Of a DNA stretch of 64,000 nt, positions 1 through 64,000 are shown in pieces; position 1 is the stretch's first letter; the number at the start of each line of letters is the position of its first letter. The notes under the pieces are model-generated. The model was not told where the DNA came from, did no database searches, and saw only the letters and a program-made list of their open reading frames with translations. The DNA is taken from positions 1-64,000 of the forward strand of contig NZ_JAJFBP010000002.1 in NCBI RefSeq assembly GCF_020697055.1, written 5' to 3'. The translations under genes and the position numbers were made by a program. Origin of the DNA: Panacagrimonas sp. (GTDB taxonomy: Bacteria; Pseudomonadota; Gammaproteobacteria; Nevskiales; Nevskiaceae).

Positions 1-1
1 C

Positions 2-469
2 ATCGCGTTCTCGCGCGATGAGGCCCAGCTCACCGTGGCCGGCGTCCCCGACAAGCCGGGCATCGCCGCCTCCATCCTCGGTCCGATCGGCGACGCCAAT
101 GTCGAAGTGGACATGATCGTGCAGAACGTCGGCGCCGACGGCACCACCGACTTCACCTTCACCGTGCACCGCAACGACTTCGAGAAGGCCGAGGGCATCG
201 CCAAGAAGGTCGCGGGCGAGCTCGGCGCCAAGGGCGTGCTGTCGGCCAACGACATCTGCAAGGTGTCGATGGTCGGTGTGGGCATGCGCAGCCACGCCGG
301 CATCGCCAGCAAGATGTTCAAGCTGCTGGCCGGCGAAGGCATCAACATCCGCATGATCTCCACCTCCGAGATCAAGATCAGCGTCGTGGTCCAGGACAAG
401 TACCTCGAACTGGCGGTCCGCGCCCTTCACAAGGGGTTCGAGCTGGAATCGGCACCGGTTTCGGCCTGA
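2..469 (+). CDS. lysC: Aspartate kinase, C-terminal part (5' end outside window)
   Basis: This is the regulatory end of aspartate kinase, which phosphorylates aspartate in the first step of the lysine/threonine/methionine pathway. The visible 155 residues are the tandem ACT domains: a VPDKPGIAASILGPI stretch and the VEVDMIVQN segment, then a second ACT unit with GVGMRSHAGIASKMFKLL and NIRMISTSEIKISVVV. In this family the ACT pair carries allosteric feedback by lysine and/or threonine. The reading frame is open from the first bases, so the catalytic kinase domain lies upstream of the window. The stop is at 467-469. The next features are tRNA-Ser and tRNA-Arg with no csrA in between, unlike many gammaproteobacteria. 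Confidence 0.95.
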   Translation: MAFSRDEAQLTVAGVPDKPGIAASILGPIGDANVEVDMIVQNVGADGTTDFTFTVHRNDFEKAEGIAKKVAGELGAKGVLSANDICKVSMVGVGMRSHAGIASKMFKLLAGEGINIRMISTSEIKISVVVQDKYLELAVRALHKGFELESAPVSA

Positions 470-484
470 CCGACCGTTTTTCTC

Positions 485-513
485 TTGTCGCCCCCAGGGT
501 CGGTCGGTACACT
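485..513 (+). promoter_or_regulatory. Putative sigma-70 promoter of the tRNA pair
   Basis: A TTGTCG box at 485-490 and a TACACT box at 508-513 are separated by 17 bases and lie about 45 bases upstream of tRNA-Ser. It is the only good match in the 87-base gap after lysC. The assignment is by consensus only. Confidence 0.45.
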
Positions 514-556
514 GCGCGCCCCTGCTGGCAGGCCGCATGTCGCAAAGAGCCGCATC

Positions 557-646
557 GGAGAGTTGGCCGAGTGGACGAAGGCGCGCCCCTGCTAAGGGCG
601 TATAGGGCTTAAAACCTTATCGAGGGTTCGAATCCCTCACTCTCCG
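557..646 (+). tRNA. tRNA-Ser (anticodon GCU)
   Basis: The acceptor arms GGAGAGT (557-563) and ACTCTCC (639-645) pair, with discriminator G646. The anticodon stem CGCCC/GGGCG encloses a loop with GCT. A long variable arm follows, as expected of a class II serine tRNA, and the T loop is GGTTCGAATCC. The terminal CCA is not encoded. It reads AGC/AGU codons. Confidence 0.95.
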
Positions 647-739
647 CAATCAGGGCGAGATGGCCACGGCAGTGGCGTAGCGGATCGGCCGCAGCGCCGA
701 GCAGGCTTGTATTAGTCGTCGAAAGGAAAGTTTCACCGC

Positions 740-816
740 GGGCCCGTAGCTCAGCTGGATAGAGTGTCTGGCTACGAACCAGAAGGTCGGGAGTTCGAAT
801 CTCTCCGGGCCCGCCA
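740..816 (+). tRNA. tRNA-Arg (anticodon ACG)
   Basis: The acceptor arms GGGCCCG (740-746) and CGGGCCC (806-812) pair. The anticodon stem TCTGG/CCAGA holds ACG, read as ICG for CGN arginine codons. The T loop is GTTCGAATC and the CCA at 814-816 is encoded. The last 22 bases are repeated 105 bases downstream as part of an 85-bp duplication. Confidence 0.95.
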
Positions 817-984
817 TCTTTTCCGACCATAGCGCTGGAGATTCTCACTCCCGTCGGGAGAAGTTCGCTGCGCTCACGCCCCCGCACTTCGTGCGGCGGT
901 CGAATCTCTCCGGGCCCGCCATCTTTTCCGACCATAGCGCTGGAGATTCTCACTCCCGTCGGGAGAAGTTCGCTGCGCTCACGC
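795..984 (+). repeat. 85-bp direct duplication that includes the 3' end of tRNA-Arg
   Basis: Bases 795-879 and 900-984 match by eye over the full 85 bp, a period of 105. The first copy begins inside the T loop of tRNA-Arg and runs through CCA into flanking DNA. The second copy therefore leaves a displaced 22-base tRNA tail (900-921), beginning TCGAATCTCTCC. Each copy contains a CTCCC-GTC-GGGAG hairpin, and the 20-base spacer adds a CCGCAC-TTC-GTGCGG hairpin (882-896). The arrangement resembles an attachment-site duplication at a tRNA 3' end, but no integrase gene is visible, so a simple slippage duplication remains possible. Bases 985-1101 hold nothing else I can recognise. Confidence 0.85.
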
Positions 985-1101
985 AACGCGTCCCGCAGCC
1001 CGTGATGGCGCACCCTTATCGACGTATCGGCGCACCCCGCCCTGTTAGGCTACGGGCGGCGAGCCCGCCCACTATTCGACCGGCAAGGACCACCCACGAG
1101 G

Positions 1102-1932
1102 GTGCTCGACGCGCGATCCGTACGTCCCATCTCCGGAGCCCATCAGACCGTGGTGTACGAGCAATACGTAGAGCTTCTGAAGCGGGCCGTGACCGGCTAT
1201 CTGTACGTCGACGAGGACCGGCAGGCACGCCGTTTCAGCCTGGAAACCGCTGGCAACGCCCCGGACGCTCCGCCCACTGCCGAGCAGGCCCAGACCACCC
1301 GCCGGGAAGGCCTCGACTGGCCCGGCATCGGCTACTCGATGTGCGGATTCAAGCGACTCGAGAACCTCGAATACTGCCTGCGTACCGCGGTGACCAATGG
1401 AGTCCCCGGCGACTTCATCGAGACCGGGGTATGGCGAGGCGGCGCCTGCATCTTCGCCGCGGGCGTGTTGCACGCCCTGGGACAGCGCAATCGCACCGTG
1501 TGGGTGGCCGATTCCTTCAAGGGACTGCCGCCTCCCGACGCCGTGCAATATCCCAAGGACACGGGGAGCACGTTCCACAAGTTCGATGAGCTGCGCGTCC
1601 CACGCGAGAAGGTCGCGCGCGCATTCGAACTGTTCGGCTTCAAGGATCTGAAGGTCCAATACATCGAAGGCTTCTTCGAGCAGACGCTCAAGACGGCGCC
1701 GGTTAAGCAGCTTTGCGTCGCACGGCTGGACGGTGACATGTACTCGTCGACCATCTGCGCGCTGGAGGCTCTCTATCCGAAAATCTCTCCGGGCGGGTTC
1801 ATCATCATCGACGACTACTACATCGGTCAGTGCAAGGCCGCCGTCACGGATTTCCGCGCGGAGCACGGCATCAAGGCCAAGATCGTTCCCTGCGATTGGA
1901 CAGGGGTCTATTGGCAGGTCCCCGGACCCTGA
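1102..1932 (+). CDS. TylF/MycF-family SAM-dependent methyltransferase
   Basis: This 276-residue protein belongs to the macrocin O-methyltransferase (TylF) family, metal- and SAM-dependent enzymes that methylate sugar hydroxyls. The diagnostic SAM-binding stretch GDFIETGVWRGGACIF is near residue 107, and the metal/catalytic region appears as LDGDMYSST and GGFIIIDDYYI near residues 210-240. The predicted start is GTG at 1102, preceded by an ACGAGG-like ribosome site. Two glycan-modifying genes follow on the same strand, so the likely substrate is a sugar of a surface polysaccharide or glycan. The exact acceptor cannot be inferred. It is the first gene after the tRNA-Arg duplication. Confidence 0.85.
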   Translation: MLDARSVRPISGAHQTVVYEQYVELLKRAVTGYLYVDEDRQARRFSLETAGNAPDAPPTAEQAQTTRREGLDWPGIGYSMCGFKRLENLEYCLRTAVTNGVPGDFIETGVWRGGACIFAAGVLHALGQRNRTVWVADSFKGLPPPDAVQYPKDTGSTFHKFDELRVPREKVARAFELFGFKDLKVQYIEGFFEQTLKTAPVKQLCVARLDGDMYSSTICALEALYPKISPGGFIIIDDYYIGQCKAAVTDFRAEHGIKAKIVPCDWTGVYWQVPGP

Positions 1933-1966
1933 GCTTCGCCGTTGCGCGAGCAGGCTGAACGACACG

Positions 1967-4786
1967 ATGACCAAGTTCGACAAGACCACCGCTCACGACC
2001 GCGTCGTCATGGTGACCGCGTGCAACGACCCGTCCGTCTACGCACGTTACGTCGCGAAAAGCGTCGGGATCGATGCTGCGGATTTCCACCGTTACGACAA
2101 CAGCGCGGACAACCGCCCGGTCCCCGAGCGCTACAACCAGTTCATCGAGGCCATGCCGGCCGACCTCGATGCGTGGATCGCGTTCGTCCACAACGATTTT
2201 CAATTCCTCGAGGATCCGCGCGGCTGGCTTTCATCGGTTTCACCGAATCATCTGTATGGCGTGGTCGGTGCGGACATCGTCGAAGACGAAGTTCCTGATT
2301 CCATCCGGGCAGGCGCCCTGTCCGACACGCGCGCACAGCGCCGGGTCCTGAGAGGACAGGTCGAGTGCTCGACCGACCTGCTTGCGTCCGGCGTTTGCGG
2401 GACCAAGGTCGACGGCATGGTCCCGGTCCGGACGGTCGACTGCTGCTGCCTGATCATCCACGCGTCGCTGATCCGTCGACTGCAGCTGCGCTTCGACGCG
2501 AGTTTTCCGTGGCATCTCTACACCGAGGAGCTTTCGCTGCGGGCCGCAAGGGACTGGGGCGTGCGCACGTTCGTCATTCCGGTTCGGTCCGGCCACTACG
2601 GCCGGGGCGCCGTCGACGAGATGTTCCACACGGGCCTGAAACGCTTGAAAGAGACGCACGGGGACATTCTGGCGTCGACTTGTCACAACCCCTACGCGAT
2701 CGAACGGGCCCGATCCAGGACATCGCGACCGGCGGCATCGGAGATCCCGGCCCTGGACGCGGCGCACGCGGTGCAGATCACGGTCGTGGTCATCGTCTTT
2801 CGGATGGCGCGTCAGGCGATGCGCACATTGCATTCGCTTTCCGCGGACTACCAGCGCGGCATCAAGGCGGCGCAATACGAAGTGCTGGTCTACGAGAATC
2901 CGTCCGACGACATGTTGTCGGCCGAGTTCGTCGAAGGCCTGCCCGAGAACTTCCGCTACACGCGTCTCGAATCGGCCTCGGCCTCGCCGGTGCCGGCGCT
3001 CAACCGGGGGATCCGCGAGGCGCGTGGTCGCCTCATCGGGGCAATGATCGACGGCGCGCGGATCGTCACCCCCGGACTGCTTCGCCGCGCGCTGTTCGCC
3101 AGCCGGACGCATCCACGCAGCGTGGTCACGACACTGGGCTGGTACCTGGGATGTGACGCGCAGGGAGTCGCCCTGACGCATGGCCACTCGGCAGCCTATG
3201 AGACCGAACTTCTGAAAGCCGCGGGCTGGCCCCGCACGCCCTACCGCCTGTTCGAGGTCTCCACGCTCGACCAATCGTCGGCCGATGGCTGGGTTGCGCG
3301 CATCTCTGAGAGCAACGCGATCTTCATGTCCCGGGCCATGTGGTCGCTGCTTGGCGGATTCGACGAAGGCTTCGTCTCCGAAGGCGGGGGCCTGGCCAAC
3401 CTGGACCTTCTGAAGCGGGCCTGCGAGACGCCCAATGCGCAGCACGTGCTGCTGGCGGACGAGGCCACGTTCCATCAAACCCATGGCGGTGTATCGACCA
3501 ATGCCGCACCCGACACCAAGGAACTCAAGCGCAAGGCCTGGCATGACGAATATCGGCGAATCCGCGGCGCCAACCACGCTCCGGCGGGCCAGAAATCCCG
3601 GGTGATCTACGGCGCCCTTCGCGCCGAAGTGGCGGCCCATCTCGTCAGTGCGCTGGTTGCGCCGGCACGATCGCAACTCCGGCAGGACGACGACACGCGC
3701 CCATTCTTTCCGATGCAGGACGCCAGGCTCGTCCGCCGGATGAACATCCGGCCCCGCGCGCAGCCGCCGCCGGCCGCGGGTGCGGCGGTCGAGGCGGTCC
3801 GGCTCGTGGAACGGCTCTTCAACCAGAACCGGTTCGTCGAGGCGCGCGATGCTGCGCGGCTCGTGCTGCGCAGGATCGGGCATGGAAAGGTTCCGGTGTT
3901 GGAGCAGATCACGGCGCTCTGTGCCAATTATCCGGGTATCGGCGGCAAGGCGCCGCCGAAGCAACGCTCGAGTCATCTCGCGAGCATCGGCAGCGTCCAC
4001 AGGGCGCTTGGAGAAATGGACCTCGCGGAGCGCGCTTTCGTGGAAGCACTCAGGATCGACACCGGCAATGATGTCGCGCGCTTCGAACTGTCCGCCATCC
4101 GCCTTCCAGGCGCGTCCTATCTCGATCGTCTGTCGGAAGTCCACGAGTTCCTGCGCCCCAACATCTATCTGGAGATCGGCGTCTTTCAAGGCGATTCGAT
4201 CAGCCTGGCACGCCCGCCTACGCAGGCGTTCGGTGTCGATCCCGAGCCGTCCCTGATGAAACCCTGCCGCGCCGAGACGCGGATCCATCCCTGGAAAAGC
4301 GACTACTTCTTCCTGCAGAACGAACGTCGGCGATTGATTCCTCGGCGCGTCGACTTCGCGTTCATCGACGGCCTGCATCAGTTCATGCAGGTCGTCAGGG
4401 ATTTCTGGAACGTCGAACGCCTCTGCCATCCCAACTCGGTGATCGCCTTCCACGACACCTTGCCGCTGGATCGTCAAAGCGCCGCCAGGAACCGTACGAC
4501 CGGCTACTGGACCGGGGATGTCTGGAAGATCATTCCGTTCCTGATGAGCGAGCGGACGGATCTTCGCATCGCCACCGTCAAGGCCCCGCCGTCCGGTCTG
4601 ACGCTGGTCGCGGGCCTGCGTACGCACCACTTTCCGACACTCGAGGAGACGCTGGCGCGCGCAGCCGCATTCGATGCCGCCGATTACGACGCGTTCGAAT
4701 CGACCTGGCGCCCGCGCATGACGCTGCTCGACAACACGCGCCCCGCCTTGGCCGACTGGCTTCTCTTTGGCAGGGTGCCCGCGTAG
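1967..4786 (+). CDS. Multidomain glycosyltransferase-glycosyltransferase-methyltransferase
   Basis: This is a 939-residue protein with at least three catalytic-looking parts. Residues about 10-250 resemble a GT-A-type glycosyltransferase module (VVMVTACNDPSVYARY at the start, with a CCLIIHASLIRRL stretch later). Residues about 268-520 form a second GT2-like module that opens with ITVVVIVFRMARQAM and contains GALNRGIREARG-like nucleotide-sugar features (written PALNRGIREARGRL) and WSLLGGFDEGF. A linker with a TPR-like helical repeat follows (about 610-715). The C-terminal 725-890 region is a class I methyltransferase of the Methyltransf_24 type (YLEIGVFQGDSI, FAFIDGLHQF, SVIAFHDTLP). The ATG at 1967 is chosen because it lies just after the TylF gene and the homology begins there; the frame is open further upstream. 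It is probably a glycan-assembly enzyme for a surface polymer. Confidence 0.75.
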   Translation: MTKFDKTTAHDRVVMVTACNDPSVYARYVAKSVGIDAADFHRYDNSADNRPVPERYNQFIEAMPADLDAWIAFVHNDFQFLEDPRGWLSSVSPNHLYGVVGADIVEDEVPDSIRAGALSDTRAQRRVLRGQVECSTDLLASGVCGTKVDGMVPVRTVDCCCLIIHASLIRRLQLRFDASFPWHLYTEELSLRAARDWGVRTFVIPVRSGHYGRGAVDEMFHTGLKRLKETHGDILASTCHNPYAIERARSRTSRPAASEIPALDAAHAVQITVVVIVFRMARQAMRTLHSLSADYQRGIKAAQYEVLVYENPSDDMLSAEFVEGLPENFRYTRLESASASPVPALNRGIREARGRLIGAMIDGARIVTPGLLRRALFASRTHPRSVVTTLGWYLGCDAQGVALTHGHSAAYETELLKAAGWPRTPYRLFEVSTLDQSSADGWVARISESNAIFMSRAMWSLLGGFDEGFVSEGGGLANLDLLKRACETPNAQHVLLADEATFHQTHGGVSTNAAPDTKELKRKAWHDEYRRIRGANHAPAGQKSRVIYGALRAEVAAHLVSALVAPARSQLRQDDDTRPFFPMQDARLVRRMNIRPRAQPPPAAGAAVEAVRLVERLFNQNRFVEARDAARLVLRRIGHGKVPVLEQITALCANYPGIGGKAPPKQRSSHLASIGSVHRALGEMDLAERAFVEALRIDTGNDVARFELSAIRLPGASYLDRLSEVHEFLRPNIYLEIGVFQGDSISLARPPTQAFGVDPEPSLMKPCRAETRIHPWKSDYFFLQNERRRLIPRRVDFAFIDGLHQFMQVVRDFWNVERLCHPNSVIAFHDTLPLDRQSAARNRTTGYWTGDVWKIIPFLMSERTDLRIATVKAPPSGLTLVAGLRTHHFPTLEETLARAAAFDAADYDAFESTWRPRMTLLDNTRPALADWLLFGRVPA

Positions 4787-4825
4787 GGTGGTTCGAGCGG
4801 CCGCCGAGGCGATGGGAGATCGAAC

Positions 4826-5524
4826 GTGCCAGATCTATTCGAGGTCTTCCGGAAATGGCAGGGGCGGCGGATCCACAAATGGCACCACTACTTCCCGATC
4901 TACGAGCGCTTCCTCGATCGGCATCGTGGCTGCCCGGTGGTCCTGATCGAGATCGGCCTCGGAGAAGGAGGTTCATTGGCGCTCTGGCGCAGCTACCTCG
5001 GACCGCAGGCCAGAATCATCGGGGTGGACATCGATCCCGCCTGTGAACGTTTTCGAGCCGACGGCTTCGAGATCCACATCGGCAGCCAGTCGGACCCTGA
5101 GTTCCTGCTGCGCGTGATCGAATCGGTACCGGTTGCGGACATCGTCATCGATGATGGCGGGCACAAGGCAAGCGAGCAGATCACCTCGTTCGAGACGATC
5201 TATCCCCGTATCGCCGAGACAGGCCTCTACATCGTCGAAGACACGCAGACCAGCTATTGGGACGACTGGAAGGATCGCGCCGACGGCATGACGTTCATCG
5301 AATACGCAAAGCGCCTCTGCGATACGCTCAATGCGTGGCACCACAAGCTCGCGAGTTTCTACCGCTTCCATCTGCCGCCTGAGCTTCGCACAGGCACCTG
5401 CGAGGTCCCCTGGTTCACGCGTCACACGAATTGCATCTCGTTTTTCGACAGCGTCGTGGTCTTTGAACGCCAGACCCGCCAGGAGCCGCGTCATAGCCAC
5501 AGCCCGCCACTGGACGCGACGTGA
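4826..5524 (+). CDS. Class I SAM-dependent methyltransferase (Methyltransf_24/CmcI-like)
   Basis: This is a 232-residue methyltransferase. It has a SAM-binding LIEIGLGEGGSLALW (about 37-51), an acidic loop IIGVDIDP, a DIVIDDGGHKASEQ motif (about 109) and a GLYIVEDTQTSYW strand. The pattern matches the CmcI-like/Methyltransf_24 enzymes often found in glycan and secondary-metabolite clusters. The start is GTG at 4826 with GGGAG nine bases upstream. It sits 39 bases after the glycosyltransferase fusion and is probably its operon partner. The substrate is unknown. Confidence 0.75.
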   Translation: MPDLFEVFRKWQGRRIHKWHHYFPIYERFLDRHRGCPVVLIEIGLGEGGSLALWRSYLGPQARIIGVDIDPACERFRADGFEIHIGSQSDPEFLLRVIESVPVADIVIDDGGHKASEQITSFETIYPRIAETGLYIVEDTQTSYWDDWKDRADGMTFIEYAKRLCDTLNAWHHKLASFYRFHLPPELRTGTCEVPWFTRHTNCISFFDSVVVFERQTRQEPRHSHSPPLDAT

Positions 5525-5639
5525 ACGCGCCTCGGCGGTGGCCGTCCAAATTCGAGATCAGCGGGCGGGACGCCGAGCAGGCCCGGTCGAACGAACGCGT
5601 GCCACGTTCGTGATGCGGCCGCTCCAGCCTGCGCCGCCG

Positions 5640-6482
5640 CTAGACACCATGGGTCACCCCCAACTGATAGAACGTCACCCGCGCTCCATCGGTATCGCTG
5701 TTGCCGATCGCCTGTAACGCCGCGCCGGCCCGAAAGTAGAGCCCCATCCCGTCCCAGTTCGAATCGATCGGCGTCGAGACGCTTTCATCGCCCGACGCGA
5801 CGTGAAGCGTGCGGTCCTCGACCCGCAGCGAGATCGTGAAGGTCTCCCCGAGACCGAGCCCGCCGACGAGGTTCAGGCGCCGCGCGGTGGAGTCGGCCGC
5901 CACGGGAGAATCCAGCACCAGCACGTATAGCGTGCCGCGGCCCGGTCCGTTGGTTTCGAACACCAGCTTGCACAACTCGCTGATCGCAACGTTCTCGCCG
6001 TTGTAGCCGCGGATCTGGCCGATGACGACTTTGCCGTTCTCGCGCGGCACCTGGTGCACCGCCAGCGTCGCGTCCATGCGCGAGAAGTCGTCCCAGGTCC
6101 AGTTGACCGAGGCGTCTTCGGGGTCGAGCAGCTCGCGCAGCATGCTGACCGGATATTTGGCGTTGGCGGTCAGTGCCCCGTGGACCGGCGCGAAGAACAT
6201 CACGCCGTCGCCCTCGACGCCCTGGAACCAGTCCGACGAATACCCTTCGACCAGCCGGGATGTCGACACCACTTCGGCGTTGCCGTCGGTGCCGCCGGTG
6301 GGGTTGCGCGGAATCGTCAGCGCCCAGCCGCCCAGGTCCAGAAGGCTCGACGGCGCGGCCTCGGTCGGAAGCGGGATCACCACGTCTTCCCCCGAGCCGC
6401 CGCTCGAACCGCCGCCGCACGCTTGCAACATGCCCGCAACGAGGCACAGAAATCCTGCTGCGGTTGCAGATTTCAGGTTCAT
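5640..6482 (-). CDS. Polysaccharide lyase family 7-like lipoprotein with altered catalytic motifs
   Basis: This is a 280-residue predicted outer-membrane or periplasm-anchored lipoprotein with the lipobox LQAC (Cys22), a Gly/Ser-rich linker and a PL7/alginate-lyase-like beta-jelly roll. Three PL7 signature blocks can be aligned by eye: YPVSMLRE (usual YPRSELRE), GQIRG (usual GQIHG) and YFRAGAALQ (usual YFKAGxYxQ). The catalytic His is Arg158 here and the catalytic Tyr is Ala255. It may bind rather than cleave a uronate polymer, or act on a different substrate. AGGGAG precedes the ATG at 6482. It is convergent with the glycan genes to its left. Confidence 0.65.
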   Translation of the reverse strand: MNLKSATAAGFLCLVAGMLQACGGGSSGGSGEDVVIPLPTEAAPSSLLDLGGWALTIPRNPTGGTDGNAEVVSTSRLVEGYSSDWFQGVEGDGVMFFAPVHGALTANAKYPVSMLRELLDPEDASVNWTWDDFSRMDATLAVHQVPRENGKVVIGQIRGYNGENVAISELCKLVFETNGPGRGTLYVLVLDSPVAADSTARRLNLVGGLGLGETFTISLRVEDRTLHVASGDESVSTPIDSNWDGMGLYFRAGAALQAIGNSDTDGARVTFYQLGVTHGV

Positions 6483-6560
6483 CGGAGTCTCCCTTGCGTA
6501 TTACGTCAGTCGCGGGCCGGGCAGCACGCCGCGTGCCTGGGAGATCGCGCCAGCACCCGA

Positions 6561-7211
6561 TCAGCGAGAGAACCGGCCCTCGCGCAGGAAATGGATCGAC
6601 TGCCGCACCACCACCTCGTCCCGCATCATGAACGTGTGGTTCACCGGCAGCACCAGCAGGTCGCGCATGCCGTCGAGTTGCGCCCGTTCCACGCTGACCT
6701 TGCCGTCGTTGGCGCCGACGATCATCGCGGAGTACGCCGGGTTGTAGGACCGCGTGCCGGCGATGATGCCGGCCTCGTACGTCGCCGGCGGCAGGCGGTT
6801 GGGAAGACTGTCCGGTCCGGTGCCCAGCTCGTTGCCGGCGGGTCCGTTGATCCATCCGAACGGCGCCAACCGGCCGAGCCGATCGACCAGCTCGCTGCCG
6901 CGATTGGGCGTTCCGATCATCACGACGCGGCCGACCTGCGGCAGCTCGTAAGCCGCGAGGTACTGGCGGATGAGAATCCCCCCCATCGAGTGCCCGATGA
7001 AGTGCACGCGCGGCGCGCCCGCAGCCAGCGCCTCGCGCACCTGCGGCGCCACGTGCGAATCGACCAGCGTGCGTACCGCGGCCGTGGTGGAGGGATAGCC
7101 GCGACTGAACGCGACGAAGCCCGCATCCCGCGCCGCGCGAGCGAGCTTCTCCATCGGCCGCGCCGAGCGCGCCAGTCCATGCAGCAGGATCACCGCCTCG
7201 GCTGCACTCAT
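6561..7211 (-). CDS. Alpha/beta hydrolase (lipase/esterase-like)
   Basis: This is a 216-residue alpha/beta hydrolase. It opens directly with the strand-loop AVILLHGLARS (oxyanion region) and carries the nucleophile elbow GHSMGG (about residue 78). Downstream are an acidic-residue candidate in GANDGKV and a histidine in PVNHTFM. The start at 7211 is preferred because this ATG overlaps the msrQ stop in an ATGA arrangement; an upstream extension would only add low-complexity sequence. The short form lacks a signal peptide, so it is probably cytoplasmic. Translational coupling ties it to msrPQ, but no shared function is evident. Confidence 0.75.
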   Translation of the reverse strand: MSAAEAVILLHGLARSARPMEKLARAARDAGFVAFSRGYPSTTAAVRTLVDSHVAPQVREALAAGAPRVHFIGHSMGGILIRQYLAAYELPQVGRVVMIGTPNRGSELVDRLGRLAPFGWINGPAGNELGTGPDSLPNRLPPATYEAGIIAGTRSYNPAYSAMIVGANDGKVSVERAQLDGMRDLLVLPVNHTFMMRDEVVVRQSIHFLREGRFSR

Positions 7212-7828
7212 GCCGGAAGCCGCTTCCCGGGATCCGCTTTCCTGCCTCGCAACGGCCAAGGCGCGCGCAGCAGCAGCACCAGCGCAGTGATCGCCAGGTA
7301 CGCCAGCGGCTCGCGATGATCCGACTTAACCAACCACAGGAAGTGGAGCCCGCCCAGCCACACGGCCGGCCACACCAGCCGATGCAGCGACTTCCAGCGC
7401 CGGCCCAATCGCCGTTGCCAGCCGCGGGTCGAGGTGATCGCCAGCGGAAGCAGCAGCAGCCAACCGGTGAATCCGAGCGTGATGTAGGTGCGCTCGGCCA
7501 CTTCCTCGACGAGCTTGGCCGGCGACCATTCCAGGTCGAACGTGAGGAAGACGGCGAAGTGCACGCAGATCCAGGCGAACGCCCACAGCCCGAGCAGGCG
7601 CCGGATCTGCACGAATTCCACGCGTCCGGTGAAACGTCGCAGCGGCGTCATCGCCAGCGCCACCAGCAGCAGCCGCAGGCTCCACAGCCCGGTGTAGCGT
7701 TCCAGGAACTCCACCGGGTTGGGACCCAGCGCCGCGTGCGTGAGGCGCCACGCGAGTTCCGCCGCCGGGTACAGCGCCAGCGACCACGCGGCGAGACGCA
7801 GGCCCAGCAGCGCGCGCGGAACCGCCAT
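7208..7828 (-). CDS. msrQ: MsrQ, heme-binding membrane subunit of the MsrPQ system
   Basis: MsrQ is the inner-membrane cytochrome b subunit that passes electrons to MsrP for repair of methionine sulfoxide in periplasmic proteins. The 206-residue protein has about six hydrophobic segments. Family-typical stretches include GLRLAAWSLALYPA, LRRLLGLWAF-like IRRLLGLWAF, HFAVFLTFDL and the SLHRLVWPAVWLGGLHFLWL histidine region. Length fits the family (about 200 residues). The ATG at 7828 shares one base with the msrP stop (TGATG), so the two are translationally coupled. Confidence 0.9.
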   Translation of the reverse strand: MAVPRALLGLRLAAWSLALYPAAELAWRLTHAALGPNPVEFLERYTGLWSLRLLLVALAMTPLRRFTGRVEFVQIRRLLGLWAFAWICVHFAVFLTFDLEWSPAKLVEEVAERTYITLGFTGWLLLLPLAITSTRGWQRRLGRRWKSLHRLVWPAVWLGGLHFLWLVKSDHREPLAYLAITALVLLLRAPWPLRGRKADPGKRLPA

Positions 7829-8853
7829 CAATGGAATTTCACCGGATCCATGCCGGTGTAGAGCGAGGCGACCTCGGTGTAGCCGTTGTAGAGCAGCGTT
7901 TTGCGCTTGAAGAGCTCGCCCAGCCGGCGCTCGCCCGACTGGCTCCAGCGCGGATGACTGACCGCCGGATTCACGTTCGAGTAGAAGCCGTATTCCTCGG
8001 GCTGCAGGATGTTCCACGTCGTGGGCGGCTCTTTCTCGACGAAGCGCACGCGCACGATCGACTTGATGCTCTTGTAACCGTACTTCCACGGCACGACCAG
8101 GCGCAGCGGCGCGCCGTTCTGGTTGGGCAGCACGCGGCCGTACATGCCCACCGTCAGCAACGTCAGCGGATGCATGGCCTCGTCGATGCGCAGGCCCTCG
8201 ACGTAGGGCAGCTCGAATCCCGCCCAGCGTCCAAGGGGCATCTGCTGGCGGTCGTAGAACGTCTCGAACGCGACGTACTTGGCCTTCGAGGTCGGCTTGA
8301 ACCGCGCGAGCACGTCGGACAACGCAATGCCGACCCAGGGCACGACCATGCTCCAGGCCTCGACGCACCGGAATCGATACACGCGCTCCTCGAGTGTGCT
8401 GGCGTTCACCAGGTCCTCGATGCCGAGCTGCCCCGGCGACTCGCACTCGCCGTCGACGGTCACCATCCACGGCCGCGTCTTGAGCGTGTGCGCGTTGCGC
8501 GCTGGCTGATCCTTGCTCGTGCCGAACTCGTAGTAGTTGTTGTACGTGCTCACATCCATGAACGGCGTGAGCGTCTCGCCGCCGGCCAGCTCGCTGCGCT
8601 TGGCCACGTTCAGCGCGGCACGGCCTTCGGAACCGGCGGCGGGCGCAACGGTGGACGCGCTGTCGGTCGCCGCGATCTCGGTCGACGCCTGCGGGCGCTC
8701 GGCCTGCGCGTCGTCGGAACGTCCGCAGCCGGTGACCAGCGCCACTGCGCTCAATCCCAGCTGGGCGACGAGGCGCCGGCGATCGTCGTGCACGCGTTCG
8801 GGCGTGATCTCGCTGGACCGGATCGGATGCGGCGGCGGGATGCGGATCAACAT
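7828..8853 (-). CDS. msrP: MsrP (YedY), molybdenum-dependent protein-methionine-sulfoxide reductase
   Basis: MsrP is the periplasmic molybdopterin catalytic subunit that reduces methionine sulfoxide in oxidised envelope proteins. The 341-residue protein has an N-terminal SEITPE stretch typical of YedY and then [19 protein letters not shown], which combines a twin-arginine-like signal with a possible lipobox. The cofactor-binding core contains the conserved cysteine in [13 protein letters not shown]. The C-terminal part has the family [17 protein letters not shown] segment. It heads the msrP-msrQ-hydrolase operon. A lipobox in a Tat substrate of this family would be uncommon, and its use is uncertain. 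Confidence 0.9.
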
Positions 8854-8962
8854 GACGGACTTCCTGCAGAAATGGCCTGTGCAGGATTACGCAAATCAGG
8901 CGCCCGTGGAGGCTCCCCGGACTTCAGGACACGAGTCGCGGACGATCGGACATGCCGCTACG

Positions 8963-10315
8963 TCAGAGGATGTAGCGGCTCAGATCGTCGTTGCCCGCCA
9001 GCTTCTGCAGCTTGCTGTCCACGTACGCCGCATCGACGGTGAGCGTGCTGCCGGACTTGTCCGGCGCGTCGTAGGCCAGCTCCTCCATCAGGCGCTCGAG
9101 CACCGTGTGCAGACGGCGTGCGCCGATGTTCTCGGTGCGCTCGTTGACCTGCCAGGCCATCTGCGCGAGGCGCTTGATGCCGTCGGCGGTGAATTCCAGC
9201 GTCACGCCCTCGGTCTTCATCAGTGCGGTGTACTGGTCGGTCAGCGAATAGTCGGGCTCCGTGAGGATCCGCTCGAAGTCCTCGGTCTTGAGCGGGTCCA
9301 GTTCGACGCGGATCGGCAGGCGGCCCTGCAGCTCGGGAATCAGGTCCGAGGGCTTGGCCATGTGGAACGCACCCGATGCGATGAACAGGATGTGGTCGGT
9401 CTTCACCGCGCCGTACTTGGTGGTGATCGTCGAGCCTTCCACCAGCGGCAGCAGATCCCGCTGCACGCCTTCGCGCGAGACGTCGGAGCCGACGAACTCG
9501 CCGCGCTTGCACACCTTGTCGAGCTCGTCGATGAAGACGATGCCGTTCTCCTCGACGTTGTGCAGCGCCTCGGTCTTGATCGCTTCCTCGTCGACCAGCT
9601 TGGCCGCTTCCTCGTCGGTGAGCGCCTTCAACGCCTCGGAGATCTTCATCTTCTTGGTTCGCGACTTGCCCTGGTTCAGGCCGGCGAACATGCCCTGCAG
9701 CTGCTGGGTCATTTCCTCCATGCCCGGAGGGCCCATCAGCTGCACGTTGGGCAGCTGCTGCTGGAGGTTGATCTGGATCTCGGTGTCGTCGAGCTTGCCT
9801 TCGCGCAGCTGCTTTCTGAAGACCTGGCGCGCGCCGGAGTTCTCGCTCTGGCGAACGGTGCTCGCTTCACCGAAATCCTTGGGCGGGGGCACCAGCACGT
9901 CGAGGATGCGTTCCTCGGCCGCGGCCTCGGCCTTGTCGCGCTGGCGCGCGATGAACTGCTCGCGGGTGAGCTTGACCGCGGCGTCGACCAGGTCGCGCAC
10001 GATCGAGTCCACGTCCTTGCCGACGTAGCCGACCTCGGTGAACTTGGTGGCCTCGACCTTCACGAACGGCGCGTTGGCGAGCTTGGCCAGGCGCCGCGCG
10101 ATCTCGGTCTTGCCCACGCCGGTGGGACCGATCATCAGGATGTTCTTCGGATGGATTTCGGCACGCATCTGGCCCACGACCTGCTGGCGCCGCCAGCGGT
10201 TGCGCAGCGCGATGGCGACCGCGCGCTTGGCGGCGGCCTGGCCGATGATGTGCTTGTCCAGCTCCGCGACGATTTCCCGGGGGGTCATCGTCGAGGTCGT
10301 GTTCGATTCGCTCAT
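8963..10315 (-). CDS. hslU: HslU, ATPase subunit of the HslVU protease
   Basis: This is the AAA+ unfoldase that caps the HslV peptidase in the cytoplasm and degrades misfolded or regulatory proteins after heat stress. The 450-residue protein has all the family marks: the N-terminal [16 protein letters not shown] box, Walker [17 protein letters not shown] (about 63), pore loop EVGYVGKDV, the intermediate domain, Walker [10 protein letters not shown], and the C-terminal LSRYIL tail that inserts into HslV. It lies ten bases downstream of hslV and shares its promoter. Confidence 0.97.
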
Positions 10316-10325
10316 GGGTCTGGTT

Positions 10326-10868
<543 letters not shown>

Positions 10869-10896
10869 GACCTGCCTCGGAGGAACTGTCGGGCCT

Positions 10897-10924
10897 AGAT
10901 GAGGGACCGGGAGCCGTATTCAAG
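10897..10924 (-). promoter_or_regulatory. Heat-shock (sigma-32) promoter of hslVU
   Basis: Read on the minus strand, CTTGAAT (10924-10918) is followed after 13 bases by CCTCATCT (10904-10897). The sigma-32 consensus is CTTGAAA, 11-16 bases, CCCCATNT. Position and orientation fit transcription into hslV. Confidence 0.75.
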
Positions 10925-11020
10925 CCGAATGACCGTCGCGACACAGCATCCGCCCGCACCGACATCCGCTTGCGCGCTGAATAGAATGCGTTTCCCCCCT
11001 GCCCCTCGGCCAGCCCGAAC

Positions 11021-12184
11021 ATGGACTTCACCCTGTCCGCGGAACTCCGCGACCTGCAGCAGCGCACCCGGCAGTTCATCGCCGAAGAGGTGATTCCGCT
11101 CGAAAGCGATCCGCGCCAGCACGCGCACGGACCGGAGGAGTCGCTGCGCGACGAGCTGGTCGGCCGCGCCCGTCGCGCCGGACTGCTGACGCCTCACGCC
11201 TCGCGCGCGCACGGCGGCATGGGCCTGGACCATCGCGCCAAGGCGATCGTGTTCGAGGAGGCCGGCTATTCGCCGCTGGGTCCGATCGCACTGAACATCC
11301 ACGCGCCGGACGAAGGGAACATCCACCTGATGGAAGAGGTGTGCACGCCGGCGCAGAAGGAACGCTGGCTGCAGCCGCTGGTCGACGGCCGCATCCGCTC
11401 GTGCTTTGCGATGACCGAGCCCGGTGAGGGCGCGGGCTCCGATCCGTCGATGCTGCAGACCCGCGCGGTCAAGGATGGCGACCACTACCGCATCAGCGGC
11501 ACCAAATGGCTCATCACCGGCGCCGAAGGCGCGAGCTTCGCGATCATCATGGCCAAGCTCGAGGACGGCTCTGCCACGATGTTCCTGGCGGACATGGATC
11601 AGCCGGGCATCCGCCTCGAACGCCTGATGGACTCGCTCGACTCCTGCTTCGTCGGTGGCCACGGCGTGCTGCACTTCGACGATCTGCGCGTGCCGGCCGC
11701 CGACGTGCTCGGCGAACTCGGCCGCGGTTTTCGCTATGCGCAGGTGCGCCTGGCGCCGGCGCGCCTGACGCACTGCATGCGCTGGCTCGGCCAGGCGCGA
11801 CGCGCGCACGACGTGGCGACCGCCTACGCGCGCAAGCGCATGGCATTCGGCAAACCGCTGGGCGAGCACGAGGGCGTAGGCTTCCAGCTCGCCGACAACG
11901 AGATCGAGCTGCACAGCGCACGCCTCAACATCTGGCACACCGCGTGGGTGCTCGACCAGGGGGAGAAAGGCAACCTCGAATCGAGCATGACCAAGGTGAT
12001 GGTGTCCGAGGCCGTGTGGCGCATCGTCGATCGCTGTGTGCAGGTGCTCGGCGGCCAGGGCGTCACCGGCGAGACCATCGTCATGCGCATCTTCAAGGAC
12101 ATTCGCGCCTTCCGGATCTACGACGGTCCGAGCGAGGTGCATCGCTGGAGCATCGCTCGCAAGCTGGTCGGCGGCGGGCACTGA
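11021..12184 (+). CDS. Acyl-CoA dehydrogenase family protein (ACAD10/11-like)
   Basis: This 387-residue flavoenzyme should introduce a 2,3-double bond into an acyl-CoA and pass electrons to ETF. Family marks are FAMTEPGEGAGSDPS (flavin/substrate binding, about 127), KWLITGAEGA, the RKRMAFGKPLGEHEG stretch and VLGGQGVTGE near the C-terminus, ending IYDGPSEVHRWSIA as in the ACAD10/11-type branch. The ATG at 11021 follows a short divergent region shared with hslV. An AMACR-like CoA transferase follows 57 bases downstream, suggesting a branched-chain or isoprenoid acyl-CoA as substrate. That inference rests on context only. Confidence 0.85.
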   Translation: MDFTLSAELRDLQQRTRQFIAEEVIPLESDPRQHAHGPEESLRDELVGRARRAGLLTPHASRAHGGMGLDHRAKAIVFEEAGYSPLGPIALNIHAPDEGNIHLMEEVCTPAQKERWLQPLVDGRIRSCFAMTEPGEGAGSDPSMLQTRAVKDGDHYRISGTKWLITGAEGASFAIIMAKLEDGSATMFLADMDQPGIRLERLMDSLDSCFVGGHGVLHFDDLRVPAADVLGELGRGFRYAQVRLAPARLTHCMRWLGQARRAHDVATAYARKRMAFGKPLGEHEGVGFQLADNEIELHSARLNIWHTAWVLDQGEKGNLESSMTKVMVSEAVWRIVDRCVQVLGGQGVTGETIVMRIFKDIRAFRIYDGPSEVHRWSIARKLVGGGH

Positions 12185-12241
12185 CGTTCAGACCCAAGAC
12201 ATCCGACGCGAATCTTTTCGAACAACAGACGGACCATTCCC

Positions 12242-13333
12242 ATGCAGACAAACGAAGCGAAAGGCCCACTGGCGGGCATCAAGGTGGTGGAGATCGAAAG
12301 CATCGGGCCCGGCCCGTTCTGCGCGATGCTGCTGGCCGACCTGGGCGCGAACGTGCTCACCGTCGGCCGCGCCGGCAAGGTCGATCCGAACAGCGACGTG
12401 CCGGTGATCACGCGCAATCGCGCCGGTCGCGTGGGCCTGGACATGAAGAGCGCCGAGGGCAGGGACAAGGTGCTCGAGCTCGTCTCCAAGGCCGACGCGC
12501 TGATCGAAGGCTTTCGTCCCGGCGTGATGGAGCGCCTCGGCGTCGGACCCGACGACTGCCTGAAGGCCAATCCGCGCCTGGTGTACGGACGCATGACCGG
12601 CTGGGGCCAGGACGGACCGATGGCCTCGATGGCCGGCCACGACATCAACTACATCGCGCTATCCGGCGCGCTGCACTCGATCGGCACCAAGTTCTCCGGC
12701 CCGGTGCCGCCGCTGAACCTGGTCGGCGACTTCGGCGGCGGCGGTGTGATGCAGGCCTTCGGCGTCGTGTGCGCGCTGCTCGAGGTGCGCAACTCCGGCA
12801 AGGGCCAGGTCGTCGACACGTCGATGGTCGACGGCTCGGGCGCGCTGATGGCGATGCTCTACGGACTCAAGGCGTCCAGGCGCTGGCCCGCGCGCCGCGC
12901 CGGCAATTTCCTCGACGGCAGCGCCTGGTACTACCGCTGCTACGAGACCGCGGATGGCCAGTGGATGGCAGTCGGCGCGATCGAGCCGCAGTTCCGGCGG
13001 CTGTTCCTCGAAGGCATCGGCGTGGGCGAGCAGCACGACGCGATCTGTTCGCGCGGCGACCAGGACGAGGAGGTGCACCGCGAGATCGAGGCGATCTTCC
13101 GCTCGCAGGACCGCGCGTTCTGGGCCAAGCGGTTTGCCGGCAGCGACGCCTGCGTCGCACCGGTGCTCGCGATGGACGAGGTGGCGTCGGATCCGCACAA
13201 CATCGCGCGCAAGACCTTCCAGACGATCGATGGCGTGCTGCAGCCGATGCCGGCACCGCGCTTCAGCCGCACCGCCGCGCCGACGCCGGTGACCGGTCAT
13301 TCGGCCGCGCGCATCGCCGAGTGGGGCCTTTGA
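12242..13333 (+). CDS. CaiB/BaiF CoA-transferase family protein, alpha-methylacyl-CoA racemase-like
   Basis: This is a 363-residue class III CoA-transferase fold protein. The closest pattern is alpha-methylacyl-CoA racemase, which converts (R)- to (S)-2-methylacyl-CoA before beta-oxidation. The marks are [24 protein letters not shown] at the start (given here only as a region, residues 14-37), [24 protein letters not shown] and the [13 protein letters not shown] segment that holds the catalytic His and neighbouring Asp region. Adjacent acyl-CoA dehydrogenase supports a role with methyl-branched acyl-CoA. A true CoA transferase with another acceptor remains possible. Confidence 0.8.
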
Positions 13334-13413
13334 TTTCCTAGCTCCGCGGCCGTCGGCGCTCTCCCATTTGCGGCACATGGCGCCGACGGCGGCGCGCGCG
13401 ACACAATTCGCGC

Positions 13414-13725
13414 GTGACCGCGCTCCCCTCGTCCCTTGGCATCGCACTGGCCCTGCTGTGCGGCATCGCCGCGCCCGCTGCGGCGGAGCAGGCCGGGTCG
13501 ATCGCGCTGTCCTGTCCGGTCTGCCACGGCGCGGTGGGATCGGATGCGGCACATGCGCCTTCGGCGGTGCCCTCGTTCTACGGCCGATCCGCCGAGGAGA
13601 TCGGCTGGCAGCTGCGAGAATTCCGTGCGGGCTCGCGCCAGGGCAGCGCGATGTCGCGCCTGGCCAACGCGCTGACCGACGACGAGATCGACGCGCTCGC
13701 ACACCGCTACGGCGTCGCACCGTGA
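13414..13725 (+). CDS. fccA: Cytochrome c subunit of a flavocytochrome c sulfide dehydrogenase
   Basis: This is a 103-residue exported monoheme cytochrome c. It starts at GTG 13414, has a signal peptide ending near PAAAEQ, and one heme motif CPVCH (about 33-37) with a distal methionine candidate in GSAMSRLANALTD. It overlaps the next gene by one base (TGATG), which encodes an FccB-like flavoprotein, so the pair probably oxidises sulfide or a related thiol in the periplasm and passes electrons to a c-type cytochrome. The single-heme form matches known small FccA subunits. Confidence 0.75.
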   Translation: MTALPSSLGIALALLCGIAAPAAAEQAGSIALSCPVCHGAVGSDAAHAPSAVPSFYGRSAEEIGWQLREFRAGSRQGSAMSRLANALTDDEIDALAHRYGVAP

Positions 13726-15005
13726 TGCCCGCGTTCGATCCGCGCCGACGTCGCCTGCTGCTCGCGGGGCTCGGACTCTCCGGTCTGATGCGGTCGCCGG
13801 TCGCGCAGTCGGCGGCGAACGGCCCGCACGTGGTGGTCATCGGCGGCGGTTTCGGCGGCGCAAGCTGCGCCCGCACGCTGCGGCGCCTGGCGCCGCAGGT
13901 GCGCATCACGTTGCTCGAACCGCGCGCGCAGTTCTTCACCGGCCCGTCCACCAACGCGGCGCTGGTCGGCCTGTGCGCGGAGGGCGACATCGTGCACGGC
14001 CCCGGCGCGCTCGCGGCCGAGGGCATCGAGCTGCGCCTGGATCGCGCGATCTCGATCGACCCGGTGACGCGACGCGTCCGCACCGCCTCGGGCGCGACGC
14101 TCGAGGCCGATCGCATCGTGCTCAGTCCCGGAGTGGCGATGCGCTGGGACCTCGTCCAGGGTCTTGCCGAAACGATGCGCGACCAGATGCCGCACGCCTG
14201 GCTCGGCGACACGCAGGTCGCGACGCTGCGCCGGCGCATCGACGCGCTGCGCGACGGCGCGACCGTGGCGATCGTCGCGCCGCCCAATCCCTATCGCTGC
14301 CCGCCGGGCCCGTACGAGCGGGCGAGCCTGATCGCCTGGCACCTGCGTCGCGGCGGACGCGGCCGCGGCAAGGTGCTGGTGCTCGATGCCAAGGACGACT
14401 TCAGCAAGCGACCGTTGTTCCAGCTGGGCTGGGACACGCTCTATCCCGGCACCGTCGAATGGGTGTCCAGGGAAAAGGGCGGAGAGCTGGCCGAGGTGCT
14501 CGACGCGCGGCGCAACCACCTGCGGCTACGCAACGGTAGCCGCGTGCAGGCCGACCTGGTCAGCCTGGTGCCGCCGCAGCGCGCGGCCGACATCGCCGTC
14601 GAAGGCGACCTCGTCGACGAAAGCCTCTGGTGCCCGGTGAATCCCGCGAACTTCGAATCCACGCGCCACCGCGGCATCCACGTGATCGGCGACGCCTGCC
14701 ACGCGCACCCGATGCCCAAGTCGGCTTTCAGCGCCAACAGCCAGGGCAAGCTGGTGGCGCTGTCGCTGGCGGCCCACCTTTCCGGACGTGCCCCGCCCGA
14801 GGCGCGCCTGGTCAACACCTGCTACAGCCTGCTGGCGCCGGGCTACGCCATTTCAGTAGGGGGTTTGTACGGCGTTGTGTCGGAACGGCTGAGCACCTTG
14901 AATGACGGGATGAGTCCGCTGGGAGCCGCGCGCGAATACCGCGCGCGGGAAGCGGCATACGCACACGACTGGTATGAACAGATCACACGCGATTCGTTCG
15001 GCTGA
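13725..15005 (+). CDS. fccB: Flavocytochrome c sulfide dehydrogenase, flavoprotein subunit
   Basis: This is a 426-residue FAD-dependent sulfide dehydrogenase of the FccB type. A twin-arginine signal RRRRLLLAGLGLSGL is followed by the dinucleotide fold HVVVIGGGFGGASCARTL (about 35). Other family parts are IVLSPGVAMRWDL, a PNPYRCPPGPYERASL region, and the C-terminal VIGDACHAHPMPKSAFSANSQGK, which is close to known FccB sequences. The start is the ATG that shares a base with the fccA stop. Its 3' end overlaps the next gene by 32 bases, so the channel-like operon behind it is likely co-transcribed. Confidence 0.85.
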   Translation: MPAFDPRRRRLLLAGLGLSGLMRSPVAQSAANGPHVVVIGGGFGGASCARTLRRLAPQVRITLLEPRAQFFTGPSTNAALVGLCAEGDIVHGPGALAAEGIELRLDRAISIDPVTRRVRTASGATLEADRIVLSPGVAMRWDLVQGLAETMRDQMPHAWLGDTQVATLRRRIDALRDGATVAIVAPPNPYRCPPGPYERASLIAWHLRRGGRGRGKVLVLDAKDDFSKRPLFQLGWDTLYPGTVEWVSREKGGELAEVLDARRNHLRLRNGSRVQADLVSLVPPQRAADIAVEGDLVDESLWCPVNPANFESTRHRGIHVIGDACHAHPMPKSAFSANSQGKLVALSLAAHLSGRAPPEARLVNTCYSLLAPGYAISVGGLYGVVSERLSTLNDGMSPLGAAREYRAREAAYAHDWYEQITRDSFG

Positions 15006-15699
15006 TCTTCTCGGAGAGATCGAGGGGTCGAGTTTCCTGCACTGGCTGATCCTGAGCAGCGCCTGCCTGTTCGGGCTGCACCTGTCCTGGACGCTGGGCC
15101 TGCTGCAACGCGTGCTGCTGGCCGACACCACGCAGATTTCCGCCAGCATCGTGCTGATCTACCTGGGCTGCATGGCCTACGGCGGCTGGCGCGCATCGCG
15201 GCTGTCGCTGGCGCACCGTGGGCTCGATCGCGTGCGCGAAACGTTCCGACGCGACCGCACGCTGCCGCCGCCGTCGGGACGGCTCGAGGAATGGGCCAAC
15301 GAATACTGCTCGGGGCTGCTCGACGAGGCGGCCGATCGCGCGGCGCTGCGCGAAGTGCTCGAGGAGCGCGCGCGCGGCGCGCACGAGGCCGGCTGGTTCC
15401 TTTCCAGCCTGATCCTGAAGCTGGGCCTGCTCGGCACCATCGTCGGCTTTGTGTTCATGCTCGGCGCGATCGACGCCATCAAGACGCTCAGCGCGGCCGA
15501 TCTGCCGCAGATGCTGGGGCAGATGGGCTCGGGCATGGCCGTGTCGCTCTACACGACGCTGGTGGGCCTGCTTGCGAACATGGCCCTGGGCCTGCAGAAC
15601 CTGATGCTCGACCGCTCCGCCGAACGCCTGGTCTCCGGCGCGATGCAGTTCGCCGAACGCGAAATGCTGCCGACGCTCGCAGGCAAGGCGCAGTCGTGA
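14974..15699 (+). CDS. MotA/TolQ/ExbB proton-channel family protein
   Basis: This is a 241-residue membrane protein. It has hydrophobic segments at about 22-45 and 55-70, a long charged cytoplasmic loop (about 75-135), then two longer TM helices: LILKLGLLGTIVGFVFMLGA and MGSGMAVSLYTTLVGLLANMAL. The LGLLGTIVGF and GMAVSLYTTLVGL motifs are diagnostic of the TolQ/ExbB/MotA pore. Such proteins form pentameric proton channels driving a partner anchored by a single TM helix. The ATG at 14974 lies within the end of fccB. The following gene encodes a plausible single-TM partner, but it lacks the ExbD/OmpA periplasmic domains, so the energised target is unknown. Confidence 0.8.
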   Translation: MNRSHAIRSADLLGEIEGSSFLHWLILSSACLFGLHLSWTLGLLQRVLLADTTQISASIVLIYLGCMAYGGWRASRLSLAHRGLDRVRETFRRDRTLPPPSGRLEEWANEYCSGLLDEAADRAALREVLEERARGAHEAGWFLSSLILKLGLLGTIVGFVFMLGAIDAIKTLSAADLPQMLGQMGSGMAVSLYTTLVGLLANMALGLQNLMLDRSAERLVSGAMQFAEREMLPTLAGKAQS

Positions 15700-16298
15700 A
15701 GCGCGGGGCCGGCCGCACGCATTACGACCAGGACCCGTTCACGGACCTGCTGTTCAACGCGCTGCTCGGCTTCACGCTGCTGTTCATGATCGCCATCACC
15801 GCGATCAACCCGCCGGCCAAGAAGCAGGGCGACATCCCGGCCAAGGCCGAGCTCATCGTCTCCACGACCTGGGCCGATGGACTCAAGGACGACGTCGACA
15901 CCTGGGTAGAAGCGCCCGACGGAGAGGTCGTCTGGTATCGCAACCCCGACGGCGGCCTCATGCACCTGGATCGCGACGATCGCGGCGCCGAGAACGACAC
16001 GCTGCAGGTCGACGGCAACCAGATCGTCAATCCGCTCAATCAGGAAGTCGTCACCGTGCGCGGCCTGCTTCCGGGCGACTACGTGGTGAACCTGCATCGC
16101 TATCACGCCGACGGCACCTCGGTGCTGCCGGTGCAGGTTAACGTGGTCAAGGTAAATCCCCGCCTCGAGGTCGTGTTCTACGGCACCGTGGATCTCGCGG
16201 CGCAGGGAACCGAACGCACCGCGGTTCGTTTCAGCGTCTCACGTGACGGCTCGGTTTCCGGCATCAACACCCTTCAGAAGAACTTGGTCCAGCAATGA
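15696..16298 (+). CDS. Single-TM protein with YfaP/DUF2135-like periplasmic domain, probable channel partner
   Basis: This is a 200-residue protein starting at GTG 15696 in a GTGA overlap with the ExbB-like gene. After a short polar N-terminus (about 1-17), a helix DLLFNALLGFTLLFMIAI crosses the membrane; an Asp just before or inside the helix (DPFTDLL) is typical of ExbD/TolR/MotB partners. The rest is a beta-rich region: TTWADGLKDDVDTWVEAPDGE, MHLDRDDRGAEND and LLPGDYVVNLHRYHADG resemble DUF2135/YfaP sandwich repeats (my alignment, not searched). It should act in the periplasm as stator or effector of the proton channel. Confidence 0.55.
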   Translation: MKRGAGRTHYDQDPFTDLLFNALLGFTLLFMIAITAINPPAKKQGDIPAKAELIVSTTWADGLKDDVDTWVEAPDGEVVWYRNPDGGLMHLDRDDRGAENDTLQVDGNQIVNPLNQEVVTVRGLLPGDYVVNLHRYHADGTSVLPVQVNVVKVNPRLEVVFYGTVDLAAQGTERTAVRFSVSRDGSVSGINTLQKNLVQQ

Positions 16299-16816
16299 CG
16301 ATCGGATTGGAACTGGTGCTGCTGTGCATGCTCTACGTGAGCGTCGCCTTCATGGTGGTCTATCTCATCGTGGGATCGACGCTGCCCTACCTCTTGCGGG
16401 CGGGACTGGTCGTTCTCGTGAGCGTGAGCTTCTTCGCGAGCTGGCATCTATGGCGCGATGTCGCAGGCTGGCCCGCACGCGCCAAGCTGCCCGACCAGTT
16501 CCTGTTCCACGCCGCCACCGTGATCGAGCCCGATCCGGAGAAGTCGCAACCCGGCTCGATCTACGTGTGGGTCACTGAGATCACCGACGACGGCCCCGCC
16601 GCAATGCCGCGCGCGTACCGTGTGGCCTATCTCAAGACCACGCACTCTCAGCTGCAGGAAGCCGAGTCGCGCATGCGCAACGGACTGCCGCAGATCGGCA
16701 AACGCAAGCGCGGCCCCGAGGGCACGTTCTCGCTCAACGGCGCGATGAAGCGCGTCGAGGACGAACAGCAGTTCGAGCTGGGCAACCTGCCCAGCCCCGC
16801 CCTGCCCGAAAAGTGA
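16295..16816 (+). CDS. Membrane protein of unknown function in ExbB-like operon
   Basis: This is a 173-residue protein not recognised as a known family. Two or three hydrophobic segments lie at the N-terminus (VLLCMLYVSVAFMVVYLIVG and LLRAGLVVLVSVSFFASW), followed by about 115 polar residues containing a beta-like segment SIYVWVTEITDD and a predicted helix LQEAESRMRN. It overlaps the previous gene by four bases (ATGA) and the next by four (GTGA). Tight coupling suggests a fixed stoichiometric complex with the channel proteins. Confidence 0.6.
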   Translation: MTIGLELVLLCMLYVSVAFMVVYLIVGSTLPYLLRAGLVVLVSVSFFASWHLWRDVAGWPARAKLPDQFLFHAATVIEPDPEKSQPGSIYVWVTEITDDGPAAMPRAYRVAYLKTTHSQLQEAESRMRNGLPQIGKRKRGPEGTFSLNGAMKRVEDEQQFELGNLPSPALPEK

Positions 16817-17532
16817 GGCGCGTGCACATGACCCGCGCCGCGTGCGTGCTGATGGTCACGATGCTGCTCTGCGCGTGCGGCGGCGAGCACGCAGGACCGG
16901 CCTATTTCCCGCTCGAGCCCGGCCTGCGCTGGGAATACGCGGTGCACGAGAAGAACCCGGTGGTCGACAGGACCTACGTGCTGGAGATGCGCAATCTCGA
17001 AGCGCGCGAGCGTGACGGAGAGCGCTACGCGAGACGGCTGGGCAGCGACGGCAACGAGTACTGGATCCTGGTCGGCGACAAGGCGCTGGCGCGCGCCGGC
17101 GTACGGACCGCCATCGACATGGAACCGCGCATGGATGAAAAACCGCGGATCGTGATGCAGCTGCCGCCAGCCGCCGAACAGTGGTGGGAAGTCGAGTCGC
17201 GTCCGTACATCCTCGAGCGGGTCGAACCGTTCCGTGAGCGCTTTTCGCAGGACGAATCGAAGCGCGTGCCGCTGCATATGAAGGTGGCCGCGCTCGACGA
17301 GACCGTGGAGGTGCCTGCCGGTCGCTTCGAGAAGTGCCTCAGGCTCGAGGGCACCGGACTGCTCAACGTGCTCGCCGATGCGCGGATCGGCGCATCGGAA
17401 GTGCCGGTCACGCATACCGAGTGGTATGCGCCCGGCGTGGGGCTGGTGAAGCTGATCCGCAAAGAGGTCCTCGACACGCAGGCGATCGTGGGCGGGACCA
17501 TCACGATGGAGTTGACCGACTTCACGCCCTGA
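16813..17532 (+). CDS. Lipoprotein of unknown function, last gene of ExbB-like operon
   Basis: This is a 239-residue predicted lipoprotein. The signal ends in a lipobox LLCAC; the start may be GTG 16813 or ATG 16828. The mature part opens with YFPLEPGLRWEYAVHEK, a pattern common in small beta-barrel or LolA-like domains of lipoproteins, and has THTEWYAPGVGLVKLIRKEV near the end. The function is unknown. Coupling by GTGA to the upstream membrane gene suggests it is an outer-membrane or periplasmic component of the same assembly. Confidence 0.65.
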   Translation: MRRVHMTRAACVLMVTMLLCACGGEHAGPAYFPLEPGLRWEYAVHEKNPVVDRTYVLEMRNLEARERDGERYARRLGSDGNEYWILVGDKALARAGVRTAIDMEPRMDEKPRIVMQLPPAAEQWWEVESRPYILERVEPFRERFSQDESKRVPLHMKVAALDETVEVPAGRFEKCLRLEGTGLLNVLADARIGASEVPVTHTEWYAPGVGLVKLIRKEVLDTQAIVGGTITMELTDFTP

Positions 17533-17690
17533 CCGCGCGGCCTTGCGATGCGCAAGGCGGACCGGCGCGCTCCCGCGAATCGCAGCCCGCGTTTCGGCGC
17601 CGTTCCAGCAAAAACGCGCACTTCCGCGCGGCACGCCCTTTGCCCTGTCCCGTCAGCGGCCCTGCCGGCCGCAACGACGAGGGTTGCGTC

Positions 17691-18604
<914 letters not shown>

Positions 18605-18608
<4 letters not shown>

Positions 18609-19321
18609 GCGGCCCCGTGGTTCCCGTCACCACGCGCCGGTTGCTGGGATTCCTCGCGGTCTATGCGCTGGCGCTCGCGGCATTGGCGTGGCCGCTGGAC
18701 CTGGGCAGCTATCGCGCGATCTTTTCGGAGCAGGGTCCGTTCGAGCGGTTGTCACCGGTGTTCTGGGTCGGGCTCGCGCTGGCCTGCGCGGTGCAGGCGG
18801 CGCCGCTGGCCAACGGCCACGGACGCGGCAGGAATCTCGTCGTGCTGGCGCTGATCGCGGTGCTGCTGGCGATGCGCGAAGCCGACTGGCACTACAAGCT
18901 CGCGGGCGGCAACGTGCTGCGGATCAAGTTCTACTCGCAGGGATCGGCGACGCTCGAGGTCAAGCTGATCGCCGCGGTGATCGTGATCGTCGGCCTCGTG
19001 ATCGTGCTGCGCGCGCTGTGGCTGGCGATCGCCACGCTGCGTCACCGCGCGGCCTGGCGCGAGCCCTGGGTGTGGACGCTGGCGATCGGTCTGCTCGCCA
19101 TGGTCGGAACCAAGATGCTCGATCGATCGCTGAACCTGCTGCGCGAATGGTTCGCGCTGACGCTGCCCGAGCAGACCGGCCACCTGATCGGCGCCTGGGA
19201 AGAAGGATTCGAATGCGCGCTGCCGCTGATCTTCGCGGTGGCGCTCTGGCAGTGGCGGCGCAGCCTCACCGCGGCCACGCCGCTCGACGCGCGCTCGTCG
19301 CGGTTCGTGGCGATTCGTTGA
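18605..19321 (+). CDS. Polytopic membrane protein of unknown function
   Basis: This is a 238-residue protein with about six hydrophobic segments (near residues 11-31, 47-66, 74-90, 117-140, 155-170 and 200-215). No conserved motif is recognised; charged clusters include MREADWHYK and KMLDRSLNLLREW. It starts at GTG 18605 in a GTGA overlap with the WaaE-like gene. Context suggests a partner in surface-glycan assembly or lipid modification, but nothing in the sequence shows a specific activity. Confidence 0.6.
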
Positions 19322-19329
19322 CGTCGGGT

Positions 19330-19346
19330 CCCGGGCTGCGCCCGGG
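19330..19346. terminator. Hairpin between convergent glycan genes
   Basis: A CCCGGGC-TGC-GCCCGGG stem-loop lies nine bases after the plus-strand stop and upstream of the minus-strand stop at 19418. No T run follows on either strand, so it is a hairpin terminator candidate only. Confidence 0.4.
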
Positions 19347-19417
19347 CGACTTCGACCGGCGATGCCGGCGTACATCCTCCGGCGGGGTGCGCGGCCGGTG
19401 ACGCGGCCCTTCCCGCA

Positions 19418-20476
19418 TTACGCGAAGCGGCGGCGCAGGCGCTCGTAGAAATCCAGGTACGCGCCGATCGTCGCGCCTTCGTCGTGGCGGGTGCGCTGCG
19501 TCTCCAGGCCGCGAGCCGCGAGCTGCTCGCGCAGATCGGCGCTCGCAAGCAGTTCGTGGAGCTGCGAGCGCAGGCCGGCGACGTCGCCGATGTCGCACAG
19601 CAGCCCGTTGTCGCCGTCCTGGATCAGTTCGCGGCCGCCGTCGGTGCGCGTCGACAGCACCGGCAGGCGCTGGCTCCAGGCCTCGAGCATCACGTTGCCG
19701 TGCGCCTCCTCGCGCGAAGGACAGACGAAGACGTCCGCCAGCGGCAGCGCCGCCACCGGCTGATCGACCCAGCCCGGGAAGTGCACCCGTCCGCGCGCGG
19801 CGGCCGCCAGCGCTTCGAGTTCCTTCTGCTGCGGACCGCGTCCCATCAGCAGCAGGTGCAACGGTCGTCCCTGCAATTGCGGACCGAGCGACACGAACGC
19901 CGGAATCAGGTCCTGGTAGCCCTTCTTGTCGATAAAGCGTCCCATCGACACGACCAGCAACGCGTTCCCGGGTACGCCGAGCTGCGCGCGCGTGAACGGC
20001 GGCGGCGTGCCCGCCGGCAGGACCGGGATGAAGTTGCGGATGTACTCCACCCGATCCGCCGGAAAGCCCTTGCCCACCATCCAGTCGCGCAGGCCTTCGG
20101 TCACCGTGACCCAGCCGTGCGCGTGACGGAAGTAGCGCGCGTGGTAGTAGCCGCCGAGACGCGAGACGTGCACGCTGCCCTTGGGCGCGCGCGTGAGCCA
20201 GGTGGCGCGCGACATCCAGCTCTGCACCACCTGGCACTCGTGCTCTCGCGCAAGGCGCCGGATCGCCATCACCGATCGCAGATCCAGGTAGTTGGTCATC
20301 GAAAGCTCGGCGCGCACCGGCGCGTCGCCGACGGCAGCGATCACGGCCGAACCGGTTCGCACCGCGGCGACCACCGGATGCCCGGCGCGACGCAGGCCCT
20401 CGACCTGGCGCACGAACGTGTGCTCGGCGCCGCCCATGCGCGGACTGGCGATCACCTGCAGGCTGCGCATGATCAC
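19418..20476 (-). CDS. Glycosyltransferase family 4-like (group 1)
   Basis: This is a roughly 352-residue GT-B transferase. The N-terminal half opens with SLQVIASPRMGGAEHTFV; the C-terminal half carries VSMGRFIDKKGYQDLIPAF, VHFPGWV and the nucleotide-sugar motif CPSREEAHGNVMLEAWSQRLP. The start is either GTG 20476, in a GTGA overlap with the upstream gene, or ATG 20470. It is the last gene of a four-gene minus-strand operon (sulfotransferase, GT2, GT4, GT4). Donor and acceptor are unknown. Confidence 0.8.
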   Translation of the reverse strand: MIMRSLQVIASPRMGGAEHTFVRQVEGLRRAGHPVVAAVRTGSAVIAAVGDAPVRAELSMTNYLDLRSVMAIRRLAREHECQVVQSWMSRATWLTRAPKGSVHVSRLGGYYHARYFRHAHGWVTVTEGLRDWMVGKGFPADRVEYIRNFIPVLPAGTPPPFTRAQLGVPGNALLVVSMGRFIDKKGYQDLIPAFVSLGPQLQGRPLHLLLMGRGPQQKELEALAAAARGRVHFPGWVDQPVAALPLADVFVCPSREEAHGNVMLEAWSQRLPVLSTRTDGGRELIQDGDNGLLCDIGDVAGLRSQLHELLASADLREQLAARGLETQRTRHDEGATIGAYLDFYERLRRRFA

Positions 20477-21693
20477 GGCGACGCGCTCGTGGCCGACGCC
20501 AGCAGCGCGGTGAAACGCCGCAGGTGCGCCGCGTAATCGAACCGGCCGTGCGCCGCCGCGCAGCCCGCCGCGCTGAAAGCCTCGTAGCGATCCGCATCGC
20601 CGGTGATGTGCACGACGGCCTCGGCGATTGCGTCGGGATCCACGAACCCCGGCTCGCCGACCGCGTCGCGTTCCGGTCGGAAGACCAGCGGATAGACGTC
20701 GCTGCGATCGCCGCCGTAACGCGAGAATTCGGACAACGGCCGCTCCGGCGTGACGCACAGGCCGTCGAGGCCATCGGCGATCACTTCGGGCAACCCGTCG
20801 ACGCGCGCGGCCACCACCGGTACGCCGCGCAGCAGCGCTTCGGCGCACGAGATGCCGTAGGGCTCGCGCAACGCGGGATGCAGCAGCACGTCGATGTCGC
20901 CCAGAAAGCCGTCCATCGACGACACCCAGCCCAGGAAGTGCACGTCCTTGTGCAGGCCCAGGCGCAGCGCCTGCTCGTGCATGGCGGCGCGATCCGGTCC
21001 ATCTCCGGCCACCAGCAGGCGCGCCTGGATGCCGCGCGCACGAAGCGCCGCCATCGCATGGATCGCCAGCACGCCGCCCTTGAACGCACGCAGGCGCGCG
21101 GAGAATCCCAGGCGCAGCACGCGATGCCCGCGCAGCGAGCGCGGCCCGGCGCCGCTCACGCGTGCCGACAGCGCCGGCGTGCAGACTTCCACCGGACCTC
21201 GAACCTTCCACAGTTCGCGCAGCATCTGGCGCGAGGCGTGCGAATTGGCCAAGTACAGGTCGTACGCGCCGGCGAAGTCGGTGTCGCGCGTCGGCACGTC
21301 GGTGTACCAGGCCGCGCCGCGCTCCCAGTACACCGCCGCGGCACCGACGCCGTGCGCCAGGCGCGCGGCGTCGGCCTGACCGACCTGGTTCCAGTTGATC
21401 ACGCGGTTGACGCGCCACGCGCGCGCCGCGGTGCGCCGGTGCATGCTTCGCAGCGAACGCGGCAGCGGCAAGCCGTACCAGCGGCGCACTTCGCGCGCGG
21501 GCGCGGACAGGTGTCGAAGCGCCTGCTGCAGACCCGGCGCCGCCGCGCGCAGGTTCTCCACCACGTAGTTCTCGATCGAGGGATCGTCGCGCGTGGCTTC
21601 GACGAAGCCCGCGAAACTCTTCTCCATGCCGCCCCACGCGCCATTGCGCAGGTACGCCTGGTGCAGGATCCGCAGCGGCGTGGAGGCGCTCAT
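20473..21693 (-). CDS. Glycosyltransferase family 4-like (group 1)
   Basis: This is a 406-residue GT-B transferase. Key parts are RILHQAYLRNGAWGGMEKSF at the start, FSARLRAFKGGVLAIHAM, LLVAGDGPDRAAM and the donor-binding REPYGISCAEALLRGVPVVA (about 280-300). It has the usual length for GT4 enzymes. The ATG at 21693 overlaps the upstream GT2 stop (ATGA). It probably adds one sugar to a surface glycan built by the cluster. Confidence 0.8.
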   Translation of the reverse strand: MSASTPLRILHQAYLRNGAWGGMEKSFAGFVEATRDDPSIENYVVENLRAAAPGLQQALRHLSAPAREVRRWYGLPLPRSLRSMHRRTAARAWRVNRVINWNQVGQADAARLAHGVGAAAVYWERGAAWYTDVPTRDTDFAGAYDLYLANSHASRQMLRELWKVRGPVEVCTPALSARVSGAGPRSLRGHRVLRLGFSARLRAFKGGVLAIHAMAALRARGIQARLLVAGDGPDRAAMHEQALRLGLHKDVHFLGWVSSMDGFLGDIDVLLHPALREPYGISCAEALLRGVPVVAARVDGLPEVIADGLDGLCVTPERPLSEFSRYGGDRSDVYPLVFRPERDAVGEPGFVDPDAIAEAVVHITGDADRYEAFSAAGCAAAHGRFDYAAHLRRFTALLASATSASP

Positions 21694-22661
21694 GCGCCGC
21701 GCCCCTGGCGCGCCTCGACCAGCATCAAGTCGAGCTGGTGCCGGCGTCCGCGCGCCGCGTGGTATCGATACAGGCGCGCGAAACGGCGCTCGGACGGCGC
21801 ACCGAGCCATTCGCCGACGCGATGCGCCAGCGCATACGCCGCCATCTTCACCGGCACCCACAGGCGCGCGCGCAGCCACAGCACCGCGCGCGACCAGTTG
21901 CCGCGCATCGCGCGCCGGTACTCGTCTCCGCGCCCGGCGTTGAAGCCACGCTGGCACAGCTTTTCCAGGCTCAGGTTCTCGCTCGCCAGCACGTGCTCGA
22001 CGCACGGGCCCGGCAGGTAGATCACCCGATGGCCGAGCGCCTTGAGCCGCAGCGTGAGTTCGGTTTCGCCGCCCATCGCGTAGCTGCCGGTCGCCGGACC
22101 CAGGTCCGCACGGAAAGGATGCTGGCGCAGCAGGTCGGTGCGGATCGCGAAATTGGGACCGAACGGCGTCCGCGGGTACGGGCCCTCGCCCTGGCCGGGG
22201 CGGAACTCGGCGAAGCACTGCGCGCGAAACGGAAAGCGCTCGCTCGACACCCACGCCGGACAATCGTCCGGGAAGCGCGGCGCGATGCGCCCGCCGAAGA
22301 TCGCGTCCTCCGGCCAGCGCCCGACGCCGTCCTTCCATTGGCGCAGCCAGTCGGGCGCCACGCACACGTCGTCGTCGGTGAGCACCGTCACGCGCCCGCG
22401 CAGTCCGGGCAGCGCGCGGTTGCGCGCCCGGTTCTGGCCCGACTCCGGAACCTCGAGCACGCGCAGCGGCAGCCGCGTGGACCATTCCCGCAACAGCGCC
22501 GGCGTGCGATCGCTGCTGCCGTTGTCGACGACCACCAATTCCCAGTCCACGCCGCTGCCGGCATCGGCCTGCGCCATCGACTGCAGCGTGCGTTCGAGCG
22601 AATCGGCGCGCGAGCGCGTCGCGATCAGCACCGACAGATCCAGCGTGGGCGCGTTCACCAT
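21690..22661 (-). CDS. GT2 family glycosyltransferase
   Basis: This is a 323-residue GT-A transferase. It starts LDLSVLIATRSRADSLERTL, has LVVVDNGSSDRT and the metal-binding VLTDDDVCVAPDWL, then GGETELTLRLKALGHRV with the ED/GE-type acceptor motif. A basic, amphipathic C-terminus (ARLYRYHAARGRRHQLDL) could sit at the membrane. It overlaps the sulfotransferase start region by seven bases. Confidence 0.8.
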   Translation of the reverse strand: MVNAPTLDLSVLIATRSRADSLERTLQSMAQADAGSGVDWELVVVDNGSSDRTPALLREWSTRLPLRVLEVPESGQNRARNRALPGLRGRVTVLTDDDVCVAPDWLRQWKDGVGRWPEDAIFGGRIAPRFPDDCPAWVSSERFPFRAQCFAEFRPGQGEGPYPRTPFGPNFAIRTDLLRQHPFRADLGPATGSYAMGGETELTLRLKALGHRVIYLPGPCVEHVLASENLSLEKLCQRGFNAGRGDEYRRAMRGNWSRAVLWLRARLWVPVKMAAYALAHRVGEWLGAPSERRFARLYRYHAARGRRHQLDLMLVEARQGRGA

Positions 22662-23197
22662 CGGTATCCGAATAGCTCGATGTCGCGTGCGTAGCGCTGC
22701 GCGAGCAGCATGCGCGTCTCGTCGTCGAAATATTCGCGGTAGGGCGCGTGGGTGCCGCGATTGCGCTCGCCCAGTGGCCGCACAGGACGCCCAAGTCGCT
22801 CGCACAGGCGATCGAAATCCTCCCGCAACGACTCGTAGCGCAGCAGCACGTCGTAGACCGGGCGACCGTCGGCATCGAACAGGATCTCGTGCTGCGGCCG
22901 CGTCAGGTGGCGGTAGTCGTGACCCTCCCGCGGCGGATCGAGCAGCACCTGCCGCAGGCTGCGGTTGCGCGTGCTCTTGCAGTACTTCCAGCCCGAGACG
23001 AACCGGTCCCAGGGGTTGCGCACGATCGAGAACACCAGGTAGTCGCGCGGCCGGTCCGCGAACGCCGGATCGAGCGCGCCGTCGTTGTACGCGTGCCAGT
23101 CGGCGTCCTCGGTGCGAAGACCAAAGGCTTCCTTGATCGCGGTGCCGGCGCACTTGCGCTGGTGCAGGAAGATGCAGCGATCGGCATGGGAGATCAT
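22655..23197 (-). CDS. Sulfotransferase family protein (Sulfotransfer_2-like)
   Basis: This is a 180-residue PAPS-dependent sulfotransferase of the carbohydrate sulfotransferase type. The 5'-phosphosulfate loop reads LHQRKCAGTAIKEAF (about 11-25) and the 3'-phosphate site reads SIVRNPWDRFVSGWKY (about 57). It is short but contains both cofactor motifs. As first gene of the glycosyltransferase operon it suggests that the glycan is sulfated, unusual for a non-marine LPS. The ATG at 23197 follows a leader (23198-23339) in which I see no clear promoter. Confidence 0.75.
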   Translation of the reverse strand: MISHADRCIFLHQRKCAGTAIKEAFGLRTEDADWHAYNDGALDPAFADRPRDYLVFSIVRNPWDRFVSGWKYCKSTRNRSLRQVLLDPPREGHDYRHLTRPQHEILFDADGRPVYDVLLRYESLREDFDRLCERLGRPVRPLGERNRGTHAPYREYFDDETRMLLAQRYARDIELFGYRW

Positions 23198-23339
23198 CCC
23201 GTGGGCGACTCACCACTCGTGCCAACTGCGCAACCCCCGCGGATTCCGCCACTTGGTCGTGCACGAGCGGGAATCCAGCCGGTCGGCAACGGCATTTCGC
23301 CCTGAAAATGCCCGGATTTATGCAATTTGACGGATCGAC

Positions 23340-24764
23340 TCAGCCGAGACGGGGAACGCGCAGCTGGACGCGGGTGCCCGCTCCGGGACGCGACTGCACC
23401 TCGAGACGTCCTCGCAGCGCCTCGGCGCGCTCGCGCATGCCGTCGATGCCGTAGCCGCGCGTGCGCGATGGCGTCGCCGCGTCGAACCCGCGTCCATCGT
23501 CGACGACGCGCAGCACGAGTTCCCGTTCGCGCTCCACCCGCAGTTCGACGGCCGCGCGCTGGGCCCCGGCGTGGCGGGCCACGTTGGTCAGGCTCTCCTG
23601 CGCGATCCGGTACAGATGCAGCGCGCGCGACTCGGCGAGCGCGTCGCACCGCGGATCGATCTCGACCGACAACGCGATCTCCGGATGATCTTCGCGCCAG
23701 CGATCGAACAGTCCGTCGAGCGCACCGACCAGGCCGAGGCGGTCGATCGAGGGCGGGCGCAGGCGTTGCACGATCCGCCGGCTGACGTGGTGGATGCGCG
23801 CGATCGATTTGCGCAGCTGCTGGATCCGCGCCTCGCGCTGCGGCTGGTCCTGCGGCGCGAGCCGGCCGATGCGGATCGCTTCCATCTCGATGGCGGTGAC
23901 GTGCTGGCCGATCTCGTCGTGCAGCTCGCGCGCGACCATGCCGCGTTCCTCTTCCTGCAGCTCGAGGTTGCGCACGTGCAGGTCGCGCACCTGGTCGCGC
24001 GCCTGCGCCACGCGCCGCGCGAGTTCGGTCAGACCCTGCGACAACACCCGCACTTCGGGCGCCCCGCCGCGCGGCGCGTCTTCCGCCGATGCCGCTTCCT
24101 GTCCGCGACCGATCCGATCCATGCGCCGCACCAGGGCCTGCAGCGGGCGCAGTCCGTACGAGATCGTGAGGAACGCGCACAGGTTCACGGCGAAGGCCAG
24201 GCCGGCGATCAGCAGCAGGAAGCTGCGAAGGTCGGTCCAGGCTTCACGCAGCTCGTCGCGCGGATCGGCCGCCAGGTGCACGCGCAGCACGCGCGCCGAA
24301 CCGGGCAGCACGATCTCGCGCCGGATCGCCGGTTCGTCGCCGGCCTCGGCATCGCGCGCGAACCATTGCGGAACGCCGTAGGGCATCGCGCCTGTGCAGC
24401 GGCGTGCGGACCCCGGGTCGAGTTCGACGCACAGGTGCCGCGCCGCGGAATAGCCGGCGACCCAATCGCGCAGCGCGCGTTCGATCGTCGCGTCGTCGCG
24501 GCCTTCGAGCAGCGACAGCGTCAAGGCGAGGCTCGATTGCGCACTGCGCAGGCTGGTGTCGACCTCGCGCTCCACCGCGACACGCGCGCTGTGCACCGCC
24601 ACCATCGCGGCCACGGCCAGCGCCGCGGTCAGCAGCAGCCCGATGGCGAGCGACAGGCGCCAGCGCAGCTCGAGTTTTCCGAGCAGCGCAGGCAGTGCGG
24701 GACCGGCGGCGGGTACGGCCACGGGATCCGGCGACAACGAGGACGCGCGCACCGGTGCGTTCAC
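23340..24764 (-). CDS. NarL-type sensor histidine kinase
   Basis: This is a 474-residue membrane sensor kinase. TM1 spans about 36-57 and TM2 about 181-201, enclosing a periplasmic sensing domain of about 120 residues with a pair of cysteines (LCVELDPGSARRC). A HAMP-like region follows. The phosphoacceptor is His282 in ARELHDEIGQHVTAIEMEA, a HisKA_3 signature, and the ATPase part has NVARHAGA and DDGRGFD. The start at GTG 24764 overlaps the response-regulator stop (GTGA). It is coupled to a quinoprotein dehydrogenase, so it may sense an alcohol, aldehyde or redox state. Confidence 0.85.
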   Translation of the reverse strand: MNAPVRASSLSPDPVAVPAAGPALPALLGKLELRWRLSLAIGLLLTAALAVAAMVAVHSARVAVEREVDTSLRSAQSSLALTLSLLEGRDDATIERALRDWVAGYSAARHLCVELDPGSARRCTGAMPYGVPQWFARDAEAGDEPAIRREIVLPGSARVLRVHLAADPRDELREAWTDLRSFLLLIAGLAFAVNLCAFLTISYGLRPLQALVRRMDRIGRGQEAASAEDAPRGGAPEVRVLSQGLTELARRVAQARDQVRDLHVRNLELQEEERGMVARELHDEIGQHVTAIEMEAIRIGRLAPQDQPQREARIQQLRKSIARIHHVSRRIVQRLRPPSIDRLGLVGALDGLFDRWREDHPEIALSVEIDPRCDALAESRALHLYRIAQESLTNVARHAGAQRAAVELRVERERELVLRVVDDGRGFDAATPSRTRGYGIDGMRERAEALRGRLEVQSRPGAGTRVQLRVPRLG

Positions 24765-25381
24765 GGCCGTGCGATGACGCCGGCGGCCAGCGCCACGCGC
24801 GCCATCTCGGCGCGATTGTCGAGTCCGAGCTTGGTGCGGATCGCGGTGCCGTAGTTGGCGACCGTCTTCTGGCTCAGGCACAGCGCCTGGGCGATCGCGT
24901 CCACCGTCCGGCCTTCGGCGAGCTGGCGGAAGATCTCGAATTCGCGTGGCGACAGGCGCGCCAACGTCGATGCCGGTGCGCGCTGCCGCTGCGTCAGCCC
25001 CGGATCGAGAAACCGCGTGCCGTCGGCGACGGTGCGCACCGCCTCGACCAGCAGCTCCGGATCCGAACGCTTGCACAGGTAGCCCGATGCGCCCAACACC
25101 AGCGCGCGATCCACCATCTCGGGCTCGTCGTGCATGCTCACCACCAGCACGCGCGCGTCGGCGCAGCGCGCGCGCATCCGGCGCAGGATCTCGAGGCCGC
25201 CGGCACCGGGCAGCGACAGGTCGAGCACCGTCACGTCGATGCCGCCGCGCAGGAAGCGCCGATAGCCCGCCGCGGCGCTCGAGGCTTCGGCCACCACTTC
25301 GATCACGCCGCTGTCCTGCAGCAGGTAGCGATAACCCGCGCGCACCAGCGCGTGGTCGTCGATCAGCAGCACGCGCAGCAT
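24761..25381 (-). CDS. NarL/FixJ-family response regulator
   Basis: This is a 206-residue regulator. The receiver domain has acidic residues in LIDDH, phosphoacceptor Asp54 in VTVLDLSLPG, Ser/Thr in VVSMHD and Lys in LCKRSD. The C-terminal LuxR-type helix-turn-helix reads LSPREFEIFRQLAEGRTVDA followed by LSQKTVANYGTAIRTKL. It starts 13 bases after the stop of the quinoprotein gene at 25395 and is translationally coupled to its kinase. Control of the PQQ-linked oxidation operon is the natural inference. Confidence 0.9.
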   Translation of the reverse strand: MLRVLLIDDHALVRAGYRYLLQDSGVIEVVAEASSAAAGYRRFLRGGIDVTVLDLSLPGAGGLEILRRMRARCADARVLVVSMHDEPEMVDRALVLGASGYLCKRSDPELLVEAVRTVADGTRFLDPGLTQRQRAPASTLARLSPREFEIFRQLAEGRTVDAIAQALCLSQKTVANYGTAIRTKLGLDNRAEMARVALAAGVIARP

Positions 25382-25394
25382 CGCGAGCCCCGCG

Positions 25395-27155
25395 CTAGTC
25401 CGGCAGGCCGAACGCGATCACGGCGTCGCCCTGCGCGTAGCCCCAGATCTGGCTGCCGCCCGCGGCCACCGCGATCAGCGCCTTGCCGTCGCCGGATTCG
25501 TACGCGATCGGCGGTGCATTGACGCCCGCGCCGCAGTTGAACTGCCACAGGCGCGTGCCGTCCTTCGAATCGAACGCGGAGAAATTGCCGTTGCCCTCGC
25601 CGGTGAACACCACGCCGCTGGCCAGCGCCAGCACGCCGCCGATCAGCGGCTCCGGCGTCCTGACCGTCCACGCGAGTCTGCCTTGATGGGCCAGGTCGAT
25701 CGCGGCGAGCACGCCCCAGCGCGGTTCCTCTATGGGCTCGAGCACGAAGTAGGGCTGCGCGGGCTTGTCGCCGTCGGCCGGGATCTCGTTGAGCGAATAG
25801 CGCACCGGCATGTGCATGGCGGCGACGAACGCGAGATTGCGCTGCATGTCGACCGACACCGGCGACCAGTTCGCACCGCCGGCGCCGCCGGGCGTGATGC
25901 GCACGCCTTCGCGGGTCGCGCGCGCGAACAGGTTGTCCTGCGGCACGAACGCCTCGGATTTCCACAGCAGCTTTCCGTCGCGACGGTCGTGCACGTAGAA
26001 CCAGCCGAGCTTCGAGGCGTGCCCCACCGCCGGCACCGCCTTGCCCTTGACCTGCACGTCGAACAGCACCGGGGCCGAGGCGAGGTCGTAACCCCACAGG
26101 TCGTGCGGCACCTGCTGCCAGTGCCAGGCGTACGCGCCGGTGCGCGCGTCGAGCGCCACCAGCGAGGACGTGTACAGGTTGTCGCCCGGCCGGCCGCTGT
26201 CGTTCATCTGCGGACTCGGATTGCCGACACCAAAGAACAGCCGCCCGGTCTGCACGTCCAGCGCCGCCACGTTCCACACCGACCCGCCGCCGTACTTCCA
26301 CGCATCCGGCGTGGACTTGGCGAGCTTGCGCTCGGCCTTCACGTCGCGGTTGAGCGCGATGCCGTCGGGCGTCTTCTTGACGAAGTCGCCCTCCCATCCG
26401 CCGGCTTCCGGCGACTTCACGGTGTCGAAACGCCAGCGGCGCTCGCCGGTGGCGACGTCGTACGCAGCCAGGAAACCGATGCCGCCGTAGTTGCCCGGAA
26501 GGCCGATCACCGCGCCCAGCGGCGCACCGGCGCGCGGCGAATCCAGGTGCAGGCCGTAGCCCACGCCGGTGACGCCGACGATCACGCGATCCTCGAACAC
26601 CATCGGCGCGGCGGCGATGCCGACGCCCGAACTGCCGGTGACCGCCTGCTTGGCATTGGCGTCGCCCGAGGCCAGTCCCGCCTTGGTCTCGGTCTGCGCG
26701 AGCTGCGGTGCGACCTCGATGTCCCACAGCACCTTGCCGGACTTCGCGTCGAGCGCGACCAGCCGCGCATCGACGGTGCCGATGAACACGCGCCCGTTCG
26801 AGACCGCGACGCCGCGATTGGCCGGTCCGCAGCAGAGCTTCTCGACGCGCTTCTTGTGCTGGTAGCGCCACAGCTCGCGCCCGGTCGCCGCATCGAGCGC
26901 GGCCACGTGCGACATCGGCAGGCTCACGTACATCACGCCGTCGGCCACGATCGGCGTCGCCTGGAACGTGCCGACCACTCCGCTCTGCCAGATCCACTTC
27001 GGCACGAGCTTGCGTACGTTGCCCGGATCCACCGCCGTGATCGGCGACAGGCGCTGGTTGCCCATGTCCAGGCCGTGCAGCGGCCATTCCTGGGGCGATG
27101 CCGCGCCGATGGCCATCGGCACGGCGCAGGCCACGGCGGCGAGCCAGGTCCTCAT
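25395..27155 (-). CDS. Periplasmic PQQ-dependent dehydrogenase with altered catalytic site
   Basis: This is a 586-residue eight-bladed quinoprotein. The signal peptide ends near AIGAAS; the adjacent-cysteine ring is LCCGPANRGVA (Cys108-Cys109); tryptophan-docking style repeats such as ALDAATGRELWRYQ recur. In the usual HDxWDxD block this protein reads HDLWGYDLAS: the catalytic Asp position is Gly355 and only Asp357 remains. The ATG at 27155 is chosen because AGGAG lies eight bases upstream; an earlier ATG would break the signal peptide. It heads an operon with a response regulator and sensor kinase. The substrate, or whether it is active, is uncertain. Confidence 0.8.
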   Translation of the reverse strand: MRTWLAAVACAVPMAIGAASPQEWPLHGLDMGNQRLSPITAVDPGNVRKLVPKWIWQSGVVGTFQATPIVADGVMYVSLPMSHVAALDAATGRELWRYQHKKRVEKLCCGPANRGVAVSNGRVFIGTVDARLVALDAKSGKVLWDIEVAPQLAQTETKAGLASGDANAKQAVTGSSGVGIAAAPMVFEDRVIVGVTGVGYGLHLDSPRAGAPLGAVIGLPGNYGGIGFLAAYDVATGERRWRFDTVKSPEAGGWEGDFVKKTPDGIALNRDVKAERKLAKSTPDAWKYGGGSVWNVAALDVQTGRLFFGVGNPSPQMNDSGRPGDNLYTSSLVALDARTGAYAWHWQQVPHDLWGYDLASAPVLFDVQVKGKAVPAVGHASKLGWFYVHDRRDGKLLWKSEAFVPQDNLFARATREGVRITPGGAGGANWSPVSVDMQRNLAFVAAMHMPVRYSLNEIPADGDKPAQPYFVLEPIEEPRWGVLAAIDLAHQGRLAWTVRTPEPLIGGVLALASGVVFTGEGNGNFSAFDSKDGTRLWQFNCGAGVNAPPIAYESGDGKALIAVAAGGSQIWGYAQGDAVIAFGLPD

Positions 27156-27182
27156 TGGGGATCTCCTTTTTTTCTGCATGAT

Positions 27183-27346
27183 CGAAAAGAAAGGCTAAAA
27201 GAATCACGCATAGACGCAGAGACGCAGAGACGTAGAGAACGCAAAGGAAAAAGATCAAAGGCGTCACTACGACACCGCGCCACCTTCATTCTTTTCTTTG
27301 CGACCTTTGCGTCTTCGCGCCTTTGCGTGATTCTTTCAGCTTTTTC
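27183..27346. repeat. Long palindromic intergenic repeat, copy 1 (divergent member)
   Basis: The left arm AGAATCACGC within 27194-27209 pairs with GCGTGATTCT within 27322-27337, and the interior carries the repeated ACGCAGAG and TTTGCGNC(T/C)TT words shared with the other copies. It fills the gap between the zinc hydrolase and the quinoprotein gene. It is longer and less regular than the four copies to the right. Confidence 0.7.
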
Positions 27347-27349
27347 TCG

Positions 27350-28420
27350 CTACTTGGCGCGACGCAACGTCTCCAGCTCCATCGCCGGATACAGATGCAC
27401 CACCGAGCGCTGGAACTCGTCGCGGAACACCGCGAGCTTGGCGAACTCCGGCGGCACCTTCACCTGCGCCATCGCCTCGTTGAGGTCCAGCCCGCGGCGC
27501 GTTGCGTCCTGCAGGCTGGCGCGCAGCCATTTCAGGTAGGCGCGCGTCTGCACGATCGCCGCGTGGTCCTTCACCACCGGTCCGTGGCCCGGCACCAGCA
27601 CGGCGAAATCCAGTCGATCGAGCTGGTCCAGCGCCTCGAGCCAGGCGCCGAGGTCGGCGTTGGGGGTGGTCGGCGCGCGCTGGAAGAACACCAGGTCGCC
27701 GGCGAACAGCGTGCGCGTCTTTTCATCGTAGACCGCCAGGTCCGCGTCGGTATGGCCGCGCAGCGCGAGCAGCTTCAGCGAACGGCCGCCGATCACGAGC
27801 GCGCCGGGCTGCGCGTCGCGCGCCGGAACCCGCGCCTCGGTGCCTTCCATCCAGCCGCCGACCATGCGGTAGAGATTTGCCGCGAGGTCCTCGCCGAGAG
27901 CCTGGATCGTCTGCCGCGTCACCGGCAGCGCCGTGATCGCGTCGGCCGCGTACGCCTGGTTGCCGAGGAAATGATCCGGGTGCGCGTGCGTGATCAGCAC
28001 CTGCGCGACCGGCTTGCCCGTCGCGGATTCGATCGCCGCGCGCATCTGCTCGCCGTAGCGCCGCGAGGGACCGGTGTCGATCACCAGCGCGCCGGCGGCG
28101 GTCTCGATGTAGCCGGTGTTGACGATGTCGCCGCCATTGTCGCGCGTGAAGTGCTCGGTGCGGCCTTCGAAGACGTGCACGCCGTCGGCGATCTTCTGCG
28201 CGTGGAGGCCATAGTCGAACGGCGCGGCGCTCGCCGGGAATGTCAGCAGCCCTGACAGCGCAACAACCGCGCACAACAGATCCCCTCTCCCCGCGTGCCG
28301 GGAGAGGGCGAGGGTGAGGGGCCGCCAGAAGCGCGACAGTCGGCCCCGAACAAGCGGCCCCTCACCCCAACCCTCTCCCCGCTGCCGCAGGGAGAGGGAG
28401 CAAAGCGATCGATGCGTCAT
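27350..28420 (-). CDS. MBL-fold quinoprotein-relay zinc metallohydrolase
   Basis: This is a 356-residue exported metallo-beta-lactamase-fold protein of the type that accompanies PQQ dehydrogenases (quinoprotein relay system zinc metallohydrolase). The metal motif is THAHPDHFLGN; further ligands lie in FAGDLVFF and VPGHGPVV. The ATG at 28420 overlaps the SoxYZ-like stop as ATGA, which supports it. However, residues about 8-47 are encoded by a dispersed palindromic repeat, and the real secretion signal (LLCAVVALSGLLTFPASA) only begins at residue 49. Either the repeat now supplies the n-region or translation begins at a later TTG/CTG codon. Confidence 0.75.
   Translation of the reverse strand: MTHRSLCSLSLRQRGEGWGEGPLVRGRLSRFWRPLTLALSRHAGRGDLLCAVVALSGLLTFPASAAPFDYGLHAQKIADGVHVFEGRTEHFTRDNGGDIVNTGYIETAAGALVIDTGPSRRYGEQMRAAIESATGKPVAQVLITHAHPDHFLGNQAYAADAITALPVTRQTIQALGEDLAANLYRMVGGWMEGTEARVPARDAQPGALVIGGRSLKLLALRGHTDADLAVYDEKTRTLFAGDLVFFQRAPTTPNADLGAWLEALDQLDRLDFAVLVPGHGPVVKDHAAIVQTRAYLKWLRASLQDATRRGLDLNEAMAQVKVPPEFAKLAVFRDEFQRSVVHLYPAMELETLRRAK
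28282..28400. repeat. GGGGAGAGGG palindromic repeat, double copy within the hydrolase 5' coding region
   Basis: Two facing units are visible: CCCTCTCCCCGCG...GGAGAGGGCGAGGGTGAGGGG (28284-28321) and CCCCTCACCCCAACCCTC...GGGAGAGGGAG (28359-28400). They make a large inverted structure inside the first 40 codons of the zinc hydrolase. Other copies lie at 58076-58113 and 61498-61541. Confidence 0.75.
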
Positions 28421-29193
28421 GGAGCAACCTGCGCGTCGATGCGATTGCCCTGGATGTCGCGTCCGACGATGCGCACCGGGCCCTTGCCCTCGAGGTCCAG
28501 GCTCAGCACCGGGTTCTCGGACACCGGTTCGTAGGTCAACACCCGCGCCAGTTCGCGACCCTTGGCGTCGAGCACCTGCAACGACTCGATGTGGAACACC
28601 GGGATGCCCGAAGCCAGGCCGGTGTCCATCGGATGCATCACGCGCAGCTTGAGGCGGCTGTGTCCGTCGTCCCGCGGCCACAGCGCGCCGCTGACCTGGT
28701 TGAGCTGATCGCGCCACATGCCGCCGCCGGTGCCGTAGCTGGGCGCGGTGCAACCGCCACCGGCCGCGCTCAGCCAGGCACCACCGACGTGCCAGACGCC
28801 GTCGGGGGTGCGCGCCGCGGCCCGCACCGGCGTCGACTGCTCCACCTTGAAGCGGAACGAGATCGCCGGCGCGGCGCGAGTCGGCACGTAGGACAGGATC
28901 AGCGGGATCGGATTGAGATCGGCAATCAGGCGGATCTCCTGCACCTCGTCGATGCCTTCGACGCGCACCTCGACCGGCACCGACAGCGCATCCTCGGCCG
29001 AGTCCGGCATGCGCACGATCACGCGCTCGTCGAACACCACGGCCCCGCCGTCGAGGTGACGCGCGACCATCGCGTCCCACGCCGGAGAGCGCAGCGGATC
29101 CACCGGCTTGGCCGGCCACGCGCACGGCGCGGATAGCAGCAAGGTCAGCGCGAAGAGCGACCGCCAACGACCCACGCGGCGCTGCCCGGACAC
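28417..29193 (-). CDS. Quinoprotein-associated SoxYZ-like carrier protein
   Basis: This is a 258-residue exported protein in which a SoxY-like N-terminal half and a SoxZ-like C-terminal half are fused. A signal peptide ends near CAWPAK. The SoxY-type swinging-arm motif appears internally as GGGCTAPS, with the carrier cysteine, followed by a Sox Z-like domain (MHPMDTGLASGIPVFHIESL). Such carriers accompany PQQ dehydrogenases and are thought to shuttle an intermediate bound to the cysteine. It is flanked by the solute-binding protein and the zinc hydrolase. Confidence 0.8.
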   Translation of the reverse strand: MSGQRRVGRWRSLFALTLLLSAPCAWPAKPVDPLRSPAWDAMVARHLDGGAVVFDERVIVRMPDSAEDALSVPVEVRVEGIDEVQEIRLIADLNPIPLILSYVPTRAAPAISFRFKVEQSTPVRAAARTPDGVWHVGGAWLSAAGGGCTAPSYGTGGGMWRDQLNQVSGALWPRDDGHSRLKLRVMHPMDTGLASGIPVFHIESLQVLDAKGRELARVLTYEPVSENPVLSLDLEGKGPVRIVGRDIQGNRIDAQVAP

Positions 29194-29197
29194 GGCC

Positions 29198-30112
29198 TCA
29201 GTCGTCGTCGTGTCGCGCGGGCGCGGCAGCGGACGCAGCCGCCGAAGGGGCGGTGTGGTCGATGCCGTGCGCGGCGAAGATCGCGGCGAGACGGCCTTCG
29301 GCGCGCAGCTCGGCGAGCGCGTTGGCGAGCGCGTCGCGCAGCGCCTTGGAGTCCGTGCTCTTCACCGCCATGCCGACGTCCCACGCGGTGCGGAACATGC
29401 CGACGAGCTGCTGCTCCTTGAACGCGACGTCCGGAATGCCGGCCTGCTGGAGCAGGCCCTGCAGCTCGCCGCGCGGCGCCATCACCGCCTCGACCTCACC
29501 GGCCTTGAAGGCGGTCACCGCCTCCAGCAGCGAAGGCTTGCGCACCGCGGCGGTCCGCAAGCGGCCGTTGAAGGCACCGCTCATGTAGTAGTCGCTGATG
29601 CTGTCGATCTCGACGCCGACCTTGTGGCCGGTCAGCGCCAGCGGCGACTCGAACGCCTCGAGCTTGGCCGGGTGGTAGACCACCGACACCGTCTCGTGAA
29701 AGTACGCGCCGAAGAAGTCGACCTTGTCTTCCTTGGCCGCGAACTGCGGATCGGCCGCCACGTGCAGCATCACGTCGGCAACGCCGCCGCCCAGGTAGTG
29801 CCCCTTCCAGAGGTGGTTGCGCAGGTCGTCGCCCATGTTCTCGTCGGCCGCGAACAGGCGCGCCTTGAACGACACGCCGAGCTTCTCCGCCAGCGCCTTG
29901 CCCAGGTCGACGTCGACGCCGGCGGGACGGTTGTCCGCGCCCTTGTACGACCACGGCGGGAACGCGTCGTACATCGCCACTTCGAGCACGCCGCGCGACT
30001 TGACCGCTGCGAGCGGGTCGTCGTTGTCTTGCGAAAAAACCGGTGCGGCCAGCAACGCGGCGGACGCGAACAGCAGCGCGCCGCGAAGGCCGGCCACCAA
30101 CCGATCACTCAT
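29198..30112 (-). CDS. Quinoprotein-associated solute-binding protein (MxaJ/XoxJ-like)
   Basis: This is a 304-residue periplasmic family 3 solute-binding protein. A signal peptide ends near APVFSQ. The binding fold begins RGVLEVAMYDAFPPWSY and continues GVDVDLGKALAEKLGV. MxaJ and XoxJ proteins of this type help mature or activate methanol/alcohol quinoproteins rather than feed an ABC importer, and no permease genes are nearby. A low-complexity alanine-rich tail ends in ARHDDD. It overlaps the pedF end by eight bases. Confidence 0.8.
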   Translation of the reverse strand: MSDRLVAGLRGALLFASAALLAAPVFSQDNDDPLAAVKSRGVLEVAMYDAFPPWSYKGADNRPAGVDVDLGKALAEKLGVSFKARLFAADENMGDDLRNHLWKGHYLGGGVADVMLHVAADPQFAAKEDKVDFFGAYFHETVSVVYHPAKLEAFESPLALTGHKVGVEIDSISDYYMSGAFNGRLRTAAVRKPSLLEAVTAFKAGEVEAVMAPRGELQGLLQQAGIPDVAFKEQQLVGMFRTAWDVGMAVKSTDSKALRDALANALAELRAEGRLAAIFAAHGIDHTAPSAAASAAAPARHDDD

Positions 30113-30515
30113 CCGTGTGCACCGACTCGATGTAGGTCCGAAGCGCCCAGATCGCCTCTTCGCTGAACACCGAACCGAACGGCGGCATGTACGTCACGCC
30201 GTTGCGCACCACGCCTTTGCGGACCTTCTGCGAGAAGTATTCGTCGCCTTCGGCGCCCACCGGCAGCAGCCGCAGGTCGGGCGCGATGCCGCCCGAAACC
30301 GCCTGCAGGCCATGGCAGCGCGCGCAGTTCTGGCTGTACGCGGACGCGCCGACCGCGACGGCATCCTTGTTGCCGCGATACGGGTTCTCGCTCTGCTCGC
30401 CGCTGAGCTTCTTGAGCTTGGCGACGTCCACCGCCTGCGGCGTGACATCGCCGTGGGAGAAGACGACGGGGCTTGCGATCAGTGCAGCGAGCGCGAGGAG
30501 ACGGAACGTTTTCAT
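30105..30515 (-). CDS. pedF: Cytochrome c-550 PedF
   Basis: This is a 136-residue exported monoheme cytochrome c. The signal peptide ends near VVFSHG. The conserved GASAYSQNCARCHGLQAVSGGIAPDLR region holds the heme motif CARCH (about 64-68; full stretch spans residues 57-83), with a distal methionine in YMPPFG. Sequence and place match PedF, the electron acceptor of PQQ-dependent alcohol dehydrogenases in Pseudomonas. It lies 98 bases downstream of the large quinoprotein gene. Confidence 0.85.
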   Translation of the reverse strand: MKTFRLLALAALIASPVVFSHGDVTPQAVDVAKLKKLSGEQSENPYRGNKDAVAVGASAYSQNCARCHGLQAVSGGIAPDLRLLPVGAEGDEYFSQKVRKGVVRNGVTYMPPFGSVFSEEAIWALRTYIESVHTDE

Positions 30516-30613
30516 GTGTCGCGATTCACCGGGAGGGAAAAAGAGGAAGGGGCGGCGCGCCGCCCCCTCCCGTATACCGATTCGTAGCTGTACTGCTTCT
30601 GACTTTTGCCGGC

Positions 30614-32392
30614 CTACTTGGCCGCCACGCTGCTCTTCGTCGACTTGTGCAGCTTGAAGACCCACATCATGCCGCCCTGGCTGATGTCCTTGATCTTCTT
30701 GGCCACGTCGCCACCCCACAGCGGAACCGCGCCGCCCCAGCCCGAGGCGATGGCGACGTACTGCTCGCCGTCCTGCTCCCAGGTGGCCGGCTGGCCGACG
30801 ACGCCCGATCCGGTCTGGAATTTCCACAGCAGCGCGCCGGTCTTTGCGTCGAGCGCCTTGAAGTAGCCGTCGGGCGTGCCCAGGAACACCAGGTTGCCGG
30901 CGGTGGTCATCACGCCGCCCCACAGCGGCGCCTCGTTCTTGTATTCCCAGACGACCTTGCCGGTGGCCGGGTCCATCGCACGCAGCGCACCGATGTAGTC
31001 GTCGTACAGCGGCTTGATGTTGAAACCCGCGCCCATGTACGCCGCGCCCTTCTTGTAGGTGATGGGCTCGTTCCAGATGTCCATGCCCCACTCGTTGGAC
31101 GGCACGTAGAAGTAGCCGGTGTCCTGGCTGTAGGCCATCGGCATCCAGTTCTTGCCGCCGAGGAACGAGGGCGCCGCGAACACCGACTCGCCCTTCTCGG
31201 TCGCGGCCGGATCACCCGGACGATTCTTGGCTTCGTTGGGACGGCCCGTTTTCAGGTCGATGCCGGTGGCCCACGTCACCTTGCTCACGAAGGGCGAGGC
31301 GTTGAGCAGCTTGCCGTTGGTGCGATCGAGCACGTAGAAGAAACCGTTGCGATCGGCCTTGGCGCCGGCCTTGGTTCCGTCCTTCATGTCGAACGGAATG
31401 AACTCGTTGACGCCGTCGAAATCCCAGTGGTCGTTCGGGGTCGACTGGTAGCTCCACTTGATCACGCCCTTGTCGGCGTCGATGGCGACCGTCGAGCTCG
31501 AATACAGGTTGTCGCCCGGACGCAGGTGCGCGTTCCACGGCGCCGGGTTGCCGGTGCCGCAATAGAGCAGGTTGACGTCGGCACCATAGGTGCAGCCCAG
31601 CCAGGTGGCGGCGCCGCCGTACTTCCACATGTCGCCCGGCCAGCTCGCGTTGAGCTTGCCGCTGATGCCGTTGTCCTTGCCGTTGAGCGTGCCCATGTGG
31701 CCCTCGACGGTCGGACGCGACCAGATCAGCTTGCCGGTCTTCGCATCACGCGCATCGACGCGACCGACGATGCCGAACTCGCCGCCCGACACGCCGGTAA
31801 TGACCTTGCCCTTCACGATCAGCGGGGCGGCCGTGTACGAGTAGCCGGCCTTGTAGTCGCCGAGCTGCTCGTTCCAGACGACCTTGCCGGTGTCGGCGTT
31901 GAGCGCCACCAGGCGCGCGTCCAGCGTGCCGAAGATCACCAGGTTGTCGTACAGCGCGGCGCCACGGTTGACGACGTCGCAGCACGGCATGATGCCGTCC
32001 GGCAGTCGGTGCTCGTATCCCCACAGGCGCTTGCCGGTCTTGGCGTCGAGCGCCCAGATGCGCGAGTACGAGCCGGTGATGAACATCTTGCCGTCGTGCA
32101 CCAGCGCCTGCGTTTCCTGGCCGCGCTGCTTCTCGCCGCCGAAGGAGAAGGTCCACGCCGGGACCAGGTCGCCGATGTTGTCGGAGTTGATCGTCTTGAG
32201 CGGACTGAAGCGCTGACCGCTCTGCCCCAGGCCGACGGTCAGCACGTCGTCGGTCGTGGTGGCGTCGCTGGAGATCATCTTGTCGGTGACACCGGCCGCC
32301 GAGGCCGCAGCCGTCGCAAGCGTCATCGCAAGGCCCGCGATCAGGGCCGGGACACGGCGCGAGAACGCCATCCCGCGTGTGGACTCATTCAT
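30614..32392 (-). CDS. PQQ-dependent alcohol dehydrogenase, lanthanide-type signature (PedH/XoxF-like)
   Basis: This 592-residue periplasmic quinoprotein oxidises an alcohol to the aldehyde/acid and feeds electrons to cytochrome c. The signal peptide ends near AAASAA. The adjacent-cysteine ring is [10 protein letters not shown] (Cys137-Cys138). At the active site it reads [12 protein letters not shown]: catalytic Asp324 with a second Asp326 two residues on. That extra Asp is the known mark of lanthanide-dependent enzymes (XoxF, PedH); calcium enzymes have Ala, Ser or Thr there. The start ATG at 32392 has GGAGGA nine bases upstream. It is the head of the PedF/XoxJ/SoxYZ/hydrolase operon. Confidence 0.9.
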
Positions 32393-32560
32393 CGGTCTGC
32401 TCCTCCGAAACTTTTTGTGGGATCTGCCGGACCCGCTGCGGCACGTGCAGCCTGGGGCGCCGGACGTTAGCATTTTCGATGTCACTTTCGGACGTGACCC
32501 CGGACGCTCGCGTGATCGCGAGGTTAACCCCCCTCGCCGCGCCCACGTACCTGCTCGGAC

Positions 32561-32604
32561 GGGTAGCCCCCCGGGGGGTGGCCCTACCACCCGGGCGGTG
32601 GGGC
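32561..32604. promoter_or_regulatory. Overlapping GC-rich hairpins in the leader of the lanthanide-type dehydrogenase
   Basis: Three alternative stems share bases: GGTAG (32562-32566) with CTACC (32584-32588) around a CCCCCCGGGGGG palindrome (32567-32578); GGGTGG (32576-32581) with CCACCC (32587-32592); and CCACC (32587-32591) with GGTGG (32596-32600). They lie between the ABM gene stop and the dehydrogenase start on the minus strand. It may terminate the ABM transcript or act as a leader switch. The rest of 32393-32656 shows only the ribosome site. Confidence 0.4.
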
Positions 32605-32656
32605 AAGGGCAGCGAGCGGGACCGCCCCGTGACCCGGGTCGGCCCCGCGTCCGAAA

Positions 32657-32953
32657 TCAGCGAAGCGTCGTGTAGCGACGGATGTCGGGCGCCGCGCCGA
32701 GAAGGTCGCCGAGCTTGCCCAGCGCCGCCGTCAGATGCGGCGCCTTCATGTGGGCGTCCAGCGCCGCGCCGCTTTCCCACTCCTCGACGAAGGTGAAGTC
32801 GGCGGGCTCGGCATTGTTCTGCAGCAGTTCGTACCGCTTGCAGCCGGGTTCGTTGCGGGTCGGCTCGATGATCGACAGCAGGATCGCCTTGAGGTCCTCG
32901 ATCTTGTCGGCCTTGGCGGTGAGGCGCGCGACGACGCGAACAGCAGTGCTCAT
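32657..32953 (-). CDS. ABM-domain (YgiN-like) small monooxygenase
   Basis: This is a 98-residue protein with a single antibiotic-biosynthesis-monooxygenase ferredoxin-like fold: TAKADKIEDLKAILLSIIEP, CKRYELLQNN, FTFVEEWESGAALDAHM. YgiN-type members oxidise quinols or modulate small aromatic compounds without a metal or flavin. The ATG at 32953 has GGAGAT eight bases upstream. It lies upstream of the quinoprotein operon on the same strand, but a hairpin cluster separates them. Confidence 0.75.
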   Translation of the reverse strand: MSTAVRVVARLTAKADKIEDLKAILLSIIEPTRNEPGCKRYELLQNNAEPADFTFVEEWESGAALDAHMKAPHLTAALGKLGDLLGAAPDIRRYTTLR

Positions 32954-33146
32954 TCAAATCTCCTGGGAGGTCAACGGGGCCGGCGACCGTAGCACGCCGG
33001 GGCGGCGCGTCCCTGCATCACGCGGCTATCGCACCGGAACCCCGCGGACCCGGCGCCGTCGAAGGGACACACCGGATCCCGCTCTCGGATCGGTCCGACG
33101 ATAATTCGCGATTGCGCACCTTCCCTTTCCAGGTGCGGGAGAACCC

Positions 33147-34343
33147 ATGAATCAGTACCGAACACCCCTCTTCGGCCTCGCCGCCGCCGTCGCCGCGATG
33201 CTGTCGTTGTCCGCCTGCAAGAAAGCCGGTGACGCGACGACCGCTCCGCCGCCGCCGTCAGCCGAAGTGCCCGCGGCGGCTGCGCCGGCGAGCGCAGCCG
33301 CGGCTCTGCCTGCTGCTTCGGCGGCCGGGCTGGCGTACGTGAGCAACCAGGAAGGCGCGATCAGCGTCATCGACCTGGCGACGCTCGAAACCGTCGGCGA
33401 GATCCAGACCGGCGCGTCGAGCCCGCGCGGCATCGCGGTCACCGAGGACGGCAAGCTGCTGATCACCGCCAATCGCGACCAGGGCAACATCTCCTTGATC
33501 GAGCGCGAGACCGGCACGCTCGCCGCGCAGGTCGAGATCGGCAAGAACCCCGAGTTCGTCCGCGTGCGCGGCAACTACGCGTTCGTCTCCTTCGAACCGA
33601 CCTCCGATGGCGGTCCGCCACCCAAGCCCGGCTCGCCCGAGGCGCTCGAGCAGGAAAAGAAGAAGGAAGCGCGCGCCGAAGGCAAGGACGACGACGACGA
33701 GGAGCCGGCGCAGATCGCCGTCGTGGATCTGTCCAAGCGGGAAGTCGAGCGCCGCATCATCGGCGGCATGGAGACCGAAGGCATCGAGTTCTCGGCCGAC
33801 GGCAAGAACCTGCTGATCACCAACGAGGCCGACGACACGATCACGGTCCACGAGATCGCCACCGGCAAGCAGATCAAGCGCATCGACACCGCGCCGCACG
33901 GCCCGCGTCCGCGCGGCATCAAGATGGCGCCGGACGGCAAGTCCTACGTGGCGACGCTCGAGCACGGCAACAAGCTGCTGCTGCTCGACGAAAAGTTCGA
34001 TCCGGTCCGGACGGTCGCGACCGGCAACGTGCCCTACGGCGTCGCCTACGATCGCAAGGGCGAGCGCCTGTACGTGGCGCTGGCGCACGGCAAGGCGCTG
34101 CAGGTGTTCGATGCCAAGGCGCTCACGCCGATCAAGGAAGTGCCGACCGGCACGCGCTGCTGGCACTTCAGCTTCACGCCGGACGACACCAAGATCCTGG
34201 TCGCCTGCGGGCGCTCCAACGAGGTGGTGGTGATCGACGCCGCGACGCTGACCGAGGTCAAGCGCATCGAGGACAAGAAGCTGCCCTGGGGCATCGTCAC
34301 CTGGCCCAAGTCGGTCGGCAGCCTCGACGTCCCGGCGAACTGA
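33147..34343 (+). CDS. YncE-like beta-propeller lipoprotein
   Basis: This is a 398-residue predicted lipoprotein with lipobox SLSAC and an Ala/Pro-rich linker (about 30-62). The rest forms a seven-bladed propeller of YVTN/YncE repeats, for example GAISVIDLATLETVGEIQTG, KLLITANRDQGNISLIERET and VPYGVAYDRKGERLYVAL. One blade contains a long acidic/basic insert (EQEKKKEARAEGKDDDDEE). Propellers of this kind (PQQ-dependent catabolism-associated) often neighbour quinoprotein genes, and it is adjacent here. Its role may be structural or in electron-transfer assembly. Confidence 0.75.
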   Translation: MNQYRTPLFGLAAAVAAMLSLSACKKAGDATTAPPPPSAEVPAAAAPASAAAALPAASAAGLAYVSNQEGAISVIDLATLETVGEIQTGASSPRGIAVTEDGKLLITANRDQGNISLIERETGTLAAQVEIGKNPEFVRVRGNYAFVSFEPTSDGGPPPKPGSPEALEQEKKKEARAEGKDDDDEEPAQIAVVDLSKREVERRIIGGMETEGIEFSADGKNLLITNEADDTITVHEIATGKQIKRIDTAPHGPRPRGIKMAPDGKSYVATLEHGNKLLLLDEKFDPVRTVATGNVPYGVAYDRKGERLYVALAHGKALQVFDAKALTPIKEVPTGTRCWHFSFTPDDTKILVACGRSNEVVVIDAATLTEVKRIEDKKLPWGIVTWPKSVGSLDVPAN

Positions 34344-34770
34344 CGCAGGTGGTGCCGGCCTCGTCCACGCACGTCGGCTGCGGGCGCGCGCGCTGCAAGT
34401 CAGCCGAGGTGTGGGTGTGCAACGACGTACCGCCGGGGAACCACCAAGGCGTGCCGCCATGCTGCAAGGGTGCGCAGGGCGGGATGCGCCCTGCTCTCCC
34501 GCCCTGATCCCGCCTCGAGACCAGTGCCTCGCCCCAAGAATCGGATAGCGAGACGCGCATGGGTTTCGGTTTCACGCCGAGCGTCGCAAGGTCTCCGAGG
34601 GGTGTGCTTCGGTGTCCCGACCGACGGCTGGCCACGCCTCCGGAGCAGGACGGGACACCGAAGCACACCCCGACGCCATCCCGCCCATTCATCTTGTTCG
34701 GCGACTCCACCCGTTCGCCTCCGACCGTCCGCGCGTCCGGGCCCGCGGGCCCGGACGTCTTCACCCGGCT
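34344..34770. other. 427-base intergenic stretch between convergent genes
   Basis: No credible gene is seen. It contains a GCAGGGC/GCCCTGC hairpin (34474-34494) and the long 21-bp inverted repeat at 34599-34671. Open frames here have unlikely composition and no ribosome site. Confidence 0.6.
34599..34671. repeat. Perfect 21-bp inverted repeat with 31-base spacer
   Basis: Left arm 34599-34619 begins GGGGTGTGCTTCGG and right arm 34651-34671 ends CCGAAGCACACCCC; all 21 positions pair. It lies between two convergent genes and could be a bidirectional terminator or a remnant of a repeat element. No T run follows. Confidence 0.8.
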
Positions 34771-35526
34771 TCAGATGGTCTGGCCGCCGGACACCTCGAT
34801 GCGCTGGCCGGTGATCCAGCGATTGTCCGGACCCAGCAGGCTCGCGACCATCGGCCCGATGTCGTCCGGCACGCCCACGCGTCCCAGCGCGGTCATGCCC
34901 TTGAACAGCATGTTGAGGTCCGGCATGTCGCGGACCGCGCCGCCGAGAAAGTCGGTCTCGATGGCGCCCGGCGCAACGGCGTTCACGGTGATGCCGCGGG
35001 CACCCAGTTCCTTGGCCATGTAGACCGTCAGCACCTCGATGGCCCCCTTGGCCGCCGCGTAGGCGGAGAAGCCGGCCATCGACACGCGCGTCAGGCCCGA
35101 GGAGAAGTTGACGATGCGACCGCCGTCCGCGAGCAGCGGCAGCACCTCCTGGGTCAGGAAGAACACGCCCTTCACGTGCGTGTCGAACAACGAATCGAAC
35201 TGCGCTTCGGTGGTTTCGGCCAGGCTCGCCATCTCGCCGTGACCGGCGTTGTTGATCAGGTGATCGAAGTTGCGTCGATCCCAGTGCTGGCCCAGCGCCG
35301 TGCGCACCGCGTCGGCGAACGCGGCGAAGGTGGAAACGTCGGCGACGTCGAGCTGCAGCGCCACGGCCTTGCGACCCAGGGCCTGGATTTCGGCGACGAC
35401 CTGGCGCGCCTGCTCCTGGCCGTTTCGATAGGTCAGGATCACGTCGCCGCCGTGGCGCGCGATGCTCAGGGCGGTGTTGCGACCGAGGCCGCGGCTGGCT
35501 CCGGTGACGAGGGCGATGGTGCTCAT
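34771..35526 (-). CDS. Short-chain dehydrogenase/reductase
   Basis: This is a 251-residue classical SDR. It has the NAD(P)-binding TGASRGLGRNTA, an NNAGHG motif, catalytic Ser in NFSSGLTRVS and the YAAAKG Tyr/Lys pair. The fold and length are standard for an oxidoreductase acting on a hydroxyl or carbonyl group. It diverges from an AraC-type regulator across 260 bases, so it is the probable regulated target. The substrate is unknown. Confidence 0.85.
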   Translation of the reverse strand: MSTIALVTGASRGLGRNTALSIARHGGDVILTYRNGQEQARQVVAEIQALGRKAVALQLDVADVSTFAAFADAVRTALGQHWDRRNFDHLINNAGHGEMASLAETTEAQFDSLFDTHVKGVFFLTQEVLPLLADGGRIVNFSSGLTRVSMAGFSAYAAAKGAIEVLTVYMAKELGARGITVNAVAPGAIETDFLGGAVRDMPDLNMLFKGMTALGRVGVPDDIGPMVASLLGPDNRWITGQRIEVSGGQTI

Positions 35527-35615
35527 GGGGTTTTCTCCGTGGGTCGGTGGGCGGGTGCAGCGGTGCGGCCACTATCGGTTTGCGCCGGCCGCCGAAGTTG
35601 CCTGTTCCCTTCCAC

Positions 35616-35712
35616 GTTCTTGCCCATTCATCCAGGCCTGCCGCGAACCGGCCGGGCAAAGACGCCGCACCTGGATCGGCGCTTGCCCGATCCCACGGTG
35701 TTCTTGCCCGAT
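35616..35712 (+). promoter_or_regulatory. Repeated TTGCCC boxes, putative AraC operators
   Basis: The gap between the divergent SDR and AraC genes has three direct copies of a (T/C)TTGCCC(A/G)AT word at 35616-35627, 35681-35691 and 35700-35712, plus one inverted copy (GGGCAAA, 35654-35660). The last two are spaced about 20 bases, two helical turns. They are candidate binding sites of the adjacent regulator. Confidence 0.35.
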
Positions 35713-35786
35713 GCTCCGAAACCGGTCGATGCGGCCCGCGGGACGCTTATCCTCGTCCGGCCTCGTTTCCACGATCCGGTGGCCCC

Positions 35787-36680
35787 ATGACCCAGCGACT
35801 TTTAGAGATCGCGCGCCGCTTCGCCGATTCACACGTCGATTCCGCCGGCGTCGCCGCGACGCCGTTTCCGGGCGTGGTGATCCTGCGCCAGACCGCGCCC
35901 ACGCCGCTGCAGTACGCGATCAACAAGCCGCTGGTGGCGATGGTCCTGCAGGGCAACAAGCGCGTGACGATGGGCAGCAACAGCTTCGATTTCGGCGTCG
36001 GCGAATCGCTGCTGATCACCGCCGAAGTGCCCACCGTCAGTCAGATCACGCAGGCGACGGCCGCCGCGCCGTACTACTCGCTGGTGCTGGAGCTCGATCC
36101 GGCGGTGATCGAGTCGCTGGTGACCGACATGGGTTCGGCGCCGTTCTCGGCCCACGCGCCGGTGCGCGTCGACCCCACCGAAACCGAGGTCGCCGACGCC
36201 GCGCTGCGGTTGCTGCGATTGCTGGATCGTCCCGCCGCGCGCACGGTTCTTCAGGACCCGTTGATGCGCGAGCTGCACTTCTGGTTGTTGTCGGGTCGCC
36301 ATGGCGGTGCGATCCGCGCGCTGGGGGTCGCCGACAGCCACGCACAACGCATCGGCCGCGCGGTGTCGATGATCCGCGCCGGCTTCGCCAAGCCGCTGCG
36401 CCTGCAGCAGCTCGCGACCGCCTCCGGCATGAGCCACTCGAACTTCCACGCGCACTTTCGTTCCATCACCTCGCTGACGCCGCTGCAGTACCAGAAGCAG
36501 CTGCGTCTGATCGAGGCCCGCCGCTCGATGCTCGCCGACGGCGCGCCGATCGCGGTGGCCGCCTACGCCGTCGGGTACGAGAGCGTCCCGCAGTTCACGC
36601 GCGAGTACGGCCGGATGTTCGGCATGCCGCCGGCGCGCGAGATCCGCGAAGCGCGCGCGCGACTGCAGTCAGCGGCCTGA
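35787..36680 (+). CDS. AraC-family transcriptional regulator
   Basis: This is a 297-residue regulator with an AraC N-terminal cupin-like sensing domain (PLQYAINKPLVAMVLQG, SLLITAEVPTVSQIT) and two C-terminal helix-turn-helix motifs (LRLQQLATASGMSHSNFHAHF and the second near IAVAAYAVGYESVPQFTREYGRMFG). The ATG at 35787 is chosen because the upstream frame extension is not conserved-looking and overlaps the SDR promoter. It probably controls the divergent dehydrogenase. Confidence 0.85.
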   Translation: MTQRLLEIARRFADSHVDSAGVAATPFPGVVILRQTAPTPLQYAINKPLVAMVLQGNKRVTMGSNSFDFGVGESLLITAEVPTVSQITQATAAAPYYSLVLELDPAVIESLVTDMGSAPFSAHAPVRVDPTETEVADAALRLLRLLDRPAARTVLQDPLMRELHFWLLSGRHGGAIRALGVADSHAQRIGRAVSMIRAGFAKPLRLQQLATASGMSHSNFHAHFRSITSLTPLQYQKQLRLIEARRSMLADGAPIAVAAYAVGYESVPQFTREYGRMFGMPPAREIREARARLQSAA

Positions 36681-36703
36681 GCGGCAACCGGAAAGCGACG
36701 ACG

Positions 36704-37663
36704 TCAGGCGCCGCCCTCTTTCCGCGTCGGCACGGGCGCCACGTCCAGCTCCATCCCGTCGTACGCCACCTCCCAGCCCGCGGCATCCACTTCGGCGCGC
36801 TCGGGCGAATCGGCGAGCAGCACGGGATTGGAATTGTTGATGTGGATCAGCACGCGGCGCTTCACGCCCAGCGACGCGAAAGCGGCCAGCGTGCCGCGCT
36901 CGCCGCTCAGGCTCATGTGGCCCATGCGCTGGCCGGTCTTGGCTCCGAGCCCTGCGCGCACCATCTCGTCGTCGCGATACAGCGTGCCGTCGAAGAACAC
37001 GAGATCGGCGCCGCGCAAGCGCGCGGCCAGCGCATCGTTCATCGCGGCGCATCCCGGGATGTAGAACAGCGTGCCGCGGCCGTCGCTGACCGCGGCGCCC
37101 ACCGTCTCTTCGCCCTGCACGATCGGCGGCGCACCGCCGTCGGCGCTCTCCAGATATAGCGGCGTCTTGCCGGGCACCGCGAACAGCTCGACCTGCAGCC
37201 CACTGTCCCGGCCGTCGGGCAGGGTCAGCGACACGCGCTCGCCCAGGCTCACGGTTCGTCGCGCCACGACGTCGGCGGCGAGGACGTTGAAGATCGAGTT
37301 CGACGAGAGCACGTCGTGGACCTTGCGCGTGGCCCAGACCGTGAACGGCTGGCGCTCGCGCAGCGTCAGCAGGCCGGCGATCGCATCGACGTCGCCGCCG
37401 GTGAGCAGCACGCCGGCGATCGGCGACGAGCGCAGGCCCTCGCGTGGCTGCAGCGGGCGGTTGTGCTCGATCTGCTGGCGCACATCGGGCGAGGCGTTGA
37501 GCAGGAACCAGTGCGCGCCGTCGTCGGCGCTGACGGCGATCGACGCCTGCGTGCGCGCGGGCGCCGCCGGATCGCCGCGACGCGCGCGGTTGCAGGCCTC
37601 GGCGTTCGAGTTCCACTGCGGAAAGGCGCCGCCGGCGGCGGCACCGAGCACCAGCGCTTTCAT
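36704..37663 (-). CDS. pqqB: PqqB, pyrroloquinoline quinone biosynthesis protein B
   Basis: This is a 319-residue MBL-fold protein, slightly longer than common PqqB. It has MKALVLGAAAGGAFPQWNSN, the HWFLLNASPDVRQQI segment, GDVDAIAGLLTLRE, VFFDGTLY and the C-terminal IHINNSNPVLL block, all typical of PqqB. PqqB hydroxylates an intermediate during PQQ synthesis. No pqqA, C, D or E is visible nearby, so the rest of the pathway must lie elsewhere. It supplies the cofactor of the two quinoproteins in this region. Confidence 0.9.
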   Translation of the reverse strand: MKALVLGAAAGGAFPQWNSNAEACNRARRGDPAAPARTQASIAVSADDGAHWFLLNASPDVRQQIEHNRPLQPREGLRSSPIAGVLLTGGDVDAIAGLLTLRERQPFTVWATRKVHDVLSSNSIFNVLAADVVARRTVSLGERVSLTLPDGRDSGLQVELFAVPGKTPLYLESADGGAPPIVQGEETVGAAVSDGRGTLFYIPGCAAMNDALAARLRGADLVFFDGTLYRDDEMVRAGLGAKTGQRMGHMSLSGERGTLAAFASLGVKRRVLIHINNSNPVLLADSPERAEVDAAGWEVAYDGMELDVAPVPTRKEGGA

Positions 37664-37747
37664 CGGATGATCGAGCGGCAGCTGACGGATCGGCGCGTCG
37701 TGTAGCACGGGCTCCGCGACGCGGCAACGCGTCAGAATGCTTTCGCG

Positions 37748-38911
37748 ATGAAGCATTCCGCCCTTTTTCCGATCACGCTGATCGCGTTCCTGGACGTCCT
37801 GGCGTTCGCGATGGTGATGCCGATGCTGCCGTTCTACGCGCAGGATCTGGGCGCCACGCCGGCGCAGGTCGGGGCGCTGATCGCGACGTACGCGGTGTTC
37901 GCGCTGTTTTCGGGGCCGCTGCTCGGCCGTGCGGCGGATCGCTTCGGGCGCAAACCGATCCTGCTGCTCTCGCAGGTCGGATCGCTGCTGGGATTCGCGA
38001 TGCTGGCGCTGGCGCCTTCATTGGTGTGGTTGTTCGTCGGACGGGCGCTCGACGGCGTGACGGCCGGCAACCTGCTGGCCGCGCGCGCCTACATCTCCGA
38101 CGTCACCGCGCCCAAGGACCGATCGGCCGCGTTCGGACTGATCGCGGCGGCCTTCGGCTTCGGCTACCTGGTCGGGCCCGCGGGCTCGGCGCTGCTGTCG
38201 TCGTACGGTCATGCGCTGCCGCTGTGGACCGCGACGGCGTTGGCGCTGCTCGGACTGATCTCGACGCTGGTCATGCTGCCGTCGACGCGTCCGCTGCCGT
38301 CGGTCGAGCCGCCGTTGCCGGCACGGTTGTTGTTCCAGCTGCCCGGCGTGGGCGCGCGGCTGGCGCAGTGGTTCGCGTTCCTGATCGCCTTCAGCCTGTT
38401 CACGTCGGGCTTTGCGATGTACGCCGAACGTCGCCTGGATTGGGACGGCCACGCGTTCGGTCCGATCGAGGTGGGCGTCGCGCTGGCCTGGCTCGGCGCG
38501 CTCGGCCTGGTCGCGCAGCTGGTGGTGCTGCGCCGCGTGGTCGCGCGCTTCGGCGAAGCCCGCGTGGTGGAGGTGTCCGCGGTGGTCGCGGCGATCGGCT
38601 ATGGCCTGCTGGCCACCACGCACGACGTCGTGCTGCTGGCGCTGGCGCTGAGCCTCGCGGGGCTCGGCGTGAGCCTGTTGCGGCCGGCCCTGCTCGGCCT
38701 GATCTCGAACGCCGTGCCGCCGTCGCGCCAGGGACTGGTGTTCGGCGTCACCAACTCCCTGCAATCGATCGCGCTGATCCTGGCGCCGCTGGTCGCCGGC
38801 GGATTGATCCACGTCGGCTGGATCGCGGCCTGGGCGCTGTGCTGCGCGGCGGCGCTGGTCGTCGCGCGGCTGATCGCACCGCGCGGCGCCGTCGTCGCGA
38901 CCGCCGCCTGA
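37748..38911 (+). CDS. MFS transporter (TetA-like drug/proton antiporter family)
   Basis: This is a 387-residue polytopic transporter with about 12 TM helices. The cytoplasmic loop motif after TM2 reads GRAADRFGRKPILLL, and the protein starts ALFPITLIAFLDVLAFAMVMPMLPFYAQ (region 5-32), as in the TetA/multidrug branch. It is divergent from pqqB and its stop abuts the stop of the convergent TonB receptor. Export of a toxic intermediate is plausible but not shown. Confidence 0.8.
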   Translation: MKHSALFPITLIAFLDVLAFAMVMPMLPFYAQDLGATPAQVGALIATYAVFALFSGPLLGRAADRFGRKPILLLSQVGSLLGFAMLALAPSLVWLFVGRALDGVTAGNLLAARAYISDVTAPKDRSAAFGLIAAAFGFGYLVGPAGSALLSSYGHALPLWTATALALLGLISTLVMLPSTRPLPSVEPPLPARLLFQLPGVGARLAQWFAFLIAFSLFTSGFAMYAERRLDWDGHAFGPIEVGVALAWLGALGLVAQLVVLRRVVARFGEARVVEVSAVVAAIGYGLLATTHDVVLLALALSLAGLGVSLLRPALLGLISNAVPPSRQGLVFGVTNSLQSIALILAPLVAGGLIHVGWIAAWALCCAAALVVARLIAPRGAVVATAA

Positions 38912-41275
38912 TCAGAAGCGCAGGCGCAGTCCCGCCTCGAACCGCCGCGGCGAGCCGGGACCGACGAACCGGCGCGCATCCTCGAACGCGTCGCCCAGCA
39001 CCTCGTCGCCCTCGCCGTACACGCCGAAGGTCTCGAAGTTGCGATCGAACAGGTTGTCGATGCTGGCGAACAGGCTCAGCTGCCTGGACAGCGCCCAGGT
39101 CCCGCCGACGTTGACGACGACGAAAGGATCGATCTTCTGGGAGTCGACGTTGGCCTCGTCGCCGCGGTAGCGGCTGCTGCCGCGCGCCAGGAACTCGACC
39201 TCGAGGTCGACCCGCTCGTCGGCCCAGCCGAGCGTCGCGCGCCCCTGCTGGCGCGGGATCAGCGGAATGCGGTCGCCCCTGCGCACGGTGCGGGTGGATG
39301 CGTCCGGAAGGTCCTCGTCGACCTCGTCGCGCAGCGGGTGGTTGGGCGAGTTCACCAGGAAGTCGTCGCGGAACTCGGCCACCAGCAGCGTGTATTGCAG
39401 GCCGGCCCGCCAGCCCAGCCCGAGTGTCACGTCCATCCCGACTTCGAACCCCTGGCGCAGCGTCTCGCCCACGTTGTCGAAGTAGCCGGTGTTGGTCAGG
39501 CCGCTGTCGGTGATGAACAGGATGTCGTCGTCGCTGATGGCGCGGAACGCGGAGACCGATCCGCCCCAGCGGCCGTTGCGGTGACGCAGACCCAGCTCGG
39601 CGGTGCGCGTGACCACTTCATCGAGCGGCGGATCGTCGACGAAGCCGTTGGGCAGGCGGCAGGGGTCGTCCGGGTTGGCGCAGGTCAGCTCGACCGGCGT
39701 CGGCGCGCGCGTCGACTGCGCCAGCGAGCCGTAGACGGTCCAGCGCGGGGCGACGAGGTAGCTGGCGCCGAGCATCGGGTTGAAACGGTCGAACGTGTGC
39801 TTGCCCGACAGGTCGCCGTCCGGGATCTGGTCGCGCAGCTCGATGCGGGTGTGGTTGAAGCGCCCGGCGGCGGTGATCTCGAGGCGATCGGTCGCGCGCC
39901 ACGTGTCCATCAGGAACACGCCGAGGCTGTCGTTGTCGGCATCGACGTCGACCACCGATTCGCCGACGAAGATCCGGCTGCCGACGGTGCCGCGCGACGC
40001 GGTCAGGCGCGCCAGCTCGGTGTCCGAGACGAACTCGATGTCGCCGAAGTCGGCACTGACGCCGGCCACGATCCGGTGTGCCCCGATCGGCCACTCGGCC
40101 TGCGCCGACAGGCCGTAGCTCTCCTGTTCGGTGCGGCTGCGGTTCTGCGTGGCCGAATCGTTGTCCTCGGACGCGACCACCGGCGCACCGTCGAGATCCT
40201 CGACCACCTCTTCGTCGCCGTCCTCCCCCTCGCAGAGAAACGGGTTGCCGCCGCCGTCGACATTGGCCGGGTCCTCGCACTCCCCGAACTCGGTGCCGTC
40301 GCCATTGAACGTGCCGGTGCGGTTGCGCCGGTAATGCGTGCCGACCGACACCGTCACGTCGCCCGCGAACGTGCGGCTGCCCTGGAGATTGGCGAACAGC
40401 ATCCGCGGGCGGGTCTCGTCCGGGTAAGTGAACACCGCGTCGCGACCCTCTTCATCGAGCAGTTCGAACGGGACGGCGCCGTTGCCGCGCAACCGGTTGT
40501 CCGCACCGCTCAGGCTCAGGTCGAGCCGCGTCGCGTCGTCCGGCTTCCAGCTGCCGCGCGTGAACACGCGCGAAACGCGGCTGCGCGAATGGTCGCGCCA
40601 GCCCTTCTCCTCGTAGGCTTCGCCGGCGAGGTACAGGGCGAACGCGCCGGCCGACATGCCGTACTCGACCGCCGCCCCGCCGCGGCGGAAATCGCCGGCG
40701 CCGAGCTGCATGCCCAGGCCCGGCGCATCGAATCCCGACTTGGTGGTCAGGGCGAGCGCGCCGGCCAGCGTGTTGCGACCGAACACCGGGTTCGAGCCGG
40801 GAATCAGGTCGGCGCGGGAGACGGCGATCAGCGGAACCAGATCGAAGTTCACCGTGTCGCCGAAGGCCTCGTTGACCCTCACGCCGTCCTGGTACACCGC
40901 CAGGCCCTGCGGCAGGCCGAGCAGCGGCGACGCCGAATACCCGCGGTAGAACAGGTCGGGCTGGAACGGGTTGCCCGTCGCGTCGGTGGCGAACACGCTG
41001 CCCAAGTCCTGCAGTCCATCGGCGATCGAGCGGTTGCCGGGACGCGCGAGGTCTTCGGCATCGAGCGACTGCACGTTGGCGGTGGCGCGTTGCGCATCGC
41101 CGTGCGCGGGGCCCGACGGCGAGGAGGAAAACACTTCGATCGTCGGCGCGTCCGGCACCGAAGGCGCGGCGGCTTCAGCGGACCACGACGTGACGGGCAC
41201 CACGCCGATGATCGAGGCGAGCAGCATTCGTGCAGAGGGGGCGCGACGATCGCGCATCGTTTTTCGAGGATTCAT
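38912..41275 (-). CDS. TonB-dependent outer-membrane receptor
   Basis: This is a 787-residue receptor. A signal peptide ends near SWSAEA; a TonB-box-like TIEVFSS follows. The plug domain has SIADGLQDLGSVFATDATGNP, RGYSASPLLGLPQGLAVYQDGVRVNEAFGD (about 115-145) and PGSNPVFGRNTLAGAL, typical of TonB receptors. The beta-barrel ends in the aromatic residue of GLRLRF. The ATG at 41275 is chosen over one 13 codons earlier because it begins the signal sequence. Its ligand is unknown; a hydrophobic compound or metal complex would fit the region. Confidence 0.85.
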   Translation of the reverse strand: MNPRKTMRDRRAPSARMLLASIIGVVPVTSWSAEAAAPSVPDAPTIEVFSSSPSGPAHGDAQRATANVQSLDAEDLARPGNRSIADGLQDLGSVFATDATGNPFQPDLFYRGYSASPLLGLPQGLAVYQDGVRVNEAFGDTVNFDLVPLIAVSRADLIPGSNPVFGRNTLAGALALTTKSGFDAPGLGMQLGAGDFRRGGAAVEYGMSAGAFALYLAGEAYEEKGWRDHSRSRVSRVFTRGSWKPDDATRLDLSLSGADNRLRGNGAVPFELLDEEGRDAVFTYPDETRPRMLFANLQGSRTFAGDVTVSVGTHYRRNRTGTFNGDGTEFGECEDPANVDGGGNPFLCEGEDGDEEVVEDLDGAPVVASEDNDSATQNRSRTEQESYGLSAQAEWPIGAHRIVAGVSADFGDIEFVSDTELARLTASRGTVGSRIFVGESVVDVDADNDSLGVFLMDTWRATDRLEITAAGRFNHTRIELRDQIPDGDLSGKHTFDRFNPMLGASYLVAPRWTVYGSLAQSTRAPTPVELTCANPDDPCRLPNGFVDDPPLDEVVTRTAELGLRHRNGRWGGSVSAFRAISDDDILFITDSGLTNTGYFDNVGETLRQGFEVGMDVTLGLGWRAGLQYTLLVAEFRDDFLVNSPNHPLRDEVDEDLPDASTRTVRRGDRIPLIPRQQGRATLGWADERVDLEVEFLARGSSRYRGDEANVDSQKIDPFVVVNVGGTWALSRQLSLFASIDNLFDRNFETFGVYGEGDEVLGDAFEDARRFVGPGSPRRFEAGLRLRF

Positions 41276-41431
41276 GGGCGCCGCGATTACCGCCTGCGGC
41301 CGCCTCCTACGCAACGGGTGAAGGCTGCTTCAGGACTTTTTCCCGGGCTCTGCGCCCGCGGCGCGCGGACTTGATCCGAGAACGGAACGGAATGCAACTG
41401 TCGAGATACAAAAAAACCCTTAAAAAATGCA

Positions 41432-41460
41432 TTGGCGTTGAGCCGGACATGGACTACATT
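41432..41460 (+). promoter_or_regulatory. Promoter of the HU-like gene
   Basis: TTGGCG (41432-41437) and TACATT (41455-41460) are spaced 17 bases, with an A-rich stretch upstream (41410-41428) that could be an UP element. A perfect TTCGCGTG/CACGCGAA inverted repeat (41468-41475, 41490-41497) starts near the predicted transcription start. Confidence 0.5.
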
Positions 41461-41560
41461 CCGCACGTTCGCGTGAAAACCCGCGTGGTCACGCGAAAAC
41501 AACGGTTCCGCTGCACCCTCGTCATCCCGTTCCATCACGATCACTACTGGAAAATCACGA

Positions 41561-41908
41561 ATGGCCAAGAGCAAGAAAGCTGCTTCCGCACCCAAGCCGA
41601 TCAAGGACGCCCTGAGCAAGTCGGGCCTGGTCGCTCACCTCGCCGAGACCGCCGAAGTCGCCGCCAAAGACGTCCGCGCGATCCTGTCCGCCCTCGAGGG
41701 CGCCGTCGCCGGTTCGATCAGCAAGAAGGGCGCAGGCTCCTTCGTGCTTCCCGGTCTGCTGAAGATCACGTCGGTGAGCGTGCCGGCCAAGCCCAAGCGC
41801 AAGGGCATCAACCCGTTCACCAAGGAAGAGCAGTGGTTCGCGGCCAAGCCCGCCACCGTGAAGGTGAAGGTGCGTCCGCTGAAGAAGCTCAAGGACGCGG
41901 CGCTCTGA
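41561..41908 (+). CDS. HU/IHF-family DNA-binding protein
   Basis: This is a 115-residue basic protein with a Lys/Ala-rich tail of about 18 residues followed by a histone-like fold: GLVAHLAETAEVAAKDVRAILSAL and the DNA-binding arm around SFVLPGLLKITSVSV, then GINPFTKEE and a basic C-terminus. It is longer than HU (about 90). It probably shapes nucleoid DNA; expression from a strong-looking promoter is consistent. Confidence 0.85.
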   Translation: MAKSKKAASAPKPIKDALSKSGLVAHLAETAEVAAKDVRAILSALEGAVAGSISKKGAGSFVLPGLLKITSVSVPAKPKRKGINPFTKEEQWFAAKPATVKVKVRPLKKLKDAAL

Positions 41909-41964
41909 TAGCGCCTGCGCAGGGCCGACGGCGCGTCCATCGCCCTGCGCTCTTGATGTAACCC

Positions 41965-41998
41965 CGATGGGTTCCGCGGTACACCGCGGAACCCATCG
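41965..41998 (+). terminator. Hairpin downstream of the HU-like gene
   Basis: Stem CGATGGGTTCCGCGG (41965-41979) pairs with CCGCGGAACCCATCG (41984-41998) across a four-base loop. The 15-bp perfect stem is strong, but no T run follows. It separates the HU-like gene from the CitE-like gene. Confidence 0.7.
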
Positions 41999-42061
41999 CT
42001 CATTCAGGCCTCCTGCACGCACTGCGCCGCGGTCCTGGCCTGCGAAGCAAGGAGCCCATCC

Positions 42062-42913
42062 GTGATGCGATCCATCCTGTTCGTTCCCGCGGACAGCGAG
42101 AAGAAGCTGTCGAAGGCGGCCGGCACCCCCGCCGACGCCCTGGTTCTCGACCTCGAGGACGCCGTATTGCCCGACCGCAAGCCGCAGGCGCGCCTGATGA
42201 TGCGCGAGTACCTCGGTGCGCTGTCCGACCGCAGCCGAATGTGGGTGCGGGTCAACGACCTCACCTCCGGCGAGATCCTGCGCGACCTCGCCCAGACCGT
42301 GCCCGCGCGTCCCGCCGGCATCCTGCTGCCCAAGATCCGTGGTCCCGAGGACGTCGCCGTCGTCGGTCACTACCTCGACGCGCTCGAATCCGAGCACGGA
42401 CTCGAACCCGGCCAGATCCGCGTGATGGCGATCGTCACCGAGACGCCCGCCGCGATGCTGCGCATGGGAGAGATCGCCAAACAGGCGCATCCGCGCATCA
42501 GCCACGTCGCCTGGGGCGGCGAGGACCTGAGCTCGGCGCTGGGCGCGGGCGATCCGCGCACGCCCGAGGGTGCGTGGCGTCCGATGTACGAGTACGCGCG
42601 CAACCAGTGCCTGCTGCTGGGGCATGCGATGAGTGTCGAGGTAATGGATACCGTCTATGTCAACTTCAAGGATCCCGAGGGACTTAAGAAGTCCTGCGCG
42701 CAATCGCGTTACGACGGCTTCACCGGCCGCATCGCGATCCATCCCGACCAGTGCGCCGCGATCAACGAGGCGTTCACGCCCAGCGCCGAGGAACGCGCGA
42801 TGGCCCAGCGCATCATCGATGCGTTCCAGTCGGGCGCGGGCGCGGTGTCGATCGACGGCAAGATGTACGACATCCCGCACCTGAAGGCGGCGCGGCGGCT
42901 GCTGGCGAGCTAG
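42062..42913 (+). CDS. HpcH/HpaI aldolase/citrate lyase family protein (CitE-like)
   Basis: This is a 283-residue protein of the CitE/malyl-CoA lyase fold. It has RSILFVPADSEKKL, DALVLDLEDAVLPDRK (metal-binding acidic cluster), ILLPKIRGPEDV, MAIVTETPAAML and HVAWGGEDLSSALG. These enzymes cleave or form acyl-CoA C-C bonds such as malyl- or citramalyl-CoA. AAGGAG lies seven bases before GTG 42062 and ten before the next codon ATG 42065; either may start. The substrate is not evident. Confidence 0.8.
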   Translation: MMRSILFVPADSEKKLSKAAGTPADALVLDLEDAVLPDRKPQARLMMREYLGALSDRSRMWVRVNDLTSGEILRDLAQTVPARPAGILLPKIRGPEDVAVVGHYLDALESEHGLEPGQIRVMAIVTETPAAMLRMGEIAKQAHPRISHVAWGGEDLSSALGAGDPRTPEGAWRPMYEYARNQCLLLGHAMSVEVMDTVYVNFKDPEGLKKSCAQSRYDGFTGRIAIHPDQCAAINEAFTPSAEERAMAQRIIDAFQSGAGAVSIDGKMYDIPHLKAARRLLAS

Positions 42914-42922
42914 CCGGAGTCT

Positions 42923-43013
42923 CAAAAGCCGTCACCGCAAAGGCAAAAGAAAGGACGCAAAGAAATGAATCTTTGCGTCCTTTTTCTTTTCTCTGCGCCT
43001 TTGCGGTTACGTC
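42923..43013. repeat. Long palindromic intergenic repeat, copy 2
   Basis: Left arm AAAAGCCGTCACCGCAAAGG then AAAGAAAGGACGCAAAG faces the right arm TTTGCGTCCTTTTTCTTTTC ending TTTGCGGTTACG. It lies between convergent genes CitE-like and icmF. Confidence 0.85.
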
Positions 43014-43040
43014 TGTAAACGGCGGCGCGGCAAGCCGGCC

Positions 43041-46000
43041 TTACATGTTGCGCCGATAACGCCCGCCCACCTCGAACAGCGCCTGCGTGATCTGGCCCAG
43101 CGAGCAGTGGCGCACGGCCTCCATCAGCACCTCGAAGGTGTTGCCGTTGCTGATCACCACGTCGCGCAGGCGCTGCAGCACCTGTTTGCCCGGTTCGCGA
43201 TGCGCGTCCTGGAAGCTCTTGAGGCGCTTGAGCTGGCTCTGCTTCTCCTCGTCCGAGGAGCGCGCGAGCTCGACGGTTTCGAGCGCGGCATCGCCGTGCG
43301 GATTGCGGAAGGTGTTCACGCCGATCAGCGGCAGCGAGCCGTCGTGCTTCTTGTGCTCGTACAGCATCGACTCTTCCTGGATCTTGCCGCGCTGGTAGCC
43401 GGTCTCCATCGCGCCGAGCACGCCGCCGCGGCCGGCGATGGCCTCGAACTCGCGCAGCACGGCCTCTTCGACCAGGTCGGTCAGCTCGTCGACGATGAAG
43501 CTGCCCTGCAGCGAGTTCTCGTTCTTGGCCAGGCCGAACTCGCGGTTGATGATCAGCTGGATCGCCATCGCGCGGCGCACCGACTCCTCGGTGGGCGTGG
43601 TGATCGCCTCGTCGTAGGCGTTGGTGTGCAGCGAGTTGCAGTTGTCGTTGATCGCGATCAGCGCCTGCAGCGTCGTGCGGATATCGTTGAAGTTCATCTC
43701 CTGGGCGTGCAGCGAACGGCCCGAGGTCTGCACGTGGTACTTGAGCTTCTGGCTGCGCTCGTTGGCGCCGTAGCGGTTCTTCATCGCCACCGCCCAGATG
43801 CGGCGGGCCACGCGGCCGATCACCGTGTACTCGGGATCCATTCCGTTGGAGAAGAAGAACGACAGGTTGGGCGCGAAGTCGTCGATCTTCATGCCGCGCG
43901 CCAGGTACGACTCCACGTAGGTGAAACCGTTGGCGAGCGTGAAGGCGAGCTGCGAGATCGGGTTCGCCCCGGCCTCGGCGATGTGATAGCCCGAGATCGA
44001 CACCGAGTAGAAGTTCTGCACCTTGTGCTGGACGAAGTACTCCTGGATGTCGCCCATCATCTTGAGCGCGAACTCGGTCGAGAAGATGCAGGTGTTCTGG
44101 CCCTGGTCCTCCTTGAGGATGTCGGCCTGCACGGTGCCGCGCACCGTCGAGAGCGTGTACGCCTTGATCTTGGCCGCTTCCTCGTCGTTCGGACCGCGGC
44201 CTTTTTCCTTCGTGAACTTTTCGACCTGCTGCTCGATGGCGGTGTTCATGAACATCGCCAGGATCATCGGCGCGGGGCCGTTGATGGTCATCGACACCGA
44301 CGTGGTCGGCGCGCACAGGTCGAAGCCGCCGTACAGCACCTTCATGTCCTCGAGCGTGCAGATCGACACCCCCGAGTTGCCGACCTTGCCGTAGATGTCC
44401 GGCCGCAGGTCAGGATCCCAGCCGTACAAGGTCACCGAGTCGAACGCCGTCGACAGGCGGTGCGCCGGCATGCCTTCGGAGACCCGCTTGAAACGACGGT
44501 TCGTGCGGAAGGCGTCGCCTTCACCCGCGAACATGCGCGTCGGGTCCTCGCCTTCCCGCTTGAACGGGAACACGCCGGCCGTGTACGGGTAGTAGCCCGG
44601 CAGGTTCTCCTTCATCAGGAAGCGCAGCGTCTCGCCGTCGTCCTCGTAGCGCGGCAGCGACACCTTGCGGATCGTGCTGCCCGACAGCGAGTCGGTGGTG
44701 AGCCTGGTGCGCAGCTCCTTGTCGCGCACCTTGGTGACCAGCTCGTCGCGCGAGTAGTCGGCCTGGATCGTCGGCCACTGGGCCAGCAGCTTGCGCGCAG
44801 CAGGGGTGAGCTCGCCGTCCTTGGACGACACCAGCTCGTCGAGACCTTCGACCGGCTTGCCGGCCGCCTCCAGCAGTGCCTTGGCGGTCTTCAGCGACTG
44901 GCGTTCGCGCGCCACGCGCGCCTGCGCCGCCACTTCCTTGTGATAACCGCGCACGCTGTCGGCGATGTCGGCGAGGTAGCGCACGCGCTCCGGCGGCACG
45001 ATCGCTCGACCGCCGCTGCTGCTCTTGACGGCGACCACCGGCAGCTTGCCGGCGGCGGGCTTGAGGCCTTTCAGCGTGAGCTTGGGCAGCATCGCCTGGT
45101 AGAGCGCGGTGACGCCGTCGTCGTTGAACCGCGCGGCCATCGTGCCGTACACCGGCATCGTGTCCGGCGCCCTCATGAACAGCTCGCGGTTGCGCTGGTA
45201 CTGCTTGCGGACGTCGCGCAGCGCGTCTTCGGCGCCCTTGCGGTCGAACTTGTTGATCGCCACGAAGTCGGCGAAGTCGAGCATGTCGATCTTCTCGAGC
45301 TGCGAGGCGGCGCCGAACTCCGGCGTCATCACGTACAGCGACAGATCGACGAACGGCACGATCGCCGCGTCGCCCTGGCCGATGCCCGAGGTCTCCACCA
45401 CCACCAGGTCGAAGCCCGCGAGCTTGCACGCGGCGATGACTTCCGGCAGCGCCGCCGAGATCTCCATGCCGGTGTCGCGCGTGGCCAGCGAGCGCATGTA
45501 GACATTGGGCGACTCGATCGCGTTCATGCGGATGCGATCACCGAGCAGCGCGCCGCCGGTGCGCTTGCGCGAAGGATCGATCGAGACGACCGCGACCTTG
45601 AGCTTGTCCTCCTGGTCCAGGCGCAGGCGCAGGATCAGTTCGTCGGTGAGCGAGGACTTGCCCGCGCCGCCGGTGCCGGTGATACCCAGCACGGGAACCT
45701 TGAGGCCCTTGGCCTTCTCGATCAGCTCGGCCTTGAGCGTGTCGGCGTAACTGCCACCTTCGAGCGCCGTGATGATGCGCGCCAGCGCGCGGCGATCGCC
45801 CGACTCGAGTGCGCCGAGCACTTCGCCGGCCTTGGGCGCCACTGCGGCGAGGTCCGCGTCGGACTTGCTCAACAGATCGTTGATCATGCCCTGCAGGCCC
45901 ATCGTCGCCCCGTCCTCCGGCGAGTAGATGCGCGCCACGCCGTAGCTCATCAGCTCGCGGATCTCGGCGGGCACGATCACGCCGCCGCCGCCGCCGAACA

Positions 46001-46307
46001 CCTTGATGTTCTCGCCGCCGTTCTCGCGCAGCAGGTCGACGATGTACTTGAAGAACTCGATGTGGCCGCCCTGATAGGACGTGATGCAGATGCCGTGAGC
46101 GTCTTCCTGCAACGCGGCGTTGACGATCTCGCCGGCCGAGCGGTTGTGTCCGAGGTGGATCACCTCGGCGCCGGAGCCCTGGATGATCCGGCGCATGATG
46201 TTGATCGACGCGTCATGGCCGTCGAACAGGCTCGTGGCCGTCACGAAGCGCACCTTGTGCTTGGACTTGTAGGGCGCCAGCTTGGCGGGGATCGACAGGT
46301 CGTTCAT
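43041..46307 (-). CDS. icmF: Fused isobutyryl-CoA mutase IcmF
   Basis: This is a 1088-residue adenosylcobalamin enzyme that interconverts isobutyryl-CoA and n-butyryl-CoA. Domains in order are the B12-binding domain with [12 protein letters not shown] (about 27-38), the built-in G-protein chaperone with Walker [10 protein letters not shown] (about 211) and NKFDRKG, a linker, and the large TIM-barrel substrate domain with [22 protein letters not shown] and [17 protein letters not shown]. Length and order match IcmF. It diverges from an AraC regulator and ends in front of a palindromic repeat. Related fused mutases can act on pivalyl- or isovaleryl-CoA, so specificity needs the active-site residues tested. 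Confidence 0.95.
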
Positions 46308-46409
46308 GGTCGGTTCCGATGACGGTGAAACAGGGGGGATGGGCAATGTACGCCGGTGGGACCGGGGGCGCGATGCCGGATTCTTGCGGGGGGCGTGACA
46401 GAATTCGAC

Positions 46410-47462
46410 ATGGCTGAAAATCCCGCGCAAGCGAGCGAACCGACGTCGGAATCCAAGGACAGCGTCTCGATCCACTTCGTCCGCGCCGCCCTGTCGGGCC
46501 TCGACGCGCGGGGCGTCGATCGCGCACCGCTGCTCGATGGCGCCGGCATCCCGGCGTCCCTGCTCGCCCACGACCAGTCCCGCGTCTCCGCCGAGAGCTT
46601 CGGCGCGCTGTGGCTGGCCATCGCGGCCGCGATCGACGACGAACTGTTCGGGCTCGATGCACGACGCATGAAGGTCGGCAGCTTCGCGGTGCTGTCACGC
46701 GCCTGCGCCCGGGCCGAGGACCTGCGCGGTGCGCTCAAACTGGCGGTCCAGTTCTTCAACGTGATGATGGACGACGCGCGCGTCTCGCTGATCGAGGGCG
46801 GCGATGCGGCGGCGCTGGAGATCGACGAGGCCACGCCGGCGCGGCGCCCGATGGCCGACACGATCTTCGCGCACGAGACGGTCCTGATCATGCTGCACGG
46901 CCTGATGTGCTGGCTGGTGGGCCGGCGCATCACGATGGATCGGGCGAGCTTCGCCTACGCGCGACCGATGTGGTGGGCCGAATACCAATCGATGTACGCC
47001 AACGACCTGCGCTTCGACGTCCCGCGCAGCCGCCTCGATTTCGACGCGCGCGTGCTCGCCGCCAGCGTCGTGCAGGACGAAGCCTCGGTGCGCGAGTTCC
47101 TGCGCGATGCGCCGCACAACTTCATCGTGAAGTTCAAGGACCGCAACAGCTGGAGCGCGCACGTGCGCCGACGGCTGCGCGCCTCACCGCCGTCGGAATG
47201 GCCGGACCTCGCGCAGATCGCCGAGGAGCTTGGCGTGGGGTTGTCGACGTTGCACCGCAAGCTCGACCAGGAAGGCGTGATCTTCCGCGACATCAAGGAC
47301 AGCCTGCGGCGTGACCTGGCGATCGACCGGCTGACGCATTCGACGGTCAGCGTCGCGCAGATCGCGGGCGAGCTCGGCTTTGCCGAGCCCAGCGCGTTCC
47401 ATCGGGCGTTCAAGCAGTGGACCGGCGTGCGGCCCGGGGACTACCGGCGCGGGGAGAACTGA
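46410..47462 (+). CDS. AraC-family transcriptional regulator
   Basis: This is a 350-residue regulator with an N-terminal Arabinose_bd-type sensing domain ([34 protein letters not shown]) and a C-terminal AraC helix-turn-helix pair ([21 protein letters not shown] and [25 protein letters not shown]). This architecture is common for regulators of fatty-acid and acyl-CoA catabolism. The ATG at 46410 faces icmF across 102 bases, so icmF is the likely target. Confidence 0.85.
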
Positions 47463-47474
47463 AAAAGCCGTCAC

Positions 47475-47505
47475 CTGACGCCCTGCGCCCGCCGCGCCGT
47501 CAGGC
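47475..47505. terminator. Hairpin between convergent AraC and thiolase-like genes
   Basis: CCTGACG (47475-47481) pairs with CGTCAGG (47499-47505); the right arm overlaps the thiolase-like stop codon. A 14-base AAAAAGCCGTCACC just before it (47463-47476) equals the end of the palindromic repeat family and may be a remnant. Confidence 0.45.
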
Positions 47506-49011
47506 GGCGACCCAGCTCAGGCGCTTGGGGTCGAGGCGTCCGACCGTTCCGCTCGAGCCGACCGGGTGCGAATCCAGATCGGTCAGCCGCGCCAGCGTCG
47601 TGGTGTCGGACGGCGGCACGCGCGCCATGATCCGCTCGCCGGCCGGCGTGCGGCCGATCACGCAGCCATATTCCGGCGCGCCGTCGCGCCCATAGACGAC
47701 GGTGAAGGTCTCAACGGTCGCCGGTCCCGCGTAGTCCGCACGGAACGGCGGCACCGGTCCGCGACGCGCGTCGGCTTCATCCTGGACGCGGTAGTTCTCC
47801 GGCAAGGCTTCTCCGTTTCCGGCACCGCAGGTCATCACGAGCGCGTGGTGCTTGGTGACGAACTCACCCTGGCCGTACAGCAGACCCATCGTGCCCCGCG
47901 GCTGTTCGCGCAAAGCACGCACGATCGCCGCTGCGGCGTGCGTCATGTAGTCGTTGAGCGGCGCGCCGAAGAAGCTCAACCCGCCGGTGACGCTCAGCGG
48001 CGCGGACGCCGGCAGGCCCAGCGTGCGGCGCGCCATCTTGGGCACGCAGGGGAAGCAGCTGTAGAGCTCCATCGCGCCGAAGCGCCGCGCATCGCCGCCG
48101 GCGATCTCGACGCAGCGGCCGAGCACCGCGTTCTGGGCATGCGATTCCCGGAACTGGTCGCGATCGAGATAGTCGCGCGGCTCGTTGGCGGCCGCGCCGC
48201 CCAGGATCGTCACCCAGCGCGATTCGGGAATGCCCAGCGCACGCGCGTGGGCGACGCTGGTCACCAGCAGCGCCGCGCCCTGGTTGACCAGCGGATTGGC
48301 GACCATGTGCTTGGTGTACGGCCACGCGATCAGGCGGTTCTTCTCGCCGGGCGTCGTGATCGCTTCGGGCGTGTACGGCTCGCGCAGCCACGCCGCCGGA
48401 TTCTTCGCCGCCGCACGAGACAAGGAAGCCCAGGTCTCACCCGATTCCTGCAGCGCCTCGCGCTGCGTCTGGCCGTAGTGCGCGCTGCTGGCGTTCTCGT
48501 AGAGCGGATAGACGTTGGTCGGGATGCAGACGCCGTGATCCACCGCGGCCGGCGCCGAGAATTCGCGCCCGGTGAGGATCACCGCCTTCTTGTTGCGCTC
48601 CTGCCAATCCAGATTCACGTTGGCCTTCAGCGCACCCGCGACGGTGTACTGCGCCTCGGCGCCGACGATCGCGGCGACCGTCGATTCGCCGCGCTGGATG
48701 CGCAGCGCCGCCTCGTGGAGATAACGCACCGGCGATTCGCCGCCGACGTCGCCGTAGCGCGCATGACGCGGCGTGACCCCGAGGCGCTGCGACACCAAGC
48801 CCGGTGCATCGACGTAGGGCCACGAGTACTCGCAGATCACGTCGAGCGCATCGAGCTGGCCGAGCAGCGCGGCGCCGGCGTCGGCTTCGGCGGCACGCAG
48901 CGCGTCGACCATCAGCACGAGCGGTTCGCGTCCCTGGACCGGATCGCGCGTGCGATCGACCGTCTCGCCGACGCCGACGATGATCGGCACACGCTCGGGA
49001 TTCACGGCCAT
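47500..49011 (-). CDS. Thiolase-like protein type 1 (no catalytic cysteine)
   Basis: This is a 503-residue thiolase-fold protein with an extra C-terminal domain (about 420-503). It begins RVPIIVGVGETVDRT. Where thiolases have the nucleophilic cysteine (as in NACASAS), it reads YGDVGGESPVRYLHEAA; where they have GHPIGATG it reads LSFFGAPLNDYM. Known TLP1 proteins in mycobacteria likewise lack thiolase activity and bind CoA or acyl chains through the extra domain. It may be a lipid-carrier or noncanonical acyltransferase. It diverges from the monooxygenase. Confidence 0.75.
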   Translation of the reverse strand: MAVNPERVPIIVGVGETVDRTRDPVQGREPLVLMVDALRAAEADAGAALLGQLDALDVICEYSWPYVDAPGLVSQRLGVTPRHARYGDVGGESPVRYLHEAALRIQRGESTVAAIVGAEAQYTVAGALKANVNLDWQERNKKAVILTGREFSAPAAVDHGVCIPTNVYPLYENASSAHYGQTQREALQESGETWASLSRAAAKNPAAWLREPYTPEAITTPGEKNRLIAWPYTKHMVANPLVNQGAALLVTSVAHARALGIPESRWVTILGGAAANEPRDYLDRDQFRESHAQNAVLGRCVEIAGGDARRFGAMELYSCFPCVPKMARRTLGLPASAPLSVTGGLSFFGAPLNDYMTHAAAAIVRALREQPRGTMGLLYGQGEFVTKHHALVMTCGAGNGEALPENYRVQDEADARRGPVPPFRADYAGPATVETFTVVYGRDGAPEYGCVIGRTPAGERIMARVPPSDTTTLARLTDLDSHPVGSSGTVGRLDPKRLSWVAA

Positions 49012-49062
49012 GCGATCACTCCTGCTTGAAGAATTCGAAGCCCGCAGTGTGCCTCCGACGGC

Positions 49063-49082
49063 CGCGTAAGGGGACTTACGCG
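49063..49082. promoter_or_regulatory. Perfect inverted repeat, putative operator
   Basis: CGCGTAAG (49063-49070), GGGA, CTTACGCG (49075-49082) lies in the gap between the divergent thiolase-like and monooxygenase genes. The size fits a dimeric TetR/LysR-type regulator site. No regulator is adjacent. Confidence 0.45.
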
Positions 49083-49178
49083 TTGGCATGGCAGGGGCGT
49101 CCGCCCGCACGGCGCAGGGGCCAATTCGGTCGCGGACCATCGGAGTAGGCTTGCCCGGACTTTTCGGAGGAGCTCCCC

Positions 49179-50672
49179 GTGTCGATCGACCACTTCGACG
49201 TACTGATCGTCGGCGCCGGCATTTCCGGCATCGGCGCGGCCTACCACCTGCAGACACAGTGTCCGACCAAGCGCTACGCGATCCTCGAGGGACGCGAATC
49301 GATGGGCGGCACCTGGGACCTGTTCCGCTACCCGGGCATCCGCTCCGATTCCGACATGTTCACGCTGGGCTTCCCGTTCCATCCGTGGAAGGAAGCCAAG
49401 GCGATTGCCGACGGTCCCGCGATCCTGCGTTATCTGAGGGAGACGGCGCAGACCTACGGCATCGATCGCCATATCCGCTACCAGCACAAGGTCGTGCGCG
49501 CCGACTGGTCGAGCACGGATGCGCAATGGACGGTGACGGTCGAACGCGGACCCGCCACGACGCCCGCGACGCTGACCTGCAATTTCTTCTACCTGTGCAG
49601 CGGCTACTACCGCTATGACCAGGGCTACATGCCGGGCTTCCCCGGACAGGACGCCTTCAAAGGCACGCTGATCCATCCGCAGAAGTGGCCGGAGACGCTC
49701 GACTACACGGGCAAGCGCGTGGTGATCATCGGCAGTGGGGCGACCGCGGTGACGCTGGTGCCGGCGATGGCGGACACGGCCGCGCACGTGACGATGCTGC
49801 AACGTTCGCCGAGCTACGTGCTGTCGCTGCCGGCGGTGGATCCGATCGCCAACGGCCTGCGCAAGCTGTTGCCGGAGAAGACCGCGCACAGCGTTTCGCG
49901 CTGGAAGAACGTGATGCTGAGCATCCTGGTCTACCAGCTCTCGATGCGTCGTCCGGCGCTGATGAAGAAACTGCTGCGCAAGGGCGTGGCCGCGCAGCTG
50001 CCCAGGGACTTCGACGTCGATACGCATTTCAATCCGCGCTACAACCCGTGGCAGCAGCGCCTGTGCCTCGTGCCGAACAACGATCTGTTCAAGTCGATCC
50101 GCAAGGGTCGCGCGTCGGTGGTCACCGACACCATCGAGACGTTCGAAGCCGACGGCATCCGCCTGAAGTCCGGCCGCAAGCTCGAGGCCGACATCGTGGT
50201 CAGCGCCACCGGGCTCGAGCTGCTGGCGATGGGCGGCATCCAGATCGGCGTCGACGGACGCGCGATCGAGCCGGCCGAGTGCTTCAGCTATCGCGGCATG
50301 ATGCTCAGCGGCGTGCCCAACGCGGCGGCGTGCATCGGCTACACCAACGCCTCGTGGACGCTGCGCGCGGACCTGGTCTCGCGCTGGGTGTGCCGCCTGA
50401 TCAACCACATGGATCGTCGCGGCGCCGCGATCGTGACGCCGCGGGTGCGCGACGCCTCGATGGGCGAGCTGCCGCTGCTCGACCTGACCTCGGGCTACGT
50501 CCAGCGCGCGGCCGGCAAGTTCCCCAAGCAAGGCGCGGTGGCGCCGTGGAACCTGCGCCAGAACTATGTGCTCGAGCGTCTGACACTGGGACGCGGGTCG
50601 CTCGACGACGGCGCGCTGGAATACAGCTCGCCGGCCGCCGGCACGGCGCGGCCGCTGGACAAGGCGGCGTAG
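49179..50672 (+). CDS. Flavin-containing monooxygenase (Baeyer-Villiger-type)
   Basis: This is a 497-residue FAD/NADPH enzyme. It has two Rossmann motifs (LIVGAGISGIGAAYHL at about 9; VVIIGSGATAVTLVPA) and the Baeyer-Villiger-type fingerprint FKGTLIHPQKW between them. ERG...GTWDLFRYPGIRSDSD is typical of FMO/BVMO. It inserts oxygen next to a ketone or on a heteroatom. The start is GTG 49179 with GGAGGAG six to twelve bases upstream. A ketone from branched or cyclic hydrocarbon catabolism is a plausible substrate. Confidence 0.85.
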   Translation: MSIDHFDVLIVGAGISGIGAAYHLQTQCPTKRYAILEGRESMGGTWDLFRYPGIRSDSDMFTLGFPFHPWKEAKAIADGPAILRYLRETAQTYGIDRHIRYQHKVVRADWSSTDAQWTVTVERGPATTPATLTCNFFYLCSGYYRYDQGYMPGFPGQDAFKGTLIHPQKWPETLDYTGKRVVIIGSGATAVTLVPAMADTAAHVTMLQRSPSYVLSLPAVDPIANGLRKLLPEKTAHSVSRWKNVMLSILVYQLSMRRPALMKKLLRKGVAAQLPRDFDVDTHFNPRYNPWQQRLCLVPNNDLFKSIRKGRASVVTDTIETFEADGIRLKSGRKLEADIVVSATGLELLAMGGIQIGVDGRAIEPAECFSYRGMMLSGVPNAAACIGYTNASWTLRADLVSRWVCRLINHMDRRGAAIVTPRVRDASMGELPLLDLTSGYVQRAAGKFPKQGAVAPWNLRQNYVLERLTLGRGSLDDGALEYSSPAAGTARPLDKAA

Positions 50673-50943
50673 GACGGTCGGGGGCGGCGCGTTCGAGTTC
50701 GGCAGTCAAGAGAGTAAGGATCCCGCGCAGGTCGCCAATGCGTGGTGGCGTACCGACGCGCGTGCCGGGCGCGAGCACAGTGCGCTTCCGGATCGCGTCG
50801 ACGTGCCCCCTCGATGGACTCGAACGGGCCACCTGCCGGCGACCGACCGCAACACCCTGATCCCCGAATCACGACGTCACTCCCTGCAGCGGTCTTCGAC
50901 CGCCCCGGACGGCGTCTGCCCAACGCTTTTGGAGAGACAACAG
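50673..50943. other. 271-base intergenic stretch before the BON-domain gene
   Basis: No credible gene is seen. It includes a GGAGAGACAACAG ribosome-site region just before 50944. Frames here continue upstream of the BON gene but lack homology. Confidence 0.5.
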
Positions 50944-51774
50944 ATGAATGCTTCCTTCCGTAAAACCATGATCGCCTCGGCCGCGCTGCTGACCTTCGGC
51001 ATCGGCGGCTCCGCCGTCGCCGGCGACACGGCCGCCCAGGACATCAACGAGGCCCGCCAGGAAAGCCAGATCTGGACGACCTACGCGCTGAGCCCGCACC
51101 TGCGCGCCAACGACCTCAAGGTCTCGGTCGACAACGGCAAGGCCACGCTCAGCGGCACCGTCGAGGAGGGCGTCAACAAGGACCTCGCGCAGCAGATCGC
51201 GCTGGGCGTCAGCGGAATCGCCTCGGTGGACAACCAGATCGTGGTGCAGCCGGAGTACGTCGCCGTCGCGTCGACCGAGCGCCGTTACGGCGAGGTCATC
51301 GACGACGCGACCATCACCTCCTCGGTCAAGTCCAAGCTGCTGTGGAGCAAGCACACCGACGGCCTGAAAACCGATGTCGATACCCAGCGCGGACAGGTCA
51401 AGCTCACGGGCACGGCGGACAGCGAAGCGGCCAAGTCGCTCGCCACGCAGCTGACGAAGAACACGCGCGGCGTGGTCGGCGTGGACAACCAGCTGGTCGT
51501 CACCGCCCCCACGGCGACGGTCGCCGATAAATCCAAGGCCGCCACCAAGGAAGCGGGCGAGGACGTCGCCGACGGCTGGATCACCACCAAGGTCAAATCC
51601 ACGCTGCTCTACTCCAGCAATGTCGACGGCTCGGACATCAAGGTCGACACCAAGAACGGCATCGTCACCCTGAGCGGCAAGGTCGACACCGGCGCCGAGC
51701 GTGCTCTGGCGATCGAGCTCGCGCGCAACGTGCGCGGCGTCAAGAGCGTGCAGTCGAAGGGCCTGAAGATCTGA
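50944..51774 (+). CDS. Periplasmic BON-domain protein (three BON domains, OsmY-like)
   Basis: This is a 276-residue exported protein. The signal peptide ends near AVAGDT. Three BON repeats follow, marked by LKVSVDNGKATLSGTVEEGV, LKTDVDTQRGQVKLTGTADS and IKVDTKNGIVTLSGKVDTGA; each ends in a GVxxVDNQ/VQSK-type strand. OsmY proteins bind phospholipid and stabilise the envelope during osmotic stress. GGAGAG precedes the ATG at 50944. A small TM protein and a cardiolipin-synthase-like gene follow. Confidence 0.85.
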   Translation: MNASFRKTMIASAALLTFGIGGSAVAGDTAAQDINEARQESQIWTTYALSPHLRANDLKVSVDNGKATLSGTVEEGVNKDLAQQIALGVSGIASVDNQIVVQPEYVAVASTERRYGEVIDDATITSSVKSKLLWSKHTDGLKTDVDTQRGQVKLTGTADSEAAKSLATQLTKNTRGVVGVDNQLVVTAPTATVADKSKAATKEAGEDVADGWITTKVKSTLLYSSNVDGSDIKVDTKNGIVTLSGKVDTGAERALAIELARNVRGVKSVQSKGLKI

Positions 51775-52170
51775 GTCGTCGCAGCACCTTCCTCGTTCGC
51801 GGGGCCTCGCCGTCCCTGGCGCCCCGTGCGGCAGGGACGGCGATTGCGTTTCCCACGGTGCTTCTTTCACCCGCATGCCACTGAGTGCGTCGCCGAACGG
51901 ACGCCCGGGACGCGAACGTCCATGCTCCGGCCACATGAAAAGAAGACCTGCTGCAACAAGACGCGATTTGACCGGATTGGCCTGCACCGTGGGGATGGGG
52001 CTGCTGATCGTTCTGGCCTGGGCAACCCTTCCCTCGCCGGCCACGCCCACGGGCGCGCCGGGCAGGCTCGTCAGCGAGGCGGCTTCGCAGCACTAGCAAG
52101 CGCGCGCGGCGGGACTCCCATCCCAACCCATTCGACCTCGCGTCACGCCACTCGCGCACATCGGCAAACC
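51775..52170. other. 396-base gap with one small ORF
   Basis: Apart from the putative 53-aa membrane protein (51935-52096), no gene or strong regulatory signal is seen. The reading frame of the phospholipase D gene extends upstream here without a usable start. Confidence 0.45.
51935..52096 (+). CDS. Putative small membrane protein (53 aa)
   Basis: The frame encodes a basic N-terminus (MKRRPAATRRD) followed by one hydrophobic segment GLACTVGMGLLIVLAWATL and a short polar tail. Single-TM small proteins of this layout are common, but no homolog is recognised and no strong ribosome site is seen. It could be spurious. Confidence 0.3.
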   Translation: MKRRPAATRRDLTGLACTVGMGLLIVLAWATLPSPATPTGAPGRLVSEAASQH

Positions 52171-53550
52171 GTGGCGTTGCTGGTCATGCTGCTCGCGACG
52201 TCGTCCTGCGCGACGCTGCCCGATGCCAAGGGCGACCGCGACCTTCCGCACGCGCAGCAGATCGAGTTCGAGGGACGCCGTGGATCCGTCTCGCAGAGCC
52301 GCGGCGACGCCATCCTGGGCCAGCTCGAAGGACCCGATGGCGCCTCCGCAGCGCTGGCACGGCACCTGGCCTACGAGCAGTCGGTCAACGCCGGCAGCCC
52401 GCTGGTACTGGGCAACCGGCTGACGCTTCTGCAGAACGGCCCGGATACCTACGCGGCGATGTTCGCAGCGATCCGCGAGGCCAAGGATCACATCAATCTC
52501 GAAACCTTCATCTTCGAGGACGACGATTCCGGCCGCGCGTTCGCGGACCTGCTGCTCGAGCGCCAGGCCGCGGGCATCCAGGTGAACCTGATCTACGACA
52601 GCGTTGGCGGACTGTGGACGCCGGCGGCGTTCTTCGACCGCCTGCGGGCCGGCGGAATCCGCGTGCTCGAATTCAATCCCGTGAACCCGATGGTCGGCGA
52701 CCAGGCGCGATGGACGCTCAACCACCGCGACCACCGCAAGCTGCTGGTGATCGACGGCCGCATCGCGTTCACCGGCGGCATCAACATCAGCCGCACCTAC
52801 TCCAGCGGGCCGTCGCGATCCGGCCGTCGCCCTCGCGTCACCACGACCCCGCCGCCGGAGCTGGGCTGGCGCGACACGCACATCCGCATCGAAGGGCCGG
52901 TGGTCGCGGAATTCCAGAAGCTGTTCCTGGACACCTGGAGGCGGCAGAACGGCGCGCCGCTGGAGGCGCGCGACTATTTCCCGCACCTCGAGCCCCGGGG
53001 CGACGAGATCGTGCGCGCCATCGGCAGCACGCCCGAAGATCCCAACAGCCTGATCTACCTCACGCTGCTTTCGGCCATCACGCACGCCGAGCACAGCGTG
53101 CACCTGACGATCGCGTACTTCGCGCCGGACCCGCAGCTGCTGCTGGCGCTGTCCGACGCGGCCGCGCGCGGCGTGGATGTCCGGCTGATGCTGCCCAGCC
53201 ACTCCGATTCACGGGCGCTGTTCCACCTCGGTCGCTCCTACTACGCCCTGCTGCTGGATGCGGGCGTGAAGATCCACGAGCGCCGCGGCGCGGTGATGCA
53301 CGCCAAGACCGCCTGCATCGACGGCGTGTGGTCGACCATCGGCTCGACCAACCTGGACTGGCGCAGCTTCCTGCACAACGACGAGATCAACGCCGTGATT
53401 CTCGGACGCGGATTCGCGGCGCGGATGGACGCGATGTTCGAGGACGATCTGCGCCAATCCGACGCGATCGATGCACGCCGATGGCGACATCGCCCGTGGC
53501 TTCAGCGCCTGCAGGAGCAGGCCGCGCGACTGGGCGCGTACTGGCTCTGA
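52171..53550 (+). CDS. Phospholipase D-type cardiolipin synthase-like lipoprotein
   Basis: This is a 459-residue protein. The start is GTG 52171, since no other start lies in frame just upstream; the lipobox is LATSSC with a very short n-region. Two HKD motifs are present: NHRDHRKLLVID...GG (about 185) and MHAKTACIDG (about 375), the signature of PLD/cardiolipin synthases. A lipoprotein form would act on the periplasmic leaflet. It follows the BON-domain and small TM genes, consistent with an envelope-lipid locus. Confidence 0.8.
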   Translation: MALLVMLLATSSCATLPDAKGDRDLPHAQQIEFEGRRGSVSQSRGDAILGQLEGPDGASAALARHLAYEQSVNAGSPLVLGNRLTLLQNGPDTYAAMFAAIREAKDHINLETFIFEDDDSGRAFADLLLERQAAGIQVNLIYDSVGGLWTPAAFFDRLRAGGIRVLEFNPVNPMVGDQARWTLNHRDHRKLLVIDGRIAFTGGINISRTYSSGPSRSGRRPRVTTTPPPELGWRDTHIRIEGPVVAEFQKLFLDTWRRQNGAPLEARDYFPHLEPRGDEIVRAIGSTPEDPNSLIYLTLLSAITHAEHSVHLTIAYFAPDPQLLLALSDAAARGVDVRLMLPSHSDSRALFHLGRSYYALLLDAGVKIHERRGAVMHAKTACIDGVWSTIGSTNLDWRSFLHNDEINAVILGRGFAARMDAMFEDDLRQSDAIDARRWRHRPWLQRLQEQAARLGAYWL

Positions 53551-53669
53551 GGACGCGTGCGCCTGCGCGCCGGCGGCGCACGTGCGGCACCGTCGGGACA
53601 CTGGACCCAGCGGCGTAGGGCGGCAGCGGACTAGACGCGCATTCCGCACCGCTCGACGTCACCCGCCGG

Positions 53670-54104
53670 TCACTGCGGTTCGGGCAGCGTGCGCTGCCCG
53701 ATCTGGCGCAGGTAGGTGCCCAGGCTCCAGTAGTCGCGGTTCTCGTGGATCTTGCCGCCGCGCACCACCAGCGCGCTGAGACCGCGCACGTCGAAGCGTT
53801 TGCCGGTGCCGGGGATGCCGGGCAGATCGCCGCGCTGCGTGCCGTCCATCACCCACTCGCAGGCCACGCGCTCGCCGTCGACGGTGATGTGCCGCGGGTT
53901 CCATTTGAAGTCCGGGATCGCCGCGAACGTCAGCTGCACGAACGAGCGCACGCCGGCGGTACCGTCGAAACGGGCCTCCAGCGCGAGGTCCTCGAACGCA
54001 CAGCCTTCGGCGTAGCAGGCCACCACGCCCTCCACGTCGCCGCTCGACCAGGCGGCGTAATGGCGCTCCAGCAGGCGCCGGACCTCGGCGTTGGTTTCAC
54101 TCAT
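53670..54104 (-). CDS. SnoaL-like/NTF2-fold protein
   Basis: This is a 144-residue cone-fold protein: LLERHYAAWSSGDVEGVVACYAEGC, TAGVRSFVQLTFAAIPDF, GERVACEWVMDGTQ. SnoaL-like proteins isomerise or cyclise small molecules; many are uncharacterised. GAGGAGAG precedes the ATG at 54104. It diverges from the acyl-CoA ligase, which opens the carboxylase-like cluster, and could act in the same pathway. Confidence 0.7.
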   Translation of the reverse strand: MSETNAEVRRLLERHYAAWSSGDVEGVVACYAEGCAFEDLALEARFDGTAGVRSFVQLTFAAIPDFKWNPRHITVDGERVACEWVMDGTQRGDLPGIPGTGKRFDVRGLSALVVRGGKIHENRDYWSLGTYLRQIGQRTLPEPQ

Positions 54105-54239
54105 GGTTTCTCTCCTCTTGCGGGGTCTATCGAACTCGTTCGGACGCGGCACCGGAACATCCCGATAGTTTGTAGGACAATCCGGTCATATACTCGCCCC
54201 CCAATCTACCGTCGTCTGGGTCGCAGGAGGCCCGATCAG

Positions 54240-55709
54240 ATGCAAATCGGGTCTCTCATTCGTCGCGCCGCCCTGCATTACGCCGATGCTCCTTGCCTGA
54301 CCGAAGGGGCACGCACCGTCAGCTTCCGCGAGTTCGATCGCCTCACCGACCAGCTCGGCAACGCGTTGTTGTCGCTGGGCTTGACGCCCGGCGACCGGGT
54401 GGGCGTCCTGCTTCCCAACGGCATCGATTGCCTGATCGCCTACTACGCGCTGGCCAAGGCCGGGCTGATCCGCGTGGGCCTGAACATCCGCGAGACGATG
54501 GACAACCAGCGCTACAAGCTGGGCGAGGTCTCGGCCCGCGGCTTGATCCACGGGCTGGACCAGGGCCTTGGGCACGAGTTCGACATCCCGCTGCCGCGGC
54601 TGCTGGAGCTGATCCAGACCGGCGAGAACAAGCCCTGCGCCATCGACCGGCCGCTGGACGCCCCCTACCGCCTGGCCTTCACCGGCGGGACCACCGGCAA
54701 CGCCAAGGCGGTGACCTTGACGACCCGTGGCGAACTGGCCGAGCTGGCGGCGTTCCTGGCCGACTTCGTTCCCGATCTGAAGGAAGGCGGCACGTTCCTG
54801 CACGCCTCGCCGATCTCGCATGCCTCCGGCGCCTTCTTCCTGCCGGGCCTGGCGCGCGGCGTGCGACACCTGGTGATGACCAAGTTCGAGCCCGCCGAAT
54901 TCCTCGAGCTCGCGGCGCGCGAAGGCGCCACGCACAGCTTCCTGGTGCCGACGATGCTCGCGATGATCCTCGAGCAGGACACGCGGCACGATCCGGAACT
55001 CAAGCTCAGCACGATCTTCTACGGCGCCTCGCCGATCTCGCCGGCCGTGCTGCAACGCGCCGAAGCGCGCTTCGGCCGCGTCTTTGCGCAGACTTATGGG
55101 CAGGCCGAGAGCCCGATGGTCATCACCTACCTGGCGGCCAAGGACCACGACCGCGTGGGCTCCTGCGGCCGGCCGTATTCGTTCGTCGAGGTCGGGATCG
55201 TCGACGAGAATGACAACTTCCTGCCGCCCGGCGAGACCGGCGAGATCGTCTGCCGCGGACCGCAGCTGATGTCGCACTACTGGAACCGCCCCGAGGCCAC
55301 CGAGAAGGCCTTCCGCAACGGCTGGCTGCACACCGGCGACGTCGGTCGCATGGACGCCGACGGTTTCTACTACATCCTGGATCGCAAGAACGACATGCTG
55401 ATCTCGGGCGGATTCAACGTGTATCCGCGCGAGGTCGAAGAGGTGCTGCAGGAGTTCCCGGGCGTGATCGAGACCGCGGTCGTCGGCCTGCCCGACGAGA
55501 AGTGGGGCGATCGCCTGCACGCGGTGATCACCGCGCGTCCCGGCGTGACCGTGGACGACGTGCTCGCCTTCGCAAGAACGAAACTTGCGGGCTACAAGAT
55601 GCCCCGCTCGATGGAGATCTGGCCGGAGCTGCCCAAGTCCGGCGCGAACAAGATCCTGCGACGGTCGGTGCGTGATCGCGTTCTGGCGTCACGCGGTTCG
55701 AGCACCTGA
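54240..55709 (+). CDS. Acyl-CoA synthetase/AMP-dependent ligase
   Basis: This is a 489-residue ANL-family ligase that activates a carboxylic acid to its CoA thioester through an acyl-AMP. It has the P-loop-like TGGTTGNAKAV (a common PK is AK), YGQAESPMV, DRKNDMLISGGFNVYP and the C-terminal catalytic Lys in PKSGANKILRR. The ATG at 54240 has AGGAGG nine bases upstream. A palindromic repeat follows at once, then the 202-aa unknown and PPDK-like genes. Its substrate would feed the downstream carboxylase if the cluster is one pathway. Confidence 0.85.
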   Translation: MQIGSLIRRAALHYADAPCLTEGARTVSFREFDRLTDQLGNALLSLGLTPGDRVGVLLPNGIDCLIAYYALAKAGLIRVGLNIRETMDNQRYKLGEVSARGLIHGLDQGLGHEFDIPLPRLLELIQTGENKPCAIDRPLDAPYRLAFTGGTTGNAKAVTLTTRGELAELAAFLADFVPDLKEGGTFLHASPISHASGAFFLPGLARGVRHLVMTKFEPAEFLELAAREGATHSFLVPTMLAMILEQDTRHDPELKLSTIFYGASPISPAVLQRAEARFGRVFAQTYGQAESPMVITYLAAKDHDRVGSCGRPYSFVEVGIVDENDNFLPPGETGEIVCRGPQLMSHYWNRPEATEKAFRNGWLHTGDVGRMDADGFYYILDRKNDMLISGGFNVYPREVEEVLQEFPGVIETAVVGLPDEKWGDRLHAVITARPGVTVDDVLAFARTKLAGYKMPRSMEIWPELPKSGANKILRRSVRDRVLASRGSST

Positions 55710-55815
55710 AAAGCCATCACCGCAAGGGCGCAAAGGAAAAAGAAAGGACGCGAAGAGGCAATCCAAAAAGAGCTTTGCGACCTTTCTTTTCCGTTTGCGC
55801 CTTTGCGGTCAACGT
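55709..55815. repeat. Long palindromic intergenic repeat, copy 3
   Basis: Left arm AAAAGCCATCACCGCAAGGG with GCAAAGGAAAAAG faces right arm CTTTCTTTTCCG ending TTTGCGGTC. It fills most of the 130-base gap between the ligase and the 202-aa gene. Confidence 0.85.
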
Positions 55816-55839
55816 ATTTGAAGCTTCGAGGAACGACGA

Positions 55840-56448
55840 ATGCAGATTCCGGATGCCCACCTCGTCCTGCACGGCCTCGCGATCAAGAAACACGCGGACG
55901 CCGCAGCGGTCGGCAAGCTCGTGGGCCTGCCGATAGAGCGCGCCAGCAAGGCGCTCGCCGACGCGGTCAAGCGCGGTCGTGCCAACGAGGCGCAGGGCCG
56001 CTTCATCCTCGCGCCGATGGCGCGCATGGCGCTCGACGGCGAGTACTCCAAGTACTACTCGGACCTGCGCGGCAACGCCGACTTCGTCGCCGCCTATGAA
56101 GGATTCGAGCGCATCAACGTGGAACTCAAGCAGCTGATCACCGACTGGCAGACGATCGATGTCGCCGGCAAGCGCGTGCCCAACGACCACTCCAACGCGG
56201 CGCACGACGAGAAGGTGATCAGCCGGATCGGTGACATGCACGAGCGCGCCGACAAGCTCTTCGCCCGTCTCGCGGCCGGCCTGCCGCGCCTGCAGATCTA
56301 TCGCGACCATCTGCTCCAGGCACTCGAGAAAGCCGAGGACGGCGCGATCGAGTGGATCAGCGACGCACGCATCGACAGCTACCACACCGTGTGGTTCGAG
56401 CTGCACGAGGAACTGCTGCGCCTGATGGGCAGGACGCGCGTGGAGTAA
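55840..56448 (+). CDS. Unknown protein with winged-helix-like N-terminus, partner of PPDK-like gene
   Basis: This is a 202-residue protein not assigned to a known family. Residues about 5-60 look like a winged-helix: LVLHGLAIKKHADAAAVGKLVG, PIERASKALADAVKRG and a strand-turn-strand RFILAPMARMAL. The rest is helical, with conserved-looking aromatic and charged residues (EYSKYYSDLRGN, YHTVWFELHEELLRL). It ends nine bases before the PPDK-like gene, on the same strand, so it is probably its dedicated partner or regulator. DNA binding is not shown. Confidence 0.55.
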   Translation: MQIPDAHLVLHGLAIKKHADAAAVGKLVGLPIERASKALADAVKRGRANEAQGRFILAPMARMALDGEYSKYYSDLRGNADFVAAYEGFERINVELKQLITDWQTIDVAGKRVPNDHSNAAHDEKVISRIGDMHERADKLFARLAAGLPRLQIYRDHLLQALEKAEDGAIEWISDARIDSYHTVWFELHEELLRLMGRTRVE

Positions 56449-56457
56449 CCGACGCCC

Positions 56458-57912
56458 ATGGCCACCCCGCTCGGAAAATGGACGCTCGCGCTCGATGGCG
56501 GCGCGGCCCCGGAACGCTCGCTGATCGGCGGCAAGGCCTGGTCGCTGGCGCGCATGCGCGAGCTCGACCTGCCGGTACCGCCGGCCTTCGTCGTCACCAC
56601 CCAGGCCTGCACCGAGTTCCTCAAGAGCGGCAGCGAGCCGCCGGAACTCGCGGCCGAGCTCGCCGCCGGCATCGCCTGGCTCGAAGCGCAGACCGGTCGC
56701 TCGTTCGGCCACGGATCAAAGCCGTTGCTCGTGTCGGTGCGCTCGGGCGCCTCGATCTCGATGCCCGGAATGATGGACACGGTGCTCAACCTGGGAATCA
56801 ACGCGGCGACCGAAGCCGCGCTGGCGGCCGAATGCGGTGATGCGGCGTTCGCACGCGACACGCACCGTCGGTTCGAGGAGCTCTATCGCAGCATCGTGCT
56901 GCGCGGGGATCCGGGCGAGGTTCCCGAAGCGGCGCCGTCGCAGCTGCAGGCCGCGGTGCGCGCGGTGTTCGACTCCTGGAATTCGCGGCGCGCCAAACGC
57001 TATCGCCAGCACAACAACATCCCGGACGACCTGGGCACCGCGGTGACCGTGCAGGCGATGGTGTTCGGCAACCTCGATGCGAACTCGGGCACCGGCGTGC
57101 TGTTCACGCGCAATCCGCTCGACGGAACGCCCGAGCCGTATGGCGAGTACCTGGCCCGCGCGCAGGGTGAGGACGTGGTCTCGGGCAAGTTCACGCCCAA
57201 GCCGCTCGAGGAGATGCGCAAGACCGTGCCGCAGGCGCTCGAGGCCCTGCTGGCCGCGGCGCGAACGCTCGAGCACGAACACCGGGACGTGCAGGACATC
57301 GAGTTCACGGTGCAGCAGTCGAAGCTGTGGCTGCTGCAGTCGCGCGCGGCCAAGCGTGCGGCACCGGCGGCGCTGCGCATCGCGGTGGATCTGGTCAACG
57401 AGGAGCGCATCGACAAGGCCACGGCGCTTTCGCGCGTGACGCCGGAACAGCTCGCCTCGCTCACCAATCCCTGTCTCGAGGATCCGGACAACGGCGGCAA
57501 GCCGCCGCTCGCGGCGGGCGAGTCGGCCTGCCCCGGCGTCGGCATCGGCATGGTCGTGACGGATTCCGACGAGGCCGAGAAGCGCGCCGCCGCCGGTGAA
57601 CACGTGGTGCTCGCGCGACCGACGACGAGCCCCGAGGACCTGCACGGCATGATCGCGGCCAAGGCGATCATCACCGAACAGGGCGGCAGCACCTCGCACG
57701 CCGCGGTGGTCAGCCGCTCGCTCGGCCGGCCCTGCGTGGTCGGATGTGGCGACGGATCGCTGACCGCGCTCAAGGGACGCGTCGTCACGGTCTGCGGCGC
57801 CACCGGTCGCATCCACGACGGCCCGCTGCCGGTGATGCGCCCCAGCGAGGTCAACGATTTCCGGCTCGCGCAGTTCATGGAATGGAAGCGCGTGGCCGAG
57901 CAGAAGAACTAG
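56458..57912 (+). CDS. PPDK/PEP-synthase-like protein without C-terminal barrel
   Basis: This is a 484-residue protein with the ATP-grasp half of pyruvate phosphate dikinase (GGKAWSLARMRELDLPVPPAF, VSVRSGASISMPGMMDTV, DVQDIEFTVQQSKLWLLQSR) and the phosphohistidine domain (GGSTSHAAVVSR with the transfer His; about 420). PPDK is normally near 880 residues and ends in a PEP/pyruvate-binding TIM barrel. That domain is absent here and not encoded just downstream. Truncated PPDKs of this size occur in actinobacteria. It could phosphorylate another substrate or a protein. The gene is coupled to the 202-aa gene and followed by the biotin carrier gene. Confidence 0.75.
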   Translation: MATPLGKWTLALDGGAAPERSLIGGKAWSLARMRELDLPVPPAFVVTTQACTEFLKSGSEPPELAAELAAGIAWLEAQTGRSFGHGSKPLLVSVRSGASISMPGMMDTVLNLGINAATEAALAAECGDAAFARDTHRRFEELYRSIVLRGDPGEVPEAAPSQLQAAVRAVFDSWNSRRAKRYRQHNNIPDDLGTAVTVQAMVFGNLDANSGTGVLFTRNPLDGTPEPYGEYLARAQGEDVVSGKFTPKPLEEMRKTVPQALEALLAAARTLEHEHRDVQDIEFTVQQSKLWLLQSRAAKRAAPAALRIAVDLVNEERIDKATALSRVTPEQLASLTNPCLEDPDNGGKPPLAAGESACPGVGIGMVVTDSDEAEKRAAAGEHVVLARPTTSPEDLHGMIAAKAIITEQGGSTSHAAVVSRSLGRPCVVGCGDGSLTALKGRVVTVCGATGRIHDGPLPVMRPSEVNDFRLAQFMEWKRVAEQKN

Positions 57913-57928
57913 AGGGATACGCTTTTCG

Positions 57929-58411
57929 ATGAACAAGAAGCCGACGGCACAGGATCTCGAATCGCTGATGGACATGTTCGAGAAATCGGACTGGAAGGAG
58001 CTCGACCTGCGAATGGAAGGCTTCGAGCTGTACCTGTCGAAGGACCCCTCGCGACGACGCGGCGGCAGCACGCCGCCTCCCCGCCTGCGGGGAGAGGGCG
58101 CGGGTGAGGGGCCCGCGCCGATCAGTGCGCCTTCCGCAACGTCGGCGAGCGCTTCGGCGGTTCCCGCCCACTGGATCGCCGTGAAGGCGCCCAATCTCGG
58201 CACCTTCTATCGCGCACCCAAACCCGGCGCCGCGCCCTACGTGCAGATCGGCCAGGTGGTCACACCCGAGACCGAGGTCTGCCTGATCGAGGTGATGAAG
58301 CTGTTCACCTCGGTACGCGCCGGCGTCGCGGGCACGGTGCGCCAGATCGCCGTGCAGGATGCGGAGATGGTCGAGCACGATCAGGTGCTGATGTACATCG
58401 AGCCGGCGTGA
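57929..58411 (+). CDS. accB: Biotin carboxyl carrier protein (AccB-like) with repeat-encoded linker
   Basis: This is a 160-residue carrier. An N-terminal acc-like helix region (LESLMDMFEKSDWKELDL) leads to a Pro/Ser/Ala-rich linker and the biotinyl domain with Lys124 in VCLIEVMKLFTS. The linker residues about 50-62 (PPRLRGEGAGEGP) are encoded by a copy of the GGGGAGAGGG palindrome in frame. It lies 16 bases after the PPDK-like gene and upstream of biotin carboxylase. Confidence 0.85.
   Translation: MNKKPTAQDLESLMDMFEKSDWKELDLRMEGFELYLSKDPSRRRGGSTPPPRLRGEGAGEGPAPISAPSATSASASAVPAHWIAVKAPNLGTFYRAPKPGAAPYVQIGQVVTPETEVCLIEVMKLFTSVRAGVAGTVRQIAVQDAEMVEHDQVLMYIEPA
58076..58113 (+). repeat. GGGGAGAGGG palindrome within the accB coding region
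   Basis: The sequence CCTCCCCGCCTGCGGGGAG followed by AGGGCGCGGGTGAGGGG lies inside codons 50-62 and reads through in frame. It matches the intergenic copies at 28282-28400 and 61498-61541 in core and orientation of the GGTGAGGGG edge. Confidence 0.75.
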
Positions 58412-58427
58412 ACTCGATGGACGACAA

Positions 58428-58532
58428 CAGCCGTCACCGCAAAGGCGCAAAGGTGAAAAACGAGGACGCAAGGTTTTTGTTCATCTTTTCCTTTGCGTCC
58501 TTTCTTTTCCTTTTTGCCTTTGCGATGACGTC
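58428..58532. repeat. Long palindromic intergenic repeat, copy 4
   Basis: Left arm CAGCCGTCACCGCAAAGGCG (58428-58447) faces right arm CCTTTTTGCCTTTGCGATGA (58509-58528); the inner arms GAGGACGCAAGG and CCTTTGCGTCCTTTC also face each other. It lies between accB and the biotin carboxylase gene. Confidence 0.85.
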
Positions 58533-58547
58533 TTTGGCTCCTCGTCC

Positions 58548-59903
58548 ATGAAACGACTGCTGATCGCCAACCGCGGCGAGATCGCGCTGCGCATCGTGCG
58601 CGCGGCCCATGCGCTGGGCATCGAATCGGTGCTCGCGGCCTCGGCCGCGGACAAGGACAGCCTCGCCGCCCGGGAGGCCGATCGCACGGTCGTGCTGGGT
58701 CCGGCCAAGGCCTCGCTGTCATACCTGGATCCCAAGCTCGTCGTGCACGCGGCCAAAGCCACCGGCTGCGATGCGCTGCATCCGGGTTATGGATTCCTGT
58801 CCGAGCGAACCGCGCTGGTCACGCTGTGCGAGGACAACGGCATCGCGTTCGTCGGACCGACCGCGACCTCGATGGACCAGGTCGGCGGCAAGATCGCCGC
58901 GCGCGAGCTGGCCGCCGGCGCGGGTGTTCCGCTCGTGCCCGGCAGCGGCGCGCTCGCCAGCGCCGACGAGGCGCTCGCGTTCGCCGAGACGGTCGGCTTT
59001 CCCGTCGTGACCAAGGCCTCCGCCGGAGGCGGCGGTCGCGGCATGGTGGTGGCGCACAGCGCCGCCGAACTTCGCGAGGGATTCGAGCGCGCCTCGCACG
59101 AGGCCAAGGAAGCGTTCGGCGACGGCACGTTGTTCCTCGAACGGTTCGTGCAGACCGCGCGCCACATCGAAGTGCAGGTGATGGGCGACGGCAACGGCAA
59201 GGTGCTGCATTTCGGCGAGCGCGACTGCTCGGCGCAGCGCCGCTACCAGAAGATGGTCGAGGAAGCCCCCGGCGCGATCCTGCCCGACGCGGTGCGCGCG
59301 CGGCTGCACGAGTCCGCGGTGCGCCTGCTGTCCTCGATCAAGTACCGCAACGCCGGCACGGTCGAGTTCCTGTACGACGTCGAGCGCCAGGCGTTCTATT
59401 TCATCGAGGTCAACGCGCGCATCCAGGTGGAGCATCCGGTGTCGGAGCAGATCTGCGGCGTGGACCTGATCCAGATGCAGCTGCGCGTCGCCGGCGGCGA
59501 GCCGCTGGCCCTGGAACAGCAGGACATCCAGCGCCGCGGCCATGCGATCGAAGTGCGCGTGATCGCCGAGGATCCGGAACGTAACTTCGCGCCTTCGCCG
59601 GGCCGCATCACGCGCTGGGTGCCACCCGTCGGCGACGGCGTGCGCCTGGACAGCGCGATGTTCGAGGGCGCGATGGTGCCGCCGTTCTACGACAGCATGA
59701 TCGCCAAGCTGATCGTCTCGGGGTCCGATCGCGCCACGACGGTCACGCGTCTCCAGCGCGCGCTCGACGCCTTCGTGATCGACGGCATCGCCACCAATCT
59801 CAGGCTGCTGCGGCACATCGCCGCGCACCCGGATTTCATTGAAAACCGCATCTCGACGCGCTGGCTCGAGCAGACCCTTCTACCCAGCTTTGCCCGGGGT
59901 TGA
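58548..59903 (+). CDS. accC: Biotin carboxylase (AccC-like)
   Basis: This is a 451-residue ATP-grasp enzyme that carboxylates biotin on the carrier protein with bicarbonate and ATP. It starts KRLLIANRGEIALRIVRAAHALGI, has LHPGYGFLSE, KASAGGGGRGMV, LERFVQTARHIEVQ and FYFIEVNARIQVEHPVSEQ. Length fits AccC. It lies between two repeat copies, with accB upstream and a carboxyltransferase downstream, so the genes form a three-part biotin-dependent carboxylase. Confidence 0.9.
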   Translation: MKRLLIANRGEIALRIVRAAHALGIESVLAASAADKDSLAAREADRTVVLGPAKASLSYLDPKLVVHAAKATGCDALHPGYGFLSERTALVTLCEDNGIAFVGPTATSMDQVGGKIAARELAAGAGVPLVPGSGALASADEALAFAETVGFPVVTKASAGGGGRGMVVAHSAAELREGFERASHEAKEAFGDGTLFLERFVQTARHIEVQVMGDGNGKVLHFGERDCSAQRRYQKMVEEAPGAILPDAVRARLHESAVRLLSSIKYRNAGTVEFLYDVERQAFYFIEVNARIQVEHPVSEQICGVDLIQMQLRVAGGEPLALEQQDIQRRGHAIEVRVIAEDPERNFAPSPGRITRWVPPVGDGVRLDSAMFEGAMVPPFYDSMIAKLIVSGSDRATTVTRLQRALDAFVIDGIATNLRLLRHIAAHPDFIENRISTRWLEQTLLPSFARG

Positions 59904-59912
59904 GACCTCAAC

Positions 59913-60018
59913 CACGTCACCGCAAAGGCGCAAAGGAAAAAACAAGGACGCAGAGTTTCCAATCATTTTTTTCATTGCGACCTTTCTTTTCCTTTGCGCC
60001 TTTGCGGTGACGGCTTTT
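59913..60018. repeat. Long palindromic intergenic repeat, copy 5
   Basis: Left arm CGTCACCGCAAAGGCGCAAA, GGAAAAAACAAGGACGC faces right arm TTGCGACCTTTCTTTTCCTT and GCGCCTTTGCGGTGACGGC. It lies between accC and the carboxyltransferase gene. Confidence 0.85.
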
Positions 60019-60031
60019 TGGAGCACATCCT

Positions 60032-61486
60032 ATGGCCCACATTGAATTCCTCGACGAGACCATGCGCGACGGGCAGCAGAGCCTGTGGGGCATGCGCATG
60101 CAGGCCGGCATGGCGCTGCCGGTGGCGCCGATGCTCGATCGCACCGGTTTTCGCGTGATCGACCTGACCGGCTCCTCGATGTTCGAGGTGATGATCCGCA
60201 CGTGCCGGGAAGATCCCTGGGCCGGGCTGGACCTGCTGACGCAGGCGATGCCGCGCACGAAGATCCGCGGCGGCATGCGCAGCAATGCCAGCGTCACGTT
60301 CCAGGTGACCCCGGATGCGCTGATGGACGCGTGGATGCGCCAGCTCAACCGGCACGGCTGCCGCTCGTTCTGGATCTACGACGTGCTGTTCAACATCGAC
60401 AAGATGCACCGCCTCGCGAAAGTCGCGAAGGAATTCGGCTCGGAAGTCGCGGGCAGCATCATGTTCGCGCTCTCGCCGGTGCACACCGACGAGTACTACG
60501 CCGACAAGGCGCAACAGCTCTCGGCCTCGCCGGACATCGACACGATCCTGCTGTACGACACCGGTGGCGTGCTCGAAAAGGAGCGCCTCAAGACGCTGCT
60601 GCCTGCGATCAAGGCGAAGTCGCGTGGCAAGCCGATCGAGTTCCATTCGAACAACATCCTGGGACAGTCCGCCAAGGCGTATGTCGATGCCATCGAGCTC
60701 GGCGTGAGCATCCTGCACACGGCGAGCCGGCCGCTGGCCAACGGCCCTTCGGTGCCGTCGACCGAGATCATGGTCCACAACATCGAACTGCTCGGACACA
60801 CGCACTCGCTCGACAAGCGCCTGTTCAAACCGGTGGCCGATCATTTCGAGAAGGTCGGCAAGGCCGCCGGGTATCTGGTCAACCAGGCCAACGAATACGA
60901 CGTGCTCGCGATCCAGCACCAAGTGCCGGGCGGCATGACCGGAACGCTCAAGGCGCAGCTCGAGAAGCACGGCATGAGCCATCGCCTCGAAGAGGTGTTC
61001 CGCGAGACCGCGGTGGTGCGCAGGGAGCTCGGCTATCCCGGCATGGCGACGCCGTTCTCGCAGCTGGTCGGCATCCAGGCGGTGCTGAACATCGTCACCG
61101 GCAAGCGCTACGGCACCGTGCCCGACGAAGTGATCCAGTACGCCGCGGGTTACTACGGCCAGACCGTCGCGCCGATCGAACCCAACGTGCTCGACAAGAT
61201 CATGTCCGCCCCGCGCGCCAAGCAGATCCTGGCCAATCCACCCGAACAGCCGACGATCGAGGAGCTGCGCAAGCAGTACGGAACCGACGACGACGACGAG
61301 CTGATCCTGCGCGCGCTGGTGCCGCAGGCGGACATCGAGAAGATGCGCGCCGCCGGACCGATCAAGACCTCGTTCCCGCTGCTGTCGTCGCCCGAGCTCG
61401 ACCAGGTCGCGCGACTGATGAAGATCGCGAAGTCGCCGGTGGTGCAGCTGACGATGGGCGGGATGTCGGTGGAGTTGGCGCGCTGA
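60032..61486 (+). CDS. HMGL/pyruvate-carboxylase-like carboxyltransferase with altered metal site
   Basis: This is a 484-residue TIM-barrel carboxyltransferase in the DRE-TIM superfamily. It opens IEFLDETMRDGQQSLWGMRM (pyruvate carboxylase: DTTFRDAHQSL) and has EDPW (about 60). By my alignment the carbamylated Lys in IKDMAG of pyruvate carboxylase is Tyr175 here (LYDTGG) and the HxH metal pair is HSN (His205, Asn207). The C-terminal 100 residues resemble the PycB/OadA helical tail. It follows accB and accC and should accept carboxybiotin, but the acceptor is unlikely to be pyruvate. Confidence 0.75.
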   Translation: MAHIEFLDETMRDGQQSLWGMRMQAGMALPVAPMLDRTGFRVIDLTGSSMFEVMIRTCREDPWAGLDLLTQAMPRTKIRGGMRSNASVTFQVTPDALMDAWMRQLNRHGCRSFWIYDVLFNIDKMHRLAKVAKEFGSEVAGSIMFALSPVHTDEYYADKAQQLSASPDIDTILLYDTGGVLEKERLKTLLPAIKAKSRGKPIEFHSNNILGQSAKAYVDAIELGVSILHTASRPLANGPSVPSTEIMVHNIELLGHTHSLDKRLFKPVADHFEKVGKAAGYLVNQANEYDVLAIQHQVPGGMTGTLKAQLEKHGMSHRLEEVFRETAVVRRELGYPGMATPFSQLVGIQAVLNIVTGKRYGTVPDEVIQYAAGYYGQTVAPIEPNVLDKIMSAPRAKQILANPPEQPTIEELRKQYGTDDDDELILRALVPQADIEKMRAAGPIKTSFPLLSSPELDQVARLMKIAKSPVVQLTMGGMSVELAR

Positions 61487-61497
61487 GGGCGAAAAAG

Positions 61498-61541
61498 CGG
61501 CCCTTCACCCCAACCCCCTCCCGCTGCGCGGGGAGAGGGAG
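61498..61541. repeat. GGGGAGAGGG palindromic repeat downstream of the carboxyltransferase
   Basis: CGGCCCTTCACCCCAACCCC followed by CTCCCGC, TG, CGCGGGGAGAGGGAG. It occupies much of the gap between the carboxyltransferase and the convergent thiolase. Confidence 0.75.
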
Positions 61542-61582
61542 TTCGAGGATATGCGTCCGACCGGCAGGCCGAAGCCGTGCGT

Positions 61583-62830
61583 TTACGCGTTGCGCCCCAG
61601 CACCGTGATGCACGCCGCCGCTTCCTCCACGCCGAGAAACCCGCCGCCGTTCTCCGCGATCGCGAAGCGCGCGTCCGGCACCTGGCGCGGACCCGCCTCG
61701 TGCCGCAGCTGCGTGACCAGCTCGTGGATCTGCGCCAGTCCCGTCGCGCCGATCGGATGGCCCTTGGATTCGAGTCCGCCGGAAGGATTGACCGGGATGC
61801 GGCCGCCCAGCTTGGTGGCGCCCGACTCGGCGAGTTTTCCGCCGGCGCCGAGCTCGCAGAACATCAGGTTCTCGGTCTGCAGCACTTCGGCGAACGCCGA
61901 CGCGTCGTGCACCTCGGCCACCGAGATATCTTTCGGCCCGATGCCCGCGACGTCGTACGCGCGCTGCGCGGCCTTGTGGCAGACGTGGTCGGCGTATTGC
62001 TCGAGTGAGCGCTTGCGCCCCGCGGCCACCACGCTCGCCATCAGCTTGACCGCGCGTTTGGCATCGAACCGGGCCAGCGCGCCGCGCGTGCACAACACCG
62101 CGGCGGCGGCGCCGTCGCTCACCGGCGAGCACATCGGCAACGTCAGCGGCCAGGCGACCGGACGACCGGCGAGGACCTCATCCACCGACATGTCGTGGCG
62201 AAACTGCGACAGCGGATTGAGCGTGGAATGAAAGTGGTTCTTGGCCGCGACATGCGCGATCTGGCGCTGCGTCGTGCCGAAGCGCTTCATGTGGTCGCGC
62301 GCCAGCCCCGCGTAGATGTCCATGAAGACCGAACGTGCGGACCTGGCCTCGATCTCGGCGATCTTCGGTGGAACGAGTTCCTCGGCGACGTTCTTGAGTC
62401 CGGCGAGCGTGGCCTGTGCGTTCTCGACGTCCCAGCAGCCTTCGAACAGCGCGAAGATCTTCTGCTTGTCCTCGACGCACATCTTTTCGCAGCCGACCGC
62501 GAGCACGATCTCGCCCAGGCCGGCCTGAAGATAGGCGGCGGCCTGCGACAGCGCGGTGCTGGCGCTCGCGCAGGCGTTCTCGACGTTGAACACCGGCACG
62601 CCCTCGATGCCGGCGGCCTGCAGCGCGATCTGTCCTCGCACCGCCTGCTGGTTCTCGAGCGCGCCCTGCCCCACGTTGCCGAACCACGCGGCCTCGATGT
62701 CGGCGGTGGTGCAGCGCGCATCGGACAGCGCGAGCCTCACGGCCTGCGCGGCAAGCTGCCGGAAGGACTTGTCGGGCTGCTTGCCGAACGGCGTCATGCC
62801 GACGCCGACGATGTAGATCTCTTCGCGCAT
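61583..62830 (-). CDS. Thiolase (SCP-x/acetyl-CoA acetyltransferase type)
   Basis: This is a 415-residue thiolase with an intact active site: catalytic cysteine in NVENACASASTALSQ (about 85), and GHPIGATGLAQI near the C-terminus. VPVFNVENACASAS and VAEVHDASAFAE suggest the SCP-x branch, which cleaves 3-oxo-branched or sterol side-chain acyl-CoA. It is convergent with the carboxylase cluster and may finish the degradation of the chain. The ATG at 62830 is typical. Confidence 0.85.
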   Translation of the reverse strand: MREEIYIVGVGMTPFGKQPDKSFRQLAAQAVRLALSDARCTTADIEAAWFGNVGQGALENQQAVRGQIALQAAGIEGVPVFNVENACASASTALSQAAAYLQAGLGEIVLAVGCEKMCVEDKQKIFALFEGCWDVENAQATLAGLKNVAEELVPPKIAEIEARSARSVFMDIYAGLARDHMKRFGTTQRQIAHVAAKNHFHSTLNPLSQFRHDMSVDEVLAGRPVAWPLTLPMCSPVSDGAAAAVLCTRGALARFDAKRAVKLMASVVAAGRKRSLEQYADHVCHKAAQRAYDVAGIGPKDISVAEVHDASAFAEVLQTENLMFCELGAGGKLAESGATKLGGRIPVNPSGGLESKGHPIGATGLAQIHELVTQLRHEAGPRQVPDARFAIAENGGGFLGVEEAAACITVLGRNA

Positions 62831-62870
62831 CTAACGAGACTCCGGATGCGCAGTGGCGGCGGCCAAGCCG

Positions 62871-63335
62871 TCAGCGCTGGTGCAACAGGGCGAGCTGCGC
62901 CGCGGTCTGGCTCACGCATTCCTTCCACGGCAGCCCGATGATGGGGCGTCCCGTCACGGCATCCTTGAACGGCATCTCTTCGCCGTCGCCGATCACGTAG
63001 CGGTAGTCCATCGTAACTTCGGTGCCTGCCGCGAGGTCAGTCAGGGCGAACACGAAACCCAGGTGCCACAACGCGCTGGGCGCGTACGAGTGGTTCACGT
63101 AGCACTCGTCGCTCCACTCCGGCGTCAGCGAGAAATGGTCCTCGAACCAGCGCACGCTCGAGCGCGCTTCGACCGAGTCCGGGTCGCAGGCCCGCAGGCG
63201 CGATTCGGGCCACACCGTGTGCACGTTGTCGGGCGCGAGGATGACGCGTCCGCGCGTCACGGCCTCGTCGACGAACAGCCCCTTGCCCGCGAACGGAATC
63301 CGCGACTCGGCGACGCGGTAGCGCGGCAGGATCAC
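62871..63335 (-). CDS. SET-domain protein
   Basis: This is a 154-residue SET-domain protein. The marks are GKGLFVDEAVTRGRVI, CYVNHSYAPSALW (the NHS box) and DLAAGTEVTMDYRYV (terminal Tyr). SET proteins methylate lysine using SAM; bacterial members often act on ribosomal or other small proteins. It lies ten bases after hslO on the same strand. The substrate is unknown. Confidence 0.8.
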   Translation of the reverse strand: MILPRYRVAESRIPFAGKGLFVDEAVTRGRVILAPDNVHTVWPESRLRACDPDSVEARSSVRWFEDHFSLTPEWSDECYVNHSYAPSALWHLGFVFALTDLAAGTEVTMDYRYVIGDGEEMPFKDAVTGRPIIGLPWKECVSQTAAQLALLHQR

Positions 63336-63344
63336 GCGAGCGGC

Positions 63345-64000
63345 TCAGTGCCGCGTTTCGGACGGCGGACTGCCGGCCGCGTTGAACAGCTCGGCGACTT
63401 CGGGCGCCGAGAACACGTAGTCGCGTCCGCAGAACTCGCACGTCACGCTCACCCGGCTGTGCTCGACGATGATCGAGTCCACTTCCTCGCGTCCGAGCGA
63501 GATCATCAGGCGCGCGATGCCGGCGCGATCGCAATTGCAGCGCACGTGGACCTCGCGCGGCTCGAAGCGCCGCAGCGGCGGGGCGTCCGTGAACAGGCGC
63601 AGCAGAAGGCGGTCGGCTTCGGTATCGAGCAGTTCGTCGCGCCCGAGCGTCGAAGCCAGGATCCGCAGGTGTTCCCAATCCTCGTCGGTGCCCTGCGAGG
63701 ACTCGAGCGGCATGCGCTGCAGCATGAAGCCGGCGAGCTCGTCGCCGCGCACCGCCAGACGGATCAGCGTCGGCAGCTGTTCGGAGCGTGCGAAATAGGC
63801 CTCGAGCGCGTCCTCGAGCCGATCGCCCTCGATCAGGACCAGCGCCTGCGTCGGCGTGCGTTTGCCCGAGAGCGGCTCGACCATCAGCGCCAGCACGCCG
63901 CCTTCGAGCAGTTCGCGGAAGCTGCCGGTGGCGCCCGGCTCGGTCTTGGCCATGGCGCGTACCCGCAACTGGTGATCGATCTGCGCGACCAGCAGCTGCG
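63345..64000 (-). CDS. hslO: Hsp33 redox-regulated chaperone, C-terminal part (5' end outside window)
   Basis: The visible C-terminal 218 residues of Hsp33 include TGSFRELLEGGVLALMVEPL, DALEAYFARSEQLPTLIRLAV and the zinc-binding switch: a CNC pair (HVRCNCDRAG) and CEFC (VTCEFCGRDYVF). Oxidation of these cysteines activates the chaperone. The frame is open to the window edge (QLLVAQIDHQLRVRAMA precedes), so the N-terminal part lies beyond it. It continues upstream of the SET gene. Confidence 0.9.
   Translation of the reverse strand, partial: QLLVAQIDHQLRVRAMAKTEPGATGSFRELLEGGVLALMVEPLSGKRTPTQALVLIEGDRLEDALEAYFARSEQLPTLIRLAVRGDELAGFMLQRMPLESSQGTDEDWEHLRILASTLGRDELLDTEADRLLLRLFTDAPPLRRFEPREVHVRCNCDRAGIARLMISLGREEVDSIIVEHSRVSVTCEFCGRDYVFSAPEVAELFNAAGSPPSETRH

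Follow-up and report, generated by a model that had tools for sequence, protein, structure and literature searches.

The recently described Hpe/Acv pathway for the lignin compounds acetovanillone and 4-hydroxyacetophenone relies on a dikinase and on a carboxylase that takes only phosphorylated substrate (PMC9618137). Its Hpe version is ordered as the kinase HpeHI, the carboxylase HpeCBA, the phosphatase HpeD, the ligase HpeE and the hydrolase HpeF (PMC9618137, PMC12167813), with Rhodococcus rhodochrous GD02 and Sphingobium SYK-6 as Hpe/Acv hosts (PMC9618137, PMC12167813, PMC13101465). A protein related to one of the gene products considered here, VadK (Rv1127c) of M. tuberculosis, has Rv1126c as its operon partner, is encoded near methylcitrate genes and has been put forward as a histidine kinase that regulates the methylcitrate cycle (PMC13400623). 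Acetophenone carboxylase (Apc) has also been described (PMC5214803). An earlier note on the present DNA held that no known biotin carboxylase is accompanied by a phosphotransferase resembling pyruvate phosphate dikinase (PPDK), a view contradicted by the Hpe, Acv and Xcc clusters, whose chemistry was published in 2022. Kinase-carboxylase clusters are reported to have been surveyed in the MarK paper (PMC12624787), which may already mention this type of cluster; the PPDK-carboxylase combination was not found in the literature searched here.

The window, a stretch of 64,000 nucleotides from Panacagrimonas sp., carries six plus-strand ORFs at positions 54240-61486, coding in this order for a ligase, a 202-aa protein, a PPDK-like protein, a biotin carboxyl carrier protein (BCCP), a biotin carboxylase (BC) and a carboxyltransferase (CT) (Table 1). 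Genes, order and strand agree with the earlier note, and the family assignments, made with Pfam and NCBIfam profiles, back its reading.

Table 1. Features of the cluster and of its surroundings in the window
Feature	Position	Strand	Basis or remark
CoA-transferase III	12242-13333		neighbour named in the earlier note
IcmF-like fused mutase	43041-46571	-	assigned by reading the sequence
FMO-type monooxygenase	49179-50672		neighbour named in the earlier note
AMP-forming acyl-CoA ligase	54240-55709	+	PF00501/PF13193; same-place orthologue in the 37 loci with consecutive six-gene order
Palindromic dispersed repeat, ligase/202 gap	55709-55820		blastn copies, self-complementarity; no part in function
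202-aa protein, VadK-type kinase partner	55840-56448	+	zero sequence matches in Pfam, NCBIfam and PDB; AF2 fold; fusions
VadK-type kinase: PPDK ATP-grasp and swivel domain, His414	56458-57912	+	PPDK_N and PEP-utilizers; PRK05878
BCCP	57929-58411	+	PF00364/TIGR00531; biotin Lys within EVMKL
Palindromic dispersed repeat, BCCP/BC gap	58426-58536		
BC subunit	58548-59903	+	Biotin_carb_N/CPSase_L_D2/Biotin_carb_C, full ATP-grasp set
Palindromic dispersed repeat, BC/CT gap	59914-60018		
PycB/HpeB-like CT, altered metal site Y175/N207	60032-61486	+	PF02436/HMGL-like; PDB alignment with PycB/OadA/5S; tree
Thiolase, SCP2/Thiolase_C_1 type	61583-62830	-	PF00108/PF22691

The cluster is a real, conserved bacterial operon. 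The earlier note had proposed to look for its six-gene order in other genomes, and the genes were found consecutive in 37 of 80 related loci spanning alpha-, beta- and gammaproteobacteria, a recurrence that rules out a chance neighbourhood; the order is kept in about 20 families belonging to several classes. Two further genes, c7 and c6, precede it in 34 of the 80 loci (c7-c6-ligase-202-VadK-BCCP-BC-CT), and sphingomonads have the same parts reordered as c6-BCCP-BC-CT-ligase-thiolase ... SurE ... c7-202-VadK. By the earlier note, its proposal was to be given up if homologues of the 202-aa and PPDK-like genes were never linked to the carboxylase genes elsewhere; they are so linked in other genomes, in support of one functional unit. 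The ligase is missing from all four loci with a BKACE gene, which fits a beta-keto-acid product. In six genomes the carboxylase is present and both c6 and 202 are absent, with an ABC transporter instead in two of the six, from which it follows that this CT clade does not depend strictly on phosphorylation by the VadK system.

With 693 bits against a PRK05878 cut-off of 456 (NCBIfam), the PPDK-like protein is by sequence a member of the VadK (Rv1127c) family, and it is 53% identical to VadK of an M. avium plasmid. The absence of a barrel, already remarked upon in the earlier note, was borne out: only PPDK_N and PEP-utilizers were matched, Pfam and NCBIfam gave zero matches to families of the C-terminal PEP/pyruvate barrel of PPDK, and the TIGR01828 match ends at position 523 of 865. 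The catalytic His of the VadK GG-T-SH motif occurs in 60 of 61 alignment rows (one gap). VadK systems are mostly accompanied by c6 and c7, or by another swivel protein devoid of its own ATP-grasp. The c7 gene encodes a swivel protein whose invariant His lies within an RSH motif in 48 of 49 alignment rows (one X; row L128 left out), and c6 encodes a 517-aa protein. Both genes escaped the earlier note because they are sited on another contig (C35) in this genome. Neither a PDB relative nor a match to the substrate-binding domain of rifampin phosphotransferase (RPH) was found for c6 by sequence, Foldseek or VIA, using a 523-aa AF2 model (pLDDT 84.8), a result that does not amount to a new fold. 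The AF2 model of the 202-aa protein (pLDDT 95.9) predicts an N-terminal winged helix, residues 1-73 resembling those of the MarR type, followed by a C-terminal helical domain, and homologues carry a MarR regulator annotation.

Several observations bind these parts together. The c6 and 202 genes are fused in three loci (L076, L077, L115), c7, c6 and 202 in Rhodococcus opacus B4, and c7 and c6 in one more locus (L130), only fused proteins having been used from the fusion alignment, with 202-only rows set aside. Furthermore, all six genomes having VadK in the CT locus and no c6 nearby carry c6 and 202 elsewhere, as against none of the six in which the CT locus is devoid of VadK. Fusions and whole-genome co-occurrence thus show that the kinase parts form one unit. 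This kinase, the new element of the cluster, is an undescribed multi-part kind related to VadK of M. tuberculosis.

The nearest relatives of the CT are PycB and OadA, with pyruvate carboxylase subunit B as the best named match. Its metal site is changed, as the earlier note had recognised, and consists of D13, Y175, H205 and N207 (HxN) versus the canonical Asp/Lys/His/His: two of the four ligands are lost, the carbamylated Lys having become Tyr175 and a His Asn207, so that the window CT lacks the carbamylated Lys and the HxH of pyruvate carboxylase and oxaloacetate decarboxylase CTs. Since Y175 and N207 are common to all 15 clade rows examined, a sequencing error can be dismissed. The CT tree places the window sequence in a clade supported at 100/100, joined with class B at 100/99 and then sister to a Hpe-like clade, whose rows, from R. 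leguminosarum and from degraders of bisphenol, stand in for HpeB; together, the three group at 96/92 versus canonical CTs.

Based on these sequence and comparative data, the cluster would encode most of a phospho-primed ketone carboxylation route, in which the substrate is phosphorylated, carboxylated, dephosphorylated and thiolysed, a reading to which we give a probability of roughly 60%. A multi-part dikinase, in which the VadK-type protein is joined by the 202-aa protein, c6 and c7, would move a phosphoryl group from ATP onto a small-molecule substrate, with a predicted relay from VadK His414 to the swivel-domain His of c7 and on to the substrate held by c6. BCCP, BC and CT would then spend a second ATP to carboxylate, by way of biotin, the carbon beside the ketone, before the phosphate is removed by a SurE-like or Y_phosphatase3-like phosphatase. 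The ligase is predicted to act on the beta-keto-acid or carboxylated product, presumably yielding a beta-ketoacyl-CoA, and the thiolase, likely the final step of the pathway, would release acyl-CoA and acetyl-CoA; in some relatives, BKACE may take the place of both. The gene set, its linkage and co-occurrence, the fusions, the catalytic His residues and the altered CT site are seen directly in the sequence and comparative data; the order of the steps, the phosphorelay and the ketone as acceptor are inferred. The proposal that ATP pays for biotin carboxylation as well as for activation of the acceptor is at present favoured, since HpeCBA, the characterised carboxylase of the sister clade, takes phosphorylated substrates only (PMC9618137). 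As for the third step, a Y_phosphatase3 gene adjoins c7-c6-202 in each of the six genomes whose kinase module is detached, and also in Rhodococcus P23/S2-17. In this genome, a Y_phosphatase3-like gene, the candidate for this step, lies beside c7 on C35. SurE phosphatases occur in many other loci, and about 40% of the longer loci yielded no phosphatase.

A different role for VadK and the 202-aa protein, unlikely in our view, is that of a regulatory protein kinase, an ATP sensor controlling a carboxylase complex whose substrate would be an unphosphorylated ketone or keto acid. M. tuberculosis VadK was found to phosphorylate itself on His422 and to retrieve methylcitrate enzymes in pull-downs (PMC13400623), the winged helix of the 202-aa protein is DNA-binding-like, and the carboxylase occurs in the six genomes having neither c6, 202 nor a VadK gene at the locus. 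However, c6/c7 or ATP-grasp-free swivel partners would be superfluous for a pure regulator, 202 is found fused as c7-c6-202, and both the phosphatases and the Hpe precedent point to a phosphorylated metabolite.

Less probable still, the kinase might generate the enol phosphate of a simple ketone, as PEP synthase does with pyruvate, for a metal-free CT to carboxylate with loss of phosphate, the phosphatases serving otherwise. The PPDK/PEP-synthase ancestry of VadK and the loss of a metal site that normally aids enolisation are consistent with such chemistry, as are two genes that accompany c6/c7 in this genus, one for an MFS transporter and one for a 3-hydroxybutyrate dehydrogenase scoring above cut-off; yet a barrel domain of the kind needed to form enol phosphates is missing, conserved phosphatases would be redundant, and class B CTs having the VadK system retain HxH. 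An ordinary pyruvate carboxylase was rejected on cut-offs, clade and metal-site residues. Pyruvate carboxylase subunit B may be the best named match, but the CT scores under all PycB/OadA cut-offs and belongs to a separate clade with an altered metal site, in loci whose order is kept so widely that a pyruvate/oxaloacetate-type carboxylase lying by chance beside an unrelated kinase remnant is highly improbable.

The neighbours named in the earlier note, AMACR, monooxygenase, thiolase and IcmF, all exist in the window, which holds more than one thiolase gene, and conserved linkage to the cluster was found only for the thiolase at 61583-62830, an orthologue of which (66-79% identity) lies just upstream of the cluster in eight alphaproteobacterial loci. 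The branched or isoprenoid carbon source deduced from AMACR and IcmF was consequently dropped, no conserved linkage of these genes having been seen across the 80 loci. A steroid or oestrogen substrate, hinted at by Sphingobium estronivorans, was set aside as resting on a single genome; the testosterone paper (PMC6895838) deals with propionyl-CoA carboxylase, not with a CT of the window type. Acetone, suggested by the 3-hydroxybutyrate dehydrogenase adjoining c6/c7, was kept only within the minor enol-phosphate alternative, the gene being confined to this genus; elsewhere, the SDR beside c6/c7 is a different enzyme (about 31% identity).

The phospho-primed route suggests that a type of biotin carboxylation so far known from the breakdown of hydroxyacetophenones serves catabolism more widely, through swappable kinase, phosphatase and exit modules. 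The analysis also identifies a CT clade that dropped a metal site thought typical of its family, and the orphan, virulence-linked PPDK-like VadK gains a consistent set of partners that opens its biochemistry to direct testing in harmless bacteria. More tentatively, and at somewhat less than even odds, VadK, 202, c6 and c7 may constitute an unrecognised family of small-molecule kinases that pass phosphate on in the manner of a PTS, through two successive swivel His domains. Such kinases would serve many catabolic clusters, for carboxylation here and elsewhere in regions for tert-butyl-alcohol or other xenobiotics. In that case, VadK of M. tuberculosis might supply the ATP-activating subunit of a metabolite kinase of this family, instead of or in addition to being a protein regulator, and carboxylation by the CT clade would do without the customary metal centre.

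Among known systems, phenylphosphate synthase (PpsAB), CreHI and RPH share the logic of an ATP-grasp and a swivel His acting on a small molecule, with one swivel His domain instead of the two present here (VadK, c7). The ATP-costly conversion of a ketone into a beta-keto acid recalls Apc and acetone carboxylase (Acx), both of which are biotin-independent and not homologous to the window carboxylase. M. tuberculosis VadK has in common with the window protein the PRK05878 family, the barrel-free combination of PPDK ATP-grasp and swivel His, and the catalytic His; a 202-aa homologue, the putative Rv1126c-type partner, directly adjoins VadK on M. avium and M. branderi plasmids. What sets the present VadK apart from its M. 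tuberculosis counterpart is its linkage to carboxylase and ligase genes and to c6/c7. The Hpe/Acv systems come closest, with a kinase, a three-subunit biotin carboxylase, a phosphatase, a CoA ligase and acyl-CoA cleavage, and with a homologous carboxylase whose CT forms the sister clade (Hpe-like rows standing in for HpeB). In contrast to the two-component HpeHI, made of a substrate-binding and swivel protein of about 600 aa and a 350-aa ATP-grasp protein, a scheme that the window lacks, the kinase here comprises VadK, 202, c6 and c7. Homology between these parts and HpeHI does not extend over their full length, and HpeHI-like proteins of 603 aa and 354 aa from a comparison locus (L134) match VadK weakly. 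The window CT further differs by the absence of the Lys and one His among its metal ligands, the phosphatase is SurE or Y_phosphatase3 rather than of the HAD family, thiolase or BKACE replaces the Hpe hydrolase, and the taxonomic spread of the two systems is different.

Six genes stand contiguously on the plus strand, as the earlier note had accurately observed, and together they form a real and conserved cluster whose description as such was not found in the searched literature.

Features of the six-gene cluster and of related elements
Feature	Location	Strand	Character
Whole cluster	54240-61486	plus	six contiguous genes
Ligase (first gene)		plus	AMP-forming ligase (Pfam, NCBIfam)
202-aa protein		plus	no family match in Pfam or NCBIfam
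VadK-type PPDK-like kinase		plus	PPDK ATP-grasp and swivel, without barrel; far over PRK05878 cut-off (Pfam, NCBIfam)
Biotin carrier (BCCP)	57929-58411	plus	biotin motif EVMKL
Biotin carboxylase (BC)		plus	Pfam, NCBIfam
Carboxyltransferase (CT)		plus	PycB-like; under every named cut-off (Pfam, NCBIfam)
Palindromic dispersed repeat	55709-55820, 58426-58536, 59914-60018, 42924-43016		~100 nt, CACCGCAAAGGCGCAAAGG...
L040, second kinase-plus-carboxylase cluster of the same genome	contig C45, 953-6977		DUF7065-like protein, APH-type kinase, BCCP, class B CT (Lys to Glu, HxH kept), thiolase-like gene; no BC gene alongside
L182, Rhodococcus LW-XY12 plasmid	7815-9986		202-aa domain fused to C-terminus of AMP-binding ligase

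The repeat occupies three of the operon's longer gaps, and related repeats lie in two of the same gaps in P. perspica. A stretch of the BCCP linker, RRRGGSTPPPRLRGEGAGEG, resembles a translated palindromic repeat inserted into the coding region.

When named genomes were scanned with the CT alignment, 129 relatives emerged, from which 80 loci were retained; those assigned to a taxon comprised 43 alphaproteobacterial, 24 gammaproteobacterial, 3 betaproteobacterial and 2 actinobacterial loci. Conservation of the six-gene order outside the window was looked for and found, with all six genes consecutive and in the same order in 37 of the 80 loci, many of the remainder being broken off by contig ends. 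In 34 loci the order extends to c7-c6-ligase-202-VadK-BCCP-BC-CT; c7 (250 aa) carries a PEP-utilizers swivel domain, and c6 (517 aa) has neither a Pfam nor a PDB match. In sphingomonads the same parts are arranged differently, an argument that they are linked by function and not by an inherited neighbourhood. Few genomes carry the module: the window's own genome was the only one positive for the 202-aa protein among 398 Pseudomonadota genomes, and the only one with stand-alone VadK among the matches listed from 299 genomes, bar fragments and a single weaker case of 557 aa; every other listed match over the cut-off is a full-length PPDK. Four loci (L059, L063, L065, L067) lie in records titled Klebsiella pneumoniae MAG, organism labels that seem wrong for the gene content.

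VadK, the 202-aa protein, c6 and c7 belong together as kinase parts. Whole-genome searches recovered c6 and the 202-aa protein elsewhere in 6/6 genomes with VadK but without c6 near the CT, and neither in 6/6 genomes with the CT but without VadK at the locus, four of the latter being sphingomonad relatives, so that the six do not count as separate events. Both VadK and c7 have an invariant swivel His, suggesting a phosphorelay. A structure model predicts, with high confidence, a winged helix and a helical domain in the 202-aa protein, and several of its homologues carry MarR-regulator annotations. Despite these annotations, its fusions to other kinase parts argue for a structural or docking role in the kinase: c6-202 fusions occur at three loci (L076, L077, L115), and a single protein of Rhodococcus opacus B4 combines c7, c6 and 202. 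R. oxybenzonivorans has a c7-c6 fusion. In the window's genome, c7 and c6 are adjacent on another contig (C35), beside a Y_phosphatase3-like gene, an MFS transporter and a 3-hydroxybutyrate dehydrogenase; c7, c6, transporter and dehydrogenase are laid out alike in P. perspica. Five of six other genomes with kinase parts away from the carboxylase show the order Y_phosphatase-c7-c6-202, the sixth having the phosphatase on the opposite side, and in two of the six a second CT of the window clade directly follows.

The changed CT metal site reported in the earlier note proved correct and clade-specific. Aligned to solved PycB, OadA and 5S, the window CT retains D13 and H205, with Y175 replacing the carbamylated Lys and N207 the second His, a pattern common to 15/15 aligned rows of its clade. 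Class B CTs (Rhodococcus plasmids and one paralogue in the window's genome) have Glu in the Lys position and keep HxH; Hpe-like CTs keep both Lys and HxH. The CT tree joins the window clade (100/100) to class B (100/99 for the two together), with the Hpe-like CTs as their sister group and all three set apart from canonical CTs (96/92). At L087 and L091, where no VadK system was found, a CT of the window clade adjoins a branched-chain-type ABC transporter, plus thiolase or BKACE (beta-keto-acid cleavage enzyme).

Four loci encode a BKACE, and all four lack the ligase. Because BKACE enzymes use acetyl-CoA to cleave beta-keto acids, this pattern is consistent with a beta-keto acid as product, and therefore with a ketone as acceptor. 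Beta-oxidation genes, frequent near cluster loci, weakly hint at an aliphatic remainder of the substrate; the isoprenoid carbon source proposed earlier found no support.

VadK and a 202-aa partner also occur without carboxylase on plasmids of Mycobacterium avium (53% identity to the window's VadK; 43% over 115 residues for 202), M. branderi, Diaphorobacter, several Rhodococcus and Methylibium petroleiphilum PM1, a degrader of fuel ether and tert-butanol whose VadK-like protein is longer. Such systems usually include a swivel protein devoid of an ATP-grasp domain, and a tyrosine-phosphatase-like or APH-like gene is frequently present. On the PM1 plasmid (L177/L178), c6, c7, a 202 homologue and the VadK-like protein share a region with B12 mutase and Rieske oxygenase genes, a layout that raises a possible kinase step in tertiary-alcohol degradation. 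DUF7065 proteins recur beside VadK-type or APH-type kinases in catabolic clusters (L180, L179, L184, L040). The VadK-202 pairing corresponds to the M. tuberculosis operon Rv1127c/Rv1126c; there, VadK autophosphorylation on His422 has been demonstrated and a regulatory role in the methylcitrate cycle proposed (PMC13400623). These systems suggest that VadK proteins in general may be the ATP-activating part of a metabolite kinase. The most novel interpretation would place VadK in a candidate family of relay-type small-molecule kinases.

Biochemically, the nearest precedent is the Hpe/Acv pathway: hydroxyacetophenones are phosphorylated by HpeHI, HpeCBA accepts nothing but these phosphorylated forms for carboxylation, and HpeD strips the phosphate before a ligase and then a hydrolase act (PMC9618137, PMC12167813, PMC13101465). 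The claim of the earlier note that a pairing of biotin carboxylase with a PPDK-like kinase is unknown was not borne out; its proposal that ATP is spent on charging biotin as well as on activating the acceptor was supported. Judged by gene content, the cluster and its relatives would supply a functional counterpart for every Hpe step, with VadK, 202, c6 and c7 as kinase, BCCP, BC and CT as carboxylase, SurE or Y_phosphatase3 as phosphatase, and CoA ligase followed by thiolase as exit. However, the defining Hpe kinase and phosphatase were both tested for and neither has its match in the cluster, which would thus work like the Hpe pathway without being a member of it.
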